Below, in pieces: positions 1 to 64,000 of a DNA stretch of 64,000 nt. Source of the DNA: an uncultured Ignavibacteriota bacterium (GTDB taxonomy: Bacteria; Bacteroidota; Ignavibacteria; UBA10030; UBA8401); the NCBI GenBank assembly GCA_903861125.1, contig CAIOTF010000015.1, forward strand, positions 124,001-188,000, given 5' to 3'. Both the position numbers and the translations under genes were made by a program. Within the stretch, counting starts at the first letter, position 1. Every line of letters starts with the position of its first letter. The notes beneath the pieces were generated by a model. It was not told where the DNA came from, did not search any database, and was given only the letters and a program-made list of their open reading frames with translations.

Positions 1-621
1 CAGAACTTCGCCTTTGCAGATCCATACTTTAACGCCTATTTTTCCATAGATCGTTGCGGCTTCTGCGTGAGCGTAATCGATATCGGCACGCAAAGTATGA
101 AGCGGAATACGTCCTTCTTTGTATTGCTCTGTGCGTGCAATTTCTGCGCCGCCTAAACGACCGCCGCATTTCACGCGAATCCCTTCAGCTCCCATTCTCA
201 TTGCCGCCGTAATAGCCTGTTTCATTGCACGGCGAAATGCTATGCGTCCTTCAAGCTGAGCTGCAATATTTTCCGCAACCAGTTGAGCATCAAGCTCCGG
301 ACGCTTTACTTCGCTGATAAGGATTTTTACTTCTTTGTTTGTTACTTTTTTCAGTTCTTCTTCAAGCTGTCCGATCTCTTTTCCGCTCTTTCCGATCACT
401 ACACCGGGACGCGATGTATTGATGGTGATGCGGGCATTTTTCGGCGTACGTTCGATCAGTATTTTAGAAACACCAGCTTTTTTCAGACGGTTTCGAAGGT
501 AGTTCCGAACCATCATATCTTCTTGAAGTTTCCCGGCGTAATTTTTTTCGTCGTACCAATTAGAATCCCAACCCTTGATGATGCCTAAACGAAAACCGAC
601 CGGATTAATTTTTTGTCCCAA
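1..621 (-). CDS. rpsC: 30S ribosomal protein S3 (3' end cut by window edge)
   Basis: S3 sits at the mRNA entry side of the small subunit head and has N- and C-terminal domains around a KH domain. The reading frame is open from a TTG start to the left window edge (207 codons) and translates as [19 protein letters not shown] after the start, the classic S3 N terminus. The KH region ([13 protein letters not shown]) follows. It is absent from the ORF track because it runs off the edge. The TTG start is supported by a GAGGAG Shine-Dalgarno just upstream and by family alignment; no nearby ATG gives this N terminus. It lies 20 nt downstream of rplV in the S10-type operon. The C terminus is outside the window. 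Confidence 0.95.
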
Positions 622-641
622 AGTAACTCCTCAACTGAAAA

Positions 642-998
642 TTATTTTTTTTTGGATGTACGTTTATCGACAATAATTGTTAAATGATGCGAACGTTTTA
701 AGATTTTGTATGCCCGGCCCATCGGCGCGGGAAGGATACGTTTCATTGAAGCTCCCCCGTTCACAAATACTTCCTTCACAATAAGTTCGTCCGTGCTGAT
801 TCCCGTATTCGCATCTTTGTTCTGAAAATTTGAAACCGCTGAACGAAGAACTTTTTCTGCGGATTTAGCTGCATGTTTCGGCTGGAAATGAAGGATATTC
901 ATTGCTTCACCGACCGACCTGCCACGGATCAAATCAATAACTATGCGCATCTTGCGCGGTGACGTTCCTACAAATCGTTGTAATGCTCTTGCTTCCAT
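642..998 (-). CDS. rplV: 50S ribosomal protein L22
   Basis: L22 binds 23S rRNA and its long beta-hairpin lines the peptide exit tunnel. The protein (118 aa from the chosen start) reads MEARALQRFVGTSPRKMRIV, with the family block GRSVGEAMNILHF and the C-terminal hairpin region (MGRAYKILKRSHHLTI). The ORF track starts five codons earlier at a TTG. I prefer the ATG at 998 because a GGAG motif lies nine bases before it and the extra residues (ESSI) are not part of L22. It sits between rpsS and rpsC, in standard S10-operon order. Confidence 0.95.
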   Translation of the reverse strand: MEARALQRFVGTSPRKMRIVIDLIRGRSVGEAMNILHFQPKHAAKSAEKVLRSAVSNFQNKDANTGISTDELIVKEVFVNGGASMKRILPAPMGRAYKILKRSHHLTIIVDKRTSKKK

Positions 999-1022
999 GA
1001 TACTAGACTCCAATTAGAATGA

Positions 1023-1301
1023 TTACGCCGCTGCTTCGGTTTTCAAACCAGGATGCCCGCGGAAAATACGTGTCGGTGCAAATTCCCCGAGCTTATGACC
1101 TACCATTGCTTCCTGCACATACACAGGGATGAATTTATTGCCGTTGTGCACAGCAAATGTATGCCCAACAAATTCAGGAGAAATGGTGCAGGCTCGCGCC
1201 CACGTTTTAATCACTTGCTTTTTGTTTGACTTATTGAGCGTCTCGACTTTTTTCAGAAGACGCAAATCAATGTATGGACCTTTTTTGAGTGAACGACTCA
1301 T
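1023..1301 (-). CDS. rpsS: 30S ribosomal protein S19
   Basis: S19 is in the head of the small subunit, pairs with S13 and contacts the A-site finger. The 92-aa product has normal family length and the hallmarks [11 protein letters not shown] at the N terminus and [11 protein letters not shown] near the C terminus. The ATG start has an AAGAGAG element upstream. It is 13 nt downstream of rplB and 24 nt upstream of rplV, so it is clearly co-transcribed. Nothing unusual was noted. Confidence 0.96.
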
Positions 1302-1314
1302 AATACTCTCTTGA

Positions 1315-2139
1315 TTACTTACGACGCTTTACGATATATTGACTTGATTGTTTTTTGTGCTTGCGTGTCTTCAATCCTTTTGCTTTTTGGCCCCACGGAC
1401 TAACCGGATGACCGCCACCTGACGTTTTTCCTTCACCACCGCCCATCGGATGATCCACAGGATTCATGGCAACACCGCGAACATATGGACGAATTCCAAA
1501 CCAGCGTGAACGTCCTGCTTTACCAAAACTGATATTTTCGTGATCCAAATTTCCAATTTGACCGATCGTAGCATAGCATTCCGCAAGAACATTGCGTGCT
1601 TCACCGGAAGGGAATTTCAATAGAACAAAACGACCTTCTTTTGCCTGCACTGTTGCAAAATTTCCAGCCCCGCGTGCAACCTGTCCGCCTTTACCGGGAC
1701 GAAGTTCAATATTATGCACCTGTGTGTTTACAGGAATCGCTTTCAACGGAAGAGCATTGCCAACAAGAATATCTGCAGTTTCGCTCGCAATAATCTTCGT
1801 CCCAACTTTCAACCCTTGTGGTGCAATAATATATCGTTTATCGCCATTGACATAATGTATCAACGCAATATATGCTGAACGGTTCGGATCATACTCGATG
1901 GAAAAAACCGTTCCTTCGATGTTGTGGTTATCGCGTTTGAAATCAATCAAACGGTAACGTCGCTTATGACCGCCGCCGCGATGACGCGAAGTAACCCGTC
2001 CGAGACTGTTGCGCCCGCCAGATTTATTAATTTTTGTAAGAAGTGATTTTTCAGGTGTCGACCTGGTGATCTCTTCAAACGTAGCAATCGAATAGTATCT
2101 CGTTGCTGCGGTAGTCGGTTTTAATTTACGTAATGCCAT
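1315..2139 (-). CDS. rplB: 50S ribosomal protein L2
   Basis: L2 is a core large-subunit protein needed for subunit association and for the peptidyl transferase centre. The 274-aa length is normal. The conserved rRNA-binding block ([19 protein letters not shown]) and the C-terminal signature with the essential histidine ([14 protein letters not shown]) are intact. The ATG start carries a GAGAAG upstream element. It follows rplW by 12 nt within the S10-type operon. Confidence 0.97.
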
Positions 2140-2151
2140 AACTTCTTCTCG

Positions 2152-2442
2152 TTAAACGTTAGCAAGAAAATCAATTGTTTGTCCATCTTTCAACGTGACG
2201 ATCGCCTTCTTCCAGTCGCTTCGCTTGCCTGCAATGCGTCCGCGCTTCGTCATTTGCGATTTCATTTTCCCCTTCACGTTCGCTGTGCGTACGCTTGTAA
2301 CGTTGACATTGAATTTTTTTTCAACGGCTTTAGCGATGGTAATTTTATTCGCGTTCAAATCGACCTTGAATGCGTATTGACGTTTTGCAGTCAATTCCGT
2401 CATTTTTTCAGTCAACAATGGTTGTATTAGTATTCCTGTCAT
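2152..2442 (-). CDS. rplW: 50S ribosomal protein L23
   Basis: L23 lies at the peptide exit site and is the docking point for trigger factor and SRP. The 96-aa product reads [17 protein letters not shown], followed by the family segment [22 protein letters not shown] and the basic loop [15 protein letters not shown]. The length is typical. It lies between rplD and rplB, with a 20-nt gap to the stop of rplD upstream. Confidence 0.95.
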
Positions 2443-2462
2443 AATCGCTGCCGTAACTATTT

Positions 2463-3092
2463 TTAGTTTGCAAATGTTTTATTTATAACGTCAACACCAC
2501 TTTTCTGTATCACAACAAAGTTGTTGTTGAGAATATCATACGTCGATGCTTTTGCCGCTTCAAGAATATTAAGAGTGGGAATATTGCGTCCCGATTTCAA
2601 TACGGCCAGATCCGTTTTCGAAGTTAGAAATAATATTTTCTTTCCGCCGATTTGAAGCGACTTCAAAATCGTGCTCATTTCTTTTGTCTTCGGCGTATCG
2701 AACGAAAAATCCTCAACAATCATTATTTGTCCGTCTTTCGCCTTATGCGACCAAGCAGACTTACGCGCCAAACGTTTTACTTTTGCCGGCAATTTCACAA
2801 CGTAATCATGTGGTTTCGGTCCGAAGATCGAGCCGCCACCAGGCATCAAAGGAGAACGGCTTGTTCCCTGACGGGCACGCCCTGTCTTTTTCTGGCCGAA
2901 AGGCTTCTTACCGCCCCCTCGCACTTCGTTCCGTGCTTTCACCTTGTGCGTACCCTGACGCTGGTTCGCCCAATACGAACGCACAGCCTGGTAGATCGCG
3001 TGATCGTTCGGCTCAATTTCAAAAATATCCGCCTTCAACTCTACGGTTTGACCGGATTTCGTACCATCTTTTTTTAAGACTTCAATATTCAT
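2463..3092 (-). CDS. rplD: 50S ribosomal protein L4
   Basis: L4 binds 23S rRNA, and its extended loop forms part of the exit tunnel constriction. In Enterobacteria L4 also autoregulates the S10 operon; whether that happens here cannot be seen. The 209-aa protein contains the tunnel-loop signature ([19 protein letters not shown]) and the C-terminal alpha/beta domain. An AGGAAG element precedes the ATG. It is 23 nt downstream of rplC. Confidence 0.95.
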
Positions 3093-3115
3093 AGCAGATG
3101 CTTCCTGCGATCAAA

Positions 3116-3739
3116 TTACTTTGTAATTGTAACGTAAGTATTTTTTGCTCCTGGAATAGAACCTTTCACAAGGATAAGGTTAGACTCCGGAATAACTTTT
3201 AAGACCTTAAGATTCTTAACGGTAACATTGTCAAATCCCATTCTTCCAGCCATCCGCATCCCCTTAAATACACGCGAGGGATACGATGATCCGCCGATGG
3301 ATCCGGGAGCGCGCTGACGATCAGATTGTCCGTGGGTCTGGCTACCAACACCGCCGAAATGATGCCGACGCACAACCCCCTGAAAACCTTTTCCCTTCGA
3401 ACGTGCCGATACGTCAACCGTGTCACCCTGCGTGAACATGGTATCAACGCGGACTTCCTGGCCGAGTTCAAATTTAAGGTCATTGAAATTCCGGAATTCG
3501 CGGAGCAAACGAAGCGCTTTAGCTCCTGCTTTCGCGAAGTGGCCTTTCAATGGCTCATTGACAAGACGTTCTGCTTTTTGATCAAAGCCCAGCTGAATTG
3601 AATCGTATCCGTCTTTATCTTTTGTTTTAATCTGAGTGACAAAGCACGGACCTGCCTCGATGACCGTACACGGAACCGAAACCCCGTTGTCATCATACAC
3701 GCTAGTCATGCCTATCTTTTTTCCTAAAATTCCACTCAC
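3116..3739 (-). CDS. rplC: 50S ribosomal protein L3
   Basis: L3 is an early-assembly large-subunit protein close to the peptidyl transferase centre. The 207-aa product begins [18 protein letters not shown] and carries the central extension ([18 protein letters not shown]) with the conserved glutamine that is methylated by PrmB in many bacteria. The start codon is GTG, fixed by AAGGAG nine bases upstream and by family alignment. It is second in the S10 block after rpsJ. Confidence 0.96.
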
Positions 3740-3815
3740 AGGTATATTCTCCTTGAGAACTTTCTAAACTTATTGGTTGAACAAAATTTTTAACACTGCA
3801 CTACTATTCAACCGG

Positions 3816-4124
3816 TTACACTTTGATTTCCACATCAACGCCAGCCGGAAGATCAAGTTTCATCAAAGCATCAACGGTCTTCGATCCGGACGAGAGAATG
3901 TCAATCAATCGTTTATGTTTTTTAATTTGGAACTGCTCACGCGATTTTTTATCGACGTGCGGAGACCGGTTTACCGTATATACCGATCGCCGAGTCGGGA
4001 GCGGAATCGGCCCCGAAACCACAGCACCGGTTGATTTAACGGTTTTGATTATTTTTTCTGCTGACTTGTCGATCAGATTATGATCATACGAGCGCAATTT
4101 GATTCGAATTTTTTGACCAGCCAA
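3816..4124 (-). CDS. rpsJ: 30S ribosomal protein S10 (NusE)
   Basis: S10 is a head protein of the small subunit and, as NusE, joins NusB in antitermination. The 102-aa product reads [20 protein letters not shown] after the start, with the central [15 protein letters not shown] motif. The start codon is TTG: AAGGAG lies ten bases upstream and there is no other plausible start. It opens the S10 block immediately downstream of tuf, so the str and S10 units are joined here. Confidence 0.96.
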
Positions 4125-4148
4125 TGTTTCTCTTCTCCTTGTTCAATT

Positions 4149-4176
4149 TCCCGGCGCGCAACTGAGCTCACCGGGA
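4149..4176 (-). promoter_or_regulatory. possible hairpin in the tuf-rpsJ spacer
   Basis: The 75-nt gap between tuf and rpsJ contains a 6-bp inverted repeat (TCCCGG / CCGGGA) around a 16-base loop. There is no U-run after it on the transcribed strand, so it is not a convincing terminator. It could be a processing or attenuation structure, or chance. Confidence 0.3.
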
Positions 4177-4199
4177 TCTTGACAGAAATGTTTTTTTTA

Positions 4200-5411
4200 T
4201 TACTCTACGATCTTTGTTACAACGCCTGCACCCACTGTGCGGCCGCCTTCGCGGATAGCGAAACGAAGACCCTCGTCCATAGCAATGGTCGAGATCAATT
4301 CGATCTGCATATTATCCACGTTGTCGCCCGGCATAACCATTTCAACGCCTGTCGGCATTGTTACAACGCCGGTGACATCGGTGGTACGGAAATAAAACTG
4401 AGGACGGTATCCGTTCACGAACGGTGTATGACGTCCGCCTTCTTCTTTCTTTAACACGTAGACCTGAGCCAGGAATTTTTTGTGCGGTGTAATGGAACCC
4501 GGTTTTGCAACAACCATACCGCGTTCGAGATCATTCTTTTCAACACCCCGCAGAAGTATGCCGGCATTGTCGCCCGCACGCACTTCGTCAAGTTCCTTGC
4601 GGAACATTTCTGCGCCGGTGATAACGGTTTTTTTATGAGCTCCCAAACCGATCACTTCAACTTCGTCGCCAACTTTTGCATGACCGCGTTCAACACGACC
4701 CGTACCAACGGTACCGCGACCGGTGATCGAAAATACGTCTTCAATCGGCATCAAGAATGGTTTTTCAACATCGCGTTTTGGTTCCGGAATATATGAATCA
4801 ACCGCAGCCATCAACTCAAGAATCGGCTTGTATGCAGCATCATCAATCGGTTTGTTTGCAGCAAACGCTTCAAGCGCCTTTGTAGCAGAACCGCGGATAA
4901 TCGGAATTTCATCGCCGGGGAAGTTATACGAAGTTAGAAGCTCACGCAATTCCATTTCCACGAGGTCAAGAAGTTCAGGATCCGCAATATCAACTTTATT
5001 CAAGAACACAACCATTTTCGGCACACCAACTTGACGAGCAAGCAGGATATGTTCTTTGGTCTGCGGCATCGGTCCGTCTGTGCCTGCAACAACAAGAATA
5101 GCACCGTCCATTTGAGCGGCGCCGGTAATCATATTCTTCACATAGTCAGCGTGACCCGGGCAGTCTACGTGAGCATAATGACGGTTCTCGGTGGAATATT
5201 CCACGTGAGCCGTTGCAATTGTAATACCACGTTCACGTTCTTCAGGAGCATTGTCAATTGAATCAAATGTTCTCACTGTCGATAGTCCGCCCCCTTTTAG
5301 AGAGAGTGTCATTGTGATCGCTGCAGTCAACGAAGTCTTGCCGTGATCAACGTGTCCGATCGTTCCAATATTTACGTGCGGCTTACTGCGGTCAAATTTT
5401 TCTTTTGCCAT
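4200..5411 (-). CDS. tuf: translation elongation factor Tu
   Basis: EF-Tu delivers aminoacyl-tRNA to the ribosomal A site as a GTP complex. The 403-aa protein has the P-loop GHVDHGKT at about residue 19, the switch II segment DCPGHADY, the guanine motif NKVD, then beta-barrel domains 2 and 3 ([21 protein letters not shown]). The length is slightly above the usual 393-400 because of short lineage inserts. The ATG start has AAGGAG eight bases upstream. It lies between fusA and rpsJ, the ancestral str-operon position; no second tuf is seen beside secE, where many relatives carry one. Confidence 0.97.
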
Positions 5412-5463
5412 GAGGATTTCTCCTTATTTTATTATGTGAATGATGAAGTCTACAAATCCAATA

Positions 5464-7557
5464 TTAAGCGTTCTTGCCTTTTACTTTTTCAATGATCTGT
5501 TCGGAAACTGATTTCGGTGTTTCATCATAATGATCGAATTGCATTGTATAGAGTGCGCGTCCCTGAGTCATCGACCGCAACTGCGTTGCATAACCAAACA
5601 TTTCCGAAAGCGGGACCATTGCTTTTATCACCTGCGCATCTTTGCGCGGTGTGATACCTTCAATTTTTCCACGGCGCGAGTTCAAATCGCCCATAACATC
5701 TCCAAGATAATCTTCAGGAGAGACAACCTCAACACCCATGATCGGTTCAAGAATTACAGGACTTGCCTTTTTTGCGCCTTCTTGAAAAGCCATCGAGCCG
5801 GCAATCTTAAATGCCATTTCCGACGAATCAACATCGTGATATGAACCATCGATCAATTTAACTTTAATATCTTCTACCGGATAACCGGCAAGAATACCGT
5901 TCTTCAAAGCTTCCTGAATGCCGGCTGATACCGGCTTAATGAATTCACGCGGAATTACTCCTCCGACGATGGCATCTTCGAATTCATATCCCTTCCCTTT
6001 TTCATTTGGTTCCAGCTCGATCCACACGTGACCAAACTGACCTTTACCACCTGATTGACGGATGAATTTACCTTCAGCAGTAACTTTTTTACGGATTGTT
6101 TCCTTGTATGCTACCTGCGGTTTACCCACATTCGCTTCTACTTTGAATTCGCGCTTCATTCTGTCTACAAGTATCTCAAGGTGCAACTCACCCATACCGC
6201 CGATAATCGTTTGACCGGTTTCCTGATTTGTTGAGACCCTGAATGTAGGATCCTCTTCGGCAAGTTTCGATAAAGCTTCGCCCATTTTTTCCTGATCGGC
6301 TTTTGTCTTCGGCTCGATTGCCTGATGGATAACCGGTTCCGGAAAAATCATTTTTTCAAGAATAATCGCTTCGTCTTCACCGCACAATGTGTCGCCCGTG
6401 CGAGTGTTCTTAAAACCGATGGCAGCAAGAATATCCCCCGCGTATCCCTCATCAACATCCTCGCGATGGTTTGCATGCATGCGCAATACTCGTCCGATGC
6501 GTTCTTTTTTATCGCTGACAGAATTATAAAGATACGATCCTGCTTTTACAGTACCGCTGTAAATACGGAAAAATGTCAAACGGCCAACATACGGATCAGT
6601 CATGATCTTGAATGCGAGCGCTGTAAATTTTTCGTTGTCAGCAATATTACGGCTGACCATGTCCTTCATATTCGGATGATGACCTGTAATCATTCCGCCC
6701 TGAATATCAAGCGGCGACGGCAGAAAGTTCACAACGGAATCGAGAAGCATCTGCACGCCTTTATTCTTAAACGACGATCCGCACAAAACCGGCACAATCG
6801 TTACTTTCAAACATGCACGACGTAAAACATCAATAAGTTCTTTTTCGGAAATTTCTTTTCCTTCAAGATATTTTTCCAACAACGAATCATCCTCATCAGA
6901 TACCGCTTCCAGCATCTTAGTGCGGTATTCTGCAGCTTGCGCCTGCAGATCATGGGGAATTTCAATTTCGTCCCAAGTCATGCCGTTTGAATGATCGTGA
7001 AAAATATGCGCTTTCATTTTTACCAGATCAATAATACCCTTAAACATATCGCCCTGGCCAACGGGAAGTTGGATCGGAACGGCATTTGCACCAAGACGTT
7101 CCTTCATCATCTGCACTGCACTAAGAAAATCTGCACCTGTGCGGTCCATCTTGTTGACGAACGCTATGCGCGGAACACCATACTTATCGGCTTGACGCCA
7201 CACTGTCTCCGATTGGGGCTCAACGCCGCCAACAGAACAAAACAATGCTACAGCACCGTCCAAAACACGGAGTGAACGTTCAACTTCGATCGTAAAATCA
7301 ACGTGGCCAGGAGTATCGATGATATTAACGCGATGCTCCCGCCAAAAACATGTTGTTGCCGCAGACGTGATAGTTATCCCGCGTTCTTTTTCCTGTTCCA
7401 TCCAATCCATTGTAGCAGCGCCATCATGCACTTCCCCAACACGGTGCAAAACACCTGTATAAAAGAGTATACGCTCAGTCGTCGTGGTTTTACCAGCGTC
7501 GATATGAGCCATAATTCCAATATTACGCGTACGTTCCAATGAATATTTACGAGGCAT
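5464..7557 (-). CDS. fusA: translation elongation factor G
   Basis: EF-G catalyses GTP-dependent translocation of tRNA and mRNA and, with RRF, ribosome recycling. The 697-aa protein carries the P-loop [28 protein letters not shown] and [10 protein letters not shown], then domains II-V ending [12 protein letters not shown]. The ORF track begins 11 codons earlier at a non-ATG codon. I start at the ATG at 7557 because the extra residues are outside the family and AGGAAA lies just upstream ([20 protein letters not shown]). It lies between rpsG and tuf in the str operon. Confidence 0.97.
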
Positions 7558-7641
7558 ACTTTTCCTAAACTCTAAAGCGGATAAACGCACCGCTATCGAG
7601 TGTAATAACTTAAACGATTAAAATGTCTTTTGAAAATCAAA

Positions 7642-8112
7642 TTACCACTTAAAGTGAGCAAACGCTTTGTTTGCTTCAGCCATGCGGTGCGTATCTTCTT
7701 TTTTCTTTACCGCATTGCCCTCGCCGTTAGCAGCCGCGATGAATTCAGCAGCCAATTTTAACGACATCGACTTATCCGAACGTTCTTGCGAATAGTTTAT
7801 TAACCAACGAATTGCGAGAGCGGTTCGCCGTTCGGGACGAACTTCTGTAGGAACCTGATAGGTTGCTCCGCCGACTCTCCGTGCACGTATTTCAATCACC
7901 GGAGAGACGTTATGAACTGCTTTTTTGAATACTTCTATGGGATTTTGCGATTTTGTTCGATCGCCGATAATTTCAATAGCATCATAGAGAATGGTTTGAG
8001 CACGATGCTTTTTACCATCTTTCATGATATTATTGATAAAGCGATTAACGAGCAAATCCCCAAATTTGGGGTCAGCTATTGCGATACGTTTCGATGCGTG
8101 CTTTTTTCTCAT
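7642..8112 (-). CDS. rpsG: 30S ribosomal protein S7
   Basis: S7 nucleates assembly of the 30S head and lines the E site; in E. coli it is the translational autoregulator of the str operon. The 156-aa product has normal length, with the RNA-binding face motifs (RRVGGATYQVPTEVRPERR) and the C-terminal FAHFKW. The Shine-Dalgarno is weak. It lies 20 nt downstream of rpsL and 84 nt upstream of fusA. Confidence 0.96.
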   Translation of the reverse strand: MRKKHASKRIAIADPKFGDLLVNRFINNIMKDGKKHRAQTILYDAIEIIGDRTKSQNPIEVFKKAVHNVSPVIEIRARRVGGATYQVPTEVRPERRTALAIRWLINYSQERSDKSMSLKLAAEFIAAANGEGNAVKKKEDTHRMAEANKAFAHFKW

Positions 8113-8132
8113 TGGTAAAGGTCAAACTATGA

Positions 8133-8504
8133 TTATTTTGGTCGTTTTGCGCCGTATTTTGAACGGGCCTGTTTACGATCTTGAACACCTTGTGTATCGA
8201 GCGTTCCACGAATTATATGGTAACGCACTCCGGGCAAATCCTTTACACGTCCGCCGCGGATCATTACAATAGAGTGCTCTTGTAAATTATGACCTTCACC
8301 GGGAATGTAAGCGGTTACCTCAATGTGGTTTGTTAAACGCACACGTGCAACTTTACGAAGTGCTGAATTCGGTTTCTTCGGCGTTGTGGTGTACACTCGC
8401 GTGCACACGCCGCGCTTTTGCGGATTGCCTTCAAGCGCCGGAGACTTGCTCTTTACGGCCAGATTTTCGCGACCGAGTCTAACTAATTGATTAATCGTAG
8501 GCAA
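8133..8504 (-). CDS. rpsL: 30S ribosomal protein S12
   Basis: S12 controls decoding accuracy at the A site. The 123-aa product shows [19 protein letters not shown] and [13 protein letters not shown]. The lysines equivalent to E. coli K42 and K87 are both present, so no streptomycin-resistance substitution is visible at those positions. The start codon is TTG, with GGAG seven bases upstream. It is the first gene after a consensus promoter in the rpoC-rpsL gap, so the str/S10 block can be transcribed independently of rpoBC. Confidence 0.96.
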
Positions 8505-8553
8505 CTACGTACTCCAAAAATTGTAATGTTTTTAATGTCTTTTTAAGTTTTAC

Positions 8554-8582
8554 AATATAGCGAAAAAATTCTTTTTTGTCAA
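8554..8582 (-). promoter_or_regulatory. consensus sigma-70-type promoter for the rpsL operon
   Basis: On the minus strand the 118-nt rpoC-rpsL gap contains TTGACA (8577-8582), a 17-bp spacer and TATATT (8554-8559). The -10 box lies about 50 nt upstream of the rpsL TTG start. This is near-perfect housekeeping promoter geometry and would serve the str and S10 genes. It does not look like the TTTG/TAnnTTTG boxes of Bacteroidia. Confidence 0.8.
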
Positions 8583-8622
8583 TCGTCAACGGAAGATTAT
8601 TTTAAAATCCACCCTAATGAGT

Positions 8623-11600
8623 TTAAGCTGTTACTTTTGACTTTTTTCTCGCTTTTTTAACAAGAACCACTTCTTCTTCCTTCATTGCATCGGTCGGCTC
8701 TTCCACAACCGCCGGTTTTTCCATAACCCGCGAAGGCGTTTTTGATGTAACGAGCACTTCCCGGAATTTTTTTAATCCGGTACCTGCGGGAATAAGATGA
8801 CCCATAATAACATTTTCTTTTAATCCAAGCAGATGATCGATCTTTCCTTCGATGGCCGCATCGGTGAGAACTTTTGTTGTCTCCTGGAATGACGCCGCAG
8901 AGATGAAGCTGTCCGTGGATAATGATGCCGTCGTTATACCAAGAAGAATCGGTTCAGAAAGAGCAGGTTCGGCATCGCGTGCCTCAATAGATTTCTTCTC
9001 TTTCTTTTTGAGTTCAATGTTCATCTCTTTCACTTTTTTCTTTTCGCTGAGAGTATTGTTCTTCATTTTTGAATCGCCCTTATTCTCAACGAACACCATT
9101 CCTTCGAGACTGCGATTCACTTCTTCAAATTTTACTTTGTCAATGTAATCGCCTTCCAGGAAATGCGTATCGCCCGGATCGGTAACGCGTACCTTCTGCA
9201 TCATCTGGCGAACAATAATTTCGATATGCTTATCATTGATCTTCACACCCTGCATACGGTATACTTCCTGAATTTCATTCACCAGATATTCCTGCACCGC
9301 ACTGGTACCTTTGATGCGGAGGATATCATGCGGATCAATAGCACCGTCGCAAAGACGTTCGCCACTGCGGATGAAATCATTTTCCTGAACGAGAACGTGT
9401 TTGCCAAGAGCAATCATATACACTTTCCGCTCTTTGCCGTCGTGACTTGTTACGATCACTTCACGGTTACCGCGTTTCTGCGCACCGAACGAAACTACTC
9501 CGTCGATTTCGCTGACTACGGCCGGTTCACCCGGAGAACGAGCTTCGAATAATTCCGTCACACGCGGCAGACCGCCGGTGATATCGCGCGTCTTACCGAT
9601 ATCGCGCGGAATCTTTACGAGCACCGTTCCGGCGGGAATCGCCTCTTCATGATCAACAAGAATATGAGCACGCGTCGGAATAATATAACTTGCAATCTTC
9701 TTCCCGCTCTTATCCGTTACCATGATTGACGGACTCAGATTCTTATCGCGAGAATCAATAACCACTTTCTGAATGTGACCGGTTTGTTCATCCGGTTCAT
9801 CGCGGTAAGTGATATTTTCTTTCAGATCCATGTACTTAATCTGTCCGGCATATTCGGAAATGATCGTGGCATTGTACGGATCCCATTCGTAAAGCAATTG
9901 ACCTTTTTTGACTTGCGCTCCATCGGCAAGTTGAAGAATAGCACCGTAGGGAACGTCATATTTTGTCAGGACTGCATTATCGGAATTCATAACCTGAATT
10001 GCGCCGCTGCGGCCGAGAGAAAGCATTTTCTCTCCCTCTTCCGTTGAAATCTTGATTGATTTTACGCTGTCGAATTTCAAGTAACCATCGAATTTCGATG
10101 TGATGTGAGACTGGTTAGCAATTAAACTGGCCGTGCCGCCGGTATGGAATGTACGAAGCGTCAGCTGCGTGCCCGGTTCACCGATAGATTGTGCCGCAAT
10201 GACACCGACTGTTTCACCGACTTCAACGATATTTCCGGTGGTCAAATTACGTCCATAACATTTTGCGCAAACACCGCGTTTTGCCTCGCACGTCAATACA
10301 GAACGTATCTCAACTTGTTCAATGGCAGTTTCGGATATCGTCTGTGCCACGTCTTCGTCGATGATCTCTCCTGCTTTGACGAGGATCTTGTTGGTCATTG
10401 GATCGCGGACATCATGAACTGAGACACGGCCGACTATACGTTCCGACAACGGTTCTTTAACGTCTTCACCTTCTTTTAACGCGCCGGTGAGTACTCCACG
10501 GAATGTTCCGCAATCGACATCGGAAATAATTGCATCCTGAGCAACGTCAACAAGACGGCGCGTAAGATAACCGGCGTCTGCAGTTTTCAATGCGGTGTCC
10601 GCCAAACCTTTTCGTGCTCCGTGTGTCGAGATAAAATATTCAAGAATCGAAAGACCTTCACGGAAGTTAGCAATGATAGGATTTTCGATCAATTCTCCGG
10701 TCGCACCAGACATTGATTTTTGCGGTTTTGCCATTAGTCCGCGCATACCAGCCAACTGACGCACCTGTTCTTTCGAACCGCGCGCACCGGAATCGATCAT
10801 CATATAGATGGAGTTGAAACCTTCTTTGGAATTCTGCAGTGAATCGAACAACCGTTCGGCAACACGGCTTGTTGTGCGTGTCCAGACGTCGATCACTTTA
10901 TTATAGCGCTCACCGTTGGTGATGAAACCGTTCTGATATTGTTTCTCAACCGAATCAACTTCTTTTTGTGCTTTGTGGATCAGTTCTTCCTTTTCTTTCG
11001 GTATGGCAACGTCGGCGATATTCACGGAGAGTCCTCCGCGCATTGCATACGTGAAACCGAGCGTCTTCATCGCATCAAGGAATTTAGCCGTGCGCTGATT
11101 TCCACTTCGGCGGAATGCCTGCGCAATGATCTGCACAAGGCGCTTCTTGCTGAGCAATTCGTTGATGAAACCGAGTTCCTCCGGAACGATCTGATTGAAG
11201 ATCACACGACCGGTTGTGGTTTCGATCATCTTTCCTTCAAAACGAACTTTAATGCGCGCATGAAGGTCAAGCTTATTTTCATTGTATGCAATGATCACTT
11301 CCTGATCAGAATAGAACAATGTTCCTTCGCCTCTTGCACCGGTGCGTGATTTCGTCAAATAGTAACAACCCAGTACCTGATCCTGCGTCGGAGTGATGAC
11401 CGGAGCGCCGCTTGCCGGAGAAAGAATGTTATGCGATGACAACATAAGAACACGAGCTTCAAGTTGAGCATCGAATGACAGCGGAATATGAACGGCCATT
11501 TGATCGCCGTCAAAGTCGGCATTGAATGCCGTGCAGACCATCGGATGGATACGAAGCGCTTTGCCTTCCACCAGTACAGGCTGAAACGCCTGGATACCAA

Positions 11601-12927
11601 GCCTGTGCAGTGTAGGAGCGCGGTTCAACAAAATTGGATGTCCGTCAATAATATTTTCAAGAATTTCCCAGATCTCCGGACCCTTCTTCTCAACCATCTT
11701 CTTGGCACTCTTCACCGTCTTGGAGAATCCTCGTTCGATCAACTTGCGAATGATGAACGGTTTGAATAATTCAACCGCCATATCTTTCGGCAAACCTGCC
11801 TGGTGCAACTGCAGTTCCGGTCCGACCACGATCACCGAACGGCCTGAATAATCTACACGTTTTCCGAGAAGATTCTGACGGAAACGGCCTTGTTTTCCTT
11901 TCAGCATATCGGACAGGGATTTCAGCGCGCGGTTGTTATCGCTACGTACCGCATTGTTGCGGCGCGAATTGTCGAAAAGCGAATCGACAGCTTCCTGCAA
12001 CATCCGTTTTTCGTTGCGCAGTATCACTTCTGGAGCCTTGATGTCGATAAGACGTTTCAAACGATTGTTGCGGATGATTACGCGACGATAGAGATCGTTC
12101 AGATCCGACGTTGCGAAACGGCCCCCTTCGAGCGGAACAAGCGGACGAAGTTCCGGCGGAATAATCGGAATAACATCAAGCACCATCCAATCCGGTTTAT
12201 TCGCCGGGCCGCCTTCACGTTCGCGGAATGCCTCGATCACGCGGAGGCGTTTCAGATGGTCCTGTTTCTTCTGCTGCGATGTTTCAACACGGAGCTGTGC
12301 ACGAAGTTCAGCAGACAGTATCTCCACATCGACTTTTTTCAAAAGATCTTTGATCGCTTCGCCGCCGATTTTCGCTACGAATTTCTTTTGATCATCATCT
12401 TCCAGATCCTGATTCTTCTCGGGAAGTGAGGAAAGGATTTCAAAGTACTGGTCCTCGGTGATGAGATCTTTCTGCTGCAAACCTGTTGTGCCCGGATTGG
12501 TGACAACATAAGATTCATAATACACAATCTTCTCAAGATCCTTGTTGCTGATACCGAGAATGTAACTGATCTTGCTCGGCAATGAACGGAAATACCAAAT
12601 ATGAACGATCGGCACCGCGAGCGCTATGTGTCCCATACGTTCACGGCGAACGCTCTTTTGCGTCACTTCAACGCCGCAACGGTCGCAGATAATCCCCTTA
12701 TACCGGATACGCTTGTATTTTCCACAATAACATTCCCAGTCGCGCGTCGGACCGAAGATGCGCTCGCAGAACAAACCATCGCGTTCCGGACGGAACGAAC
12801 GGTAATTAATCGTCTCCGGCTTTGTCACTTCGCCGTATGATCGCGTCAGGATTGCATCGGATGATGCAAGACTGATGCTGATGCGGGAAAATAATTTGGT
12901 TGCTTTGCTTTCATTTGAGCGGAACAT
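8623..12927 (-). CDS. rpoC: DNA-directed RNA polymerase subunit beta'
   Basis: This is the catalytic beta' subunit. From the chosen ATG (AGGAGA nine bases upstream) it is 1434 aa. The N-terminal zinc ribbon ([20 protein letters not shown]), the Mg-binding catalytic loop [16 protein letters not shown] and the second zinc site ([16 protein letters not shown]) are all present. Near the C terminus, after the segment [11 protein letters not shown], there is a lysine/glutamate-rich stretch ([20 protein letters not shown]) before the conserved [14 protein letters not shown] block, apparently a lineage-specific insert. It lies 59 nt downstream of rpoB. The 17 codons upstream in the ORF track are not conserved and I excluded them. 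Confidence 0.97.
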
Positions 12928-12986
12928 AGATTCAACTCTCCTAATAGTAGTTGATGAACGGAAAATTCCGTTCATCAATTTTTTCT

Positions 12987-15900
12987 TTAGTCAATTTTAA
13001 CTTCGAGGCCGAGGCCCTGTAATTCGCGGACGAGAACATTGAACGATTCAGGTATATTCGCTTCAGGCTGATTTTCACCCTTCACGATCGCCTCGTACAC
13101 TTTTGCGCGTCCCATCACGTCGTCGGATTTTACCGTCAACATTTCCTGCAGTACGTGTGCAGCACCGTATGCCTGAAGCGCCCACACTTCCATCTCTCCG
13201 AAACGTTGACCGCCGAATTGCGCCTTGCCGCCAAGAGGCTGCTGCGTGATCAGCGAATACGGTCCGATCGACCGAGCGTGGATCTTATCGTCAACCAAAT
13301 GTGATAGCTTGAGCATATAGATCTGCCCGACCGTCACCTGCTGATCGAATGTTTCGCCCGTGCGTCCGTCTAACAGCGTGCTGCGGGAATCAACATTGAG
13401 GTTTGCTTTCTTTAATTCCTCCTGAACATCTTCCCAGCTTGCGCCGTCGAAGATAGGGGTTGAGTACCGAATACCAAGCGCTTTTCCAGCCCATCCGAGT
13501 GCAGTTTCAAACAGCTGTCCGATGTTCATACGGGAAGGAACGCCGAGGGGGTTCAGCACGATATCAACGGAACGACCGTCCGGAGTGAACGGCATATCTT
13601 CCGCCGGTACTACTGCCGCAACAACACCCTTGTTTCCGTGACGGCCAGCCATCTTGTCGCCGACTGAGAGTTTGCGTTTCTTAGCAACATATACTTTTGC
13701 AAGCTGTACGATACCCGGTGGCAATTCGTCGCCGATGGTGATCTTATTCTTTTCGTGCTTGAATGCTTCTTCTATATGATTAAGCGTATCGAAATAATTC
13801 TGATAGATTTTTTCGATCAAATTATTTTTACGTTTTTCTTCGACCCATTCGTTTTTCGGATCCAGTGTTTCGAGTTTATCGAATCCGACAAATGTTTCCA
13901 TTTTGAATTGTGTACCGGTGCGGAAGACCATGTCGCCTTCTAGATTCCTTACGCCGGCGGATTTTTCACCTTCAAGCAGCAGGCCAAGTTTACGGCCGAG
14001 CTTCTCGCTGTGACCAACCAAGTTCTGTTTATGCATCTTCTCAAGTAGGTCGAGGCGTTTCTTATCTTCTTTTTTTGTATCGGCATCTTTTTTCTTACGG
14101 CTGAACAATTTCGTCGAAATCACGATGCCTTTCATGCCCGGAGGAGCTTTCAATGAAGCATCTTTCACATCGCCAGCCTTATCGCCGAAGATCGCTTTCA
14201 ACAGTTTCTCCTCGGGTGTCGGATCGGTCTCGCCTTTCGGCGTGATCTTCCCAATCAGAATGTCGCCTTCCTTCACTTCGGCACCGATGCGGATGATTCC
14301 ATTTTCGTCGAGATCTTTTGTTGCCTCTTCGCTGACGTTCGGAATTTCGCGCGTAAGTTCTTCTTCACCGCGCTTTGTATCGCGCACTTGCAATTCGAAT
14401 TCCTCGATATGAACCGATGTAAAAACGTCCTCTGCAACGATGCGTTCATTCATAATGATGGCATCTTCAAAGTTGTAACCGCGCCACGGCATAAATGCCA
14501 CTAACAGGTTACGACCAAGCGCCAACTCACCCTGATCCGTTGCACAGCCATCAGCAAGAACATCATTCTTTTTAAAACGCTGTCCGGGAACAACGATCGG
14601 CTTTTGATTCAAGCCCGTATCCTGGTTCGTACGGAAGAACTTTACAAGACGATATTCAACGCGACGTTTGTCTTCAAAACTGACGAGCTGTTCTACGTTA
14701 TCCTCATCAATATCATAGAGTACCGTAATCTTTTCGCCGGATACGTTCTCAACAACTCCACTCCGTTCTGCTATGATGCAGGTACGGGAATCACGGGCGA
14801 TCTTTTGTTCAAGACCTGTGCCGACAATAGGAGCCTGCGGACGAAGCAGCGGAACTGCCTGGCGTTGCATATTCGATCCCATCAATGCGCGGTTCGCGTC
14901 ATCATGCTCCAGGAACGGAATAAGTGCCGCAGCAGCACTGACGATCTGCGTCGGCGCTACGTCCATATACTGCATTTCATCCGGTGACTGTACTACGAAG
15001 TCGCCGGCTTTTCTTCCTTGAACTTTTTCAGTTAAAAATTTCCCTTTATCATCGATCGGCGCATTCGCCTGCGCGATCGTGAATTCGTCTTCTTTCTCTG
15101 CGTTTAAAAATTCGATCTCGTCCGTCACTTTTCCTTTTCTCACAACGCGGTACGGTGTTTCCAGAAAACCGTATTCGTTCACCTTCGCATGCATGGAGAG
15201 TGATGAGATAAGACCAATATTCGGACCTTCCGGTGTTTCAATCGGGCAGAGACGGCCGTAATGTGTATAATGAACGTCGCGCACCTCGAAGCCGGCACGT
15301 TCACGCGTAAGACCGCCGGGTCCAAGAGCCGACATGCGGCGTTTATTGGTAAGCTCGGCAAGCGGATTTGTTTGATCCATATATTGCGAGAGCTGGTTTG
15401 TTCCAAAGAATGTATTGATAACGCTTGTGATCGTTCGTGCATTCACAAGATCACCGGGAGCAATTTTTTCCTGATCACGTACATTCAGGCGTTCACGGAT
15501 AGTGCGGGTCATACGCGCTAGACCAATATTAAACTGCGCAGAAATCTGTTCGCCCACAGTGCGAATGCGGCGATTTCCAAGATGATCAATATCGTCAACA
15601 GAGGTCTTTCCCTGTTTCAGATCGAGCAGGTAGCGGATAATCGCAATAATATCTTCCTTCGTCAGCGTTGTTGTCGTTTCGCTGATGTCCAATTTCAATT
15701 TTGCATTGATACGATGACGCCCGACATCGCCGAGATCGTACCGCTTCGGATTAAAGAACAGCTTGTCGATAAGGCTTTTTGCCGTTTCAAGATCTGGTGC
15801 ATCGCCGGAGCGCAATTGGCGGTAGATCGTTTCCAGCGCATCTTCTTCGCTATGCACAGCATCCTTCATGATGGTGTTCGCGATAACGGAACGGTTGCCT

Positions 15901-16775
15901 GGTTCTTCCGACTTCAGAAAACGGATCTTCTTGATTTCCGATTTTTTAATCTTCTTAACGGTATCATCGGTAACAAGCGTATCCTTATTGATGATGATCT
16001 CGCCTGTTTTCCTGTCGACAACATCGCCGCAGATAATGCGTCCGATATAATCTTTCAGATCGACATCGGCAACCTTCACCTCTTCAACAAGATCGAACAA
16101 TTCCATAATCTCGTCATCGGATGAATAGCCGAGTGCACGCAGCAGCGTTGTGACCGGAAATTTCTTTTTACGGTCGATATATGCATACATCACATTATTG
16201 ATGTCGGTCGCAAATTCAACCCATGACCCGCGGAACGGAATGATACGCGCCGAATAAATCGGCGTACCGTTCGGATGGGTTGATTCGCTGAAGAACACCC
16301 CGGGCGAACGGTGCAACTGACTGACGATCACGCGTTCCGCACCGTTAATGATGAATGTTCCGCGGTCGGTCATATACGGTAGATTACCAAGATAGACAAC
16401 ATCTTCAATCGTATCCGTATAGCCTTCCCCGTTCTCTGCTTTTTGCGACAGCCGTAATTTTGCCTTCAATGGAACGGCGTATGTCAAACCGCGTTCCTGA
16501 CATTCCCGCACAGTGTACTTTGCTTTCTCTACATAATATTCAACGAACTCAAGAAGGAAATTCTCTCTCGTATCCGTAATGGGAAAATTCTGGAGGAATA
16601 CCTGCTGCAAGCCTCTGTTCTTCCGTTTTGCCGGGGTAATTTTTTCCTGCAGGAAGTGCTCGTATGATTCGATCTGCACATTCAGCAGATCGGGATATTC
16701 AACGACTTCATTAATTGTTCCAAAACTATGGCGACCTGTTTTCGGGTCGAGATGCAATCTTGATTGGCTCTTCAA
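12987..16775 (-). CDS. rpoB: DNA-directed RNA polymerase subunit beta
   Basis: This is the beta subunit, 1262 aa from the chosen start. The rifampicin region reads [20 protein letters not shown] followed by [11 protein letters not shown], and the C-terminal clamp region contains [18 protein letters not shown]. The track start is a GTG (16784), but the AAGGAG ribosome site overlaps that codon and cannot serve it. The in-frame TTG three codons later (16775) has AAGGAG exactly eight bases upstream, so I use it. The residue equivalent to E. coli H526 is Asn (codon at 15345-15347), a substitution linked to reduced rifampicin sensitivity elsewhere. It is preceded by a 260-nt leader containing a strong hairpin. 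Confidence 0.96.
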
Positions 16776-16931
16776 CTCAATCACTCCTTCGGGACATGAA
16801 CCCGATGATGATGTTGGTTAGTGATAATTACCGTTCAACGCAAAGCGATGAACTTGTGGGTAAACTTCCTGACCGTCCGCAGATTTTACCAGCGACAGCG
16901 CTCCAAATAACCGTGCAGACAAAAGAATACA

Positions 16932-16974
16932 CAAGCCGATATCCCGTTTTTCGAAAAACGGGACGATCGGCTTG
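16932..16974 (-). promoter_or_regulatory. large two-stem hairpin between rplL and rpoB (attenuator or RNase III-type site)
   Basis: The outer stem CAAGCCGAT / ATCGGCTTG (9 bp) encloses a perfect 20-base palindrome, CCCGTTTTTCGAAAAACGGG. The two are separated by small mismatched internal loops (2 and 3 nt). There is no U-run immediately after it on the transcribed strand, so it is unlikely to be a simple terminator. In E. coli the rplL-rpoB spacer holds an attenuator and an RNase III cleavage site at the same position. A similar role in setting the ribosomal-protein to polymerase ratio is inferred here. The rest of the spacer shows nothing else clear. Confidence 0.7.
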
Positions 16975-17046
16975 GTAGATTTCAGTATTCTATAGAATGT
17001 GCGATAGATAGCATTACAGAGTATTGAAAAAAAATCCTTGAACGAA

Positions 17047-17421
17047 TTACTTCAGCGCAACCTTTGCGCCGGCATCTTCAAGTTTCTTTTTCAACGCATC
17101 TGCGTCTGCTTTGTTGAGGCCTTCTTTTACGACTTTCGGTGCACCGTCAACCAGATCCTTAGCTTCTTTCAAGCCGAGTCCTGTTGCTTCGCGAACAACT
17201 TTAATAACGTTGATCTTTTGTGCTCCGCCTTCGAGCAGTTCCACTGTGAATTCGGTTTGTGCTTCCGCTGCCGGTGCTGCTCCGGCTGCCGGTGCGGCTG
17301 CCATCATTACCGGTGCTGCGGCTGATACGCCGAATTTTTCTTCGAGTGCTTTTTTAAGTTCAACAGCTTCAAGAAGGGTGAGTTTTTCGATTTTTTCGAC
17401 TAATTCTGCTACGACTGACAT
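17047..17421 (-). CDS. rplL: 50S ribosomal protein L7/L12
   Basis: L7/L12 forms the flexible stalk that recruits translational GTPases. The 124-aa product has the N-terminal dimerisation helix region, an Ala/Pro-rich hinge ([18 protein letters not shown]), then the C-terminal domain with the GTPase-contact segment [25 protein letters not shown] lies eight bases before the ATG. It is 58 nt downstream of rplJ and is followed by the long rpoB leader. Confidence 0.97.
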
Positions 17422-17479
17422 TGTTATTTCTCCTTATTTCTAGATTATTATGAAAACTTTTTCGTGAGGGATTTTAACA

Positions 17480-18001
17480 TCACGCGGCTTTTTTCTTTTC
17501 AATAGCATCGAGAACGCCGACAACATCTCTGACCACAGCGTTGAGTACACCAACAACGCCTGTAATCGGTGAGTTGAGCGAACCGAGAATGCCTGCAATA
17601 ATTTCCGGACGCGACGGCAGTGCTGCAAGTTCCTTCAATTTGGAACCGTCATACACCTGCTTTTCAACGACACAGATCTTTACCGCAAATTTCTCGTGCT
17701 TCTCTTTGAACTTTTGAATGATCTTTGCCGGTGCTGCGGCATCACTGTACGCGAACGCGATCCCGGTCGGACCGACAAGTTTATCATACACCTTGTCGTA
17801 GCCGGTTACATTTTGTAATGCTTTTTTCGCGAACGTGTTTTTGACGACTCTATATTCAATACCGGATTTTCGGAATTCACTGCGGAGTTTGGTAATTTCC
17901 TCCACATTGATCCCCGCAAAATCAGTAAAGAACATTCCCTGCGCCTTCGATACCATTTCCTGGATCTCGGCTACAATTTGTTCTTTTTCTGATTTATTCA
18001 T
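17480..18001 (-). CDS. rplJ: 50S ribosomal protein L10
   Basis: L10 anchors the L7/L12 stalk on 23S rRNA and in many bacteria represses its own leader. From the ATG at 18001 it is 173 aa (MNKSEKEQIVAEIQEMVSKA), normal for the family. AGGAAG lies 11 bases upstream. The ORF track adds 20 upstream codons that are not L10-like and lie in the presumed leader. That leader (18002-18104) contains a short hairpin (GCCTCG with CGGGGGC around an A-rich loop) that could be part of an L10 autoregulatory site; this is only a suggestion. Confidence 0.94.
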   Translation of the reverse strand: MNKSEKEQIVAEIQEMVSKAQGMFFTDFAGINVEEITKLRSEFRKSGIEYRVVKNTFAKKALQNVTGYDKVYDKLVGPTGIAFAYSDAAAPAKIIQKFKEKHEKFAVKICVVEKQVYDGSKLKELAALPSRPEIIAGILGSLNSPITGVVGVLNAVVRDVVGVLDAIEKKKAA

Positions 18002-18104
18002 TGTGTTTATTTCTTCCTGTTGATACAATGAGAAGCCCCCGATTTTTTCACGAGGCATCATATCAGGTTTATGGGATTATGAGTGCGTAAATTCTTTTAT
18101 TTCT

Positions 18105-18797
18105 CTACGACTGAACAACGGTGCGATCGATCTGAACGCTCGGCCCCATTGTTGTCGAGATGAAAATACTTTTGACGTATTGACCTTTGGATGTAGACGG
18201 TTTCAATTTTCCTACCGTTGCGAGAAATGCTTTAATGTTCTCGCCAAGTTTTTCTTTTTCGAAATTCACTTTGCCGACGGTCGAATGAAGGACGCCTGCT
18301 TTATCAACACGGAACTCAATCTTTCCCGCTTTCACTTCCTTCACTGCCGTTGCCACATCGAGTGTCACTGTTCCGCTTTTCGGGTTGGGCATCAAACCGC
18401 GGGGACCAAGGATCTTTCCAAGTTTGCCGACTTCCACCATCACGTCCGGTGTTGCGATAATAACATCAATGTCCGCCCAACCGCCTTTAATTTTTTCTAC
18501 ATATTCCTCGAGTCCTGCATGATCTGCTCCGGCGGCTTTTGCTTCAGCATCTTTCGGCGGCTTTGCCATCACCAGCACACGCACCGATTTACCAATGCCG
18601 TGCGGCAGTGCAACAGTTCCACGAACAGCTTGATCCGCTTTTTTAGGATCAACACCAAGTCGTACAGCAATATCCACCGATTCGGTGAACTTTGCAGAGG
18701 CAATATTCTTAATGATCCCGACTGCATCGTCAACAGAATAGATTTTTTTTGCATCAAATTTCTTTACAGCATTCTTAAATTTCTTACCGTGAGCCAT
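18105..18797 (-). CDS. rplA: 50S ribosomal protein L1
   Basis: L1 forms the mobile stalk that releases deacylated tRNA. From the ATG at 18797 (AAGGAG five bases upstream) the product is 230 aa, beginning [20 protein letters not shown]. It contains [19 protein letters not shown] and [15 protein letters not shown], the diagnostic L1 block. The track start seven codons earlier is discarded because the Shine-Dalgarno lies inside that extension. It is 62 nt downstream of rplK. Confidence 0.96.
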
Positions 18798-18859
18798 GAG
18801 TTCTCCTTTGTGGTACAAGCGTTACGTTCAAGACGTAACTCCCACTATTAATAGAATGA

Positions 18860-19285
18860 TTAACCTTCGACTGTGATACCTAAACTTTTCGCCGTTCCTT
18901 CGATCATGCTCATTGCTGATTCAATGTCTGAAGTATTGAGATCAGGCATTTTCATCGAGGCAATTTCTTTTACCTGTGCGCGCGTCACTTTTCCAACTTT
19001 TATCCGGTTCGGTTCGCCGGATCCTTTTTGCACCTTGGCGGCTTTGATCAGCAGCACAGCAGCAGGAGGTGTTTTGGTGATGAAGGTAAACGATTTATCG
19101 GAAAAAACTGTAATGATAACAGGAATGATCAGTCCGGCTGATGCCTGTGTTCTGGCATTGAACTGTTTGCAAAATTCCATGATATTCACCCCTTTTTGAC
19201 CGAGGGCGGGACCGACTGGAGGAGCAGGATTTGCCTGACCAGCAGGAATTTGCAACTTAATAAAACCAACGACTTTTTTTGCCAT
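18860..19285 (-). CDS. rplK: 50S ribosomal protein L11
   Basis: L11 forms the GTPase-associated centre and is required for RelA activation. The 141-aa product has the N-terminal [21 protein letters not shown] block with the flexible proline-rich segment, and the C-terminal 23S-binding domain ([12 protein letters not shown]). The length is exactly typical. It lies 30 nt downstream of nusG. Confidence 0.97.
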
Positions 19286-19315
19286 AATAATACTCTACTG
19301 AGTTAAATTGATAAA

Positions 19316-19876
19316 TTATTTTTCAACTTCTACTTGACTGAAATCGAGTTCGATCGGCGTCTTCCGACCGAAGATACTCACCATCACCTTCAACCGTAAT
19401 TTTTCCGCATTGATCTCCTGCACAAATCCGGTAAAATTGTGAAACTGACCGCTGATAATCTTTACCGGTTCCCCGATATGGAACGGCACTTCAAACCGTT
19501 CGATTTCGGTCCCATCCTCTTTCTTCTCTTCGATCTTTCCGATAAGACGCTTTACTTCGTCCGGCTGCAACGGAACGGGACGATCCTTCGTTCCCACAAA
19601 GCTGAGTACCGAGGGAGTGTTCAGGATCAAATGCTTGGTCTTCTCGTCCAATATCGCTTCAACCAGGATATATCCGGGGAAAAAGTTCTTCGTCTTGCTC
19701 TTCTTTTTTCCATCCTTCACTTCGAATATTTTTTCGGCCGGGATAAGGATACGGGTGATCTTGTCCGATAAACCCTGCTCTTTCGCTTCGCTCTCCATGG
19801 AGAGTTTCACCTTGTTCTCGTGTCCCGAGTAGGTGCGAACGACATACCATCTATGTACAACGGCTGATTCCACCAC
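19316..19876 (-). CDS. nusG: transcription termination/antitermination factor NusG
   Basis: NusG binds RNA polymerase through its NGN domain and Rho or ribosomal S10 through its KOW domain. The 186-aa protein shows the NGN start RWYVVRTYSGHENKVK and the KOW segment FHIGEPVKIISGQFHNFTG. The start is GTG immediately after the secE stop, and AAGGGA about nine bases upstream lies inside the secE coding end, implying translational coupling. A second GTG one codon later is possible. The first few residues (VESAVVH) are a small N-terminal extension. Confidence 0.96.
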   Translation of the reverse strand: MVESAVVHRWYVVRTYSGHENKVKLSMESEAKEQGLSDKITRILIPAEKIFEVKDGKKKSKTKNFFPGYILVEAILDEKTKHLILNTPSVLSFVGTKDRPVPLQPDEVKRLIGKIEEKKEDGTEIERFEVPFHIGEPVKIISGQFHNFTGFVQEINAEKLRLKVMVSIFGRKTPIELDFSQVEVEK

Positions 19877-20059
19877 TTAAAAGATTCCCTTGATAGCTTG
19901 ACTGACAAGCGTATCCACAACGTAGACGAATAGCGCGATAACGCCGCACACACCGAGAACAACTAAAGTTGATTCCTGGAGTTCTTTTTGTGTTGGCCAC
20001 GTTACTTTACCCATCTCTTTGTAGACGTCAGTAAAGAAGTTGATGATTTTTTCTTTCAT
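19877..20059 (-). CDS. secE: preprotein translocase subunit SecE
   Basis: SecE clamps SecY in the protein-conducting channel. The 60-aa product is the short single-span form: an amphipathic helix with FFTDVYKEMGKVTWPTQKEL, the SecE signature, then one transmembrane segment (VVLGVCGVIALFVYVVDTL). The stop codon abuts the nusG GTG. It lies just after tRNA-Trp, the usual secE-nusG context. Confidence 0.96.
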   Translation of the reverse strand: MKEKIINFFTDVYKEMGKVTWPTQKELQESTLVVLGVCGVIALFVYVVDTLVSQAIKGIF

Positions 20060-20078
20060 AATAACCTTGACACTTCTG

Positions 20079-20151
20079 CACGGGTGGAGGGACTCGAACC
20101 CCCAACCAACGGTTTTGGAGACCGCTACTCTACCAATTGAGCTACACCCGT
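20079..20151 (-). tRNA. tRNA-Trp (CCA)
   Basis: Folded by eye: acceptor ACGGGTG/CACCCGT with discriminator G, D-arm AGCTCAATTGGTAGAGT, anticodon loop CTCCAAA (anticodon CCA) on a GCGGT/ACCGT stem, and T-loop GTTCGAG. The 3' CCA is not encoded (the bases after the discriminator are CAG). It sits between rpmG and secE, as in many bacteria. Confidence 0.96.
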
Positions 20152-20158
20152 ACGAAAT

Positions 20159-20308
20159 TTACTTGGTTTCTTTGTGAATTGTGTGTTTGTTGCAGCGGGA
20201 GCAATATTTTTTGTACTCAACACGATTCGTCTGTTTCTTTTTGTTCTTCGTGGTTGAATAATTCCGCTCCTTGCAAACGGTGCATTCGAGGGTAATGATA
20301 TCTCTCAT
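20159..20308 (-). CDS. rpmG: 50S ribosomal protein L33
   Basis: This 49-aa protein is missing from the ORF track as its own entry; I translated it from the minus strand: [20 protein letters not shown], then a basic stretch and [15 protein letters not shown]. It carries both CxxC pairs (CTVC and CSRC), so it is the zinc-binding form of L33. L33 is a small E-site-proximal large-subunit protein. It lies between tRNA-Gly and tRNA-Trp in the same transcription unit. The longer track ORF at 20217-20492 reads a different frame through the tRNAs and is spurious. Confidence 0.95.
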
Positions 20309-20359
20309 ACTTCATTCCTTTTCTGAACTGTAAAACTGTTACTCTATTTTTTTTTCTTG

Positions 20360-20432
20360 AGCGGAAGACGGGACTCGAACCCGCGACCAACAGCTTGGAA
20401 GGCTGTGACTCTACCAACTGAGTTACTTCCGC
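20360..20432 (-). tRNA. tRNA-Gly (TCC)
   Basis: Acceptor GCGGAAG/CTTCCGC with discriminator T, anticodon stem ACAGC/GCTGT around loop CTTCCAA (anticodon TCC), and T-arm CGGGTTCGAGTCCCG. The 3' CCA is not encoded. It is fourth in the tRNA cluster ahead of rpmG. Confidence 0.96.
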
Positions 20433-20450
20433 ATCATATACTTTCGGCTG

Positions 20451-20523
<73 letters not shown>

Positions 20524-20538
20524 AAACTTTGCGTTATG

Positions 20539-20621
20539 TGGGTAGGGAAGGATTCGAACCTCCGAAGCCCGAGGGCGACAGATTTACAGTCTGTTGCGTT
20601 TAACCACTTCGCTACCTACCC
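20539..20621 (-). tRNA. tRNA-Tyr (GTA)
   Basis: Class II tRNA of 83 nt: acceptor GGGTAGG/CCTACCC with discriminator A, anticodon stem CAGA/TCTG with loop CTGTAAA (anticodon GTA), a long variable arm (CGCCCTCGGGCTTC region) and T-arm GGAGGTTCGAATCCTTC. CCA is not encoded. Confidence 0.95.
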
Positions 20622-20635
20622 ATACCAGATCTTTG

Positions 20636-20708
20636 AGCTGGCAATCAGACTTGAACTGATGACCTGCTGATTACAAATCAGCTGCTCTACCAACTGAGCT
20701 ATGCCAGC
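20636..20708 (-). tRNA. tRNA-Thr (TGT)
   Basis: First tRNA of the cluster. Acceptor GCTGGCA/TGCCAGC with discriminator T, anticodon stem GCTGA/TCAGC with loop TTTGTAA (anticodon TGT), and T-loop GTTCAAG. The CCA end is not encoded, so all five tRNAs here depend on CCA-adding enzyme. Confidence 0.96.
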
Positions 20709-20718
20709 AACAAAATTC

Positions 20719-20778
20719 CAATACACAAATTTTTCTTAGGAAAACCTCAAAAAATGGAGTTTTTCTAAGAATGTATTG
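20719..20778 (-). promoter_or_regulatory. long stem-loop in the tRNA-operon leader
   Basis: Nested inverted repeats occupy the leader: outer CAATACA/TGTATTG, inner TTCTTAG/CTAAGAA, then AAAACCTC against GAGTTTTT around an A/T loop. The structure lies between the promoter -10 box and the first tRNA and would be transcribed. It has no U-run at its 3' side on either strand. A processing (RNase III-type) stem or leader attenuator is possible. It could also be a relic terminator of the upstream gene. Confidence 0.5.
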
Positions 20779-20792
20779 TGGCGGAGTTAACA

Positions 20793-20820
20793 AATATATA
20801 CTTTTTTGCCACAAAGTCAA
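20793..20820 (-). promoter_or_regulatory. sigma-70-type promoter for the tRNA-rpmG-secE-nusG operon
   Basis: On the minus strand: TTGACT (20815-20820), a 16-bp spacer and TATATT (20793-20798), followed by the leader stem-loop and tRNA-Thr. The geometry and position fit a strong stable-RNA promoter. Confidence 0.75.
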
Positions 20821-20831
20821 CAGAATATACG

Positions 20832-22640
20832 TTAATAATTACTAACGTGGGGAAAGTATTTTAGTGAGATTTCGGAGGCTATTTGATGGTATAATTCTGC
20901 AGTACTGTCGCGGCCATACTGCCGTTCGTACGCTTCCCTGCGCAGCAATGCGTTAACCGACAACAATTTTATCTGTTGAGCATAAGTGTCGGATGCAGGA
21001 AAGTCTCTATATCTGATACGGGGGAAAGGAACTGCGGTATAGGAAGTATCTTTTTTCAATCGGAATAAGAAACCTTCGGGAATACGGGCATAAAGGGATG
21101 TGTACTCGGGTTCAATTTCAGGGGTCACATACAATGCCAATGAATCATTCCTATCAATAAAACTTTTCAATAATGCCGTATATGCTCCCTCTATTATAGT
21201 AAAATCGTACGGCAATTCATGTTCAAATTTATATAACTCATTCAAAAATAATGTTATTTCCCTCTTTGACCTCCCGATAAATTCAGGATGCATCTTTCCC
21301 AACTGAGGAAAATACCAAGAGCGCCTCAATAATTCCTTGTCAACAACAACAATGTCCGTGCGGAAATTTTTGACATACTGGTAATAGAAAGATGCGGCAA
21401 CAAAATAATCCCACTGATATGAAATCACGATTGCATTCGGCGGAAGATTACCGAGAATATTTTTCGCATAATCTTCCACAAGATAATTTTGACGCTGATC
21501 CACCATTGTAAAGTTTTCCCGTATGTGAACACCGAGAAGAACTATAAAAAAAAATATGACGGCGGATTTGAAATATTTATTCGCACTATTACGCAGAAGA
21601 ATTTCAACGGCGAACGCAGCAAAAAGTCCGATTGAAATGAATGCAAGCAAAAAATATGAATCGATGTCATGAATGTCGTAATTGATGGAATAAGCAATAC
21701 AGGTTACAAACAACAGTAAAATTACAAAGAATTTTTTTCTGTCGGAAAAAAGCAGCACAAAGAAACCGGCTGCAGCCACGGCAAGCAGAAGAACATTGAA
21801 TTCATTCGTTAGATTGCTGATGAAGTAGTTCAATTGTTTTTTTGCAGCATCGCCCGATGAGAACATGAAAACACGGAACTGCTTTCCCGTAACGTGCCAC
21901 CATAATTTTTCCACTGTTTGCGGATTTCCCCAGTTGAACAGCGGATGCTGTGCCGCACGGACCGGCAGATAGATGTAGAGAGATAAACCTGCTAAAAACG
22001 GAACTGCCAGCGCTGCAATCCTCTTAAAGGTATCTTTCCTGAAACCGTGTTCAGCAAAGAACCAGTAAAGCAATGCGGGAGCGAGCAGTACGGTGGTGAG
22101 ATGATTTGTGAAAGTGAGGCCGAGCGTGAACGAGAACAGAAGCCACCATTGTGCAGTATCTGTTTTGAGCGCCCGTACGAACAGGAATAATACCGTACTG
22201 ACCAGCAACAGGTGGAGTGAATAGACTTCGATGGCGAGGCCCTGGAACCAGAATGTTCTTGAAAATGCCAATGCCAGCGTTGACATTAGGGAAGCAATGA
22301 TTACGGAATTCCGCTGTTCTTTCCCGCCGCGGTCTATCAGTTCAATAACGAGAAAGAAAAAAACAGTCGCCGCAAGTGAAGTCAGAAACGCTGAAAATAT
22401 ATTAAGCCGTAGTATCTCATCGCCGGGAATGGGAAGCATGGAAAACAACCGTGCCAACATTGTGAAGAGCGGATATCCCGTAGGATGCGCAATCCCCAAT
22501 GATACTGCGACGGATGCCAGTTCCCCGCTGTCGATAAAGCCGACCGATGGTGCAAGAGTGCAGAGATAGGCAGCAAACACAACCAACCATATGCACAGGG
22601 CGATATAATATTCTTTTTTTTTTATTTCTTGTCGGGTCAT
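20832..22640 (-). CDS. DUF2723-family polytopic membrane protein (GT-C-like)
   Basis: A 602-aa integral membrane protein. After a short basic N terminus the family signature is clear: TLAPSVGFIDSGELASVAVS followed by GIAHPTGYPLF. This is the DUF2723 domain, related to GT-C / protein O-mannosyltransferase-type enzymes and common in Bacteroidota and relatives. About ten hydrophobic segments fill residues 12-400. The C-terminal third (DYAKNILGNLPPNAIVISYQ onward) is soluble, probably periplasmic. The DSGE acidic motif after the first span is the expected catalytic-loop position. The substrate is unknown; the enzymatic role is inferred from family resemblance. Its stop lies just upstream of the tRNA promoter, and no clear terminator was found between them. 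Confidence 0.85.
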   Translation of the reverse strand: MTRQEIKKKEYYIALCIWLVVFAAYLCTLAPSVGFIDSGELASVAVSLGIAHPTGYPLFTMLARLFSMLPIPGDEILRLNIFSAFLTSLAATVFFFLVIELIDRGGKEQRNSVIIASLMSTLALAFSRTFWFQGLAIEVYSLHLLLVSTVLFLFVRALKTDTAQWWLLFSFTLGLTFTNHLTTVLLAPALLYWFFAEHGFRKDTFKRIAALAVPFLAGLSLYIYLPVRAAQHPLFNWGNPQTVEKLWWHVTGKQFRVFMFSSGDAAKKQLNYFISNLTNEFNVLLLAVAAAGFFVLLFSDRKKFFVILLLFVTCIAYSINYDIHDIDSYFLLAFISIGLFAAFAVEILLRNSANKYFKSAVIFFFIVLLGVHIRENFTMVDQRQNYLVEDYAKNILGNLPPNAIVISYQWDYFVAASFYYQYVKNFRTDIVVVDKELLRRSWYFPQLGKMHPEFIGRSKREITLFLNELYKFEHELPYDFTIIEGAYTALLKSFIDRNDSLALYVTPEIEPEYTSLYARIPEGFLFRLKKDTSYTAVPFPRIRYRDFPASDTYAQQIKLLSVNALLRREAYERQYGRDSTAELYHQIASEISLKYFPHVSNY

Positions 22641-22779
22641 AATCTAAAAATAAAACTGCCGCAGCAGCAGAAGGAAAATACGAACATTCTGCATACAGCG
22701 GCAATATAAAAATCTGCAAAAATATTTTCTGCCCACCGTCCGGCAGGGATTAATTCCTGCAGATACCACTCACCCGCAC

Positions 22780-23319
22780 TTACCTTATTTTTGTCTGAAG
22801 ATTTGTTACAATATCTTTTAATTCCTGCATAACAGTAAGGGAGGCAGGACCTTTTGTGATCAATCCAGGAAGCTGTGAGCATATTGCATTTAGTTTTTTT
22901 ATATCACTTTGCAGCAGTTCTCTTTTTGCCATTTCTGCTCTGGCTATGTGAGAACTTTGTACGCCATTGAGGATTCTTGCGCACAGTTCATCCTCGGTAA
23001 ACGGTTTAATAACATAATCATTGCAGCCAGAAGTAAATGCGTATACGATATCTTCTGTCATAATCTTACCAGATAGCATAATGACATATAACCACTGGTT
23101 TTGCACTTTTTCGCGGATTGTCTTCAACACATCGATCCCTGAACAATCGGTGAATACCCAATCCAACACAAGAACATCCGGTGAAAATGACGAAAGCTGT
23201 GTAAGGGCTTTCTTGGGATCGGTCGTGGCATAGACTTCATATTCCCTTTGTGTCAAAAAATATTTTATCTGATCTAGGTACATTGTATCGTCATCAACAA
23301 CCATAACTCTGTTCGCCAT
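22780..23319 (-). CDS. single-domain response regulator with C-terminal helical tail
   Basis: A 179-aa protein. The receiver domain occupies residues 1-125: acidic pair in VMVVDDDTMYLDQ, phospho-acceptor Asp in DVLVLDWVFTDCSG, the Ser/Thr position in VIMLSG, and conserved Lys in YVIKPF. The remaining ~50 residues are helical (KRELLQSDIKKLNAICSQL) and match no DNA-binding domain I know, so output may be by protein contact. The start at ATG 23319 has AAAGG upstream; the track start is a GTG five codons earlier. A consensus promoter lies about 190 nt upstream. It is the first of three response regulators in this region. Confidence 0.85.
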   Translation of the reverse strand: MANRVMVVDDDTMYLDQIKYFLTQREYEVYATTDPKKALTQLSSFSPDVLVLDWVFTDCSGIDVLKTIREKVQNQWLYVIMLSGKIMTEDIVYAFTSGCNDYVIKPFTEDELCARILNGVQSSHIARAEMAKRELLQSDIKKLNAICSQLPGLITKGPASLTVMQELKDIVTNLQTKIR

Positions 23320-23504
23320 TATACTGCCTTTCACGTTATCAAAATATTAATTAGAAGCCCTATATTATTTGCTCTGCACTTGTGCGGGATATCAACAGAT
23401 ATGTTCATTTTTTGCTAAACAAATTGCAATTTGATCGTCATTTTATTCGAATAGAGCCTTTAACACATATTAACGTGCAGTTATTCATACAACTATGTGT
23501 AATG

Positions 23505-23533
23505 ACAATATGTAAAATGTTATTAAGTGTCAA
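23505..23533 (-). promoter_or_regulatory. sigma-70-type promoter for the response-regulator gene
   Basis: On the minus strand: TTGACA (23528-23533), a 17-bp spacer and TATTGT (23505-23510). It lies about 185 nt upstream of the response-regulator start, giving a long A/T-rich leader. Confidence 0.65.
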
Positions 23534-23763
23534 CTACGAGAATACGTAATTTTTGTTATATGCGTGCCTTTATCTTTTCTTCTTTTCACAAATTATCTGT
23601 TATAATATTTTTCACTATGCCACTACAACCAATGTTACACTCGCAATGGAAGCAATGGGCATTATAAATATCTTGTGCCCGGCGCAGTTGAGTGAGATAT
23701 ACAAGACTGAAAAACCGCTCACCGGAATCAGGTTTTATTAATTTTCAATAAATCATCCCCGCA

Positions 23764-23950
23764 GCCACGAAGTGGTCCTTCGGACAAGTTGCGGGGTATT
23801 TGCCACGTCACCCTAAACTTGTCCCGCTGTACGGGATGCCGTACTGCGGCATTTCAGGGTCCGGAGTATAGATGCCGAAACAAGTTCGGCATGACGATTC
23901 ATCATACGACCCCACGAGTGGTCCTTCGGACAAGCTGCGGGATATTTACC
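23764..23950. repeat. composite intergenic repeat: two direct repeats flanking a cluster of palindromes
   Basis: Two 34-bp near-identical direct repeats (23771-23804 and 23917-23950, 31 of 34 matching, beginning AGTGGTCCTTCGGACAAG) flank about 110 nt. In between, ACCCTAAA (23810-23817) pairs with TTTCAGGGT (23852-23860). Inside that outer stem lie two perfect 5-nt-loop hairpins: TCCCG/CGGGA (23822-23836) and ATGCCG/CGGCAT (23836-23852), a cloverleaf-like arrangement. A further hairpin, ATGCCGAA/TTCGGCAT, lies at 23872-23892. The motif of a Met-less CATGCCGAACTTGTTTCGGCATC type (minus strand) resembles dispersed palindromic intergenic repeats seen in many environmental bacteria. It is likely a multi-copy non-coding element; copy number cannot be judged from one window. 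Confidence 0.75.
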
Positions 23951-24020
23951 CATTAGGGGATAAAACCATTGATTCACATTTCCCATACACATGAGACAAA
24001 ATAAAATTAATCACGGTGAT

Positions 24021-24917
24021 CTATCCGATCCCTTTCAGGAATTCGGTAAGGTCAACATGACTTTCCAGCGCAAGTTTTTTTCTTAGCCGCGTGCGGGCCT
24101 TCCGTATTCCTTCATACGAGACAAGGGTCATGTGAGATATTTCTTTGCTGGAAAGGTTCATTCTGAAGAGGAGCGATAACTTCAGATCTTTTTCAGTCAG
24201 GTTAGGATTCCGTGCCTTCAATCCGGTTTTGAAGCCGCCGTGATTTTCCAGGAATGTATTCTCAATGGAGGTCCAATGCAGCGTAAACAGATCTTTTTTG
24301 AACATGGTAATCTGCCTGTCGATCTCATTTTTGTCCAATTGTTCTGTATTTACTTCGGCGGAATTTTCCGGTGCGGATACCGCACTCTCGGTTCCTCCGT
24401 TGGTAAACGCCAACTGATTTGTCAAATCGGTCAGTTCTTTTGCTTTCAGTTCGATATCCATTTGCAGATACTCCTTATACTGTAAAAATACATCCCGTTC
24501 ACGATCGAGCCGTTTTTTTTGATCTCTGCGTACTTTAAGGATCGCGGAAACGCGTGAAGTAAGTTCCTCGCACACTACCGGTTTCTGTACGATTTCGGCC
24601 GCCCTTCCATTGTATGCTGTCTGAACACAGCCAGGGTGGTCCGCTGCACCGGCCATAAATACAACGGGGATCGGAGCAGTTATTTTATTTCCGCGCAGTT
24701 TTTTTAAAAGATCCAAGCCGCTCACACCCGGCATGAGCCAGTCCGTTATTATAAGGTCCGGAAGGATGCGCAAAGCTGCAGCGAACGCGTTCACGCTGTT
24801 TTTTTCTGCATAGCAGGAATATTTCAGCGGATTAAAATATCGCTGTATGGTTTCGATGTTTTCCTCTTCACCGCCGGTAATGAGAAGCGTATATTGTTTT
24901 CCTTTTGTTTTTGCCAT
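24021..24917 (-). CDS. response regulator-like protein with degenerate receiver and LuxR-type C-terminal helix-turn-helix
   Basis: A 298-aa protein, paralogous along its length to the next gene. The receiver (about 1-125) keeps the phosphoryl Asp (DLIITDWLMPG) and Lys (EIVQKPV). However, the Mg-binding acidic pair is Gly-Gly (LLITGGEEEN), and the conserved Thr is Ala (VVFMAGAAD). A helical linker follows, then a C-terminal helix-turn-helix (LSSKEISHMTLVSYEGIRKA) like that used by Bacteroidota regulators. The start at ATG 24917 is chosen over a TTG six codons earlier; the ribosome site is weak. It is probably phosphorylation-independent, perhaps modulating its paralogue; this is inference. Alternative: a decaying duplicate. 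Confidence 0.82.
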   Translation of the reverse strand: MAKTKGKQYTLLITGGEEENIETIQRYFNPLKYSCYAEKNSVNAFAAALRILPDLIITDWLMPGVSGLDLLKKLRGNKITAPIPVVFMAGAADHPGCVQTAYNGRAAEIVQKPVVCEELTSRVSAILKVRRDQKKRLDRERDVFLQYKEYLQMDIELKAKELTDLTNQLAFTNGGTESAVSAPENSAEVNTEQLDKNEIDRQITMFKKDLFTLHWTSIENTFLENHGGFKTGLKARNPNLTEKDLKLSLLFRMNLSSKEISHMTLVSYEGIRKARTRLRKKLALESHVDLTEFLKGIG

Positions 24918-25184
24918 GCCTGGTCTTTCTATCAACGCAGAGTTACGATCTATCCCGATATAATTTTTAACACTAAATAATACAAATATGATTACAATTA
25001 TTCGGCAGACAGGCGGCGGACAAATGCAAAAACGTGGAAATATTTTTTTGAGGACCTTCCGGGTGGAAAGGACTGAAACATCATCAATTTATTGCAGTTA
25101 TGGGTTTTCATGCGAAAATTAGAATTGACAAAGTTAGGTCAAATTTGTAAAAATAAAACACGGAACGCGGAATATACCGAAAGG

Positions 25185-26072
25185 CTACCCAATATTTTTC
25201 AGAAATTCGGTAAGGTCGATATGGCTTTCGAGTTCAAGTTTTTTTCTCAGCCGCGTGCGGGCCTTTCGTATCCCCTCGTATGAAATGAATGTTATCTCAG
25301 AGATCTCTTTATTCGAAAGATCAAGACTGTACAAAAGCGACAGCATTAGATCGTGTTCGGTAAGTCCGGGATAACGCTCTACCAGTTCTTTCTTGAAATC
25401 ACTCCGGCCGTCCAAAAATTTGTTCTCAATGGCTGTCCAATGCAAAGTAAAGAGTTCTTTCTTGTATTCCGTGATCTGCTTGTCGATCTCGCCCCGACTG
25501 AACTGACCGCTGGTACCATCCACGATCTTATCCATAGACGCTATAAATTTTTCGGCAATACGGTTATTGTTTACGAAGCGGAACGACAGATCGGATAATT
25601 CCCTCTGCTTTCGTTCTATCTTTTCCTGCAGGTCCTGCTGCTGCCGCACGAATAATTTACGTTCAAGTTCGATCCTGTTATTCTGTTCATCCCTTAGTTC
25701 AAGAATGGACGAAACACGGGAATTCAGTTCCAGCGTATCGACCGGTTTCCTGATAAAATCCGCCGCACCGATGTCGAACGCCCGCTGTAGATGTTCCGAT
25801 TCTTTCATTATTCCCGTCATAATAATGACTGGAATTGAAGCGGCCATCTCGTCCGCTTTGTAGCGTTCCAGCAGTTCAATGCCGCTAAGTCCGGGCATCT
25901 GCCAATCCATTACGATCAGGTCCGGACGCTCACGGCAAACCGTATCGAATGCCCGCATGCTGTCCGGCTCACCAATGCAATGGTATGCCGTGCGGAGAAG
26001 TTTGCGCTGCACGATCTCGATGTTATCCTCTTCATCATCGATGATAAGAATTTTATAACGTTCCGTTTTCAT
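25185..26072 (-). CDS. two-component response regulator, receiver plus LuxR-type helix-turn-helix
   Basis: 295 aa. The receiver is complete: acidic pair D12-D13 (ILIIDDEEDN), phospho-acceptor D56 (LIVMDWQMPG), T86 (IIMTG) and K109 (FIRKPVD). A ~90-residue helical linker rich in Glu/Arg (RKLFVRQQQDLQEKIERKQR) suggests a coiled coil. The C-terminal DNA-binding domain (LDLSNKEISEITFISYEGIR, then KARTRLRKKLELESH) is nearly identical to that of the neighbour at 24021. It lies 12 nt downstream of the 7TMR-DISM kinase, so kinase and regulator form an operon and a likely cognate pair. Confidence 0.88.
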   Translation of the reverse strand: MKTERYKILIIDDEEDNIEIVQRKLLRTAYHCIGEPDSMRAFDTVCRERPDLIVMDWQMPGLSGIELLERYKADEMAASIPVIIMTGIMKESEHLQRAFDIGAADFIRKPVDTLELNSRVSSILELRDEQNNRIELERKLFVRQQQDLQEKIERKQRELSDLSFRFVNNNRIAEKFIASMDKIVDGTSGQFSRGEIDKQITEYKKELFTLHWTAIENKFLDGRSDFKKELVERYPGLTEHDLMLSLLYSLDLSNKEISEITFISYEGIRKARTRLRKKLELESHIDLTEFLKNIG

Positions 26073-26084
26073 ATGTTCCTTTTT

Positions 26085-28106
26085 TCAAGCGTTGTGTAAT
26101 GTAAAACTGAAAATGCTTCCTAAACCTATATTACTTTTGACCTTCAACGACGATCCGTGACGTTCAAGAAAATCCTTCACAATGTATAGTCCGAGCCCTG
26201 ACCCCCGTTCCGATGCGGTGCCACGTTCGCTGGGCTGCACTTCCTGCACAAGTATCTCATCCGGATTGCCAACCCCTTTCCCGAAATCGATCACGGCAAT
26301 CTCAACATGATCACCAAGGGCTTCAGCTGAAACGATGATGCTTCCTTTTTTGAATGAATATTTGATCGCATTCGAAATGAGGTTTCGCAGAATAGTCTTG
26401 ACCATTCTTGTATCTGCAGCCACGAACAGGTCGGCCGGAATTGCGGTTTCTCCTGTCAATCCTTTATCGGACAGTGCGGACTTAAACAGGTCAAGGCACT
26501 CCATGGCAAGCGCAAGCACATTCACTTTCTCGGGAACGTAGGTGATCACTTCCATTTCATACACGGACCAGTCCAAAATATTTTCCAGAAAATTGTATGC
26601 TCTTTTTGACGACTGCTGTAATTTACGTATGTCGTCCTCAGCGTGTTCATAATGTTGCGCCTTCACGTCGTTCGCGATGAATTCCGCATAACTGATCATG
26701 GAATTGAAGATATTCTTCAAATCATGAGCTACGATAGACAATATTTTGTCCTTGGTTTTATTCACCCGGTTCAGTTTCTGCTGCGTTGCCGTTCTGACGC
26801 TTATTTCCTGATTCAGCCTTTTCACTGTGGTATGCAGTTCCGCTGTACGCTCTTCGACGAGGTTTTCCATATTGCCGTATAACACTTTCAGTGCTCTTTC
26901 GCTGTTGACGGATGTATCCTTCAGTTTCCGTTGTGCGGCCGAAATGATCGTAATCAGAAACAGTGTCAGGAGGAATTGACCATACGGAGTGATATTTGCA
27001 TACGGCTTTACTTGATAGACAAAATAGTATAGTGAATCGTAAGCCATTGCAGCGAAGTATATCATGATCACAATCAAAAAATACAGAGCAAAGGTGTCGG
27101 TTTTCAGTGAGGCATATCGAATGAGGTAGTAGACAATAGAAATAAGAACCGGTATGTGCAAATACATCACCTGAATCTGATACACATGTAAGAGATCAAG
27201 ATACGTATCCTGAATAATCACGAGAAAAGCACAGATTGCAAACAGAAACGCAAGAGTACCATACGCTGTTATTTTTCTTTTGAATGCATTGGTATATTCA
27301 AAAACGAACAGGGCATTCATTAAGATCGTCATGTTGTAACCGGTTTTGGAAAATTTTTCCAGAAGAAGAACATTCGAAAAGTCACTTGAAAAAGCATTGT
27401 TCACCTGTGAGAAAGCAGCGGCGAGACTTAGCATTGAAAAATACAGATAATAATTATTGTCCGTCTCGCGCACTGAAAGGTGGAGCGACAAAAAATGGAA
27501 GAACGTGAGAGCACTAAAAATGATCAGCGCAAAACTAAAGCCGGGCCCGAGTAAATTCCGGAGAAATTCATTTCTGGCAGCATAATCATATCCGGAAAGA
27601 TAGATTTGGCCGAACGGTTTATTTGTTTCGCCATAGTGCGGGTACAATTGAACAGTCAGATAATTCACCTCTTCACTTTTTCGCAGTATACAGGAGGACA
27701 ATAAAAGTGCTTTTGAATAATGAGTTCTATTTGTATACCCAATCCGATCGTCACCTTGCTTACCAATGAGACTTCCGTTCAGATAAATGTTGGCAGCGTA
27801 TTCAAACGGCGGAAGAAAAAGGGCAAGGGTTTGTCCGGAAAGTTTTGCGCTGATGACAAACCCGGAGACCAGTGTTATCATCCGATTCTTCGGGTCCCTA
27901 TGCATAGGAAGTGTATCGCCGGCATACGTAACAAATGCAGCAGCAGTATCACCGGGGAACAGAAACTTACCCGGTTCATAATCACTTTCTAATACTCTGA
28001 AGTGCATGACCGTTTCCTGGTACGGATCAGTCATCTTTGTTTGCGCAGACAACAGCCCCGCAAAAAAGAAGGCACTTACAACAATAATGAAAGTAGTTTT
28101 TGTCAT
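26085..28106 (-). CDS. 7TMR-DISM sensor histidine kinase
   Basis: 673 aa. A signal peptide (1-21, ending LLSAQ) leads a periplasmic beta-rich domain (about 30-175; NIYLNGSLIGKQGDDRIGYT is typical of the 7TMR-DISM extracellular domain). Seven transmembrane helices follow (about 185-393), then a coiled linker (EERTAELHTTVKRLNQEI). The HisKA domain has phospho-acceptor H461 (SIVAHDLKNIF), and the HATPase has an N-box (LRNLISNAIKYS), G1 (VIDFGKGVG) and G2 (GSGLGLYIVKDF). It probably senses an extracellular ligand such as a carbohydrate and phosphorylates the downstream regulator; the ligand is unknown. All catalytic motifs are intact. Confidence 0.9.
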   Translation of the reverse strand: MTKTTFIIVVSAFFFAGLLSAQTKMTDPYQETVMHFRVLESDYEPGKFLFPGDTAAAFVTYAGDTLPMHRDPKNRMITLVSGFVISAKLSGQTLALFLPPFEYAANIYLNGSLIGKQGDDRIGYTNRTHYSKALLLSSCILRKSEEVNYLTVQLYPHYGETNKPFGQIYLSGYDYAARNEFLRNLLGPGFSFALIIFSALTFFHFLSLHLSVRETDNNYYLYFSMLSLAAAFSQVNNAFSSDFSNVLLLEKFSKTGYNMTILMNALFVFEYTNAFKRKITAYGTLAFLFAICAFLVIIQDTYLDLLHVYQIQVMYLHIPVLISIVYYLIRYASLKTDTFALYFLIVIMIYFAAMAYDSLYYFVYQVKPYANITPYGQFLLTLFLITIISAAQRKLKDTSVNSERALKVLYGNMENLVEERTAELHTTVKRLNQEISVRTATQQKLNRVNKTKDKILSIVAHDLKNIFNSMISYAEFIANDVKAQHYEHAEDDIRKLQQSSKRAYNFLENILDWSVYEMEVITYVPEKVNVLALAMECLDLFKSALSDKGLTGETAIPADLFVAADTRMVKTILRNLISNAIKYSFKKGSIIVSAEALGDHVEIAVIDFGKGVGNPDEILVQEVQPSERGTASERGSGLGLYIVKDFLERHGSSLKVKSNIGLGSIFSFTLHNA

Positions 28107-28586
28107 AACATAGTAAGGAGAGCAGTCGGTTGAAAAATATTTTGCTTATAATATTTTCTGCACAACTGCTAAAAACTGAAATTTTATCGTCATTAATCGA
28201 CAATCTCGCAGCACCTATATGTTTTACAATTATTGAGCCAAAAAATTGTGCTTAATTTGTATAAAAACGAGGCATTTTTTTAGGAAGTGTAAATTAAGAT
28301 TCACATTAATGTAAACCTATGTTTACACTCAAATTTAAAACGTCTAAATAATGGACAATAGTATCCGGAAACATATTGCAGTTAACAGGATATCCCTGCA
28401 CAATTTTTTACCGTTCTCTGTGGTCTTGGCGGTGAGAAATTTTCATGTCTGAAGGAAGAGAACTTGACGCGGGAGCAAATTACAATGAGTTGTTTGCCAG
28501 TTGGACACTTCTTAAAAAATTTAAAAAGCGGCGACAGTGTAATTACTGCGCCGCTGCAGAAAATTTATTACCAGTGATTGTAAAAT
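28107..28586. other. 480-nt intergenic region
   Basis: No gene is seen. The region is A/T-rich and lies upstream of the histidine kinase and downstream of the DUF4097 gene, both on the minus strand. It contains the TGTAAAC dyad listed separately and presumably the kinase promoter; no box pair is good enough to call. Confidence 0.6.
28310..28327. promoter_or_regulatory. perfect dyad TGTAAAC-CTAT-GTTTACA
   Basis: A 7-bp perfect inverted repeat with a 4-bp centre lies about 200 nt upstream of the histidine kinase start, in an A/T-rich gap. The symmetry and size suit a dimeric regulator site. No partner protein can be assigned, and chance is possible in A/T-rich DNA. Confidence 0.35.
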
Positions 28587-29792
28587 CTATTTCTTCTTAA
28601 TGTCGATATAACCGTTCACCGTTTCCAAGGTGATCGTCTCCCCTCCGCCGTTGAGCAGATATCGGCCACGGATCTCCTGCCGCTCTTCATCTTTTTGATA
28701 AGACTCGGCTTTGAAATCTGAACGGATCTCGTACTTTGATTTTCGTGATGACGAACTCCAGTTTTCAGCATCGCGAAGCCGGATTGTTGCTTCAATAGTC
28801 GCTTTTACATTTTCGGGAACGGTCAATTTAATGTCGCCGCCTGCCGTCTTCAATTTGCTCTCCCCTTTTCCGCCCGGATTCAGTTCCGCGATCACATTCC
28901 CTCCGGCCGTGCTTGCTTCGATGGAACCGGTGATATTCTTCAGTTCAATATCGCCGCCGGATGTTTTTGCTTCAACCGTTCCGTATGCTCCGTTCAGTTT
29001 TAAGTCTCCACCCGCCGTGCGAAGATATGCGCTGCCGCTCACCTTCCCCACCCGTACGTCACCACCGGCCGTTGAAAGTGTTGCATCGCCGCCGATATCG
29101 CCGGCCTCAATGTCGCCGCCTGAGGTACGCGCGTCGAGTTTCTTCCCAACTTTTTCAATACGGATGTCACCGCCGGATGTGCTGACGGTTGCATCACCGT
29201 TGACGCTTACCAAAATAATGTTGCCGCCGGAGGTACGAAGATCCGCTTTGCCGTCGATATCGCCTGCACGCATATCGCCCCCCGATGTTGACATACGCAC
29301 CGATCCTTTTATTTTTTCAATGATGATATCTCCTCCGGCTGTTGAACCGGCCGCATCACCAATAAGATTTCCCTGTAATTCTATATCACCGCCGGAGGTA
29401 CGCAATTCAAGTTTTGTTTGTGAAGGGACAGTAATGACAAAACGGCCGTCGCTGTCATTCCCCCACTTCGGCCGGTATGAAACATGGACTTCATCACCGG
29501 ACTGTTTCATGGTAAGATATTCCAGATCCTCATCATGGATTCCCTCCGCAACAACGCGGATCTCATTCTTATCTGTTGCTTTGATCAAAATCGAACAGCC
29601 GGTAACCGAAACGTCGAGCGCACTGCCTTTACCGACATTGAACGTCTGCTCCTTTTTAGATAGACCAGCCGAAGAGCCGGAATGCGCATACGATTTTCCC
29701 GATGATCCGGTGGATTCCTGATCGCCAGCAAAAACCTGCGCTACAATCAACAGAGCACATAAACACAGTGATTGAATTTGTTTGGTTTTCAT
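28587..29792 (-). CDS. exported DUF4097-type beta-helix repeat protein
   Basis: 401 aa. Signal peptide (1-22, CLCALLIVAQVFAG), then a short Ser/Gly-rich segment, then about twelve copies of a ~20-residue motif with the core TSGGDI or TAGGDI (for example RTSGGDIEL, STAGGDVRV), spanning roughly residues 125-320. This is the DUF4097 beta-strand repeat, predicted to stack as a right-handed beta-helix. The C-terminal segment ends with a hydrophilic tail (VNGYIDIKKK). It is translationally coupled (ATGA overlap) to the anti-sigma gene upstream and has GGAG eight bases before its ATG. In such operons the DUF4097 protein is cell-envelope associated; its exact role is unknown. Confidence 0.85.
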   Translation of the reverse strand: MKTKQIQSLCLCALLIVAQVFAGDQESTGSSGKSYAHSGSSAGLSKKEQTFNVGKGSALDVSVTGCSILIKATDKNEIRVVAEGIHDEDLEYLTMKQSGDEVHVSYRPKWGNDSDGRFVITVPSQTKLELRTSGGDIELQGNLIGDAAGSTAGGDIIIEKIKGSVRMSTSGGDMRAGDIDGKADLRTSGGNIILVSVNGDATVSTSGGDIRIEKVGKKLDARTSGGDIEAGDIGGDATLSTAGGDVRVGKVSGSAYLRTAGGDLKLNGAYGTVEAKTSGGDIELKNITGSIEASTAGGNVIAELNPGGKGESKLKTAGGDIKLTVPENVKATIEATIRLRDAENWSSSSRKSKYEIRSDFKAESYQKDEERQEIRGRYLLNGGGETITLETVNGYIDIKKK

Positions 29793-30748
29793 TGATATAT
29801 CTCCTTAACAAGATTGACCGTACGATTACGGACATAATTATTTTGTTCTTTACCAATTTGGTTTTTCAGAGCATTAATCGTTGCAGCATCGAACCTTATT
29901 CCATCCATTTTTGCGGTCTCCAGTGCATTAATCGCTGCAACACGGAGTCCGGAGTTACCATCCTTAGCAATGACAAAGAGCAGCGCATCGCGTATATCGT
30001 TGTCGAAAGCACAGCGTTGAAGCACTCGGAGTGCTTCCCTGCGCACGCCAGGGTTTACATCGGATCTCAATGATGTTATCAACGCAGCTTTGACGGCCGG
30101 ATCAACCGCTTTTGTATTCTCGGTGTTACTGCGGATTGCATTCACGCTTGAAAGGCGCACACCGGCGTTCGATTCGTTCAGCAGCGCGTGTGTCAGCAGT
30201 TTCTGTATTTCCGGATCGTCGATGTTCCCTTTCACATGCATCGGCGCAACGGCATCAAATTCAAACTCCACTTCGCCATCGCTGGCATCACCGTCGATAA
30301 ACCGGATATTGGTTACAGACGTTTTCGCGCTTGTTTCAGCTGAATTCGAAACAGACCGAAAAACGAAACCTCCTTCATCTCCCCCGGGCGAAAAGGAGCA
30401 ATACCCGATGATGATGCCGAGTGAAAGTATCCCTGCCCCGCTCAACGCGTATGCGGGATGCATCAATTCACCGAGAAAATTTTTTTTAATACGGTCGAAT
30501 ACGGTGACCTTGCTTCGTTCTTTCAGCAATACCGCGCGCAATTCATTCCGAGCATCGCTTAGAAGATCATCCGTAATTTTTGGAACGGTATTCTTCGACA
30601 TGAATGATCTGAACTTTTTCAGTTCCTGAAATTCTTTATTCATATCCGGATGTTTCTTCAGATATGCGTCGAGCGTCGACTGATCATCCTTATTCAATTC
30701 CCCGTAGACGGAAAGATACATCAGTTCTTTGTATTCTTCTTTTTTCAT
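29789..30748 (-). CDS. membrane anti-sigma factor with C-terminal HEAT repeats
   Basis: 319 aa. The N-terminal ~90 residues (ELMYLSVYGELNKDDQSTLD) resemble the helical anti-sigma domain of the zf-HC2 class, but without the HxxxCxxC zinc ligands. One transmembrane helix follows (about 98-117, YALSGAGILSLGIIIGYCSF). After it comes an extracytoplasmic region with HEAT-type repeats (ALLNESNAGVRLSSVNAIRS; SLRSDVNPGVRREALRVLQR; GNSGLRVAAINALETAK). It lies 3 nt downstream of the ECF sigma gene and overlaps the DUF4097 gene by 4 nt. Role by context: it holds the sigma factor at the membrane, with the HEAT repeats as the likely sensor or partner-binding part. Function is inferred. Confidence 0.82.
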   Translation of the reverse strand: MKKEEYKELMYLSVYGELNKDDQSTLDAYLKKHPDMNKEFQELKKFRSFMSKNTVPKITDDLLSDARNELRAVLLKERSKVTVFDRIKKNFLGELMHPAYALSGAGILSLGIIIGYCSFSPGGDEGGFVFRSVSNSAETSAKTSVTNIRFIDGDASDGEVEFEFDAVAPMHVKGNIDDPEIQKLLTHALLNESNAGVRLSSVNAIRSNTENTKAVDPAVKAALITSLRSDVNPGVRREALRVLQRCAFDNDIRDALLFVIAKDGNSGLRVAAINALETAKMDGIRFDAATINALKNQIGKEQNNYVRNRTVNLVKEIYQ

Positions 30749-30751
30749 TGT

Positions 30752-31315
30752 TCACTCATAGATATCGTGCAAACTGGTCCTCATTTTTTGCGTCGCTTCG
30801 AACAGATATTTCTTTATTGTCCCTTCTGCACAATTCATTATGGCGGCAATGTCTTTCAGCTTATAATCCTGATAGTGTCGAAGCGTGAAGACGAGTTTCT
30901 GCTGAGGAGATAATTTCAGCAATGCGGAATCGATGCGTGTCGAGATTTCGTTTCCAAACAACTGCGAATCTGCTTCATCTTCACCGGATGCATGTACATT
31001 GCCAGCATCGCCGTAATTCTCATTGTCGTATGAAACGGTTAGTTCTTTTTTTTTTCGTTCTATATGATTTAGGCAGACATTCGTGGCGATCCGGAACAGC
31101 CATGTTGAAAATTCGCTTTTCTGCTGAAATGCCGGTAATCCTTTGAACACGCGAATAAATGTTTCCTGATAGATATCCTTTGCATCTTCCGAACTTCGTG
31201 TAAAACGGGCTGCAATATTCAGCACATTCTGATCATAACGATAGATCAGTTGTTCAAAAGCCACATAGTTTCCTGCTTTGGATTGCTCTATCAACTCTTC
31301 GTCTGTTTGAGTCAT
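30752..31315 (-). CDS. ECF-family RNA polymerase sigma factor
   Basis: 187 aa. Region sigma2 occupies about 20-90 (ARFTRSSEDAKDIYQETFIR, with the polymerase-binding DAEDLYQETF-like motif and STWLFRIATNVCLNHIERKK). An acidic linker follows, then sigma4 (LSPQQKLVFTLRHYQDYKLK, DIAAIMNCAEGTIKKYLFEA) with its helix-turn-helix. Sigma1.1, 1.2 and 3 are absent, which defines the ECF group. It is first in the operon with the anti-sigma and DUF4097 genes. Autoregulation is usual for the group, but no promoter motif was identified. Confidence 0.92.
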   Translation of the reverse strand: MTQTDEELIEQSKAGNYVAFEQLIYRYDQNVLNIAARFTRSSEDAKDIYQETFIRVFKGLPAFQQKSEFSTWLFRIATNVCLNHIERKKKELTVSYDNENYGDAGNVHASGEDEADSQLFGNEISTRIDSALLKLSPQQKLVFTLRHYQDYKLKDIAAIMNCAEGTIKKYLFEATQKMRTSLHDIYE

Positions 31316-31808
31316 ATCACTGCGTTTATATATTAGACCGGTACGTAGTCAAAAAGGTTGTGGTATTGGGTAAATCAAATCACATAATGATCATTCAGCT
31401 AAACAATTACTGATGGATGTTACGACAAATCATTCTGACGGTTTCGGATTCTTTGTGATCATTTTCAAAGGAATCTGCGGGCTTCAAACGCCGGCGATTG
31501 GCGGAGCAACCACCATAGCCGCGAAGAACCATGAGTGGTTGTCAATAAGGTAAGAAGATCAGACTTCAAATTCTGCCGGCAACAGAGAAAATTTGGGCAA
31601 AATCTGCATTGGGACGTTTAAACTCTTCTTAAGAGTTGGAAGAGAGGGTGAACACATTGATGTTGCAGCATACCGTCCACGCATTGAATCGACCGACAAA
31701 CAATATGTGTTTGAAAGGCCTATGATTTCATGGTGAGTCCCGGTACAGTCACGGAATGCACCGCGACGTACCACATTAACACAAAAAATCAATGTATCCG
31801 AATCGATA
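31316..31808. other. 493-nt intergenic region
   Basis: It lies between the sigma gene and the TonB-like gene, both on the minus strand. No convincing gene: a 92-aa minus ORF (31559-31837) overlaps the TonB-like gene and has no family features. A 10-bp bulged inverted repeat (CAACCACCAT with ATGAGTGGTTG, 31507-31541) is the only structure noticed; it lacks a T-run. Confidence 0.55.
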
Positions 31809-32207
31809 CTATCGAACAGCCGGATTGCTCGACTCAATCAGAAGCACTCTGTGCTTCGGAAAATTTTTCGATTCCTTCAACTGAAACTGAACATCGAAAA
31901 CAACCTGGGAGCTGCGTTTCTTTCCGTCGTAGGTTTCCGGAATCCACGTTACTTTCCGGAGAGTGGATTTAACAGAATTACTGAACATGCCGGAACCGCC
32001 GAAATCGACAGAGACGACTTTACCAAGAGCATCGATCTGAATATTCACTCTCGCAATATCTTCCACACCGGCACGCCGCGCAATTTCGGGATAGACGATA
32101 AGACTCTTCAGCGAATCCCAACCGATTTCCGGCCGTGCTTCCACAAGAGTATTCTGAGCATATCCGAACGAGACCAACAGCATCATAGAAACAAAAAACG
32201 ATTTCAT
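31809..32207 (-). CDS. exported protein with TonB C-terminal-like domain
   Basis: 132 aa from the ATG at 32207, which has AAGGAG six bases upstream; the 19 extra codons in the track lie before that site. The signal peptide is MKSFFVSMMLLVSFGYAQ. The mature part (YPEIARRAGVEDIARVNIQI, then VSVDFGGSGMFSNSVKSTLR) matches the energy-transducer TonB C-terminal fold, with the YPxxARRxG entry and the VD-G second strand. It lacks the transmembrane anchor and proline-rich spacer of true TonB, so it is a free periplasmic TonB_C protein of unknown role. It is divergent from the crotonase gene. Confidence 0.75.
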   Translation of the reverse strand: MKSFFVSMMLLVSFGYAQNTLVEARPEIGWDSLKSLIVYPEIARRAGVEDIARVNIQIDALGKVVSVDFGGSGMFSNSVKSTLRKVTWIPETYDGKKRSSQVVFDVQFQLKESKNFPKHRVLLIESSNPAVR

Positions 32208-32349
32208 ACACTTCTCCTTGTACTGTAATGCGTGAAATGTCCTTGAATTTCGAGAGAGAGTCAAGTTTAAAAAAAATCAGCTCTTTCATTTGGCAATGTC
32301 TTCACTTATATTTCTGCAACAAAGTACCGCTGATAACAAAGGAGAGTTT

Positions 32350-33123
32350 ATGGCTTACGAAACATTACTGGTGACGAAAGAAAAAGGATACGCACTGATC
32401 CGGATCAATCGTCCGCAAGCGCTGAATGCATTGAATTCACTGGTGCTGAAGGAGATCTATAACGCATTATTCGAGATGGACCACGATGATGAGATCCATT
32501 GCTCTATTATAACGGGAAATGAAAAGGCATTTGCCGCCGGCGCGGATATAAAAGAGATGATGGATAAAAATGCCGACGCGATGTTCATGGATAATCAGTT
32601 TGAACCGTTTTACAAACTCCGCTCCATTAAAAAACCGATGATAGCAGCTGTAAGCGGATTTGCACTCGGCGGCGGATGCGAACTGGTGATGGCGTGCGAT
32701 ATGGTCATTGCGAGCGAATCGGCAAAGTTTGGTCAGCCGGAGATCAATCTCGGTGTTATCCCGGGAATGGGCGGTTCGCAGCGGTTGACGCGTGCCGTGG
32801 GTAAGTACAAAGCACATGAACTGCTGCTGACCGGCGAAATGTTCTCGGCAGAAGAGGCTCTGAAGTGGGGTTTGATTAACAAAATTGTGCCGAATGAATT
32901 CTTGTTGGAAGAGGCAGCATCGCTGGCAAAAAAAATCGCGAGTAAACCGTTGATGGCTGTCATCGCTTCCAAAGAAATGGTGAACAAAGCAGATGATTGT
33001 ACGCTTGATGAAGGGATCAAACTTGAGCGTAGAAAATTTGCCGATCTCTATGATACGGAAGATCAAAAAGAAGGAATGAAAGCATTTACGGAGAAACGAA
33101 AAGCGGTATGGAAAAACAGATGA
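32350..33123 (+). CDS. enoyl-CoA hydratase (crotonase family)
   Basis: 257 aa from the ATG at 32350, which has AGGAGA upstream; the track start 20 codons earlier is rejected. It would catalyse reversible hydration of trans-2-enoyl-CoA to 3-hydroxyacyl-CoA. The first oxyanion segment is KAFAAGADIKEM, the second SGFALGGGCELVMACD. Both catalytic glutamates are in place, in GGGCELVMACD and in PEINLGVIPGMGG. Overall it resembles short-chain Crt/PaaF-type hydratases. The 3-hydroxyacyl-CoA dehydrogenase at 49.6 kb would be the next step. Not linked in an operon. Confidence 0.88.
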   Translation: MAYETLLVTKEKGYALIRINRPQALNALNSLVLKEIYNALFEMDHDDEIHCSIITGNEKAFAAGADIKEMMDKNADAMFMDNQFEPFYKLRSIKKPMIAAVSGFALGGGCELVMACDMVIASESAKFGQPEINLGVIPGMGGSQRLTRAVGKYKAHELLLTGEMFSAEEALKWGLINKIVPNEFLLEEAASLAKKIASKPLMAVIASKEMVNKADDCTLDEGIKLERRKFADLYDTEDQKEGMKAFTEKRKAVWKNR

Positions 33124-33486
33124 TGATCTGCTGTATCTTTCATCCATTATGTGATCAACGTTCGCAACGGACAGATCATTAACAAACATTAATAGGAAGT
33201 CTCAGTTTCTTTTTGTATCTTTAAGAGTTGCAAATATGCAACGCCGCATCTGATCCACAGAACATTTTCCGCACGCACCAAGTTGTAACGCGGGTAACGT
33301 CGGAAGCGGTAACAACGACACGCTTCTCTGACGGCATTTTCGATTAGGTTCTCCTCTCGCAATTCCTTCGCACAGCAGCGAGTCAATTTTAACATCAATA
33401 GTTATTCACCGCAGATTCCGCAGAGGATTTTCTTTTCCATTCTGCTCGGCGCACTCCTCGGGGAACAAACAAATTAAGGAACAACA
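33124..33486. other. 363-nt intergenic region before the DEAD-box helicase
   Basis: No gene is supported. It is probably the promoter and a long 5' leader of the helicase, as is common for cold-induced RNA helicases, but no promoter boxes stand out. A short GTTGC/GCAAC inverted repeat lies at 33227-33242. Confidence 0.5.
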
Positions 33487-35409
33487 ATGGCTTTTAAAGC
33501 TCTTGGTCTTAACGACCGGCTTGTGCAAGGGATTCTTGCGACCGGATACTCCACACCTACAGAAATTCAGGCACGCGCAATACCGCTGGCTGTAGCCGGC
33601 AAAGATATTATCGGCAGCGCACAAACAGGAACGGGTAAAACCGCTGCGTTCACACTGCCAATTCTGAACCGCCTTGCGGAACAGACAGAAAAAACACATC
33701 ATGTTAAAGCACTGATTCTTACCCCAACGCGCGAACTTGCTCAGCAGATAGAAGATGCCGTAAAACAATACGGACGGTTTCTTTCGCTGCGTGCACTTTC
33801 CGTCTACGGCGGAACAAACATACAAAATCAATTACGACAGCTCTCCCGCGGCGTGGATATTCTTATTGCAACGCCCGGACGACTGATAGACCATTTGGAA
33901 CGCAGAAGTGTTAACCTTGCACATGTTGAAGTGCTTGTACTGGACGAAGCGGACAGAATGTTCGACATGGGATTCATCGACGATATGCGCCTGATTATTA
34001 AACAAACGCCGGCCACACGGCAGACGCTCCTATTTTCCGCTACCATGGGGAAAGAGGTTCGCGCATTAGTAAAGAACATTCAAAAAAATCCGGAGTTGAT
34101 CGAAGTCGGCCATCAACGAACGCCGGCAACCACCGTAACACAGCATTTTTATTCCGTGAATGATGATAAAAAATTGAGCCTTCTTCTCCATATCCTTCAA
34201 ACGAAGGAACTGGACAGCGTGCTAGTTTTTTCGAAAACAAAGATCGGCGCGGAAAAAGTTTCGAACAATCTCTACAAGAACGGCATTAAAGCCGTATCGA
34301 TCCATTCGGACAGAACGCAGGCACAGCGTCAGCGTGCTCTTGCCGGATTCAAACAGGGACAATACAAAGTGATGGTCGCAACCGACGTTGCCGCACGCGG
34401 TATAGACGTTGAAGGAATTTCTCACGTAATCAATTACGACATCCCTACGTATGCGGAAGATTATATCCATCGCATCGGGCGGACCGGCCGTGCGCTTTCA
34501 ACAGGCGATGCGCTGACTTTCGTTACACGAAGCGAAGCACGTCACGTAAAAAAAATAGAACAGTTCATCGGGAAAAAATTCGAAATTAAAAAATACCCGG
34601 ACTTTGATTATAATAAAGTGGAAGAAAAACCGGTAAAACAGGCTCATCAGCCTGATGGCGAACACAAGACCGACGACGAACAAAATTTCAACCGCGAACC
34701 GCGGGGCGAGAGCCGAGACCGTTTCAAACGCGACGACAGGCGAACAAGCAGCCGTCCGCGACCGAGCGGAAGTACAGACCGGCGCGAAGGATTCAAACGT
34801 GATGACCGGCGGGGCGGCGACAGATTCCGCAGCGGCGGAGATTCACGCAAGCGCGAATTCCCGAAATCTGATTCATTCGGCGGAGAACGGAAGTCATTCA
34901 GCAATGAGGAACGAAAACCATTCGGCGGAGAGCGGAAGCCATTTAACCGTGATGAACGGAAACCATTCGGCGAAGAACGGGGCAACCGCGATTTTTCAAA
35001 ACGGAAACCGTTCAGCAATACCGGAAGTGACAGTAATTTTAAGAAACGGGAATCGTTCGGCGGTGAGCGAAGTTTTGTGAAACGCGATTCATTCGGCGGA
35101 GGCCGACGCGACGGCGGATCTGCAAAACGGACACCGTTTGGCGGCGACCGCAGAGAAGGAACGCGTGGAAAACGAGATATTTTTGGTCCGAAGAAACATG
35201 ATTCATTCGGCGGGCAAAAACGGGAACATACATTCAAAAAACAGGAATCGTTCACCGAATCGGGGAGCTTCAGCGGACCAAAACCATATGGTAGTCCGCG
35301 ACCGCACAGCGGTCCGGATTGGAAACAACTGATCCCCGAAGAACGCGAATACAAACCGCGCGAACATAAAGTGGTAAAAAAGATGGTAAGCAGAAAGAAA
35401 AAGGATTAG
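33487..35409 (+). CDS. DEAD-box ATP-dependent RNA helicase, RhlE-like, with long repetitive basic tail
   Basis: 640 aa. The helicase core occupies about 1-375: Q-motif (FKALGLNDRLVQGILATGY), Walker A AQTGTGKT, PTRELAQQ, LDEADRM, SAT (LFSATMG) and motif VI HRIGRTGRA, all intact. The C-terminal ~250 residues are a low-complexity Arg/Lys/Gly/Phe tail built from repeats such as RKPFGGERKPF and KRDSFGGGRR. Such tails bind RNA non-specifically and can drive condensation. RhlE-like helicases act in ribosome assembly and cold adaptation. AAGGA lies shortly before the ATG. A strong terminator follows. Confidence 0.92.
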   Translation: MAFKALGLNDRLVQGILATGYSTPTEIQARAIPLAVAGKDIIGSAQTGTGKTAAFTLPILNRLAEQTEKTHHVKALILTPTRELAQQIEDAVKQYGRFLSLRALSVYGGTNIQNQLRQLSRGVDILIATPGRLIDHLERRSVNLAHVEVLVLDEADRMFDMGFIDDMRLIIKQTPATRQTLLFSATMGKEVRALVKNIQKNPELIEVGHQRTPATTVTQHFYSVNDDKKLSLLLHILQTKELDSVLVFSKTKIGAEKVSNNLYKNGIKAVSIHSDRTQAQRQRALAGFKQGQYKVMVATDVAARGIDVEGISHVINYDIPTYAEDYIHRIGRTGRALSTGDALTFVTRSEARHVKKIEQFIGKKFEIKKYPDFDYNKVEEKPVKQAHQPDGEHKTDDEQNFNREPRGESRDRFKRDDRRTSSRPRPSGSTDRREGFKRDDRRGGDRFRSGGDSRKREFPKSDSFGGERKSFSNEERKPFGGERKPFNRDERKPFGEERGNRDFSKRKPFSNTGSDSNFKKRESFGGERSFVKRDSFGGGRRDGGSAKRTPFGGDRREGTRGKRDIFGPKKHDSFGGQKREHTFKKQESFTESGSFSGPKPYGSPRPHSGPDWKQLIPEEREYKPREHKVVKKMVSRKKKD

Positions 35410-35741
35410 TAACCCTGTTGATTTATGCTGGTGGGCCGCTTCATCGCTCTGCGACAGAGCGGCCTAACGAAATGAGAGAAGCAACCGTGAATGGTTGCTT
35501 CTTTTGTTTTAAAGCGGGATACTTGAACTAATTCATTGATGCTGCGCTATAAGGTAGCTATAAAAATGGTTCGGCGCGTCCCGACAAACAGAATCGGGCC
35601 TTGCTCACCATGAACAAAATTTTAGTAGACTACGGCTCGTGGATAGAGCGTAACGCGTGTAATACAATTAATACATTGCATCGCCACTTCGTGCATCAAC
35701 GTCCACCGCAAAAGGTGGGTGTATAAAATAGGAACCGTTCT
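35410..35741. other. 332-nt intergenic region
   Basis: It contains a GGCCGCT/AGCGGCC inverted repeat directly after the helicase stop, then the terminator listed separately, then ~200 nt before the next crotonase with no recognisable signal. No gene is seen. Confidence 0.55.
35477..35510 (+). terminator. Rho-independent terminator of the helicase gene
   Basis: A perfect 10-bp stem (AGAAGCAACC / GGTTGCTTCT) with a 6-nt loop is followed by TTTGTTTT. Confidence 0.85.
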
Positions 35742-36524
35742 ATGGAATATTCCACAATCCTGTATTCTGTTTCCAACAACATACTCACCGTCTCATTCAA
35801 CCGGCCCGATGTTTTCAACGCGGTGAACGAGCAGATGAAAAAGGAACTGCTTGATGCGTTCAAACAAGCGGAAAAAGATCCGGCTGTTCGATGCATTGTG
35901 CTTCGCGGTGCCGGTGAAAAGGCATTTAGTTCCGGACAGGATCTGAAAGAGTACAAAGAAGCCAAAAGCTCAATGAAAGAGATGCTGGAAAAGGGATATA
36001 ACCCTATCATCAAACAGATGCGCACGATCGAGAAACCGATTATCGGCATGATCAACGGCGTTGCGGCCGGAGCGGGATTCAGCATTGCGCTTGCGTGCGA
36101 CATGCGCATCATGTCCGATAAGGCAAAATTGATACAGGCATTCGTTCGCATCGGTCTGGTTGCGGATTCCGGCAGCCATTGGTTCCTTCCCCGCCTGGTC
36201 GGCACCGCAAAGGCATTCGAGTATGCCGCTACGGGAAGAGATATTGATGCTATTGAAGCAAAAGAGGTCGGCCTGGTAAATCATGTTATTGAACACACGA
36301 ATCTTGAACAATTCACATACAATCTTGCAGGGAAACTGGCACGGGGTGCAACAAAAGCTATTGGCATCATCAAACGGACACTCAATAGATCGCTCACGAT
36401 GTCCTTTGATGAACTTCTGGCATACGAAGCGATGATGCAGGAAGTGGCCGCACAGTCCGCCGACCACAAAGAAGGGGTTGCGGCATTTATTGAAAAGCGT
36501 CCGCCAGTGTTTGAAGGAAAGTAG
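35742..36524 (+). CDS. crotonase-family enzyme, PaaG-like enoyl-CoA hydratase/isomerase
   Basis: 260 aa with AGGA upstream of the ATG. The oxyanion-hole segments are KAFSSGQDLKEY and NGVAAGAGFSIALACD. The first catalytic Glu of hydratases is not at the usual place (GAGFSIALACD), while the later segment FVRIGLVADSGSHWFLPRLV has the Asp-Ser-Gly arrangement of PaaG-type ring-epoxide isomerases and related enoyl-CoA isomerases. It is therefore more probably an isomerase than a plain hydratase. The natural substrate is unknown; no other phenylacetate genes are in the window. A methyltransferase gene follows after 48 nt. Confidence 0.82.
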   Translation: MEYSTILYSVSNNILTVSFNRPDVFNAVNEQMKKELLDAFKQAEKDPAVRCIVLRGAGEKAFSSGQDLKEYKEAKSSMKEMLEKGYNPIIKQMRTIEKPIIGMINGVAAGAGFSIALACDMRIMSDKAKLIQAFVRIGLVADSGSHWFLPRLVGTAKAFEYAATGRDIDAIEAKEVGLVNHVIEHTNLEQFTYNLAGKLARGATKAIGIIKRTLNRSLTMSFDELLAYEAMMQEVAAQSADHKEGVAAFIEKRPPVFEGK

Positions 36525-36572
36525 TAAAACCATCATCAGCGTTCTCAATCCCGAATATGAAATATTTCTCTC

Positions 36573-37181
36573 ATGGATATTGATTCTCATCTTGAACAGA
36601 TCCCGCAATCGCAAAGCGACCTGCTGCTTCGAACGTGGGGATACGACCTGGTGCGCGAATATTTTTCCGTAGCGCAGCAACTTCCGCAGAGCAGTGCGCC
36701 GGTGGTGGAATTGGCGACCGGCACGGGGCGCATGAGTGCAGTGCTCTCCTGCATTTTTACTTCAATAATTTCCGGTGATATCTCGTTCGGCGACCTTCCG
36801 CGTGTTCTGCAGCGAATTCCGAAACCGAACATCGGGCGGGTTCATTTCGTACAATTGAATATGGAGAACCTTCCTTTCAGATCAGACAGTATTCCCACTC
36901 TTGTCTGCATGAACACACTCCATGAGGTTTCTAATCCTTATCTTTGTCTTCTTGAAATGATTCGTGTCGCACGGCCCGACGGATCGCTGGTAATCGGTGA
37001 TTTCAACCGAACAGGATTCGATGCAATGCAGAAAATTCATCAAACAGTCTATCATAATGATCATCATGAAGGACTCATCACTCTCGACGAAATAGAAAGA
37101 ATACTCTCCTTATCATTCCACACTGTTCGGTCTTTCCCAACACCATTAAATGTTACCTACGTTGCATCGGACAAACGATAA
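36573..37181 (+). CDS. class I SAM-dependent methyltransferase
   Basis: 202 aa. SAM-binding motif I is VVELATGTGRMSAVL, followed by a post-I acidic position (IISGDISFGDL). The motif around NMENLPFRSDSIPTLVCMNT and the LLEMIRVARPDGSLVIGDFN segment is typical of the UbiE/Methyltransf_11 group. The ribosome site is weak. The substrate cannot be predicted. It may be co-transcribed with the preceding PaaG-like gene (48-nt gap). Confidence 0.78.
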   Translation: MDIDSHLEQIPQSQSDLLLRTWGYDLVREYFSVAQQLPQSSAPVVELATGTGRMSAVLSCIFTSIISGDISFGDLPRVLQRIPKPNIGRVHFVQLNMENLPFRSDSIPTLVCMNTLHEVSNPYLCLLEMIRVARPDGSLVIGDFNRTGFDAMQKIHQTVYHNDHHEGLITLDEIERILSLSFHTVRSFPTPLNVTYVASDKR

Positions 37182-37361
37182 TCGCTGCACTCGACAAACC
37201 ATCTCTTCATTTTCGAAAATATTAAATTATGTTTGTTTTTCGCTCCAATTTTTCACAATTTTGTGCGTGTAATCTTTACAAAAAACAGGCAAAACAGCAA
37301 AACATCCCTTTGTATCAGTCATAATACTCTTACATCATTTGCACTACAGAAAGGAAACACC

Positions 37362-38522
37362 ATGCGTATCGGAATACTCACCGGCGGCGGAGACGTTCCC
37401 GGATTAAATCCCTGCATCAAGGAAGTTGTCTATCATGCAGAAAATGCCGGAGCTGAAGTTTACGGCTTTCGCCGCGGCTGGGGCGGACTTCTGAACTTTA
37501 ACATTAACGATGTGGAAGATCAGAAAAATTGGTATTTACCATTAACGAGACAGAATACGCGAACCATCGGGCGTTCCGGCGGTACATTCCTTCACACGTC
37601 CAGAACCAATCCGCAAAAAGTTAAATGGTCCGATATTCCGAAGTTCCTGCAGGATCCGAAGCGTCCTCCGCAAGACGGAGACCCGATCAGCGATTTTACT
37701 CCTCACATACTTAAAGTGCTTGAACATCTCCAGATAGATGTGCTGATCGCCATCGGTGGCGATGACACGCAAAGTTTCGCCGTACGCCTGCACGACGAAA
37801 AATTTCCCGTTGTCTCGATCCCGAAAACAATGGATAATGACGTGTACGGAACGGATTACTGCATCGGATTTTCCACTGCCGTAACGCGCAGCGTTGAATT
37901 CATCACGAATCTGCGGACATCCGCCGGTTCACACGAACGCATAGCCGTGATCGAACTGTTCGGACGAAACTCCGGCGAGACATCGCTTATTTCAGCGTAT
38001 CTGGCAGGAGTCGACCGTGCGATCATTTCGGAAGTGCATTTCGATCCCGAAAAACTTGCGGCGTTATTAATGGAAGATAAGAAAGAAAATCCGAGCGGTT
38101 ATGCCATTATGACGATCTCCGAAGGAGCACAGATGGTCGGCGGCAAAGTTGTTGAATACGGACAGGCCGACGCCTACGGACATAAAAAATTAGGTGGGAT
38201 CGGACAGATCACCGGAGAAGCAATTCAAAAGATTACCGGAGCCCACATTATCAACCAGCAGGTTGCCTATCTGATGCGAAGCGGCGAGCCGGATGCGCTG
38301 GACAGAATGGTAGCAATGTGCTACGCCAATCTTGCCACCGATCTTGTCCTGAAAAAACATACCGGACGGATGGTTGCACTGCGTGATGGAAAATACACCA
38401 CCATTCCTTTGAAATCGATCATGGACGGAACGAAACGGGTTGATGTTCAGGAATTGTATGATACGGAAAACTATCGTCCGCGCGTGTTCAACGTGATCGG
38501 AAAACCGATGTTCTTGTATTAA
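37362..38522 (+). CDS. 6-phosphofructokinase, probably pyrophosphate-dependent
   Basis: 386 aa from the ATG at 37362 (AAGGA six bases upstream); the track adds 43 non-homologous codons. It phosphorylates fructose 6-phosphate in glycolysis. The phosphate-donor loop is [13 protein letters not shown]. The specificity residues are GGDD (132-135) and PKTMDND (154-160): an Asp in place of the ATP-enzyme Gly, and a Lys before T-x-DND. These are the established markers of PPi-dependent enzymes, which are reversible. The fructose 6-phosphate site [10 protein letters not shown] is present. The biochemical donor is inferred from these residues. A strong terminator follows. Confidence 0.88.
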
Positions 38523-38533
38523 TCGTATACCGG

Positions 38534-38575
38534 GACCTCCGAGATCAAACAGATTTCGGAGGTCTTCTTTTTTTT
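38534..38575 (+). terminator. Rho-independent terminator after phosphofructokinase
   Basis: A 9-bp stem (GACCTCCGA / TCGGAGGTC) is followed by TTCTTTTTTTT. Confidence 0.88.
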
Positions 38576-38677
38576 CAGAGATTCGCCCACCGCATGCTTG
38601 ACAAAATTGAAATCACAATAGCAGAAGTCTCGCCGCTTTCTTTGTTACGATTGTAAGTACACATCCCGGAGACAACA

Positions 38678-39940
38678 ATGATCATCCTGTCCCGCAGTTT
38701 CACTTTTGCATTATTTTTTTCTCTCATGGTGACACTATCATACGGGCAGGCAGGCAGCAGTGCCGTGCCGTTCCTATTGATATCAACTTCTGTGGAAGCA
38801 AACGGAATGGGTGGCATCATGACGGCCGCGAATTCATCGAGTCCGACTTCGATGATGTTTAATCCCGCGCATCTCGGCATCAGCAGCCAAACCGATTTTT
38901 TCAGCACGGAGACATTTTCTCATAAGTCGCAATGGCTGCCGCAATTCGGATTGAGCGATTTGTGGATCAATAATTATTCAATGATGTACGGCGTACGGTT
39001 TTCCGGTGAGAAGAGTCCAAACATCAGCGTCGGTTTCGGCTACTCGCGGGTATTCCTGAATCTCGGCAGATTTATTGTCACCGGCGAAATGGGTCCGGAA
39101 CCATTAGCAACTTTTGACGGTTACGAAACCAGCGACAATTTTTGCGTCGGTGTCGGAATAGACCTAGGCGTAACGTTGGCATTCGGATCAACAATAAAAA
39201 AAATCACTTCGCAATTGAGTCCGATCGGAACGGCACAGGAACAACCGACAAGCAGTGCTAATGAATGGGCTTCCGATCTTGGTCTTATTGTTAAATTTCC
39301 AGTGGTGTCACTCATTACAAAAGAATATGAACATACGATAAATGCTCTTACCCCTTTTTTCGATATCACAACAGCCTACGCTTTGAACAATGTAGGTGGA
39401 CGCGTCAGTTATCTTAATGCTGCTCAAGCAGATCCGCTTCCGCGTACCGCACGTCTGGGCTGGGCTGCTGAGACAGGATTGCATTACCGTTCGGAACAGA
39501 TCGATATACCGCTGATCAACGTGACTATTGCACGGGAAGCAGAAAATTTATTGTTGAAACGGGACAATAACGGATCATGGAACTATGATGGTCTTCCTTT
39601 AGGGAACATTGATATCTATAATAATCTGATTGCAAGTAAAGCGAACGGATATATATCGGTGCGGCGGGGATTTTCGGTAAATGTATTTGAAACGGCAGCA
39701 TTCCGGCAAGGTTCATTTGAAGGGGACGGGAATTTATCGTACCAGACTTCGGGATTTTCGATTAGCACACGCGGAATTTCTAAAGTCATCAGTGCTTCGC
39801 TCCCCGCTGCTACGGGATTCAATCCTATTGAATTCTTTTTTATGCATCTTGAAATCCGGTACAGCCATAGCGAATACACAGGAAAGAGTCCGTTGAATGG
39901 AACGAGTTTTGATAATCTTATTTTTACATTCCATCATTGA
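38678..39940 (+). CDS. PorV/PorQ-family outer-membrane protein
   Basis: 420 aa. Signal peptide (about 1-23, ending LSYGQ). The mature N terminus SSAVPFLLISTSVEANGMGG, then SPTSMMFNPAHLGI, is the hallmark of the PorV/PorQ (UPF0164-like) beta-barrel family. The remainder alternates in the way of outer-membrane strands. In Bacteroidota PorV shuttles type IX secretion cargo, while other members are general barrels. No other T9SS gene is in the window, so a secretion role is not shown. GGAG precedes the ATG by six bases. It converges on hydA with a shared bidirectional terminator. Confidence 0.78.
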   Translation: MIILSRSFTFALFFSLMVTLSYGQAGSSAVPFLLISTSVEANGMGGIMTAANSSSPTSMMFNPAHLGISSQTDFFSTETFSHKSQWLPQFGLSDLWINNYSMMYGVRFSGEKSPNISVGFGYSRVFLNLGRFIVTGEMGPEPLATFDGYETSDNFCVGVGIDLGVTLAFGSTIKKITSQLSPIGTAQEQPTSSANEWASDLGLIVKFPVVSLITKEYEHTINALTPFFDITTAYALNNVGGRVSYLNAAQADPLPRTARLGWAAETGLHYRSEQIDIPLINVTIAREAENLLLKRDNNGSWNYDGLPLGNIDIYNNLIASKANGYISVRRGFSVNVFETAAFRQGSFEGDGNLSYQTSGFSISTRGISKVISASLPAATGFNPIEFFFMHLEIRYSHSEYTGKSPLNGTSFDNLIFTFHH

Positions 39941-39963
39941 CGTTCATCGAATTCGCGATTAAT

Positions 39964-39996
39964 AAAAAAGCCGTCCTGCGGGGACGGCTTTTTTTT
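39964..39996. terminator. bidirectional terminator between the PorV-like gene and hydA
   Basis: A-run, GCCGTCC, TGCGG loop, GGACGGC, T-run: a 7-bp GC stem flanked by A6 and T8, which works on both strands. It serves the convergent genes ending at 39940 (+) and 40016 (-). Confidence 0.88.
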
Positions 39997-40015
39997 ATTT
40001 TAATGACAGAAGCAT

Positions 40016-41842
40016 CTACGCATGATGCGGCGTTTTCAGTTCCTTCTTTTCTGCTCCATTTGTTTTCCATACAAGCAGTCCGCGCTGCTGATACGATGTA
40101 TGCAATAAATGATGAGACATCTCACCAAGAGGTTCTTTTAGAAATTCGCTATACAATGCCGCGACGTTCGGATTTTCGTGCGATTTGCGCAACGGTTTAT
40201 TAACATCCTCTGCGTAGATCGACTCAGCTCTTTTCCTTCTGGTCTCCCACGTTGTAGGTATGGGTTGTCCGCCGCCGCCGAGGCATCCGCCGGGGCAGGT
40301 CATCACTTCGATGAATGCATACGGCGATTCCCCTTTTTCGATCTGTTCCATTAGTGTCCGTGCATTCTTTAAAGTATGTGCGGCTGCTATTTTTATTTTC
40401 ATACCATTCAGGTCCACCTCGGCTTCCTTGATACCTTCCATGCCGCGCACCGCGGTGAAATTAATATCAGCAAGAGGATTTCCCGTTATGACTTCGTATG
40501 CTGTGCGCATTGCCGCTTCCATCACGCCGCCGGTGGCACCGAAAATGACAGCTGCGCCGGTCGACGCTCCGAGCGGATTATCGAATTCTTCCACCGGAAG
40601 AGATGAGAAGGTGATGCCTGTCTCCTTGAACATCCGTGCCAGTTCGCGCGTTGTAAGAACATAGTCGACATCATAAAAAGCATCCTCGCTGGACCAGGCT
40701 CGTTTATCCTTCCAATAATCGAATGCACCGCTCATTTCGGGACGGCGCGCTTCATATTTCTTTGCGGTACACGGCATCACCGAAACAACAACGATCTTTC
40801 TCGGGTCGATCTCCATCTTAGCAGCATAGTACGTTTTTGCAACGGCTCCGAACATCTGCTGCGGTGATTTGCATGAGGAAAGATGACCAAGCAGATCCGG
40901 GAAGAAATGTTCCGCAAACTTGATCCAGCCGGGAGAACAGGATGTGATCATCGGAAGTTTTCCATTGTTCTTTATCCGGTTGATCAATTCATATCCTTCT
41001 TCAAGAATCGTAAGGTCGGCAGTGAACTGGGTATCGAAGACTTTCTTGAACCCAAGTTTCCGCAGACCGGCCACCATCTTTCCCGTTACCAGACTTCCCG
41101 GATCCATTCCCATTGCTTCACCGATACCGACACGGATCGCCGGCGCTGTCTGCACGATAACGTATTTATCCGGATTGGACATCTCTTCAAAAACACTGTC
41201 CGTATCGTCGCGTTCAACAATTGCGCCGGTGGGACAGACAAGCGCACATTGACCGCAATACGTGCACGCCACATTGCCGAGGCCTTTTTCCATGTATGTA
41301 GAGATCTTGGATTTGATTCCGCGGCCGGAGAGTCCGATAGCAGAAACTGTCTGCACATTTTGACAAACGGAAATACACCGTCCGCACAAGATACATTTGT
41401 TCGGATCGCGGTGAATGGCGATGGAACTTGTATCGCATTTTTCGATCTTCTTCGTACGGACGTATCGTTCTTCTTTCACTCCCAGATCCGATGCAAGGGA
41501 TTGCAGTTCGCAGTTTTGATTACGAAGGCATGAAAGACAGTCCTTCGGGTGATTCGCAAGCAAAAGTTCGACGCTCGTTTTTCGTGCATCGCGAATACGG
41601 GCGGAGTTTGTAGCGATCTCCATTCCCTCATACACACAGGCTGTGCAGGAGCGAAGGAGCGATTTTGCTCCTTTCACTTCAACAACACAGACCGCACACG
41701 ATGCATTCTTTGAAACATCTTCAAGATAACAGAGCGTCGGAATTCTGATACCTGCCCGCTTGCACGCATCGAGTATCGTTGCGTTGAGCGGGGCTAGATG
41801 ATTGTCTCCATTTATTTTGATATTGACCATTGTCGTATTCAT
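40016..41842 (-). CDS. hydA: [FeFe]-hydrogenase catalytic subunit HydA (trimeric bifurcating type)
   Basis: 608 aa, cytosolic (no signal). Domains in order: [2Fe-2S] (C38, C49, C52, C66), His-ligated [4Fe-4S] (H98, C102, C105, C111), two [4Fe-4S] clusters (C150-C160; C193-C203), then the H-cluster domain. H-cluster motifs: L1 TSCSPGW (300-306), L2 MPCTAKKYE (356-364), L3 EVMTCPGGCLGGGGQP (512-527). L1 has Ser where the textbook motif has a second Cys; I recall the same in HndD-like enzymes, unverified. It lacks the C-terminal [2Fe-2S] domain of Thermotoga HydA. The Shine-Dalgarno (AAGGA) overlaps the hydB stop codon, so translation is coupled. It reversibly makes or oxidises H2. No maturases are in the window. 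Confidence 0.93.
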   Translation of the reverse strand: MNTTMVNIKINGDNHLAPLNATILDACKRAGIRIPTLCYLEDVSKNASCAVCVVEVKGAKSLLRSCTACVYEGMEIATNSARIRDARKTSVELLLANHPKDCLSCLRNQNCELQSLASDLGVKEERYVRTKKIEKCDTSSIAIHRDPNKCILCGRCISVCQNVQTVSAIGLSGRGIKSKISTYMEKGLGNVACTYCGQCALVCPTGAIVERDDTDSVFEEMSNPDKYVIVQTAPAIRVGIGEAMGMDPGSLVTGKMVAGLRKLGFKKVFDTQFTADLTILEEGYELINRIKNNGKLPMITSCSPGWIKFAEHFFPDLLGHLSSCKSPQQMFGAVAKTYYAAKMEIDPRKIVVVSVMPCTAKKYEARRPEMSGAFDYWKDKRAWSSEDAFYDVDYVLTTRELARMFKETGITFSSLPVEEFDNPLGASTGAAVIFGATGGVMEAAMRTAYEVITGNPLADINFTAVRGMEGIKEAEVDLNGMKIKIAAAHTLKNARTLMEQIEKGESPYAFIEVMTCPGGCLGGGGQPIPTTWETRRKRAESIYAEDVNKPLRKSHENPNVAALYSEFLKEPLGEMSHHLLHTSYQQRGLLVWKTNGAEKKELKTPHHA

Positions 41843-41851
41843 AGGGGATCC

Positions 41852-44800
41852 TTACTGATCGTTATATTCATGGCATTTAACATCGCACCGCAGGCAACGG
41901 GTTGCCTCGAGCAATGCTTCTTCGCCGGTATATCCGGCGAGAACTTCCTGAAAACTGGAGATGCGCTCTTTGACGGAAACCTTTTTTGGTTCTATCATTT
42001 TTGCTTCCTCCGGTTCCTGTTCTACCTCATCCTTGTATTTGAATTCTTTGAAGAGTTTGTGGAACCGTTTTTCCTTCATCAGGTCGTTGTCAATCGCTTC
42101 TGCAGCATTACGTGCGATTCCCATTGCTTCCGAAACCGTTGCCGGACCGGTCACTGCATCTCCGCCAGCATACACATTCGGAAGATTTGTCCGGCAGCTC
42201 GGCTGATGGATCTTTACCGTGCCGTTCTTTCGCAGTTCCAAACCTGCATCTTTTCCAGCTTCAAACTCGACTTTCTCGCCGATCGCGAGAATAACCGTAT
42301 CGCATGGAACAATATCTTTCTTTGTTGTTTCAACCGGTTTTTTTCTTCCGGAACTATCGAAACCATCGAACTTCATTCTGATGACTTCAAGTCCCGTCAC
42401 TTTGCCGTTGTGGCCGCCAATGATCCTATGCGGAGCAGACATGAACATGAAGCGAATATTTTCATCCATCGCATCCTTCACCTCATGTTCGTTTGCCGGC
42501 ATCTCATCCCTGTCGCGCCGGTAGACGATTGTAACATCGGAACCGCCACGCAGACATGATCGCGCTGCATCGATAGCAACATTTCCCGCACCAACGATCA
42601 CCACTCTCTTCCCAACACGGAGCCGTCCGCCGATGGCAAGATCTTCAAGGAATTCATATCCCTGCAGAACACCATCGAGCTGATTTCCCTCGATGTGAAG
42701 TTCTATATCTTTCTGCGCACCGACGGCGACGAAGACAGCGTCGTTCTGTTTCTGGATCGTCTTGAATGAAATTTCTTTTCCAATCCGTGTGTTGAAAACG
42801 AATTTCACGCCGAGTTTTTTGAAGAGTTCCAATTCTTTGTTCACAACATCTTTCGGTAGGCGATACGCAGGAATACCGTATTGAAGAATTCCACCAGCGC
42901 GTGCGTGACCATCGTACACTGTTACGGCATGGCCGAGACGAACAAGATAAAAAGCTGCTGTGAGTCCTGCCGGTCCTGCACCGACAATGGCGATCTTCTT
43001 CCCGGTGGTTGATAGTTTTTCTCTTATCAGACGCTGATAGATCTCTTTTTCTTTTCCCATCTTATAGATGGTATCGGCAAGATACCGATGGATCTCTCCC
43101 TGATTGACAGGATCATCCACCATATCCCTGCGGCACCGCATCTGGCAGTGGAAATAACAGATACGACCGACCGTGCCGGGAAGCGGATTGTCTCGAAGTG
43201 TAAGTTCGAACGCTTCTTCGATCCTGCCCTCTTTCAGCAATTGCAGATAGCCGGGAATGTTCATATGCAGAGGACAGCTGTTCTCGCACAATGCCATAAA
43301 AAGATTTTCACAGACGCCGGCCTTGCACCGTTTTTCGATGATATGTTTCTCATACTCGTCGCGGAAATAACGGAGCGTGCTCAACACCGGATTTGAACTT
43401 GTCTGCCCCAATCCGCAGAGCGATGAATCTTTGATTACGTAGGATAATCGCTCCAGTGTGTCCAGGTCTTCCATTGTTCCTTCACCGCGGGTAATTTTAT
43501 TGAGAATGGCAAGAGATTGCGACAGACCTTCGCGGCACGGAGTGCATTTACCGCACGATTCGGCTGCCGTTACTTCTATGAAATATCTCGCGACATCCAC
43601 CATGCAATTATCCTGATCCATCACCACCATGCCGCCGGAACCCATGATGGTTCCGAGTTTCGAAAGCGACTCATAATCCACCGGTGTATTAAAATGTTCC
43701 ACCGGGATGCAGCCGCCGGATGGACCGCCGGTCTGCACGGCACGTATCTTCTTTTTTGTACCCGTTCCTTCTCCCATCTGATAGATGATCGTTTCCAGTA
43801 TTGTTCCGAGCGGCAGTTCGACCAATCCCGTATTTTTTATCTTTCCGACAAGAGAGAACACTTTTGTACCGGTACTGGTCTGCGTACCGAATTTTGCAAA
43901 CGCATCTCCGCCAATAGCGACAATGACGGGGATATTGAACCACGTTTCAACATTATTAATGTTCGTCGGCTTGCCCCATAATCCCTTTTGTGCAGGATAC
44001 GGAGGACGCGGAACCGGCCTGCCGGCTCTTCCTTCGATGGAAGCGATGAGTGCCGTCTCTTCACCGCAGACGAACGCACCGGCTCCTTCCACATATGACA
44101 GATCGAATGTGAATTGCGAGCCGAATATATTCTGACCGAGAAGTCCATGTTCCTTCGCCGCAGCAACTGCCTTTTTAAACCGCTCAACGGCAAGAGGATA
44201 TTCGGCCCGCACGTACATCACACCTTCCGATGTTCCCATCACAAATGCTCCGATCAGCATCCCTTCAATAAGAGCATGCGGATCGCTTTCGATCTCGTTC
44301 CGGTTCATATATGCGCCTGGATCTCCTTCGTCGGCGTTGCAGATGATATATTTTTGGCCGGTCTCAACTTTCTTCATCATTTCCCACTTTATGGCTGTCG
44401 GAAATCCTGCTCCGCCTCGTCCGCGCAGTTTCGATTTTTTTATCTCGTCGAGCACGGTGTCCTGTGTCATCTGCGTCAGTGATTTCATCAATGCACTGTA
44501 ACCGCCGACCGCAATATATTCCTCGATATCTTCCGGATTGATAAGACCCGATTCGCGAAGCACAATTTTTTTCTGTCCCTTAAAGAACGGTATTTCATTC
44601 CACACAGGAACGCTGACGATCCCCGTTCCGAACTCGATCTTAGCGGTAAAAAAATCCCATTTTTCTATCTTACAGAGTGCTTTCTTTAACGGCATCAATC
44701 CCTTTGTAAGACTCTCCACAATATTCTCAGCATCTTTCGTCGTTACTTTGTGCAGGATCACCAGAGGCATTCCCGGAATGTAACAGTTCACGAGTACTTC

Positions 44801-45013
44801 TTCTGCGCAGAATCCAAAACACCCCGTCATAGAAAGCCGTACCGATGCATTCTTCGCTTTAATCGTTTTTTGCAAAGCATCATACACTTCCTTCGCGCCG
44901 TTTCCGATACCGCATGTTCCCATACCGACAGAAATTTTCGGGACATCGGGAAGAAGTTTTTTCAAGCCATTTTGCCGCAGTGTTTCAAGCATTGTTCCAT
45001 CAATGGTTTTCAT
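41852..45013 (-). CDS. hydB: HydB-GltD/NfnB fusion: diaphorase subunit of [FeFe]-hydrogenase fused to FAD-NAD(P)H oxidoreductase
   Basis: 1053 aa; usual HydB is about 600. Residues 1-560 are HydB/NuoF: [2Fe-2S] domain (C34, C65, C69, C77), FMN/NADH domain (RGRGGAGFPTAIKW, 197-210; ICNADEGDPGAYM), SLBB, and [4Fe-4S] site (C487, C490, C493, C533). KRCKAGVC (562-568) is the usual HydB exit. In place of the usual ferredoxin tail comes a complete GltD/NfnB-like module: Cys-rich Fer4_20 (C576, C580, C619, C623, C627), FAD Rossmann fold (VGAGPAGLTAAF, 677-688), second Rossmann (VIVGAGNVAIDAARS) with YRRDRDEMPA (831-840), whose arginines usually bind the NADPH 2'-phosphate, and FAD motif VYAGGDAVTGPATVSEAMG. 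A Cys triplet (C1040, C1043, C1047) ends the protein. GAGG precedes the ATG, and it overlaps hydC by 14 nt. Both NADH and NADPH sites are predicted. Confidence 0.92.
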   Translation of the reverse strand: MKTIDGTMLETLRQNGLKKLLPDVPKISVGMGTCGIGNGAKEVYDALQKTIKAKNASVRLSMTGCFGFCAEEVLVNCYIPGMPLVILHKVTTKDAENIVESLTKGLMPLKKALCKIEKWDFFTAKIEFGTGIVSVPVWNEIPFFKGQKKIVLRESGLINPEDIEEYIAVGGYSALMKSLTQMTQDTVLDEIKKSKLRGRGGAGFPTAIKWEMMKKVETGQKYIICNADEGDPGAYMNRNEIESDPHALIEGMLIGAFVMGTSEGVMYVRAEYPLAVERFKKAVAAAKEHGLLGQNIFGSQFTFDLSYVEGAGAFVCGEETALIASIEGRAGRPVPRPPYPAQKGLWGKPTNINNVETWFNIPVIVAIGGDAFAKFGTQTSTGTKVFSLVGKIKNTGLVELPLGTILETIIYQMGEGTGTKKKIRAVQTGGPSGGCIPVEHFNTPVDYESLSKLGTIMGSGGMVVMDQDNCMVDVARYFIEVTAAESCGKCTPCREGLSQSLAILNKITRGEGTMEDLDTLERLSYVIKDSSLCGLGQTSSNPVLSTLRYFRDEYEKHIIEKRCKAGVCENLFMALCENSCPLHMNIPGYLQLLKEGRIEEAFELTLRDNPLPGTVGRICYFHCQMRCRRDMVDDPVNQGEIHRYLADTIYKMGKEKEIYQRLIREKLSTTGKKIAIVGAGPAGLTAAFYLVRLGHAVTVYDGHARAGGILQYGIPAYRLPKDVVNKELELFKKLGVKFVFNTRIGKEISFKTIQKQNDAVFVAVGAQKDIELHIEGNQLDGVLQGYEFLEDLAIGGRLRVGKRVVIVGAGNVAIDAARSCLRGGSDVTIVYRRDRDEMPANEHEVKDAMDENIRFMFMSAPHRIIGGHNGKVTGLEVIRMKFDGFDSSGRKKPVETTKKDIVPCDTVILAIGEKVEFEAGKDAGLELRKNGTVKIHQPSCRTNLPNVYAGGDAVTGPATVSEAMGIARNAAEAIDNDLMKEKRFHKLFKEFKYKDEVEQEPEEAKMIEPKKVSVKERISSFQEVLAGYTGEEALLEATRCLRCDVKCHEYNDQ

Positions 45014-45530
45014 GGTTTTTCCTCACTTTCGATATGCGCCGGACGAGCATCTGAAGTTTTGATGTTGTCACATTGCTGTAAATAATTCCGTCGATGGCAA
45101 TAACCGGTGCAAGTGCGCACTGACCGAAACACGCAACCGTGGTGACGGTGAACTGCTTGTCCGGTGTGGTAAAGAACTGCTCACCTTCATCCAATTCTTT
45201 TTTGCAGTTCAGGATCAATCCGAGATCGTCCAGCAGCGTGCGCGATCCTTTTGTGTGGCAGGCCGTTCCGCGGCAGACGGTGACGGTATGTTTTCCCTGC
45301 GGTTTAAGATTGAAGAACGAATAGAACGTGACAACGTTATACACTCTGGACAGAGGAACACCGGTCCTGAGTGCGACGTGGTTCAGCGCATCTTCCGATA
45401 GAAATTTATGTTCATTAAGAATCTGGGATTCTTCGAGAATACCCAGGAGTTCGCCGTGTTTTCCTTTATAGCGCGAGATGACTTCGTCTATCTCCAGCAT
45501 TTCCTGCTCTAATGTGCGAGATCCATCCAT
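45000..45530 (-). CDS. hydC: HydC / NuoE-like [2Fe-2S] subunit of the hydrogenase
   Basis: 176 aa. A helical N terminus (LSEDALNHVALRTGVPLSRV) leads a thioredoxin-like [2Fe-2S] domain with ligands C86, C91 (CRGTACHTKGS) and C134, C138 (ACFGQCALAPV). This is the NuoE/HydC fold that passes electrons next to the FMN site of HydB. AAGGAG lies five bases before the ATG. It is first in the operon, and its 3' end overlaps hydB by 14 nt. The promoter should lie in 45531-46143, which also holds two perfect dyads. Confidence 0.93.
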   Translation of the reverse strand: MDGSRTLEQEMLEIDEVISRYKGKHGELLGILEESQILNEHKFLSEDALNHVALRTGVPLSRVYNVVTFYSFFNLKPQGKHTVTVCRGTACHTKGSRTLLDDLGLILNCKKELDEGEQFFTTPDKQFTVTTVACFGQCALAPVIAIDGIIYSNVTTSKLQMLVRRISKVRKNHENH

Positions 45531-45859
45531 ACCTGCTCCTTTTCAATTTGAAAATATCTTTTTCGTTATGTGACAGCATCCGAACGGACACAGCGGTGAG
45601 CTCACCGGAAGGTACCGGCAAAATTCTCCGTGTTCATCTGAACAATGATTGTCGACTATCGTGATGTGAAACGTTGGGGAAGACATACAAACGTCCTGCA
45701 CCCGGGCAAATGGTGAAGTTGAGCAGCGGTTCTTTTTCGCACGTCGGACAGAGACTGCGCATTTGCGCAGCATGCGGAGATGATGAGAAATGAAGTGCAG
45801 AGAATCTACACTTTGAGTGTACTCGCAACGATATTGCTTACGACCGGATAAACTGGATT

Positions 45860-45877
45860 ATGAAAAACATTTTTCAT
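45860..45877. promoter_or_regulatory. 18-bp dyad ATGAAAAA-CA-TTTTTCAT
   Basis: Perfect 8-bp arms around a 2-bp centre, in the hydC / receptor divergent region about 330 nt upstream of hydC. It is a candidate operator; the A/T-rich arms weaken the case. Confidence 0.35.
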
Positions 45878-45951
45878 TTTAAATTTTCACAGAAGATATC
45901 CCGCTTGATACGAGTTCCTTCAAATTCAAAGACGTCGCTTAAACTTCGAGA

Positions 45952-45965
45952 ATGCCCATGGGCAT
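45952..45965. promoter_or_regulatory. 14-bp perfect palindrome ATGCCCATGGGCAT
   Basis: A GC-containing uninterrupted palindrome inside an A/T-rich divergent intergenic region, 75 bp from the previous dyad. A plausible site for a dimeric redox or metal regulator of the hydrogenase or receptor gene; the regulator is unknown. Confidence 0.4.
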
Positions 45966-46143
45966 GGTGTAAATATAAATAACTATTGATAGAGAAACAG
46001 TAAACGACCACAAAAGAGAAAATTAATTTTTTATAATTAAGACTCAATAGTATTTTATCGGCATTATTATTTTTGAATTTGATGATTGCTAACCGGCAAA
46101 TCTTTCGCTAAATTTTTTTATCAAATAATCACCTCCGGATATT

Positions 46144-48546
46144 TTGCCAGCATCCTCTCTTCAGATATTTCAATTTCATCTCACATCAACAACCGCTTCA
46201 AAGGTTTTTGGCTTCCGGAATCTGCATCGGAAAATAAATTGTATAATCTTTCAACAGCTCGGCGTATATTTTTTCTACGTTTTCATACTGACATCAATCC
46301 TTAATGCACAAACCTATACAATCATCGGCCGTGTTATAGATGCAGCTACACTTTTGCCTGTCTCACACTCCACCGTGTTGCTGATTGAAGCCGGAGAGAA
46401 GATGGAAAGCAATGCTGATGGATACTTCCAATTCTCTGGCGGTCCGGGATTACCATATTCTCTTTTGGTTCATCACATTGCCTATGCGGAATGGTCGCAA
46501 AGGTTCACCACAGACTCCCGCCCTGCCGACACTGTCATTGTCGCACTCCAGATGAAAGTATATCAAACGGATGACATCATCATTCTCAGCACACGTATCC
46601 CGTCGGATGGAGGGAAAACACCGTTCCCCGCACTCGCAATGTTTCCGGATGATCTTGTTCGGCACAATAACGCAACAATCTCCGATGCACTCAGGAACGT
46701 GCCGGGAATCTCGCTTGTCCGTGACGGAATGTGGGAAACATCAATTTCTATGCGGGGAATGAGCCGTTCAAACATTATAACCATGGTTGACAATGCAAGG
46801 ATTGAAACTGCCAGTGATATTTCCGGAGCACTATCTCTATTCAATGTGCATGATCTGGAAAGGATAGAGACAATACGTTCTTCCGGTGCCGTTCTTCATG
46901 GCACAGGAGCGCTTGGCGGTATTGTGCATTTATTGACAAAGCGTGCGGCGTTCACAGATGAACAACAAATGCGCGGAGAATTCAGCAGCGAGATCTCCGG
47001 TGTAAACAATTGTGTATCTCAATATCTTGCTGTGGAAGGATCATCGGAACAATACGCCGTACGGTTAAGCGGCGGATACCGAAATGCGGATAATACAACC
47101 ACCCCTTCCGGCGTGATTCCTAATTCCCAATTCACCGATATGAACTTCAACGGATCAATGGAACTGCGTACCACGGAAAGTCAAACGCTGCATCTAACGT
47201 ATCAGCGCTCTCAAGCGGAGAATACGGGAATTCCGGGAGGATCACCTATTGCCGCATTCGCTGCAGCTACCTATAGACTCATGCGACGCGATCTTTTCGG
47301 ACTGGAATACACGATCCCGAATATTACACCGACATTTTCGTCATTACAGGTACGTCTCTCTCAGCAAAACATCATCCGAAATGTTGAGATTATACAATCA
47401 CCAACTCTGACGCTGACCCCACATGCAATTCATTCAACGGCAAGCGCACAGATCGAATCGAAAATCAATATCGCGGAAAATAATTTCCTCGTTTTCGGTG
47501 CTGAAGTATGGCAGCGTACATTAGAGAGCAAACGGGAAAAGATCAACACGGCAAACAATACCATCACCGGCGAACGTCCACTCCCTCACTCACGTTTTCT
47601 CTCAGCCGGATTCTATGGCCAGCATGAATGGCAATTCGCATCGGACAACGGTTCTCTTATTGTCGGCGCACGATATGACCGTATCCGCATCGGCAATGAT
47701 GAAACCGTAAATCCGGAATATATCATCACCAACGGAATTCTCAACACTCTCCCCCAACATCAAACACTACTGTGGAAGAACGGAACGGCAAACAATGAAT
47801 CATGGAGTGTGAATGCAGGGATACAATATTCCATTCATCCCGATCTCGATGTTCTCTTGCTGGCCTCAACGGCGTTTCGTTCCCCATCTCTGGAAGAACG
47901 GTATCAATACCTTACGCTCGGTGACGGCATCCATGTCGGGAATCCTGATCTCTCACCGGAACAATGCATCAGCATTAATCCCGGATTCCGCTGGCATGCG
48001 GACAACGTGAATGTCCGAGGAGACCTGTTCATTAATCAACTGCGGGACCTTGTTTCGGATGTTCCGGGAATCTTTGAAGGAAACGCAGCATTCATTAAAC
48101 GCAATATCAGCAATGCCAGGCTTTATGGATACGAATTGACGGCCGAACATCCGGTAACTAAGCAATCTGCACTGAAATACTCGCTGTCATACGTGCGCGG
48201 AGAAGATACCGGCAACCGCAAAAATCTTCCGCAGATTCCGCCGCTCCATGGCAGCATCGAATTGACTGCTCATTATCAAAATGCCGGATCACTATCGGTC
48301 ACTTCAACATTCAGTGCGGCGCAAACAATGACCGCATCAGGAGAAACGCGGAGTTCCGGTTACAGTGTTTTTGATATTGATGTTGTTACACGTTCATTCA
48401 CGTTTGCGCGTCTCTCTTTTACCGTACGCGGGGGAATTCAGAATATTTTCAATAAAGCATATCACAATCATCTCTCCACACTCCGCGGTTTCGTCACTTC
48501 GGAGCCGGGAAGAAATTTCTTCCTTTCGCTAACGTTAACACTTTGA
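46144..48546 (+). CDS. TonB-dependent outer-membrane receptor
   Basis: About 740-800 aa depending on the start. A signal-like segment (residues ~40-56, VYFFYVFILTSILNAQ) leads a carboxypeptidase-regulatory-like domain (YTIIGRVIDAATLLPVSHST, ~58-140). The plug follows (ATISDALRNVPGISLVRDGM, ISMRGMSRSNIITMVDNARI, GTGALGGIVHLLT), then a ~530-residue barrel ending in an aromatic strand (GRNFFLSLTLTL). It imports a siderophore, cobalamin or oligosaccharide; the substrate is unknown. The track start is a TTG with no ribosome site, and the only in-frame alternative before the signal segment is CTG. Either the start is weak or there is a frame error at the 5' end. Confidence 0.87.
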   Translation: MPASSLQIFQFHLTSTTASKVFGFRNLHRKINCIIFQQLGVYFFYVFILTSILNAQTYTIIGRVIDAATLLPVSHSTVLLIEAGEKMESNADGYFQFSGGPGLPYSLLVHHIAYAEWSQRFTTDSRPADTVIVALQMKVYQTDDIIILSTRIPSDGGKTPFPALAMFPDDLVRHNNATISDALRNVPGISLVRDGMWETSISMRGMSRSNIITMVDNARIETASDISGALSLFNVHDLERIETIRSSGAVLHGTGALGGIVHLLTKRAAFTDEQQMRGEFSSEISGVNNCVSQYLAVEGSSEQYAVRLSGGYRNADNTTTPSGVIPNSQFTDMNFNGSMELRTTESQTLHLTYQRSQAENTGIPGGSPIAAFAAATYRLMRRDLFGLEYTIPNITPTFSSLQVRLSQQNIIRNVEIIQSPTLTLTPHAIHSTASAQIESKINIAENNFLVFGAEVWQRTLESKREKINTANNTITGERPLPHSRFLSAGFYGQHEWQFASDNGSLIVGARYDRIRIGNDETVNPEYIITNGILNTLPQHQTLLWKNGTANNESWSVNAGIQYSIHPDLDVLLLASTAFRSPSLEERYQYLTLGDGIHVGNPDLSPEQCISINPGFRWHADNVNVRGDLFINQLRDLVSDVPGIFEGNAAFIKRNISNARLYGYELTAEHPVTKQSALKYSLSYVRGEDTGNRKNLPQIPPLHGSIELTAHYQNAGSLSVTSTFSAAQTMTASGETRSSGYSVFDIDVVTRSFTFARLSFTVRGGIQNIFNKAYHNHLSTLRGFVTSEPGRNFFLSLTLTL

Positions 48547-48575
48547 AAAGAAGAAAATAATAAAGGATACAACAG

Positions 48576-49457
48576 ATGTTCTGGTTCGTTTTGGCTACTT
48601 GCTCTGCTCTTCTCTCTGCCGCCTCTGCGGTGCTGCAGAAGAAGATACTGTTCCGGCTGAATGCACTGGAATTCTCGTTCTCTGTTTCCCTTGCTGTAGT
48701 TCTACTCTCATCATTCATTCCGTTCACCACCGATGTGGTCTCTCTTCCTTCATCAACACTGTTCATCATTATCGGAAAAAGTATACTCGGTGCTGCGGCA
48801 TTCTTATTGGTGATGCTGTCGCTTCAGCATAACCAGATCAGCAGTGCACTGCCGCTGCTGGGATTAACGCCGGCCGCCGCGGCGATCATTTCCCTACTCG
48901 TTCTTGGTGAAGGTCTTCTCTTTATCGAATGGCTTGGGATCGGTTTCGTTATCGCGGGTGCTTATCTGCTGGAAAGGAAACCTGCCGATACGTTCTTCCG
49001 GCCGATCGGCGGCATTATACGATCGAAAAATTATTACTATATCTACGGAGCAGTCGGATTATTTGCAGTTTCATCCGTACTGGACAAACTGCTCGTAAGC
49101 GGTTTTAAGGTTAGTCCGCCTGTGGTCCTTTTCTATCAGCATATCATTTATGCTCTCCTATATTGTGCCGTTCTTTTGGTCCGCCGCGTTTCCGTAAAAG
49201 AGGTCCTTCGTAAAAGTGCAGGTCAATTTCCGCTCATCGTAACCGTTGCACTGTTGACGATAGCGTACCGCTTTACGCAGTTGGAAGCTACCGTACTTGC
49301 ACCTGTTGCTCTGGTGCTTGCAGTGAAACGAACGTCGATACTATACGCATCATTTTTTGGCGGAAAATTGTTCTCCGAAGAACGACTGGCAACAAAGCTG
49401 CTTGGTGCATTGCTGATTGTTACGGCAGGATTTTGTATTCTGAGGAATGTAGGATAA
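48576..49457 (+). CDS. EamA/DMT-family membrane transporter
   Basis: 293 aa with about ten hydrophobic helices in two halves, each with the EamA repeat. The first half ends LLVLGEGLLFIEWLGIGFVI; the second has FFGGKLFSEERLATKLLGAL. Both copies carry the conserved acidic 'GE/SE' position at the end of helix 4. The drug/metabolite transporter superfamily exports small metabolites or amino acids; the substrate is not predictable. AAGGA lies eight bases before the ATG. The gene starts 29 nt after the receptor stop and is probably co-transcribed. Confidence 0.85.
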   Translation: MFWFVLATCSALLSAASAVLQKKILFRLNALEFSFSVSLAVVLLSSFIPFTTDVVSLPSSTLFIIIGKSILGAAAFLLVMLSLQHNQISSALPLLGLTPAAAAIISLLVLGEGLLFIEWLGIGFVIAGAYLLERKPADTFFRPIGGIIRSKNYYYIYGAVGLFAVSSVLDKLLVSGFKVSPPVVLFYQHIIYALLYCAVLLVRRVSVKEVLRKSAGQFPLIVTVALLTIAYRFTQLEATVLAPVALVLAVKRTSILYASFFGGKLFSEERLATKLLGALLIVTAGFCILRNVG

Positions 49458-49579
49458 CAGAAGCAAATTAGAGAGCTTTTCCCTTTGTATTTCCACCAAT
49501 CATTCTGTAATTTCATTCCGCAATTAACAGAACACGCAAAGATCGTGTCATACCGTTTTTATTCGTAACAATCAATATT

Positions 49580-50437
49580 ATGGCTATTTCAATAGGAATT
49601 GTCGGTGCCGGAACAATGGGGGCGGGAATTGCTCACATTGCCGCGCTGAATAAGTTCACCGTCTCTCTCTACGATATCAACGATGAGGTTATCCGCCGCA
49701 GCGTCGAAAAGATCAATTTTGAGATGAAGCGAAGCGTCGATAAGAACAAGATCTCCGACGACGATATGAAACAGGCGCTCACCCGGATAAAAAAACGGAC
49801 GAACATTAACGACCTTGATACGTGCGACATCATCTTCGAAGCGGTGCTGGAAGATATCAAAGTAAAGAAAGACCTTTTTAAGAAACTCGATCAGATCGCG
49901 CATCATACGGCGATCCTGGCAACAAATACATCTACCCTTTCTGTCACATCCATAGCCGCCGCAACAAAAAAACCTGAGCGTGTGGTGGGGATGCATTTTT
50001 TCAATCCTGTGCATGAAATACAATTAGTGGAGATCGTCAAAGGAGAGCGCACGTCGGATGAAACAATGAAATCTGCGGCGGCGATCGCCGAGCAGTTGGG
50101 CAAGAAGGCCGTGCAGACAAAAGATACGCCGGGTTACATTGTGAACCGGGTTTCGCATCCGTTCTACAACGAAGCGCTGAAGATCCTCGGTGAAAATGCG
50201 ACAACGTTGGAGGAGATCGACCGTATCGTGAAAAAGAGCGGCGGATTCAAAATGGGACCGTTCGAATTGATGGACCTGACGGGGAATGACGTGAGTCTGT
50301 CTGTTGCGGAATCGATTTATGAGCAGATGTATCACGATCCGCGTTTTCAGCCGAGCCGCATACAAAAACAAATGGTTGAAGCGGGAATGTTCGGCAAAAA
50401 GAACAAATTGGGATTCTATAATTACGAAGAAAAATGA
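49580..50437 (+). CDS. 3-hydroxyacyl-CoA (3-hydroxybutyryl-CoA) dehydrogenase
   Basis: 285 aa, the usual length of Hbd/PaaH-type enzymes. The NAD-binding domain begins SIGIVGAGTMGAGIAHIAAL (GxGxMG). The catalytic segments are NTSTLSVTSIA and the His-containing VVGMHFFNPVHEIQLVEIV. The C-terminal 3HCDH domain has DTPGYIVNRV and GGFKMGPFELMDLTGNDVSL. It oxidises L-3-hydroxyacyl-CoA to 3-ketoacyl-CoA in beta-oxidation, or the reverse in butyrate-type synthesis. It overlaps the next gene by 4 nt (ATGA), implying translational coupling. Confidence 0.92.
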   Translation: MAISIGIVGAGTMGAGIAHIAALNKFTVSLYDINDEVIRRSVEKINFEMKRSVDKNKISDDDMKQALTRIKKRTNINDLDTCDIIFEAVLEDIKVKKDLFKKLDQIAHHTAILATNTSTLSVTSIAAATKKPERVVGMHFFNPVHEIQLVEIVKGERTSDETMKSAAAIAEQLGKKAVQTKDTPGYIVNRVSHPFYNEALKILGENATTLEEIDRIVKKSGGFKMGPFELMDLTGNDVSLSVAESIYEQMYHDPRFQPSRIQKQMVEAGMFGKKNKLGFYNYEEK

Positions 50438-51240
50438 AAAAACAAATCAAAAATAAAAAAACCAAAGTAACGGCAGCGGTTCGGGAAAAACCGAAGGCTC
50501 AACCAGTGAAAAGTAAACCGGCTGAAGTAAAACAATTGATTTGTCTGCTTGGGGATGAACAACTGGTAAAAGAATATTCCGCAGCACTCCAGGAAAAAGG
50601 GATAGCAGTTCAGGAACTGCAGAATCTTGCCTCACTGAAGAATTCAGTGAAGAAGATCACCGCTGCGTTCGAATTGACCTTGACGGCAAACGAACAGAAG
50701 AAGAAAAATCTGCTCGCCTTGAGCGAAGCATTACCCGCAAATGTGCCGATCATCTCATGCGCCGTTACAGAGACCATCCTGTCGCAGTCGCATCTGCTGA
50801 AACACCCGGAACGGTTCATAGGCATTGCCGCTTTCCCAACACTTTTTGCGAATCCGCTTGTTGAACTTGCGCCGTCGCTGCATACCTCCAAAGAAATTGC
50901 CGACAACGTAAAGGCACTGTTCGATTCCTTGAAGAAAGAGACAGCAATGGTGCAGGACAGCGTCGGTATGGTGATGCCGAGAATACTCTGCCAGATCATC
51001 AATGAAGCGCTTTTCACTTCACAGAATGATGTCGCATCGCCGAATGATATTGATGAAGCAATGAAGCATGGCGCAAATTATCCCCACGGTCCGATCGCCT
51101 GGGGCGAAATGATCGGTTTTGCCAATGTCGTTGCGGTGCTGGATGCTCTCTACAATAATCACCACGAGGAACGGTACCGCGTTGCCCCGCTGTTGCGGCA
51201 GATGGCGATCGCCGGAGTATTCTGGAGAACAAAGGAATAG
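50434..51240 (+). CDS. second 3-hydroxyacyl-CoA dehydrogenase-like protein with degenerate NAD domain
   Basis: 268 aa. A Lys-rich leader (1-35) is followed by a Rossmann-like region in which the GxGxxG loop is lost (LICLLGDEQLVKEYSAALQE). After it comes a good 3HCDH C-terminal domain (MVMPRILCQIINEALFTSQN, then PNDIDEAMKHGANYPHGPIAWGEMIG). The pattern matches the second half of long, duplicated dehydrogenases such as PaaH/PaaC, encoded here as a separate, coupled gene. It probably forms a hetero-complex with the upstream enzyme and is unlikely to bind NAD itself. That role is inference. Confidence 0.78.
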   Translation: MKKQIKNKKTKVTAAVREKPKAQPVKSKPAEVKQLICLLGDEQLVKEYSAALQEKGIAVQELQNLASLKNSVKKITAAFELTLTANEQKKKNLLALSEALPANVPIISCAVTETILSQSHLLKHPERFIGIAAFPTLFANPLVELAPSLHTSKEIADNVKALFDSLKKETAMVQDSVGMVMPRILCQIINEALFTSQNDVASPNDIDEAMKHGANYPHGPIAWGEMIGFANVVAVLDALYNNHHEERYRVAPLLRQMAIAGVFWRTKE

Positions 51241-51313
51241 CTGATCATTTCCCTGTATTAACGTACAAAAGACTCATAGGAAAACAATCCAATTTCACAA
51301 CTTGGAGGCTGCT

Positions 51314-51790
51314 ATGAAGATCACCTCAACTGCGTTTCAAAACGGCACATTAATCCCAACGAAATATGCGCATCATGGAGTTGCCGGAGGGAATAATATT
51401 TCTCTTCCGTTTTCCTGGAGTGATGTTCCTTCCGAAACAAAATCATTTGCGCTCTCCATCGTTGATCCCCATCCTGTCGCAAATAACTGGGTGCACTGGT
51501 TTGTTATAAATATTCCCGCAGGCGCAAACTCGATTTCGGAAGGTGCATCAAAAAAATCTATGCCGCTCGGATGCAAAGAATTATTCAACACGTACGGCAC
51601 ACCGGGATACGGCGGACCGGAACCGCCGAAAGGGTCGGGATCCCATCCGTATGTTGTTACGATCTATGCATTGAGCGTGGAAACGCTTGATCTTTCTGAA
51701 AAGAGTTCTCTTTTGGAGTTCAACGCAGCGATGAAAGGGAAAGTGATCCTCACGGCAAAGACCACGGGGTATTTCGAACAAAAATCATAA
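51314..51790 (+). CDS. YbhB/YbcL-type phosphatidylethanolamine-binding (Raf kinase inhibitor-like) protein
   Basis: 158 aa from the ATG at 51314 (GGAGG five bases upstream; the track start overlaps that site). Motifs of the bacterial PEBP family: SLPFSWSDVPSETKSFAL, the ligand-site DPHPVANNWVHWFVINIP, and GYGGPEPPKGSGSHPYVVTI. No signal peptide, so cytosolic. The biological role of bacterial PEBPs is not known. A terminator follows at once and folD converges on it. Confidence 0.9.
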   Translation: MKITSTAFQNGTLIPTKYAHHGVAGGNNISLPFSWSDVPSETKSFALSIVDPHPVANNWVHWFVINIPAGANSISEGASKKSMPLGCKELFNTYGTPGYGGPEPPKGSGSHPYVVTIYALSVETLDLSEKSSLLEFNAAMKGKVILTAKTTGYFEQKS

Positions 51791-51793
51791 AAT

Positions 51794-51827
51794 AATTTCC
51801 ACGCACCGTTATCGCATGGAAATTTTT
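51794..51827. terminator. terminator between the PEBP gene and folD
   Basis: An 8-bp stem (AATTTCCA / TGGAAATT), extended by CGC/GCA with mismatches, is followed by TTT on the plus strand and preceded by A/T-rich sequence on the other side. It may serve both convergent genes. Confidence 0.65.
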
Positions 51828-51833
51828 AGGACG

Positions 51834-52709
51834 TTATAATTTTCCGCCGGCTGCTTTCAGTGTATTTACCATCAGCATAGCAATCGTCATCGGTCCGACA
51901 CCGCCGGGGACGGGTGTCATAGCCGATGCAACTTCCTTTACACCATCATAATCAACGTCGCCGACAAGTCTGGTCCCATTCTTTGCAGAAGAATCTTCAA
52001 TCCGGTTAATCCCTACGTCTATCACAACAACTCCCGGCTTCACCATCTCTTTTGTGATTGCCTTCGCTTTCCCAACAGCAGCGATCAGAATATCTGCCTG
52101 TTTTGTATAATAGGAAATATCTTTCGCTCCGGTATGCGCGATGGTTACAACGGCATTTGCCCATTCTTTTTTTTGCACGAGCATATTTGCGATCGGCTTG
52201 CCGACAATATTACTGCGTCCGACAACGACAACGTGTTTTCCGGAAGGATCGATATTGCTTCGCTTCAGCAATTCTACGATTCCGTACGGTGTGCAGGGAA
52301 AAAATGTATCAATACCGATCATCATCTTACCCACGCTTGCCGGATGAAAACCATCAACATCCTTTAACGGAGAAATTGCTTCGATCACTCTCTGTTCATT
52401 GATGTGTTTGGGGAGAGGAAGCTGAACAAGAATTCCGTGGATCTTTGAGTCATTATTGAACCGACCGATCAGGGATAATACTTCATGTTCAGATACCGTT
52501 GCCGGCAACCGTTCCGTAACAGAATAAAAACCGATATCCTCACACGCTTTACCTTTACTTTTTACGTATGATTGCGAGGCAGGATTTTCCCCGACAAGAA
52601 TAAAGGCTAAACCGGGAAAAAACCCATTTTCGAGATTAAATTTACCGGCGGCAATTTTTACCTCGTTCTTAATGTCTTGCGATATCTTCTTTCCGTCTAT
52701 TATTATCAT
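51834..52709 (-). CDS. folD: bifunctional methylenetetrahydrofolate dehydrogenase / cyclohydrolase
   Basis: 291 aa. FolD interconverts methylene-, methenyl- and formyl-tetrahydrofolate with NADP(H). Signature 1 with the catalytic Lys is PASQSYVKSKGKACEDIG, followed by GILVQLPLPKHI. The Rossmann segment is VVVVGRSNIVGKPIANML, and signature 2 is MTPVPGGVGPMTIAMLMVNT. The length is normal. The Shine-Dalgarno is weak. It is monocistronic between convergent and divergent neighbours. Confidence 0.96.
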   Translation of the reverse strand: MIIIDGKKISQDIKNEVKIAAGKFNLENGFFPGLAFILVGENPASQSYVKSKGKACEDIGFYSVTERLPATVSEHEVLSLIGRFNNDSKIHGILVQLPLPKHINEQRVIEAISPLKDVDGFHPASVGKMMIGIDTFFPCTPYGIVELLKRSNIDPSGKHVVVVGRSNIVGKPIANMLVQKKEWANAVVTIAHTGAKDISYYTKQADILIAAVGKAKAITKEMVKPGVVVIDVGINRIEDSSAKNGTRLVGDVDYDGVKEVASAMTPVPGGVGPMTIAMLMVNTLKAAGGKL

Positions 52710-52850
52710 TGTTTTTATTGGGTTTTTTGAAGTTGAAAGCTTTAATACCCGATTAGTCTCGTAATTTTTGAATGTAGCGTGTCTGATACCCTTCGTGTGC
52801 TAAACGTCATGGTTTCAACCCGAAGAAACGTGTACACTTGTAACACTATT

Positions 52851-53264
52851 ATGGGACAACAACAATTACTTCTTATTATTCTCGGTGTTCTAATCGTCGG
52901 TGTTGCTGTGGCCGTTGCCATTACTCTTTTTAATGACCATTTGATCGAAGCCAATCGTGACAATCTTCAAAACGATCTGGCACTTATGGCAACACGGGCG
53001 CAGGAATATTATTTTAGACCATTACCGATGTCCGGCGGCGGTCACTCTTTTGTCGGAGTAACAGCCGATGCCGCAGGAATGGCAAAAATTTCATCACAGG
53101 AATTCGCCGACAATGAACATGGAACATTTATCGTTCAAACAGCAGGGACAACATCACTCGTCATACTTCAAGCGGTCGGCAAAGTTGAACTTCCCGACGG
53201 TACCTTTCCGACTTACAATTGCAGAGTGCGTAACCGTAAATATCTGACTCAACGTATCAATTAA
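52851..53264 (+). CDS. small pilin-like membrane-anchored protein of the MGQQQ type
   Basis: 137 aa from the ATG at 52851; the track adds 24 codons without homology. The product starts MGQQQLLLIILGVLIVGVAV, a single N-terminal hydrophobic helix without a basic leader. A linker (EANRDNLQNDLALMATRAQE) and a small Gly/Thr-rich globular part (GGGHSFVGVTADAAGMAKIS) follow. Proteins with this start are recurrent in Ignavibacteria-like genomes as far as I recall, and resemble pseudopilins in layout: N-terminal helix, YYFRPL segment, beta-rich C terminus. They lack a classic prepilin G/FTLIE site. No ribosome site is obvious. Function unknown. Confidence 0.68.
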   Translation: MGQQQLLLIILGVLIVGVAVAVAITLFNDHLIEANRDNLQNDLALMATRAQEYYFRPLPMSGGGHSFVGVTADAAGMAKISSQEFADNEHGTFIVQTAGTTSLVILQAVGKVELPDGTFPTYNCRVRNRKYLTQRIN

Positions 53265-53325
53265 GAATGACCGCAATTTCAGACTGCGTGGCCGGACACA
53301 AAACGTTTTCCATCAGGGATAGTAA

Positions 53326-54120
53326 TTAAAACTTCGGATAGATAAGCTGTTCGAACTTTACGCATTTCCCTGTTTCCACTTCCACTTCAGCAATCACTCC
53401 GCAGAGCCGTATATCATTTTCCGCTGTTTCGTATTTGTGCGGCGTCTGTGTTAAAAACCGTTTTATTGCCAGATCTTTTTTCATTCCGAGAACTGAGTCG
53501 TACGGTCCGGTCATACCGACATCCGTAATAAATCCCGTGGCACGCGGAAGAATCCGAGCATCGGCGGTAGGTGTGTGCGTGTGTGTTCCGACTACAACGC
53601 TTGCGCGGCCGTCAACGTACCAGCCCATCGCCATTTTTTCTGCTGTCGCTTCGGCGTGAAAATCTATAAATGTGATCTTCGTCTGTTCATTGATCTTGGA
53701 CAAAGCCCAATCCACCGATCGGAAAGGATCTTCGATCGGCTGCATATACGTTCTTCCCTGCAGATTGATCACTCCCACCTTCACACCGCTTTTCAATTCG
53801 TAGACTGTATAACCGATGCCGGCAGTCCCGTGCGGAAAGTTCAGCGGGCGCAGAAGATTCCTGAACGAGGTATACACTTTTCTCATATCCCACCGGTCGA
53901 AGGTGTGATTTCCGCCCGTGATAACGTGAACGCCAATGTCGAACAGCTGTTTCACCTGCGCCTCTTCGATCCCTTTTCCATCCGCAGTATTTTCTCCGTT
54001 CGCTATGCAGAGATCGATATTATGTTTCTCAAGAAGTCCCTTCAGCAAGCCCGACACAAGTTCAAGTCCGGGTTTGCCGATGATATCGCCGATGAACAGT
54101 ATATTAATAGTTGAACTCAC
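53326..54120 (-). CDS. ymdB: YmdB-type metallophosphoesterase (TIGR00282 family)
   Basis: 264 aa. Metal-binding motifs: INILFIGDIIGKPG, CIANGENTADGKG, TGGNHTFD, FIDFHAEATAEKMAMGWYVD and VVVGTHTHTPTADARIL, all in YmdB order. YmdB hydrolyses 2',3'-cyclic nucleotide monophosphates in Bacillus and affects biofilm and motility. The start is GTG with AAGG upstream, and it overlaps the stop of the upstream glycosyltransferase by four bases (GTGA), so the two are coupled. Confidence 0.92.
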   Translation of the reverse strand: MSSTINILFIGDIIGKPGLELVSGLLKGLLEKHNIDLCIANGENTADGKGIEEAQVKQLFDIGVHVITGGNHTFDRWDMRKVYTSFRNLLRPLNFPHGTAGIGYTVYELKSGVKVGVINLQGRTYMQPIEDPFRSVDWALSKINEQTKITFIDFHAEATAEKMAMGWYVDGRASVVVGTHTHTPTADARILPRATGFITDVGMTGPYDSVLGMKKDLAIKRFLTQTPHKYETAENDIRLCGVIAEVEVETGKCVKFEQLIYPKF

Positions 54121-55787
54121 GGTACCTTTTTATAATTAATGATGAAAAGATAGGCGGCGGACTGATTCTGCCCCATTTGATTCACCGGAACGAATGATCC
54201 GGGATATTTCTCTTCGATGGTCTTCATGTATCTGTACACTGTTCCCGCAATATTGTCAAGAATGATATGTGTTACTCCCGCACTGCGTAATTGCTGAAGC
54301 AATGTATCCGGATTGGTGGACGGTACGTTATAAATTCCCTGAAACTTTTTTCCTCTGCCATAGATAAATGACACTGATGGTTTTCTGCAGGCTACAAATG
54401 TATTTGCACCGAGGCTGTCGGCACACCACTGGCTCAGCCGAAGGTAATTTGCCCATTCGTCAGGATAACCGTTGAATGTATCCCCTTGAAGATTTTTCTG
54501 CAGAATCGGAAGGTTGTTTTCCGCCGCCAGCATTGTTGTCACGACATTCACCCCCAATAATCCAATGGTAACAACAACATAGAACATCTTCAGCAGAGGC
54601 GTGTTGTTCTTTTTGATAAGGTCATGAATGCCGTACAAGATTGTCATGATAAAAAACGGAGTAAAGATCATGATATACCGAGGCTGTCCCCACGATGTTG
54701 CCAGTGCAATGAATGTTGCCATGCTGACACCAAGCGCATATAAGACCATGACCAGCAGTGATTTCTCTTTATTTTTGATCATCCGCACGGCTCCAAAGAG
54801 GATCGCACCGGCCACAACACAGGTAAGAAGAACATTCGGTTCCGAATTTTCGCTGCGGAAACCGAGGATCTCCAGAAAACGGGATGACAAAAAGGTTTGG
54901 GAATTGACAAAAAACCGGTCGACGAATCCTGCAAGAGTTTCTTGTCCCGAATTCGGATCGTACGGATTCTTCAACAGCATCATTTTCCCCTGTCCTCCAT
55001 ACTGACTGACGATGATATCTCCCCACAGAATTTTTTTCAACGCTTCCACGATCCCCCAGCATACTGCATATGCGCCGGTGACAGCGGCTGCATTCTTGAA
55101 TTTTCCCTGATAGATAAAATAAAAACAGACAACGGCAACAGCCGATACCGCGATGTTCCGAGTCAACGATAATGCCAGCAGCGACACACCAACGGAAAGC
55201 CATCCCGATATATTGCTGCGAATATTTTCGCTCTCAACCGTTTCTTTGTCCAGATGCCGCAGGAAGACGAAGAAAAAAATCGATTGGAGCATCATGAAGA
55301 ACGATTCCGTGAATGTAAGGCTTGCGTAAGCAAGAATAACGCTGTTGAATGCCGTAACGGCAAACGCCGGAAAGAATACAATTCCGGATACCCTTCCTCT
55401 AAAACCACGGTAAAGAAAATAAAGACCCACGGCATAAAAAATTACCGAGAAACCTTTGACGATAAGGAGATTAATCCCGAACAGAGCGATCGGAAGAGCA
55501 AGGAACATCACGTAAAGCGCAGCACTGGATGTGAAATAATATCCAAAAAAATCTTTGGCGTAATGATATCCACCTTCAATATAGAGACCGTCGTCTGTTT
55601 CCAAAATGCGCGCATTAAACAAAAGCAAAGCACCGAGTATTCCAATACCGATGATCCAATACGCCAGGTGAACAGAGTGTGCCGAAAGCCAACGTTCAAT
55701 TTTCAGGAACGGTACTGCGGTACTACGGGATTGTTTTCCCGACTCTTTGGAAGTTTTCGATGATTTGGAATATTTCTGATCAGCCAT
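54117..55787 (-). CDS. polytopic GT-C-type glycosyltransferase / PMT-like membrane protein
   Basis: 556 aa. A polar, Lys/Ser-rich N terminus (1-35) is followed by a first span (YWIIGIGILGALLLFNARIL). The acidic loop that follows (ETDDGLYIEGGYHYAKDFFG) is where GT-C enzymes carry their catalytic Asp. About ten more hydrophobic segments run to residue ~410, then a C-terminal soluble domain (SAGVTHIILDNIAGTVYRYM). This is the architecture of ArnT/PMT-like lipid-linked sugar transferases. Acceptor and donor are unknown. It is coupled to ymdB and lies beside other glycan genes. Confidence 0.75.
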   Translation of the reverse strand: MADQKYSKSSKTSKESGKQSRSTAVPFLKIERWLSAHSVHLAYWIIGIGILGALLLFNARILETDDGLYIEGGYHYAKDFFGYYFTSSAALYVMFLALPIALFGINLLIVKGFSVIFYAVGLYFLYRGFRGRVSGIVFFPAFAVTAFNSVILAYASLTFTESFFMMLQSIFFFVFLRHLDKETVESENIRSNISGWLSVGVSLLALSLTRNIAVSAVAVVCFYFIYQGKFKNAAAVTGAYAVCWGIVEALKKILWGDIIVSQYGGQGKMMLLKNPYDPNSGQETLAGFVDRFFVNSQTFLSSRFLEILGFRSENSEPNVLLTCVVAGAILFGAVRMIKNKEKSLLVMVLYALGVSMATFIALATSWGQPRYIMIFTPFFIMTILYGIHDLIKKNNTPLLKMFYVVVTIGLLGVNVVTTMLAAENNLPILQKNLQGDTFNGYPDEWANYLRLSQWCADSLGANTFVACRKPSVSFIYGRGKKFQGIYNVPSTNPDTLLQQLRSAGVTHIILDNIAGTVYRYMKTIEEKYPGSFVPVNQMGQNQSAAYLFIINYKKVP

Positions 55788-55855
55788 AGCAGGTTATTTT
55801 TTCTCGTGTTGAAGTTGTACTAACGGATCGTTACAGTACGTTGCTCAAATCTATT

Positions 55856-56923
55856 TTACTTTTTCTCTCTCACCATCAAAGCCGAATACAACTGGCCAAG
55901 GATATCGTCCAATCCATGCTGATACGACCATGAAGGATAATGAGACTGGAATTTTCTTACATCGCTGACATACCAAATATGATCCCCGATTCTGTTATCA
56001 TCCGTATAGGTAACATTCATTTTCTTTCCGGTAATCGTTTCACACATCCTAATTGCTTCTTTCATTGAGCAATTGGAAAAACGGCTTCCTCCGGCGTTGT
56101 ACACTTCGCCGGACCGGGGATTCTGATAATAATGCCAGAACATATTCACCAGATCACTGCTGTGAATATTGTCACGCACCTGTTTGCCCTTGTATCCGAA
56201 CACGGTATATGAAGAACCATTGACCGCACATTTCATCAGATAGGCCAAAAATCCATGCAGCTGCGTACCGGAATGTCCGGGACCGGTAAGACAACCTCCG
56301 CGGAACACGCCGGTATGAAAACCGAAATACTTTCCGTATTCCTGCACCATCACATCGGCCGCAGTTTTTGAGACGCCGAACAGTGAGTGTTTTGTTTGAT
56401 CAATGCTCATCATCTCATCAATACCATGTTCTGCAAACGGATGGGAACGCTCCACTTCCCAGCGGTCTTCCAGTTCAATCAGGGGCAGATTGTTCGGAGT
56501 GTCACCGTACACTTTGTTGGTTGAGGTAAAAATAAAGACCGCCTTCGGCGCAAATTGACGCATCGCTTCGAGCATGACAAGCGTTCCGTTGGCATTTACC
56601 GTAAAATCTTTTACCGGATCTTTCGCTGCCCAATCGTGCGACGGCTGCGCTGCGGTATGAATGATCAGTTTAATATCGCTGCCGTATTCACGGAAGAGAT
56701 TATTCACTGCGGTCTGATCGCGTATATCGATGGAAGAATGTTTGTAATTTGAAATCTCCGATTCCAGCTGTTTCCGCTGCCATTCCGTGGAGGCTTCGGC
56801 ACCGAAGAATTCCATCCGCATATTGTTGTCGATTCCGACAACGGTGAATCCCTTTTCAGCAAAAAACCGGACTGACTCTGCGCCGATAAGTCCGGCCGAA
56901 CCTGATATGATTGCAATATTCAT
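55856..56923 (-). CDS. NAD-dependent epimerase of the CDP-paratose 2-epimerase-like group
   Basis: 355 aa from the ATG at 56923 (AGGA seven bases upstream); the longer track ORF runs into the upstream gene. It is an extended SDR: NAD loop [12 protein letters not shown], then [26 protein letters not shown] and [12 protein letters not shown]. The catalytic motif reads SLFGVSK, so the usual SDR Tyr of YxxxK is Phe. The following [20 protein letters not shown] is characteristic of the CDP-paratose 2-epimerase-like subgroup. It probably makes a nucleotide sugar for surface polysaccharide, although the Phe raises the question of whether it is an epimerase at all. It starts 14 nt after the GT2 gene. 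Confidence 0.82.
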
Positions 56924-56937
56924 TGTATTGTCCTGCG

Positions 56938-58365
56938 TTAATAGAATTTTATTTTCATCAATGAGACCATGCACATCCGGAGCATAATCCATCCGTTGCG
57001 GAACCGGTTGGTCATTTTTGTCTCTCCGTATGTTCTGTCCATATAATGAACCGGAAGGTCGATGATTTTCAGATGCTGTTTGGCGGATCCGAAGATCAGT
57101 TCATAATCCCCCCAACGGTCCTGAATGCCCCATGTGCCGCGGAGTTTTTTTATTTTATGATAATCTTCGCGCCACAATACTTTGGTGCCGCACAGTGTAT
57201 CTTTGATCGTCGTATCGAGGATGTACGAAAAGAAAGTGGAGAAAAATTTATTCCCCAGCATGTTCACCGGTTTCATGGCATCCTTGTGCATCGGATAGAC
57301 CAACCGCGAACCATTGATGAACTCGCCGTAGTTGCGCGTAATGGCTTCATAGAAATACGGAAGTTCCTCCGGGATCACAGTAAGATCCGCATCAAGAATC
57401 ATAAGAATATCCCCGCGGGCATGATCAAAACATGTCCAGACATTTTCTGCTTTGCAGATACCCGGACTATCCACAACGTTGATATTCCGTTCCGGATATT
57501 TTTTCATCATTTCCATTACTTTTTCTTTTGTTCCGTCGGTCGATTTGTCGTCACCGAAAATAATTTCTGTTCCCTTTCCCATTTCAGGGATGCGGTTCAC
57601 GGCACTTTCAACGTTGCCGGCTTCATTCTTGCACGGAACAACAACGGTAACGGAATATTCCTTTACCGTCCCGTCGAGCAGCCGCGCAACGGTCATTCGG
57701 GTCATGGTCAGTTCACGGAACAACGGAAACCGGGCAACGAACCTGTTAACGACATACGAGATGAGAGGAATGTAAAACGGAAAGAGAACAACCTTCTTGG
57801 TATGGACCGGTTCGTAATTTGACAGATGCAGGATATTATTGATGTCGTTCAGCGAGAGCCAGTTATGAAGACGCTGCGGGATCTTCAGGTGAAGCGACTC
57901 GGCCAGCTGAACCAGCGGATGCCAGAGATAATTATAGTGCAAAAGGATGAACCGGGTTCCGCGGTGTGCGTTTGATTTCACTGCGTCGAGCACCGCTTTC
58001 AGATCGACAATATCTTCTACGGAAGAGATAACGATATAGTCAAAGACCTCTTCCACTTTTGTCTGTTCCGGGGACTGGTGATGAAATGTGAGACCGGGAT
58101 ACGACATTCGCGCAATGTCGATCTGTTTATCGCTGTCATCGATCCCAACGCCTACTGACGGCTTGAGCTCGTTCAGCAGAAATCCGGTGCTGCAGCGTAT
58201 ATGCAGAATGCTTGATCCTTCCGGAATAATGAATCTGAGTGATTTCAGCACTTCTGAATAATAATAGGGATTCCGTTTGATCCATCCCTCCCGCTGCTGA
58301 GCAATAGAATTATTTTTTTCACGGATTGAACGGCGGATATCTTCGAATTGAGATGATGGGATCAT
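56938..58365 (-). CDS. fusion of a methyltransferase-like domain and a family 2 glycosyltransferase
   Basis: 475 aa. Residues ~1-200 are a class I methyltransferase-like fold with an altered motif I ([20 protein letters not shown], where GxGxG would be expected) and [20 protein letters not shown]. Residues ~236-475 are a GT-A family 2 transferase: [17 protein letters not shown] (241), [13 protein letters not shown] (271) and the DXD site [10 protein letters not shown] (325). It ends with the dolichol-phosphate mannose synthase-like KVLWREDY and two short C-terminal hydrophobic patches. It would transfer a sugar from an NDP-sugar to a lipid or glycan acceptor. It is co-directional with and close to the epimerase. 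Confidence 0.83.
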
Positions 58366-58655
58366 TGCGATAGGGTCATGGAAGTTCGAAAAAACTTATT
58401 CGGAACACGGTCGTGGATCGTTCTCTGTTTGTTCATACAAGACCGCTGTTCCTGAAATATTTCAATAAAATCAATGTAAGAAACTAATAGTTTTGACTCA
58501 AGGTATTCCCACGAGGATGATTGTGCCTTGAAATGAAAAAATTTTACAATAAACCGTTTCGCGACCGGTGTATTGATCATTCAGCCAAAGAACATCTCAC
58601 AACAACGTGCGCAAGCAGCGAACATTACACCATGGTTCCTGCAGGAACTCCGCGA

Positions 58656-59378
58656 TCACTTCCGTCCGGAAATGACCAACGAACCGGCTATTTCCTTGAC
58701 GAACGGAAGTTTTTCAAGCACTTTGCCGATTCCTGAAACGATGGGAATCAATGATTGCGGCACCATCGGGTGAAGAAAATCGTACGGAAAAACAACAATG
58801 CTGCTGAACTGCTGCTGCTGAAGAAGCGATGCAATCTCCCACCGGAAGAAAGCCCGCTCGTCCGGCGAATCACCAAGCATTTTTTTGATGAAGGGAATAT
58901 TTTTCTGTATTGCGATCTGAGGATTCATCATATTCGGTTCCGCAAAGACACAACGCCCTCCGGGACGAAGCACCCGGTAGGCTTCCTTCAATGCAATCAC
59001 CGGATCCAAATGGTGGATGATCGAACTTCCTGCAACAACATCGAACGAAGCATCGGGAAACGGAAGGTGTTCGGCATCGCCGACGAGATATGTAATGGGA
59101 AGAACGGTCTCTTTCCGTGCATGTTCTATCAGTTCAGGTGATATATCCATGGAAGTCACTACGGCACCGGTCTCGGCAAAGTACCGGCTGAAGATCCCGG
59201 TTCCGCAACCGATATCGAGAACGGATGTTCCTTTCCCGATACCGCCGTATTGAATGATAAATTGCGCACGCCGTTTTGCACGTACCTGGCCCGACGGCGA
59301 TCCCCACCCCCAGATATCGGCTGCATGCTCGGCAATAGCGGCGCCGTGTTTGATCTCGTTTTCTTTACGATTTGACAT
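58656..59378 (-). CDS. class I SAM-dependent methyltransferase
   Basis: 240 aa from the ATG at 59378. Motif I is VLDIGCGTGIFSRYF, post-I VTSMDISPELIEHA, motif II region FPDASFDVVAGSSIIHHLD, motif III YRVLRPGGRCVFAEPN: the Methyltransf_11/UbiE class, all intact. The C terminus (LIPIVSGIGKVLEKLPFVKE) is hydrophobic and may lie on the membrane. The start is uncertain: no ribosome site is visible, and an upstream ATG (16 codons) is possible. It probably modifies a glycan or lipid precursor, judging from the neighbouring glycosyltransferase genes. Confidence 0.82.
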   Translation of the reverse strand: MSNRKENEIKHGAAIAEHAADIWGWGSPSGQVRAKRRAQFIIQYGGIGKGTSVLDIGCGTGIFSRYFAETGAVVTSMDISPELIEHARKETVLPITYLVGDAEHLPFPDASFDVVAGSSIIHHLDPVIALKEAYRVLRPGGRCVFAEPNMMNPQIAIQKNIPFIKKMLGDSPDERAFFRWEIASLLQQQQFSSIVVFPYDFLHPMVPQSLIPIVSGIGKVLEKLPFVKEIAGSLVISGRK

Positions 59379-59680
59379 AATAATGTTGAAATTTATGAAC
59401 GAAATTCGGTTTTCATTACTTTGCATCGGTGAACGACGGCCGCGGACGGAATCGTGACGAAGAAAATACGATGTATAGCACCCTTTGAAGACCGCATGTG
59501 GTAAATATACGAAAGAGTGCCTAGGCGTGCAAGGAAGGACCACCGCAACGATGGAATGACACGATGGACAATGCCGACAATTTTTTACCGTACGACAGAA
59601 ATGTCATCGACTGAATCTACTGTTGGATCCCACTGGATCTGAACATTTGATTCAACATCATTATTCTTTACAAAACCGCA

Positions 59681-62600
59681 TCAGCGATCTTTCGAAATAA
59701 TCTCCGCGACTCTTTGCACAAGAGCTTCCGGTTTGTACGGCTTTTGAAAATATCCTGTCGGACGATCAATACCAAACACCGACATCGTTTCCTCTTCCGT
59801 GTAGCCCGAACAGAGAAGAACTTTTACATCTTTATTGATCTTCAACAGCTCTTCAAATGCCCCCTTGCCATCCATGATCGGCATTGAATAATCCAGAATG
59901 ACCATTGCTATGTTCTTCTGATCCCTCCGGTATATCTCAATTCCTTTCAAAGGATCTAACGCGCTTATGACCTTAAAGTTTACTTCTGGCAAAATATCTT
60001 CCAGCAATTCTATTAACGATACTTCGTCATCAATGACCAAAATTGTTTTACCTTCTCCATTCGCTGTCGATAATTCTTTCTTCTCCGATACAGCATCCAT
60101 ATGAGATGCAGCAATTAACGGGAAAACAATTTCGAACATTGTTCCTTTCCCTTCTTTACTCTCAATCCGAAGACCTCCATTGTGTCCTTTAATAATTCCA
60201 AGAACTGCCGCGAGACCAAGACCTCTGCCGGTAAATTTTGTAGTGAAGAATGGATCGAAGATACGTGTAAGAGTTTGCTGACTGATACCGCTGCCGGTAT
60301 CAATTACCTGTACTAACGCATACCTGCCGGCGGCAAGTGCTGCTCCGGTGTACTTGGAATACTCACTATTATTGTGTGCGATCTCAATCATGTTTGTGCG
60401 AAGTGTGATCAGTCCCGGATTCGGCATTATTGCTTCACCTGCGTTGATGATCAAATTCATAATGACCTGTTGTATCTGACTGATATCACCTTTGATACGA
60501 GGCGAAGTAACACCAAGTTCATATCGAAGCTGTGTTGTTTTTGGTATGGAGACTTCGAGCATCTGAATATTTTCTTTTACTAATTTATTAAGATCGATCT
60601 CGTCAATAGCAAACCTACCTCTGCCGGAATATGCCAGAAGCTGTTTCGTAAGGTCGGCAATACGCTCTGAGGCTTTTATGGCTTTTGAGATGTGGTTTAC
60701 AACGGGACTTTCTTTAGGAAGTTTGCCAAGAGCCAGCGAGGCTTGACCCAGGACGGCATTGATTAAATTATTGAAGTCGTGCGCAATACCGCCGGCAAGT
60801 GTTCCAATACTTTCCAGTTTTTGTGCCTGACGTAATGCTTGTTCTGAATTTTTACGCTCAGTAATATCAATGCAGATACCAGACATGCGCAACGCTTCAC
60901 CCCGTTCGTTGTAGAGTGTATCCCCTATAGCATTGATCCATAGAATATCGCCGGAGGCTTTAATGATGCGATATTCATTGATCAGTTGTTGATGATCCCG
61001 TATTGAAACATTGATTCTCTCACCCGCAACTTTAACATCATCGGGATGCAGCAGACTGTTCCATACGTCAAATGAAGCATCAGTTTTTGCGGGATCTAAT
61101 CCGAACAGGCGATACAGTTCCGGTGACCAGTCGAGTTTTCCGCTGAGCATATCCCAATCCCAAACACCCGCACCGGCCGACCGTTGTGCAAGTGCCAATC
61201 GATCGTTCGACAGAACGAGTGCTTCTTCTGCGCGTTTGCGTTTATTGATATCTATAAACATAACTCCGAATTGACCTGGTTTTGTCTGGAATGCATTGAC
61301 GTGATAATATATGTTCAACGGACCGAACATCGCCTCAAAACTTATCGGTTCACCGGTGAGTCCGACTTTTCCATACCGATCGATCCAGTATTGTTCCGAA
61401 GTTGGAAACAACTCGCGAAGTGTATGGCCTAACGTGTCTGCATTTTTTAGACCTGTTTGCCGTTCGAAGGCAGGATTTGCATCAACAAAGCGAAGGTCAA
61501 TCGGTTTGCCGGCGGCATCGCATATAACATCCTGAATAGAAAATCCTTCCGTCATGTTCGCGAAAAGAGACCGCAGACGTTCTTCATTGTTCTGAAGATT
61601 CTCTTCCGCCTTCTTGCGATCGGTGATGTTTTTGTCCACACCCCGATACCCTTTTAAGTTTCCATCATGATCCAGAATGGGAACAGCGTTTGTGAGGAGA
61701 CAAATTTTTTCGCCATCCTTTGTGATGTTCCAATTTTCCAGATCTTTAATAACCCCTTTTTTTGCAGCGATGTCAGAAAATATCCCTGCAACTCTTTGTG
61801 CCTCATCCGGCGGCATAAAATCGAATGGAGTCTTTCCGAGAACGTCTTCATTTGATTTTCCGAATAGATCAATTCCCTTTTGCGAACTGTAGGTATAAAA
61901 TCCTTTCTCATCCGTTTCCCACACCCACTCTGCCATACTGAAAATAATATCTTTCAGCCGTTCTTCATTTTCCCGAAGTTTATCTTCGGCCTGAATACGT
62001 TCAATAATCTCCCGTTTTGCTGTCTCATAAAGCCGGGAATTCTCAATTGCAATGGAAGATAAATTTGCAATTGTCCGGCCCATATCAATCTCTGATACAG
62101 TAAGCATCCTCGGCTCACCAATATGAGCCACAATAAGAACGCCAATTACATTTTCTTTAACGATAATCGGCAGGTAAAGAATAGAACGTAATCCCCGTTG
62201 CTCGCTGATGATCCGTTCCGCCGCAGTGAGATCGACAACGGCCGTATCGTGGATGAAGACAGGCTGCGCAGTGGTGATTGCTTTTTCAATGTGAGGATGG
62301 TCTTTCAGCGGCGCGCGGCGCAATTCTTCCGGAAACTGTGCAGGGAGTGCAGGCGAGGTTGCCCCAAGATATAACATCTCTCCCTCAATCAAGTAAATAG
62401 CAGCACTCTTTAGATCTGATAATTCGATAATACTATCGGTGGTCGTTTGGAATACCGTATGCATGTCCAACGACGTGGAAAGGTTTTGGCTGGACTTTAA
62501 CAAGGCCCTTAACTGTTGTGCATGGAGACGAAATTCGTTTTCAGCATTCTTGCGTACGGTAACATCGCGCGCAGCAGCATAAATCAGTTTCCCGGCAGAC

Positions 62601-64000
62601 ACCGAATTCCACTCGATCCATTTGTATGAACCGTCTTTACAGCGATAACGATTCTCAAAATTTAAGACGGGCTTTTGCTCATCCAAATGCTTTATGGCGG
62701 CTATCGTCGCATCCAAATCCTCGGGGTGAACAAAATCTAAAAACCTGCTTCCATCCAGATCGGCAAGAGAATACCCCAAGGTTTTTTCCCATTGAGGATT
62801 TAACCGCCGGAAATACCCATCAGTATCAGATATGCAAAGAAGGTCAAGACTGGAAGAGAAATAACGATCAAGTTCTTCCTTCTTTTCATGCAATTCATCC
62901 TCCACTTGTTTGCGTTCGGTAATATTTCTATGAAATGTTTGAATAATTTTTTCATCACCAATAGTCACAAGACTCGATGCTACTTCCAATTGAAGTATGC
63001 GTCCATCTTTATGATAATGTTCCACATTGAAGAAGAGTGTTTCACCGGACATCAGGTGCGACATTCTTTCAGATACCCGTTGCGATGTTTCGGGTGTATC
63101 TAAATCCTGAATGCTCATGTTCTGCATTTCTTCGACTGTGTATCCATGCATTTTTGCAAATGACTCATTCACCTTTATAATTTTTGCGTTGACCGATAAA
63201 AACATAATACCATTGATTGCTTTTTCAAACAGCGTTTGATAGTGCATTCCACTTTTGCGCGATTCTTCTTCCGCACGCAATCGTTGATTAATCTGCCGCA
63301 ATAGAATCACAAATGATAATCCGAACATGCCTATAATAACAATGATGACCGCTCCTAACGCTATCAGCAAATTGACCGAACGTTTTTCGTACGTATTGAC
63401 AGCCTGCGCGGTGCGTTTTGACAGCATACCGTAGAACTCGTCAATCGGCCTCATAATGTTGTATTTCATCTGATGGTACGCGTCGTTATTCATTAACCTG
63501 ATACCCATTTCACGATCAGGTTTATTTTTAATCGTAAATTTTCCGGTACTGTCGGCAAATATTCCTTTCACAGCATTCATCGCAATAATTTCCGTATTAA
63601 TCAATTCGTCGGAATATGCCTGCGCTTTGGATAATTTTTGGAATTCTTCGTCGGTGAAACCTTCCTGTTTCATCAGATCCTTCAGAGGTATTGCGCTTCC
63701 ATCGGGACGCGGTTTCCGGTTTTGCGGCAGGACAAGATCCCAGTAGATCCGGTTGTATTCTTCGGGACGGGGAATATTACCATTACGGATATTTACGATA
63801 GCCCAGTATCGTCGCTCATATTCTGCGTTTCCGGTAGCAACAAAACTTCGCGCCATTCGTGTTAGATCATCAGAACTTTGACGCAGTTCATCTGCCAGCA
63901 GATATGTTCGGTAGTGAACATCCCGATTTTTACTTAGTTCTCGTTGATTCAAAAACAATAAGACGGTAAGAATTACCAGGCCAATACCTAACGCAAATTG
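59681..64000 (-). CDS. hybrid sensor histidine kinase with PAS and GAF domains (5' end cut by window edge)
   Basis: The frame stays open past the track start to the window edge (1439 codons plus stop), so the true start is outside. Order: transmembrane helix at the edge (GLVILTVLLFLN), helical extracytoplasmic sensor, second helix (ALGAVIIVIIGMFGLSFVIL), PAS1 (GIMFLSVNAKIIKVNESF), PAS2 (DLLCISDTDGYFRRLNPQWE), GAF (~490-650), PAS3 (EWVWETDEKGFYTYSSQ), PAS4 (RFVDANPAFERQTGL), PAS5 (GVWDWDMLSGKLDWSPELYR), HisKA (GTLAGGIAHDFNNLINAV), HATPase, and a C-terminal receiver (ILVIDDEVSL; MVILDYSMPIMDG; YFQKPYKP). All kinase and receiver residues are present. Function: multi-input phosphorelay; the partner is unknown. 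Confidence 0.9.
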   Translation of the reverse strand, partial: QFALGIGLVILTVLLFLNQRELSKNRDVHYRTYLLADELRQSSDDLTRMARSFVATGNAEYERRYWAIVNIRNGNIPRPEEYNRIYWDLVLPQNRKPRPDGSAIPLKDLMKQEGFTDEEFQKLSKAQAYSDELINTEIIAMNAVKGIFADSTGKFTIKNKPDREMGIRLMNNDAYHQMKYNIMRPIDEFYGMLSKRTAQAVNTYEKRSVNLLIALGAVIIVIIGMFGLSFVILLRQINQRLRAEEESRKSGMHYQTLFEKAINGIMFLSVNAKIIKVNESFAKMHGYTVEEMQNMSIQDLDTPETSQRVSERMSHLMSGETLFFNVEHYHKDGRILQLEVASSLVTIGDEKIIQTFHRNITERKQVEDELHEKKEELDRYFSSSLDLLCISDTDGYFRRLNPQWEKTLGYSLADLDGSRFLDFVHPEDLDATIAAIKHLDEQKPVLNFENRYRCKDGSYKWIEWNSVSAGKLIYAAARDVTVRKNAENEFRLHAQQLRALLKSSQNLSTSLDMHTVFQTTTDSIIELSDLKSAAIYLIEGEMLYLGATSPALPAQFPEELRRAPLKDHPHIEKAITTAQPVFIHDTAVVDLTAAERIISEQRGLRSILYLPIIVKENVIGVLIVAHIGEPRMLTVSEIDMGRTIANLSSIAIENSRLYETAKREIIERIQAEDKLRENEERLKDIIFSMAEWVWETDEKGFYTYSSQKGIDLFGKSNEDVLGKTPFDFMPPDEAQRVAGIFSDIAAKKGVIKDLENWNITKDGEKICLLTNAVPILDHDGNLKGYRGVDKNITDRKKAEENLQNNEERLRSLFANMTEGFSIQDVICDAAGKPIDLRFVDANPAFERQTGLKNADTLGHTLRELFPTSEQYWIDRYGKVGLTGEPISFEAMFGPLNIYYHVNAFQTKPGQFGVMFIDINKRKRAEEALVLSNDRLALAQRSAGAGVWDWDMLSGKLDWSPELYRLFGLDPAKTDASFDVWNSLLHPDDVKVAGERINVSIRDHQQLINEYRIIKASGDILWINAIGDTLYNERGEALRMSGICIDITERKNSEQALRQAQKLESIGTLAGGIAHDFNNLINAVLGQASLALGKLPKESPVVNHISKAIKASERIADLTKQLLAYSGRGRFAIDEIDLNKLVKENIQMLEVSIPKTTQLRYELGVTSPRIKGDISQIQQVIMNLIINAGEAIMPNPGLITLRTNMIEIAHNNSEYSKYTGAALAAGRYALVQVIDTGSGISQQTLTRIFDPFFTTKFTGRGLGLAAVLGIIKGHNGGLRIESKEGKGTMFEIVFPLIAASHMDAVSEKKELSTANGEGKTILVIDDEVSLIELLEDILPEVNFKVISALDPLKGIEIYRRDQKNIAMVILDYSMPIMDGKGAFEELLKINKDVKVLLCSGYTEEETMSVFGIDRPTGYFQKPYKPEALVQRVAEIISKDR

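Follow-up and report, generated by a model that had tools for sequence, protein, structure and literature searches.

Bifurcating complexes of the HydABC, Stn and Nfn-ABC types have been taken to share one unchanging core, with the same ferredoxin arm throughout and variation only in the third substrate. This core (Bfu) is defined by a BfuB subunit carrying IPR011538, IPR019554, IPR019575 and a ferredoxin-type domain (IPR017896), together with a NuoE-like BfuC. In HydABC (HydDB group A3; T. maritima, A. woodii and T. kivui), HydB ends in a ferredoxin-like domain with two [4Fe-4S] clusters (B3/B4), and the T. maritima subunit contains a Zn site of three Cys and one His (PMC9499530). Stn and Nfn-ABC (S. 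ovata StnABC; C. saccharolyticus and T. sibiricus NfnABC) combine a Bfu core with a GltD flavoprotein; in Stn, where the ferredoxin arm is retained, GltD is part of StnC (the A-type subunit) and takes over the input role of the hydrogenase. In NfnAB, by contrast, GltD works with an NfnA partner, and the FAD of NfnB bifurcates. A GltD-type partner also adjoins HydA in the 'glutamate synthase-linked' [FeFe]-hydrogenases of HydDB group A2, for which the classification rule requires that the next gene has GltD but not NuoF (PMC5037454).

We analysed a window of 64,000 nucleotides from an uncultured Ignavibacteriota bacterium, which encodes a HydABC-type operon with GltD fused to HydB (Table 1).

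Architecture of the hydC-hydB/gltD-hydA operon

The three genes were found as open reading frames that overlap or abut, as the sequence-only reading had described, with hydC and hydB sharing 14 bases and hydB and hydA separated by 9. HydC has the Pfam domain 2Fe-2S_thioredx, and its top PDB matches are 9bov_C and T. maritima HydC (7p5h_C). HydB combines Complex1_51K (residues 191-362), NADH_4Fe-4S (473-557), Fer4_20 (564-652) and Pyr_redox_2 (673-965), and the Pfam search gave no Fer4-type ferredoxin domain in it; this agrees with the earlier description of a 1053-residue chain in which a module of Fer4_20, FAD and NAD(P) domains, including a YRRDRDEMP segment, stands in place of the ferredoxin tail. 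HydA contains Fer2_4, NADH-G_4Fe-4S_3, Fer4, Fe_hyd_lg_C and Fe_hyd_SSU, with the H-cluster ligands, pocket and SSU domain of group A [FeFe]-hydrogenases; a C-terminal [2Fe-2S] extension was not found in it. It scores 873 bits, above the cut-off of 765, with the NCBIfam model 'NADH-dependent [FeFe] hydrogenase, group A6', and hydA is the sole PF02906 gene of its genome.

Table 1 Features of the operon, with positions in the window
Feature	Position	Strand	Description or basis
hydC-hydB/gltD-hydA operon	45530-40016	-	
hydC	45000-45530	-	176 aa; NuoE/HydC-type thioredoxin-like [2Fe-2S] subunit; ORF call; PF01257, E=4.4e-39
hydB-gltD	41852-45013	-	1053 aa; HydB/NuoF core and GltD/NfnB-like flavoprotein in one chain
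HydB core, residues 1-562	43328-45013	-	Pfam, alignment, fold match
C470, presumed fourth Zn-hinge ligand	43604-43606	-	Alignment
Presumed Zn hinge, H557, C563, C568	43310-43345	-	Ligand assignment by alignment
Fer4_20 main part, residues 576-642	43088-43288	-	C576, C580, C619, C623, C627, H642; two predicted [4Fe-4S] clusters
FAD Rossmann motif and YGIPAYRLPK segment	42848-43003	-	R718 aligns with NfnB R201 / StnC R239 region
NADP(H) Rossmann motif GAGNVA...YRRDRDEMPA	42494-42607	-	Alignment
C-terminal CLRC (C1040, C1043)	41885-41896	-	Displaced first half of Fer4_20, predicted to complete distal [4Fe-4S] cluster
hydA	40016-41842	-	608 aa; [FeFe]-hydrogenase subunit
H domain of HydA	~40271-41167	-	TSCSPGW, MPCTAKK, TCPGGCLGGGGQP

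The HydB core retains all bifurcating-core and presumed Zn-hinge residues. It comprises a thioredoxin-like N domain with C34, C65 and C69, an FMN/NADH domain, an SLBB domain with GGPSG and, by alignment, the N3-type [4Fe-4S] ligands C487, C490, C493 and C533. The Bfu domains PF01512, PF10589 and SLBB are thus present in HydB, and PF01257 is present in HydC. The closest solved chains belong to bifurcating HydB/StnB (9n5u, 7t2r, 9bov, 8oh5 and 7q4v), and a single-chain structure model matches 9bov_B with a TM(target) of 0.96. The presumed Zn-hinge ligands C470, H557, C563 and C568 are invariant and align with those of HydABC, Stn and Nfn-Bfu chains. Past the hinge the chain departs from the Bfu definition: the ferredoxin-type domain (IPR017896, clusters B3/B4) is missing, and the usual starting point of this mobile two-cluster domain is where a GltD module of 480 residues begins, with predicted clusters, FAD and an NADP(H) site of its own. 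Canonical HydBs of the same phylum have the same hinge followed by TYxIxPxxCxGCxxC...CxxC, whereas in fused HydBs it is followed by CENSCPLHMNIPGY.

The module has the sequence features of the GltD/NfnB type, namely an FAD motif (GAGPAG), GAGNVA...YRR, and seven Cys plus one His for two [4Fe-4S] clusters. None of the FMN, N3, presumed Zn-hinge, Fer4_20, FAD or YRR residues varies among 57 aligned homologues; Y831, R832 and R833, for instance, are conserved in 57/57. The GltD half is nearest to StnC and NfnA/NfnL (5jca_L, TM 0.82, single-chain model), and sequence and fold support placing NADP(H) on this module. Its Fer4_20 domain is circularly permuted, with the first CxxC (C1040, C1043) at the extreme C-terminus, where the CLRC region is matched by Fer4_20 profile positions 2-33 and aligns with NfnL 13-48 and StnC.

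Each described relative differs from this arrangement in a definable way. Relative to HydABC, the genes, HydA and HydC, the FMN/N3/Trx/SLBB core and the presumed Zn hinge are the same, and the C-terminal domain of HydB is exchanged. Stn and Nfn-ABC have the same permuted Fer4_20, but their GltD lies within a NuoG-like subunit lacking a hydrogenase domain, whereas here it sits on HydB in place of the ferredoxin arm and the H domain of HydA is intact; the earlier description of Stn-type complexes as NuoF-GltD fusions was mistaken, since their GltD is joined to the NuoG-like StnC and not to the NuoF-like subunit. NfnAB shares the GltD-type fold, FAD, NADP(H) motif and two [4Fe-4S] clusters; however, its Fer4_20 is unpermuted in NfnL, and no NfnA is encoded in the fused operon. 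At the non-Cys ligand position of the FAD-proximal cluster, fused HydB has an invariant His (H642), NfnB a Glu and StnC a Lys. The Fer4_20 clusters of fused HydB could serve ferredoxin too, as in NfnAB, which counts against a ferredoxin-free reading of the complex. Unlike in group A2, NuoF and GltD form one chain, which the HydDB rule files as A3. Neither NfnB nor StnC was found in the bacterium's own genome, where the only Fer4_20 genes besides hydB-gltD are PreT-, GltD- and PRK12771-like.

Distribution and origin of the fusion

The fusion is full length in every one of 80 retrieved loci, which come from Spirochaetota, Omnitrophota, Bacteroidota (Ignavibacteria among them) and other groups. 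The three genes stay together in 77, and the contigs of the remaining three stop right past hydB; five loci have a stop 2-5 codons ahead of the tblastn match end, giving slightly shorter C-termini. An assembly artefact, which the sequence-only reading had named as grounds for abandoning its proposal, is refuted, like a frame or annotation error, by these 80 independent contigs, which include the complete genomes CP006772 and AP018040, and we assign it practically no probability.

The fused genes fall into separate families. A second HydB-GltD family from the same phylum clusters with A. woodii HydB in the core tree, which gives the first family (FUS1) a support of 100/99 and rejects a one-clade constraint (p-AU 0.001); the GltD tree rejects keeping the GltD halves together only weakly (p-AU 0.04), and long branches are involved, above all L116. 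A single origin of all fusions (FUS1 with L115/L117) was rejected on these tests. Judged from these sequence trees, the swap of ferredoxin arm for GltD probably arose at least twice, and the separation of the fused families in both trees argues for repeated selection. The arm swap is ancient and widespread. No description of a HydB-GltD fusion was found in the literature searched, an absence that is no proof that none exists; the novelty suggested earlier for pairing the fusion with a full hydrogenase holds to this extent, but the gene itself is widespread in public genomes and is filed in group A3.

Candidate electron routes and the missing maturases

The sequences show directly that the gene is fused and conserved, that the swap falls exactly past the presumed Zn hinge and that the cofactor motifs are complete; the HydB half descends from the Bfu core and the other half from the GltD/StnC/NfnB group. 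Our tentative reading of the sequence, to which we give slightly less than an even chance, is that the operon encodes a HydABC-type (Bfu) bifurcating complex in which an NADP(H)/FAD arm has replaced the swinging ferredoxin-reducing arm of HydB. Electrons would run between H2 at the H-cluster, the HydA clusters, and N3 and FMN of HydB, with FMN serving NAD(H) on the first branch. The second, low-potential branch would lead from the HydC [2Fe-2S] cluster through the two Fer4_20 clusters to FAD, exchanging electrons with NADP(H) in place of ferredoxin. Overall this would give NADH + NADPH + 2 H+ <-> 2 H2 + NAD+ + NADP+, without ferredoxin. With E' values of -280 mV for NADH, -380 mV for NADPH and -500 mV for ferredoxin (PMC9304861), such a reaction could raise H2 to ~0.15 kPa; the corresponding limits would be ~15 kPa with NADH + ferredoxin as donors and ~3 Pa with only NADH.

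A single complex linking NADH, NADPH, ferredoxin and H2 had been proposed for this locus. The part of that proposal that stands is a conserved NAD(P)H/FAD/two-[4Fe-4S] module on the HydB of a complete HydABC operon; the ferredoxin link fares less well, because the module occupies the place of the B3/B4 domain, at which HydABC and Stn are presumed to bind ferredoxin, and a new docking site would be needed, for example on Fer4_20. We consider exchange of all four carriers, with ferredoxin docking on Fer4_20 as in NfnAB, unlikely. The domain is complete, with two [4Fe-4S] clusters by sequence, the same domain type occurs in NfnB of the ferredoxin-dependent NfnAB complex, and POR-family genes, which would make reduced ferredoxin, are present in the genome (RnfC was not found there); against this, the permuted Fer4_20 is anchored at the hinge and is StnC-like, and in StnC these clusters do no more than connect FAD with the core. 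The B3/B4 clusters are considered essential for bifurcation, and their loss would also suit a plain H2:NAD(P) hydrogenase with the GltD arm as an alternative NADP(H) port; there is precedent for NADH-only [FeFe]-hydrogenases, dimeric as well as trimeric (PMC7311640). We judge such an enzyme very unlikely, given that all presumed Zn-hinge ligands are kept, which in this data set occur in HydABC, Stn and Nfn-Bfu and are absent from the bacterium's own HoxF and NuoF; the chain also retains GGPSG and A..M, a signature of bifurcating beta subunits, though HoxF has it too.

H2 activity in the window bacterium is uncertain because HydE, HydF and HydG, the usual maturases that assemble the active site of the hydrogenase, are missing from its clade. 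None scored above background in its own genome, HydE and HydG were not found in 12 distinct clade genomes (six of them 99-100% complete), and HydF was not found in the 6/6 searched, whereas control genomes in the same searches gave >450 bits for HydF and HydG and >330 bits for HydE. HydE-like matches in the bacterium's genome (at C17) were rejected as substitute maturases, as they sit among ubiquinone/menaquinone-type genes and score at most 39 bits; no conserved neighbour is a candidate either, as the only genes that recur upstream encode a TonB receptor and an EamA-type transporter. In this clade HydA might therefore have no [2Fe] subcluster, leaving an NADH/NADPH (perhaps also ferredoxin) transhydrogenase with a structural H domain, for which the dead FdhF domain retained in StnC is a precedent. 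The H domain nevertheless appears constrained: 26/26 checked H-cluster pocket positions are unchanged in 16 clade members (187/323 columns are invariant overall), dN/dS is 0.008-0.033 (purifying selection), the H-domain/N-domain distance ratio is alike in the presence (about 0.74) and absence (about 0.77) of HydG, and homologues from maturase-bearing genomes have identical architecture. A silent H domain is unlikely in our estimation. That the clade enzyme is an [FeFe]-hydrogenase made without HydE/HydF/HydG by another H-cluster route, confurcating NADH with NADPH and not ferredoxin, we rate as unlikely.

Implications for bifurcating hydrogenases

The absence of HydE, HydF and HydG beside an intact HydA reopens the question of whether bacteria assemble the H-cluster by another route. 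The HydB-GltD family changes the supposedly constant arm of the core, apparently more than once. In Petrimonas, Paludibacter and other common fermenters, functionally different enzymes go unrecognised under the annotation rules (HydDB group A3 and the Bfu domain definitions). If the NADP(H)-arm mechanism holds, the family would couple H2 directly to NADPH and would be a natural test of the HydABC bifurcation model, in which the mobile arm decides the route of the low-potential electron.

The HydB-GltD operon

The HydB-GltD operon is a real, widespread and uncharacterised variant of HydABC. Pfam domains and homologous loci bear out the sequence-only reading, which described a HydB fused to a GltD-type module within a hydCBA operon, and the three genes lie exactly where it had placed them. 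NuoF/HydB domains extend to residue 557 of HydB, followed by Fer4_20 (564-652) and Pyr_redox_2 (673-965), and a Pfam search of HydB found no ferredoxin-type Fer4 domain. HydA matches the NCBIfam group A6 model at 873 bits and is a full [FeFe]-hydrogenase of group A; the A. woodii and T. kivui HydA proteins are its nearest PDB relatives, and hydA is the sole Fe_hyd_lg_C gene in its 4.19 Mb genome. Divergent from hydCBA are genes for a TonB-dependent receptor (800 aa) and an EamA-type transporter (293 aa; 46144-49457), which adjoin it in about ten clade loci.

Operon genes and related loci (locus L numbers denote fetched homologous loci)
Locus	Feature	Position	Strand	Remark
Window	hydC	45000-45530	-	14-base overlap with hydB
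Window	hydB (HydB-GltD)	41852-45013	-	9 bases before hydA
Window	hydA	40016-41842	-	directly after hydB
L115	FUS2 locus with hydC and hydA	3806-9261		independently placed HydB-GltD family
L117	FUS2 locus with hydC and hydA	4093-9518		independently placed HydB-GltD family
L116	HydB-GltD fusion, 1062 aa	4660-10999		without hydrogenase domain
L013	second hydC-, hydB- and hydA-like set	10184-16890		downstream of fused hydrogenase
L014	further hydB- and hydC-like genes	6375-13354		second hydB/hydC set

A search for HydB-GltD fusions beside HydA and HydC, proposed with the original observation, used one genome per species and gave 149 relatives, 80 of them fetched. All 80 loci encode a full-length fusion (57-98% identity), with hydC upstream wherever the contig extends that far and hydA directly downstream in 77. 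Hosts include Ignavibacteria, other Bacteroidota (Paludibacter, Petrimonas, Proteiniphilum, Seramator), Spirochaetota, Omnitrophota and others; among 297 genomes of the window's own phylum, six carry the window-type fusion and three a more distant one. An assembly artefact is ruled out by the full-length fusion in every fetched locus, complete genomes included. The window's genome also has, at L090:1944-8023, a cluster for HoxEFU with [NiFe] small and large subunits and a protease, an NAD-linked [NiFe]-hydrogenase.

HydDB assigns group A [FeFe]-hydrogenases with NuoF in the next gene to A3, and those with GltD without NuoF to A2 (PMC5037454), so HydB-GltD fusions are concealed within A3. They would also fall outside the Bfu definition, which demands a ferredoxin-type domain in BfuB (PMC9304861). 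A Petrimonas mucosa paper lists that species' Hnd operon and makes no mention of a fusion (PMC7768429), and no description of the fusion was found in the literature searched.

The hinge and the GltD arm

Canonical HydBs of the same phylum read ...HLxxRxCxAxVCKELLTYxIDxxxCxGCGxCxxKC..., a hinge followed by a 2x[4Fe-4S] ferredoxin domain. The fused HydB retains the hinge as HIIEKRCKAGVCENL and continues as FMALCENSCPLHMNIPGY, the beginning of the GltD Fer4_20 domain; the module thus stands, as first proposed, in place of the usual C-terminal ferredoxin tail, and the exchanged part is the mobile arm bearing the [4Fe-4S] clusters B3 and B4, a putative ferredoxin site (PMC10482914). C470, H557, C563 and C568 are invariant among aligned fused homologues and match HydB/StnB chains, with no counterpart in the HoxF and NuoF that the window's genome encodes. 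T. maritima HydB has a Zn hinge of three Cys and one His, beside which a ferredoxin-like 'bridge' domain swings (PMC9499530); the four residues fit such a hinge as putative ligands. At the NADH-site loop (residues 234-246; 44276-44314), the window family has AYMNRNEIESDPH, a family-specific change from the A[FY]MDRSxLEGDPH of other bifurcating HydBs.

In the PDB the GltD arm is closest to StnC, to the NfnA of Nfn-ABC and to NfnL. Its FAD and NADP(H) motifs, Y831-R832-R833 among them, do not vary across 57 sequences. Fer4_20 is split as in StnC, its first CxxC (C1040, C1043; profile positions 2-33) lying at the extreme C-terminus. At the fourth ligand position of the cluster next to FAD, NfnB has Glu and StnC has Lys (K170) (PMC10482914), whereas the window family has an invariant His642, within QGEIHRYLAD, which its position makes a candidate ligand. 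An AlphaFold2 model (57 sequences, mean pLDDT 86, pTM 0.73) predicts the expected folds for both halves (9bov_B, TM 0.96; 5jca_L, TM 0.82).

Two fused families and the maturase gap

Trees of fused HydBs, also proposed at the outset and run on cores and GltD halves, separate two families, and the fusion probably had two origins. The window-type family, FUS1, is one clade in HydB-core trees (support 100/99 in one, 100/100 in another); FUS2 (L115, L117) joins A. woodii HydB (100/98). A single clade of both was rejected by the HydB-core tree test (p-AU 0.001), and the GltD-half tree agrees (p 0.04). At the FAD-proximal cluster, FUS2 proteins carry Lys where FUS1 has His, and the FUS2 genomes encode HydF and HydG. 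The L116 fusion, of unsure placement because of its long branch, adjoins no hydrogenase but a HydA-like/HoxU-like Fe-S protein of 225 aa and a glutamate-synthase-like flavoprotein of 526 aa; the fused core has therefore been reused with another partner, possibly in a bifurcating complex with a different third substrate. Two loci ordered hydB-hydA-hydC (L118:6356-8539, L119:5992-8175) encode a canonical ferredoxin-tailed HydB of 727 aa with a duplicated N-terminal Trx-like domain.

The most surprising result is the maturase gap beside an intact HydA. No HydG was found in the window's own genome, nor HydF (only other GTPases, scoring at most 88 bits where the cut-off is 326) or HydE (39 bits against 255). 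HydE and HydG were likewise not found in the five other genomes of the phylum with the window-type fusion (G116, G240, G014, G078, G039; 99-100% complete) or in G297-G303; because G300 and G014 share a 534,225-base contig and are one genome, the set without HydE and HydG comprises 12 distinct genomes. The HydF search covered six genomes, the window's own and those five, and found none. HydG also had no match in seven fused-type genomes, possibly incomplete, that belong to other groups. HydE and HydG are present in most Bacteroidales and in the sister genomes L013 and L014 (in pieces at contig ends in L014), where second hyd sets mean that the maturases may serve another hydrogenase.

Loss of HydA function is argued against, at the sequence level, by an H-cluster pocket unchanged at 26/26 positions in 16 clade members (with a gap in one), an H-domain dN/dS of 0.008-0.033 and an H-domain/N-domain distance ratio equal in genomes with and without HydG. 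Whole HydA evolves faster relative to HydB in the window clade (1.6 vs 1.1). The eukaryotes Giardia and Entamoeba possess [FeFe]-hydrogenase and are not known to have HydEFG.

Proposed electron path and energetics

Beyond the observed architecture, conservation and phylogeny, we infer a path in which electrons from H2 would pass through HydA and N3, the [4Fe-4S] cluster of the HydB core, to FMN, which would exchange with NAD(H); the second electron would travel by way of the HydC [2Fe-2S] cluster to the GltD arm, and from there to NADP(H). The sequence-only reading held that one complex may link NADH, NADPH, ferredoxin and H2. Its NAD(P)H module stands, and ferredoxin could possibly dock on Fer4_20, but replacement of ferredoxin by NADP(H) is more probable than a four-carrier complex, the mobile B3/B4 arm being the swapped part.

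Taking E' as -280 (NADH), -380 (NADPH) and -500 mV (ferredoxin) (PMC9304861), our own arithmetic with E(H2) = -414 - 29.6 log10 p(H2 in bar) places the H2 balance at ~0.15 kPa for NADH plus NADPH, ~15 kPa for NADH plus ferredoxin and ~3 Pa for NADH alone. The NADH plus NADPH variant would suit habitats of low H2.
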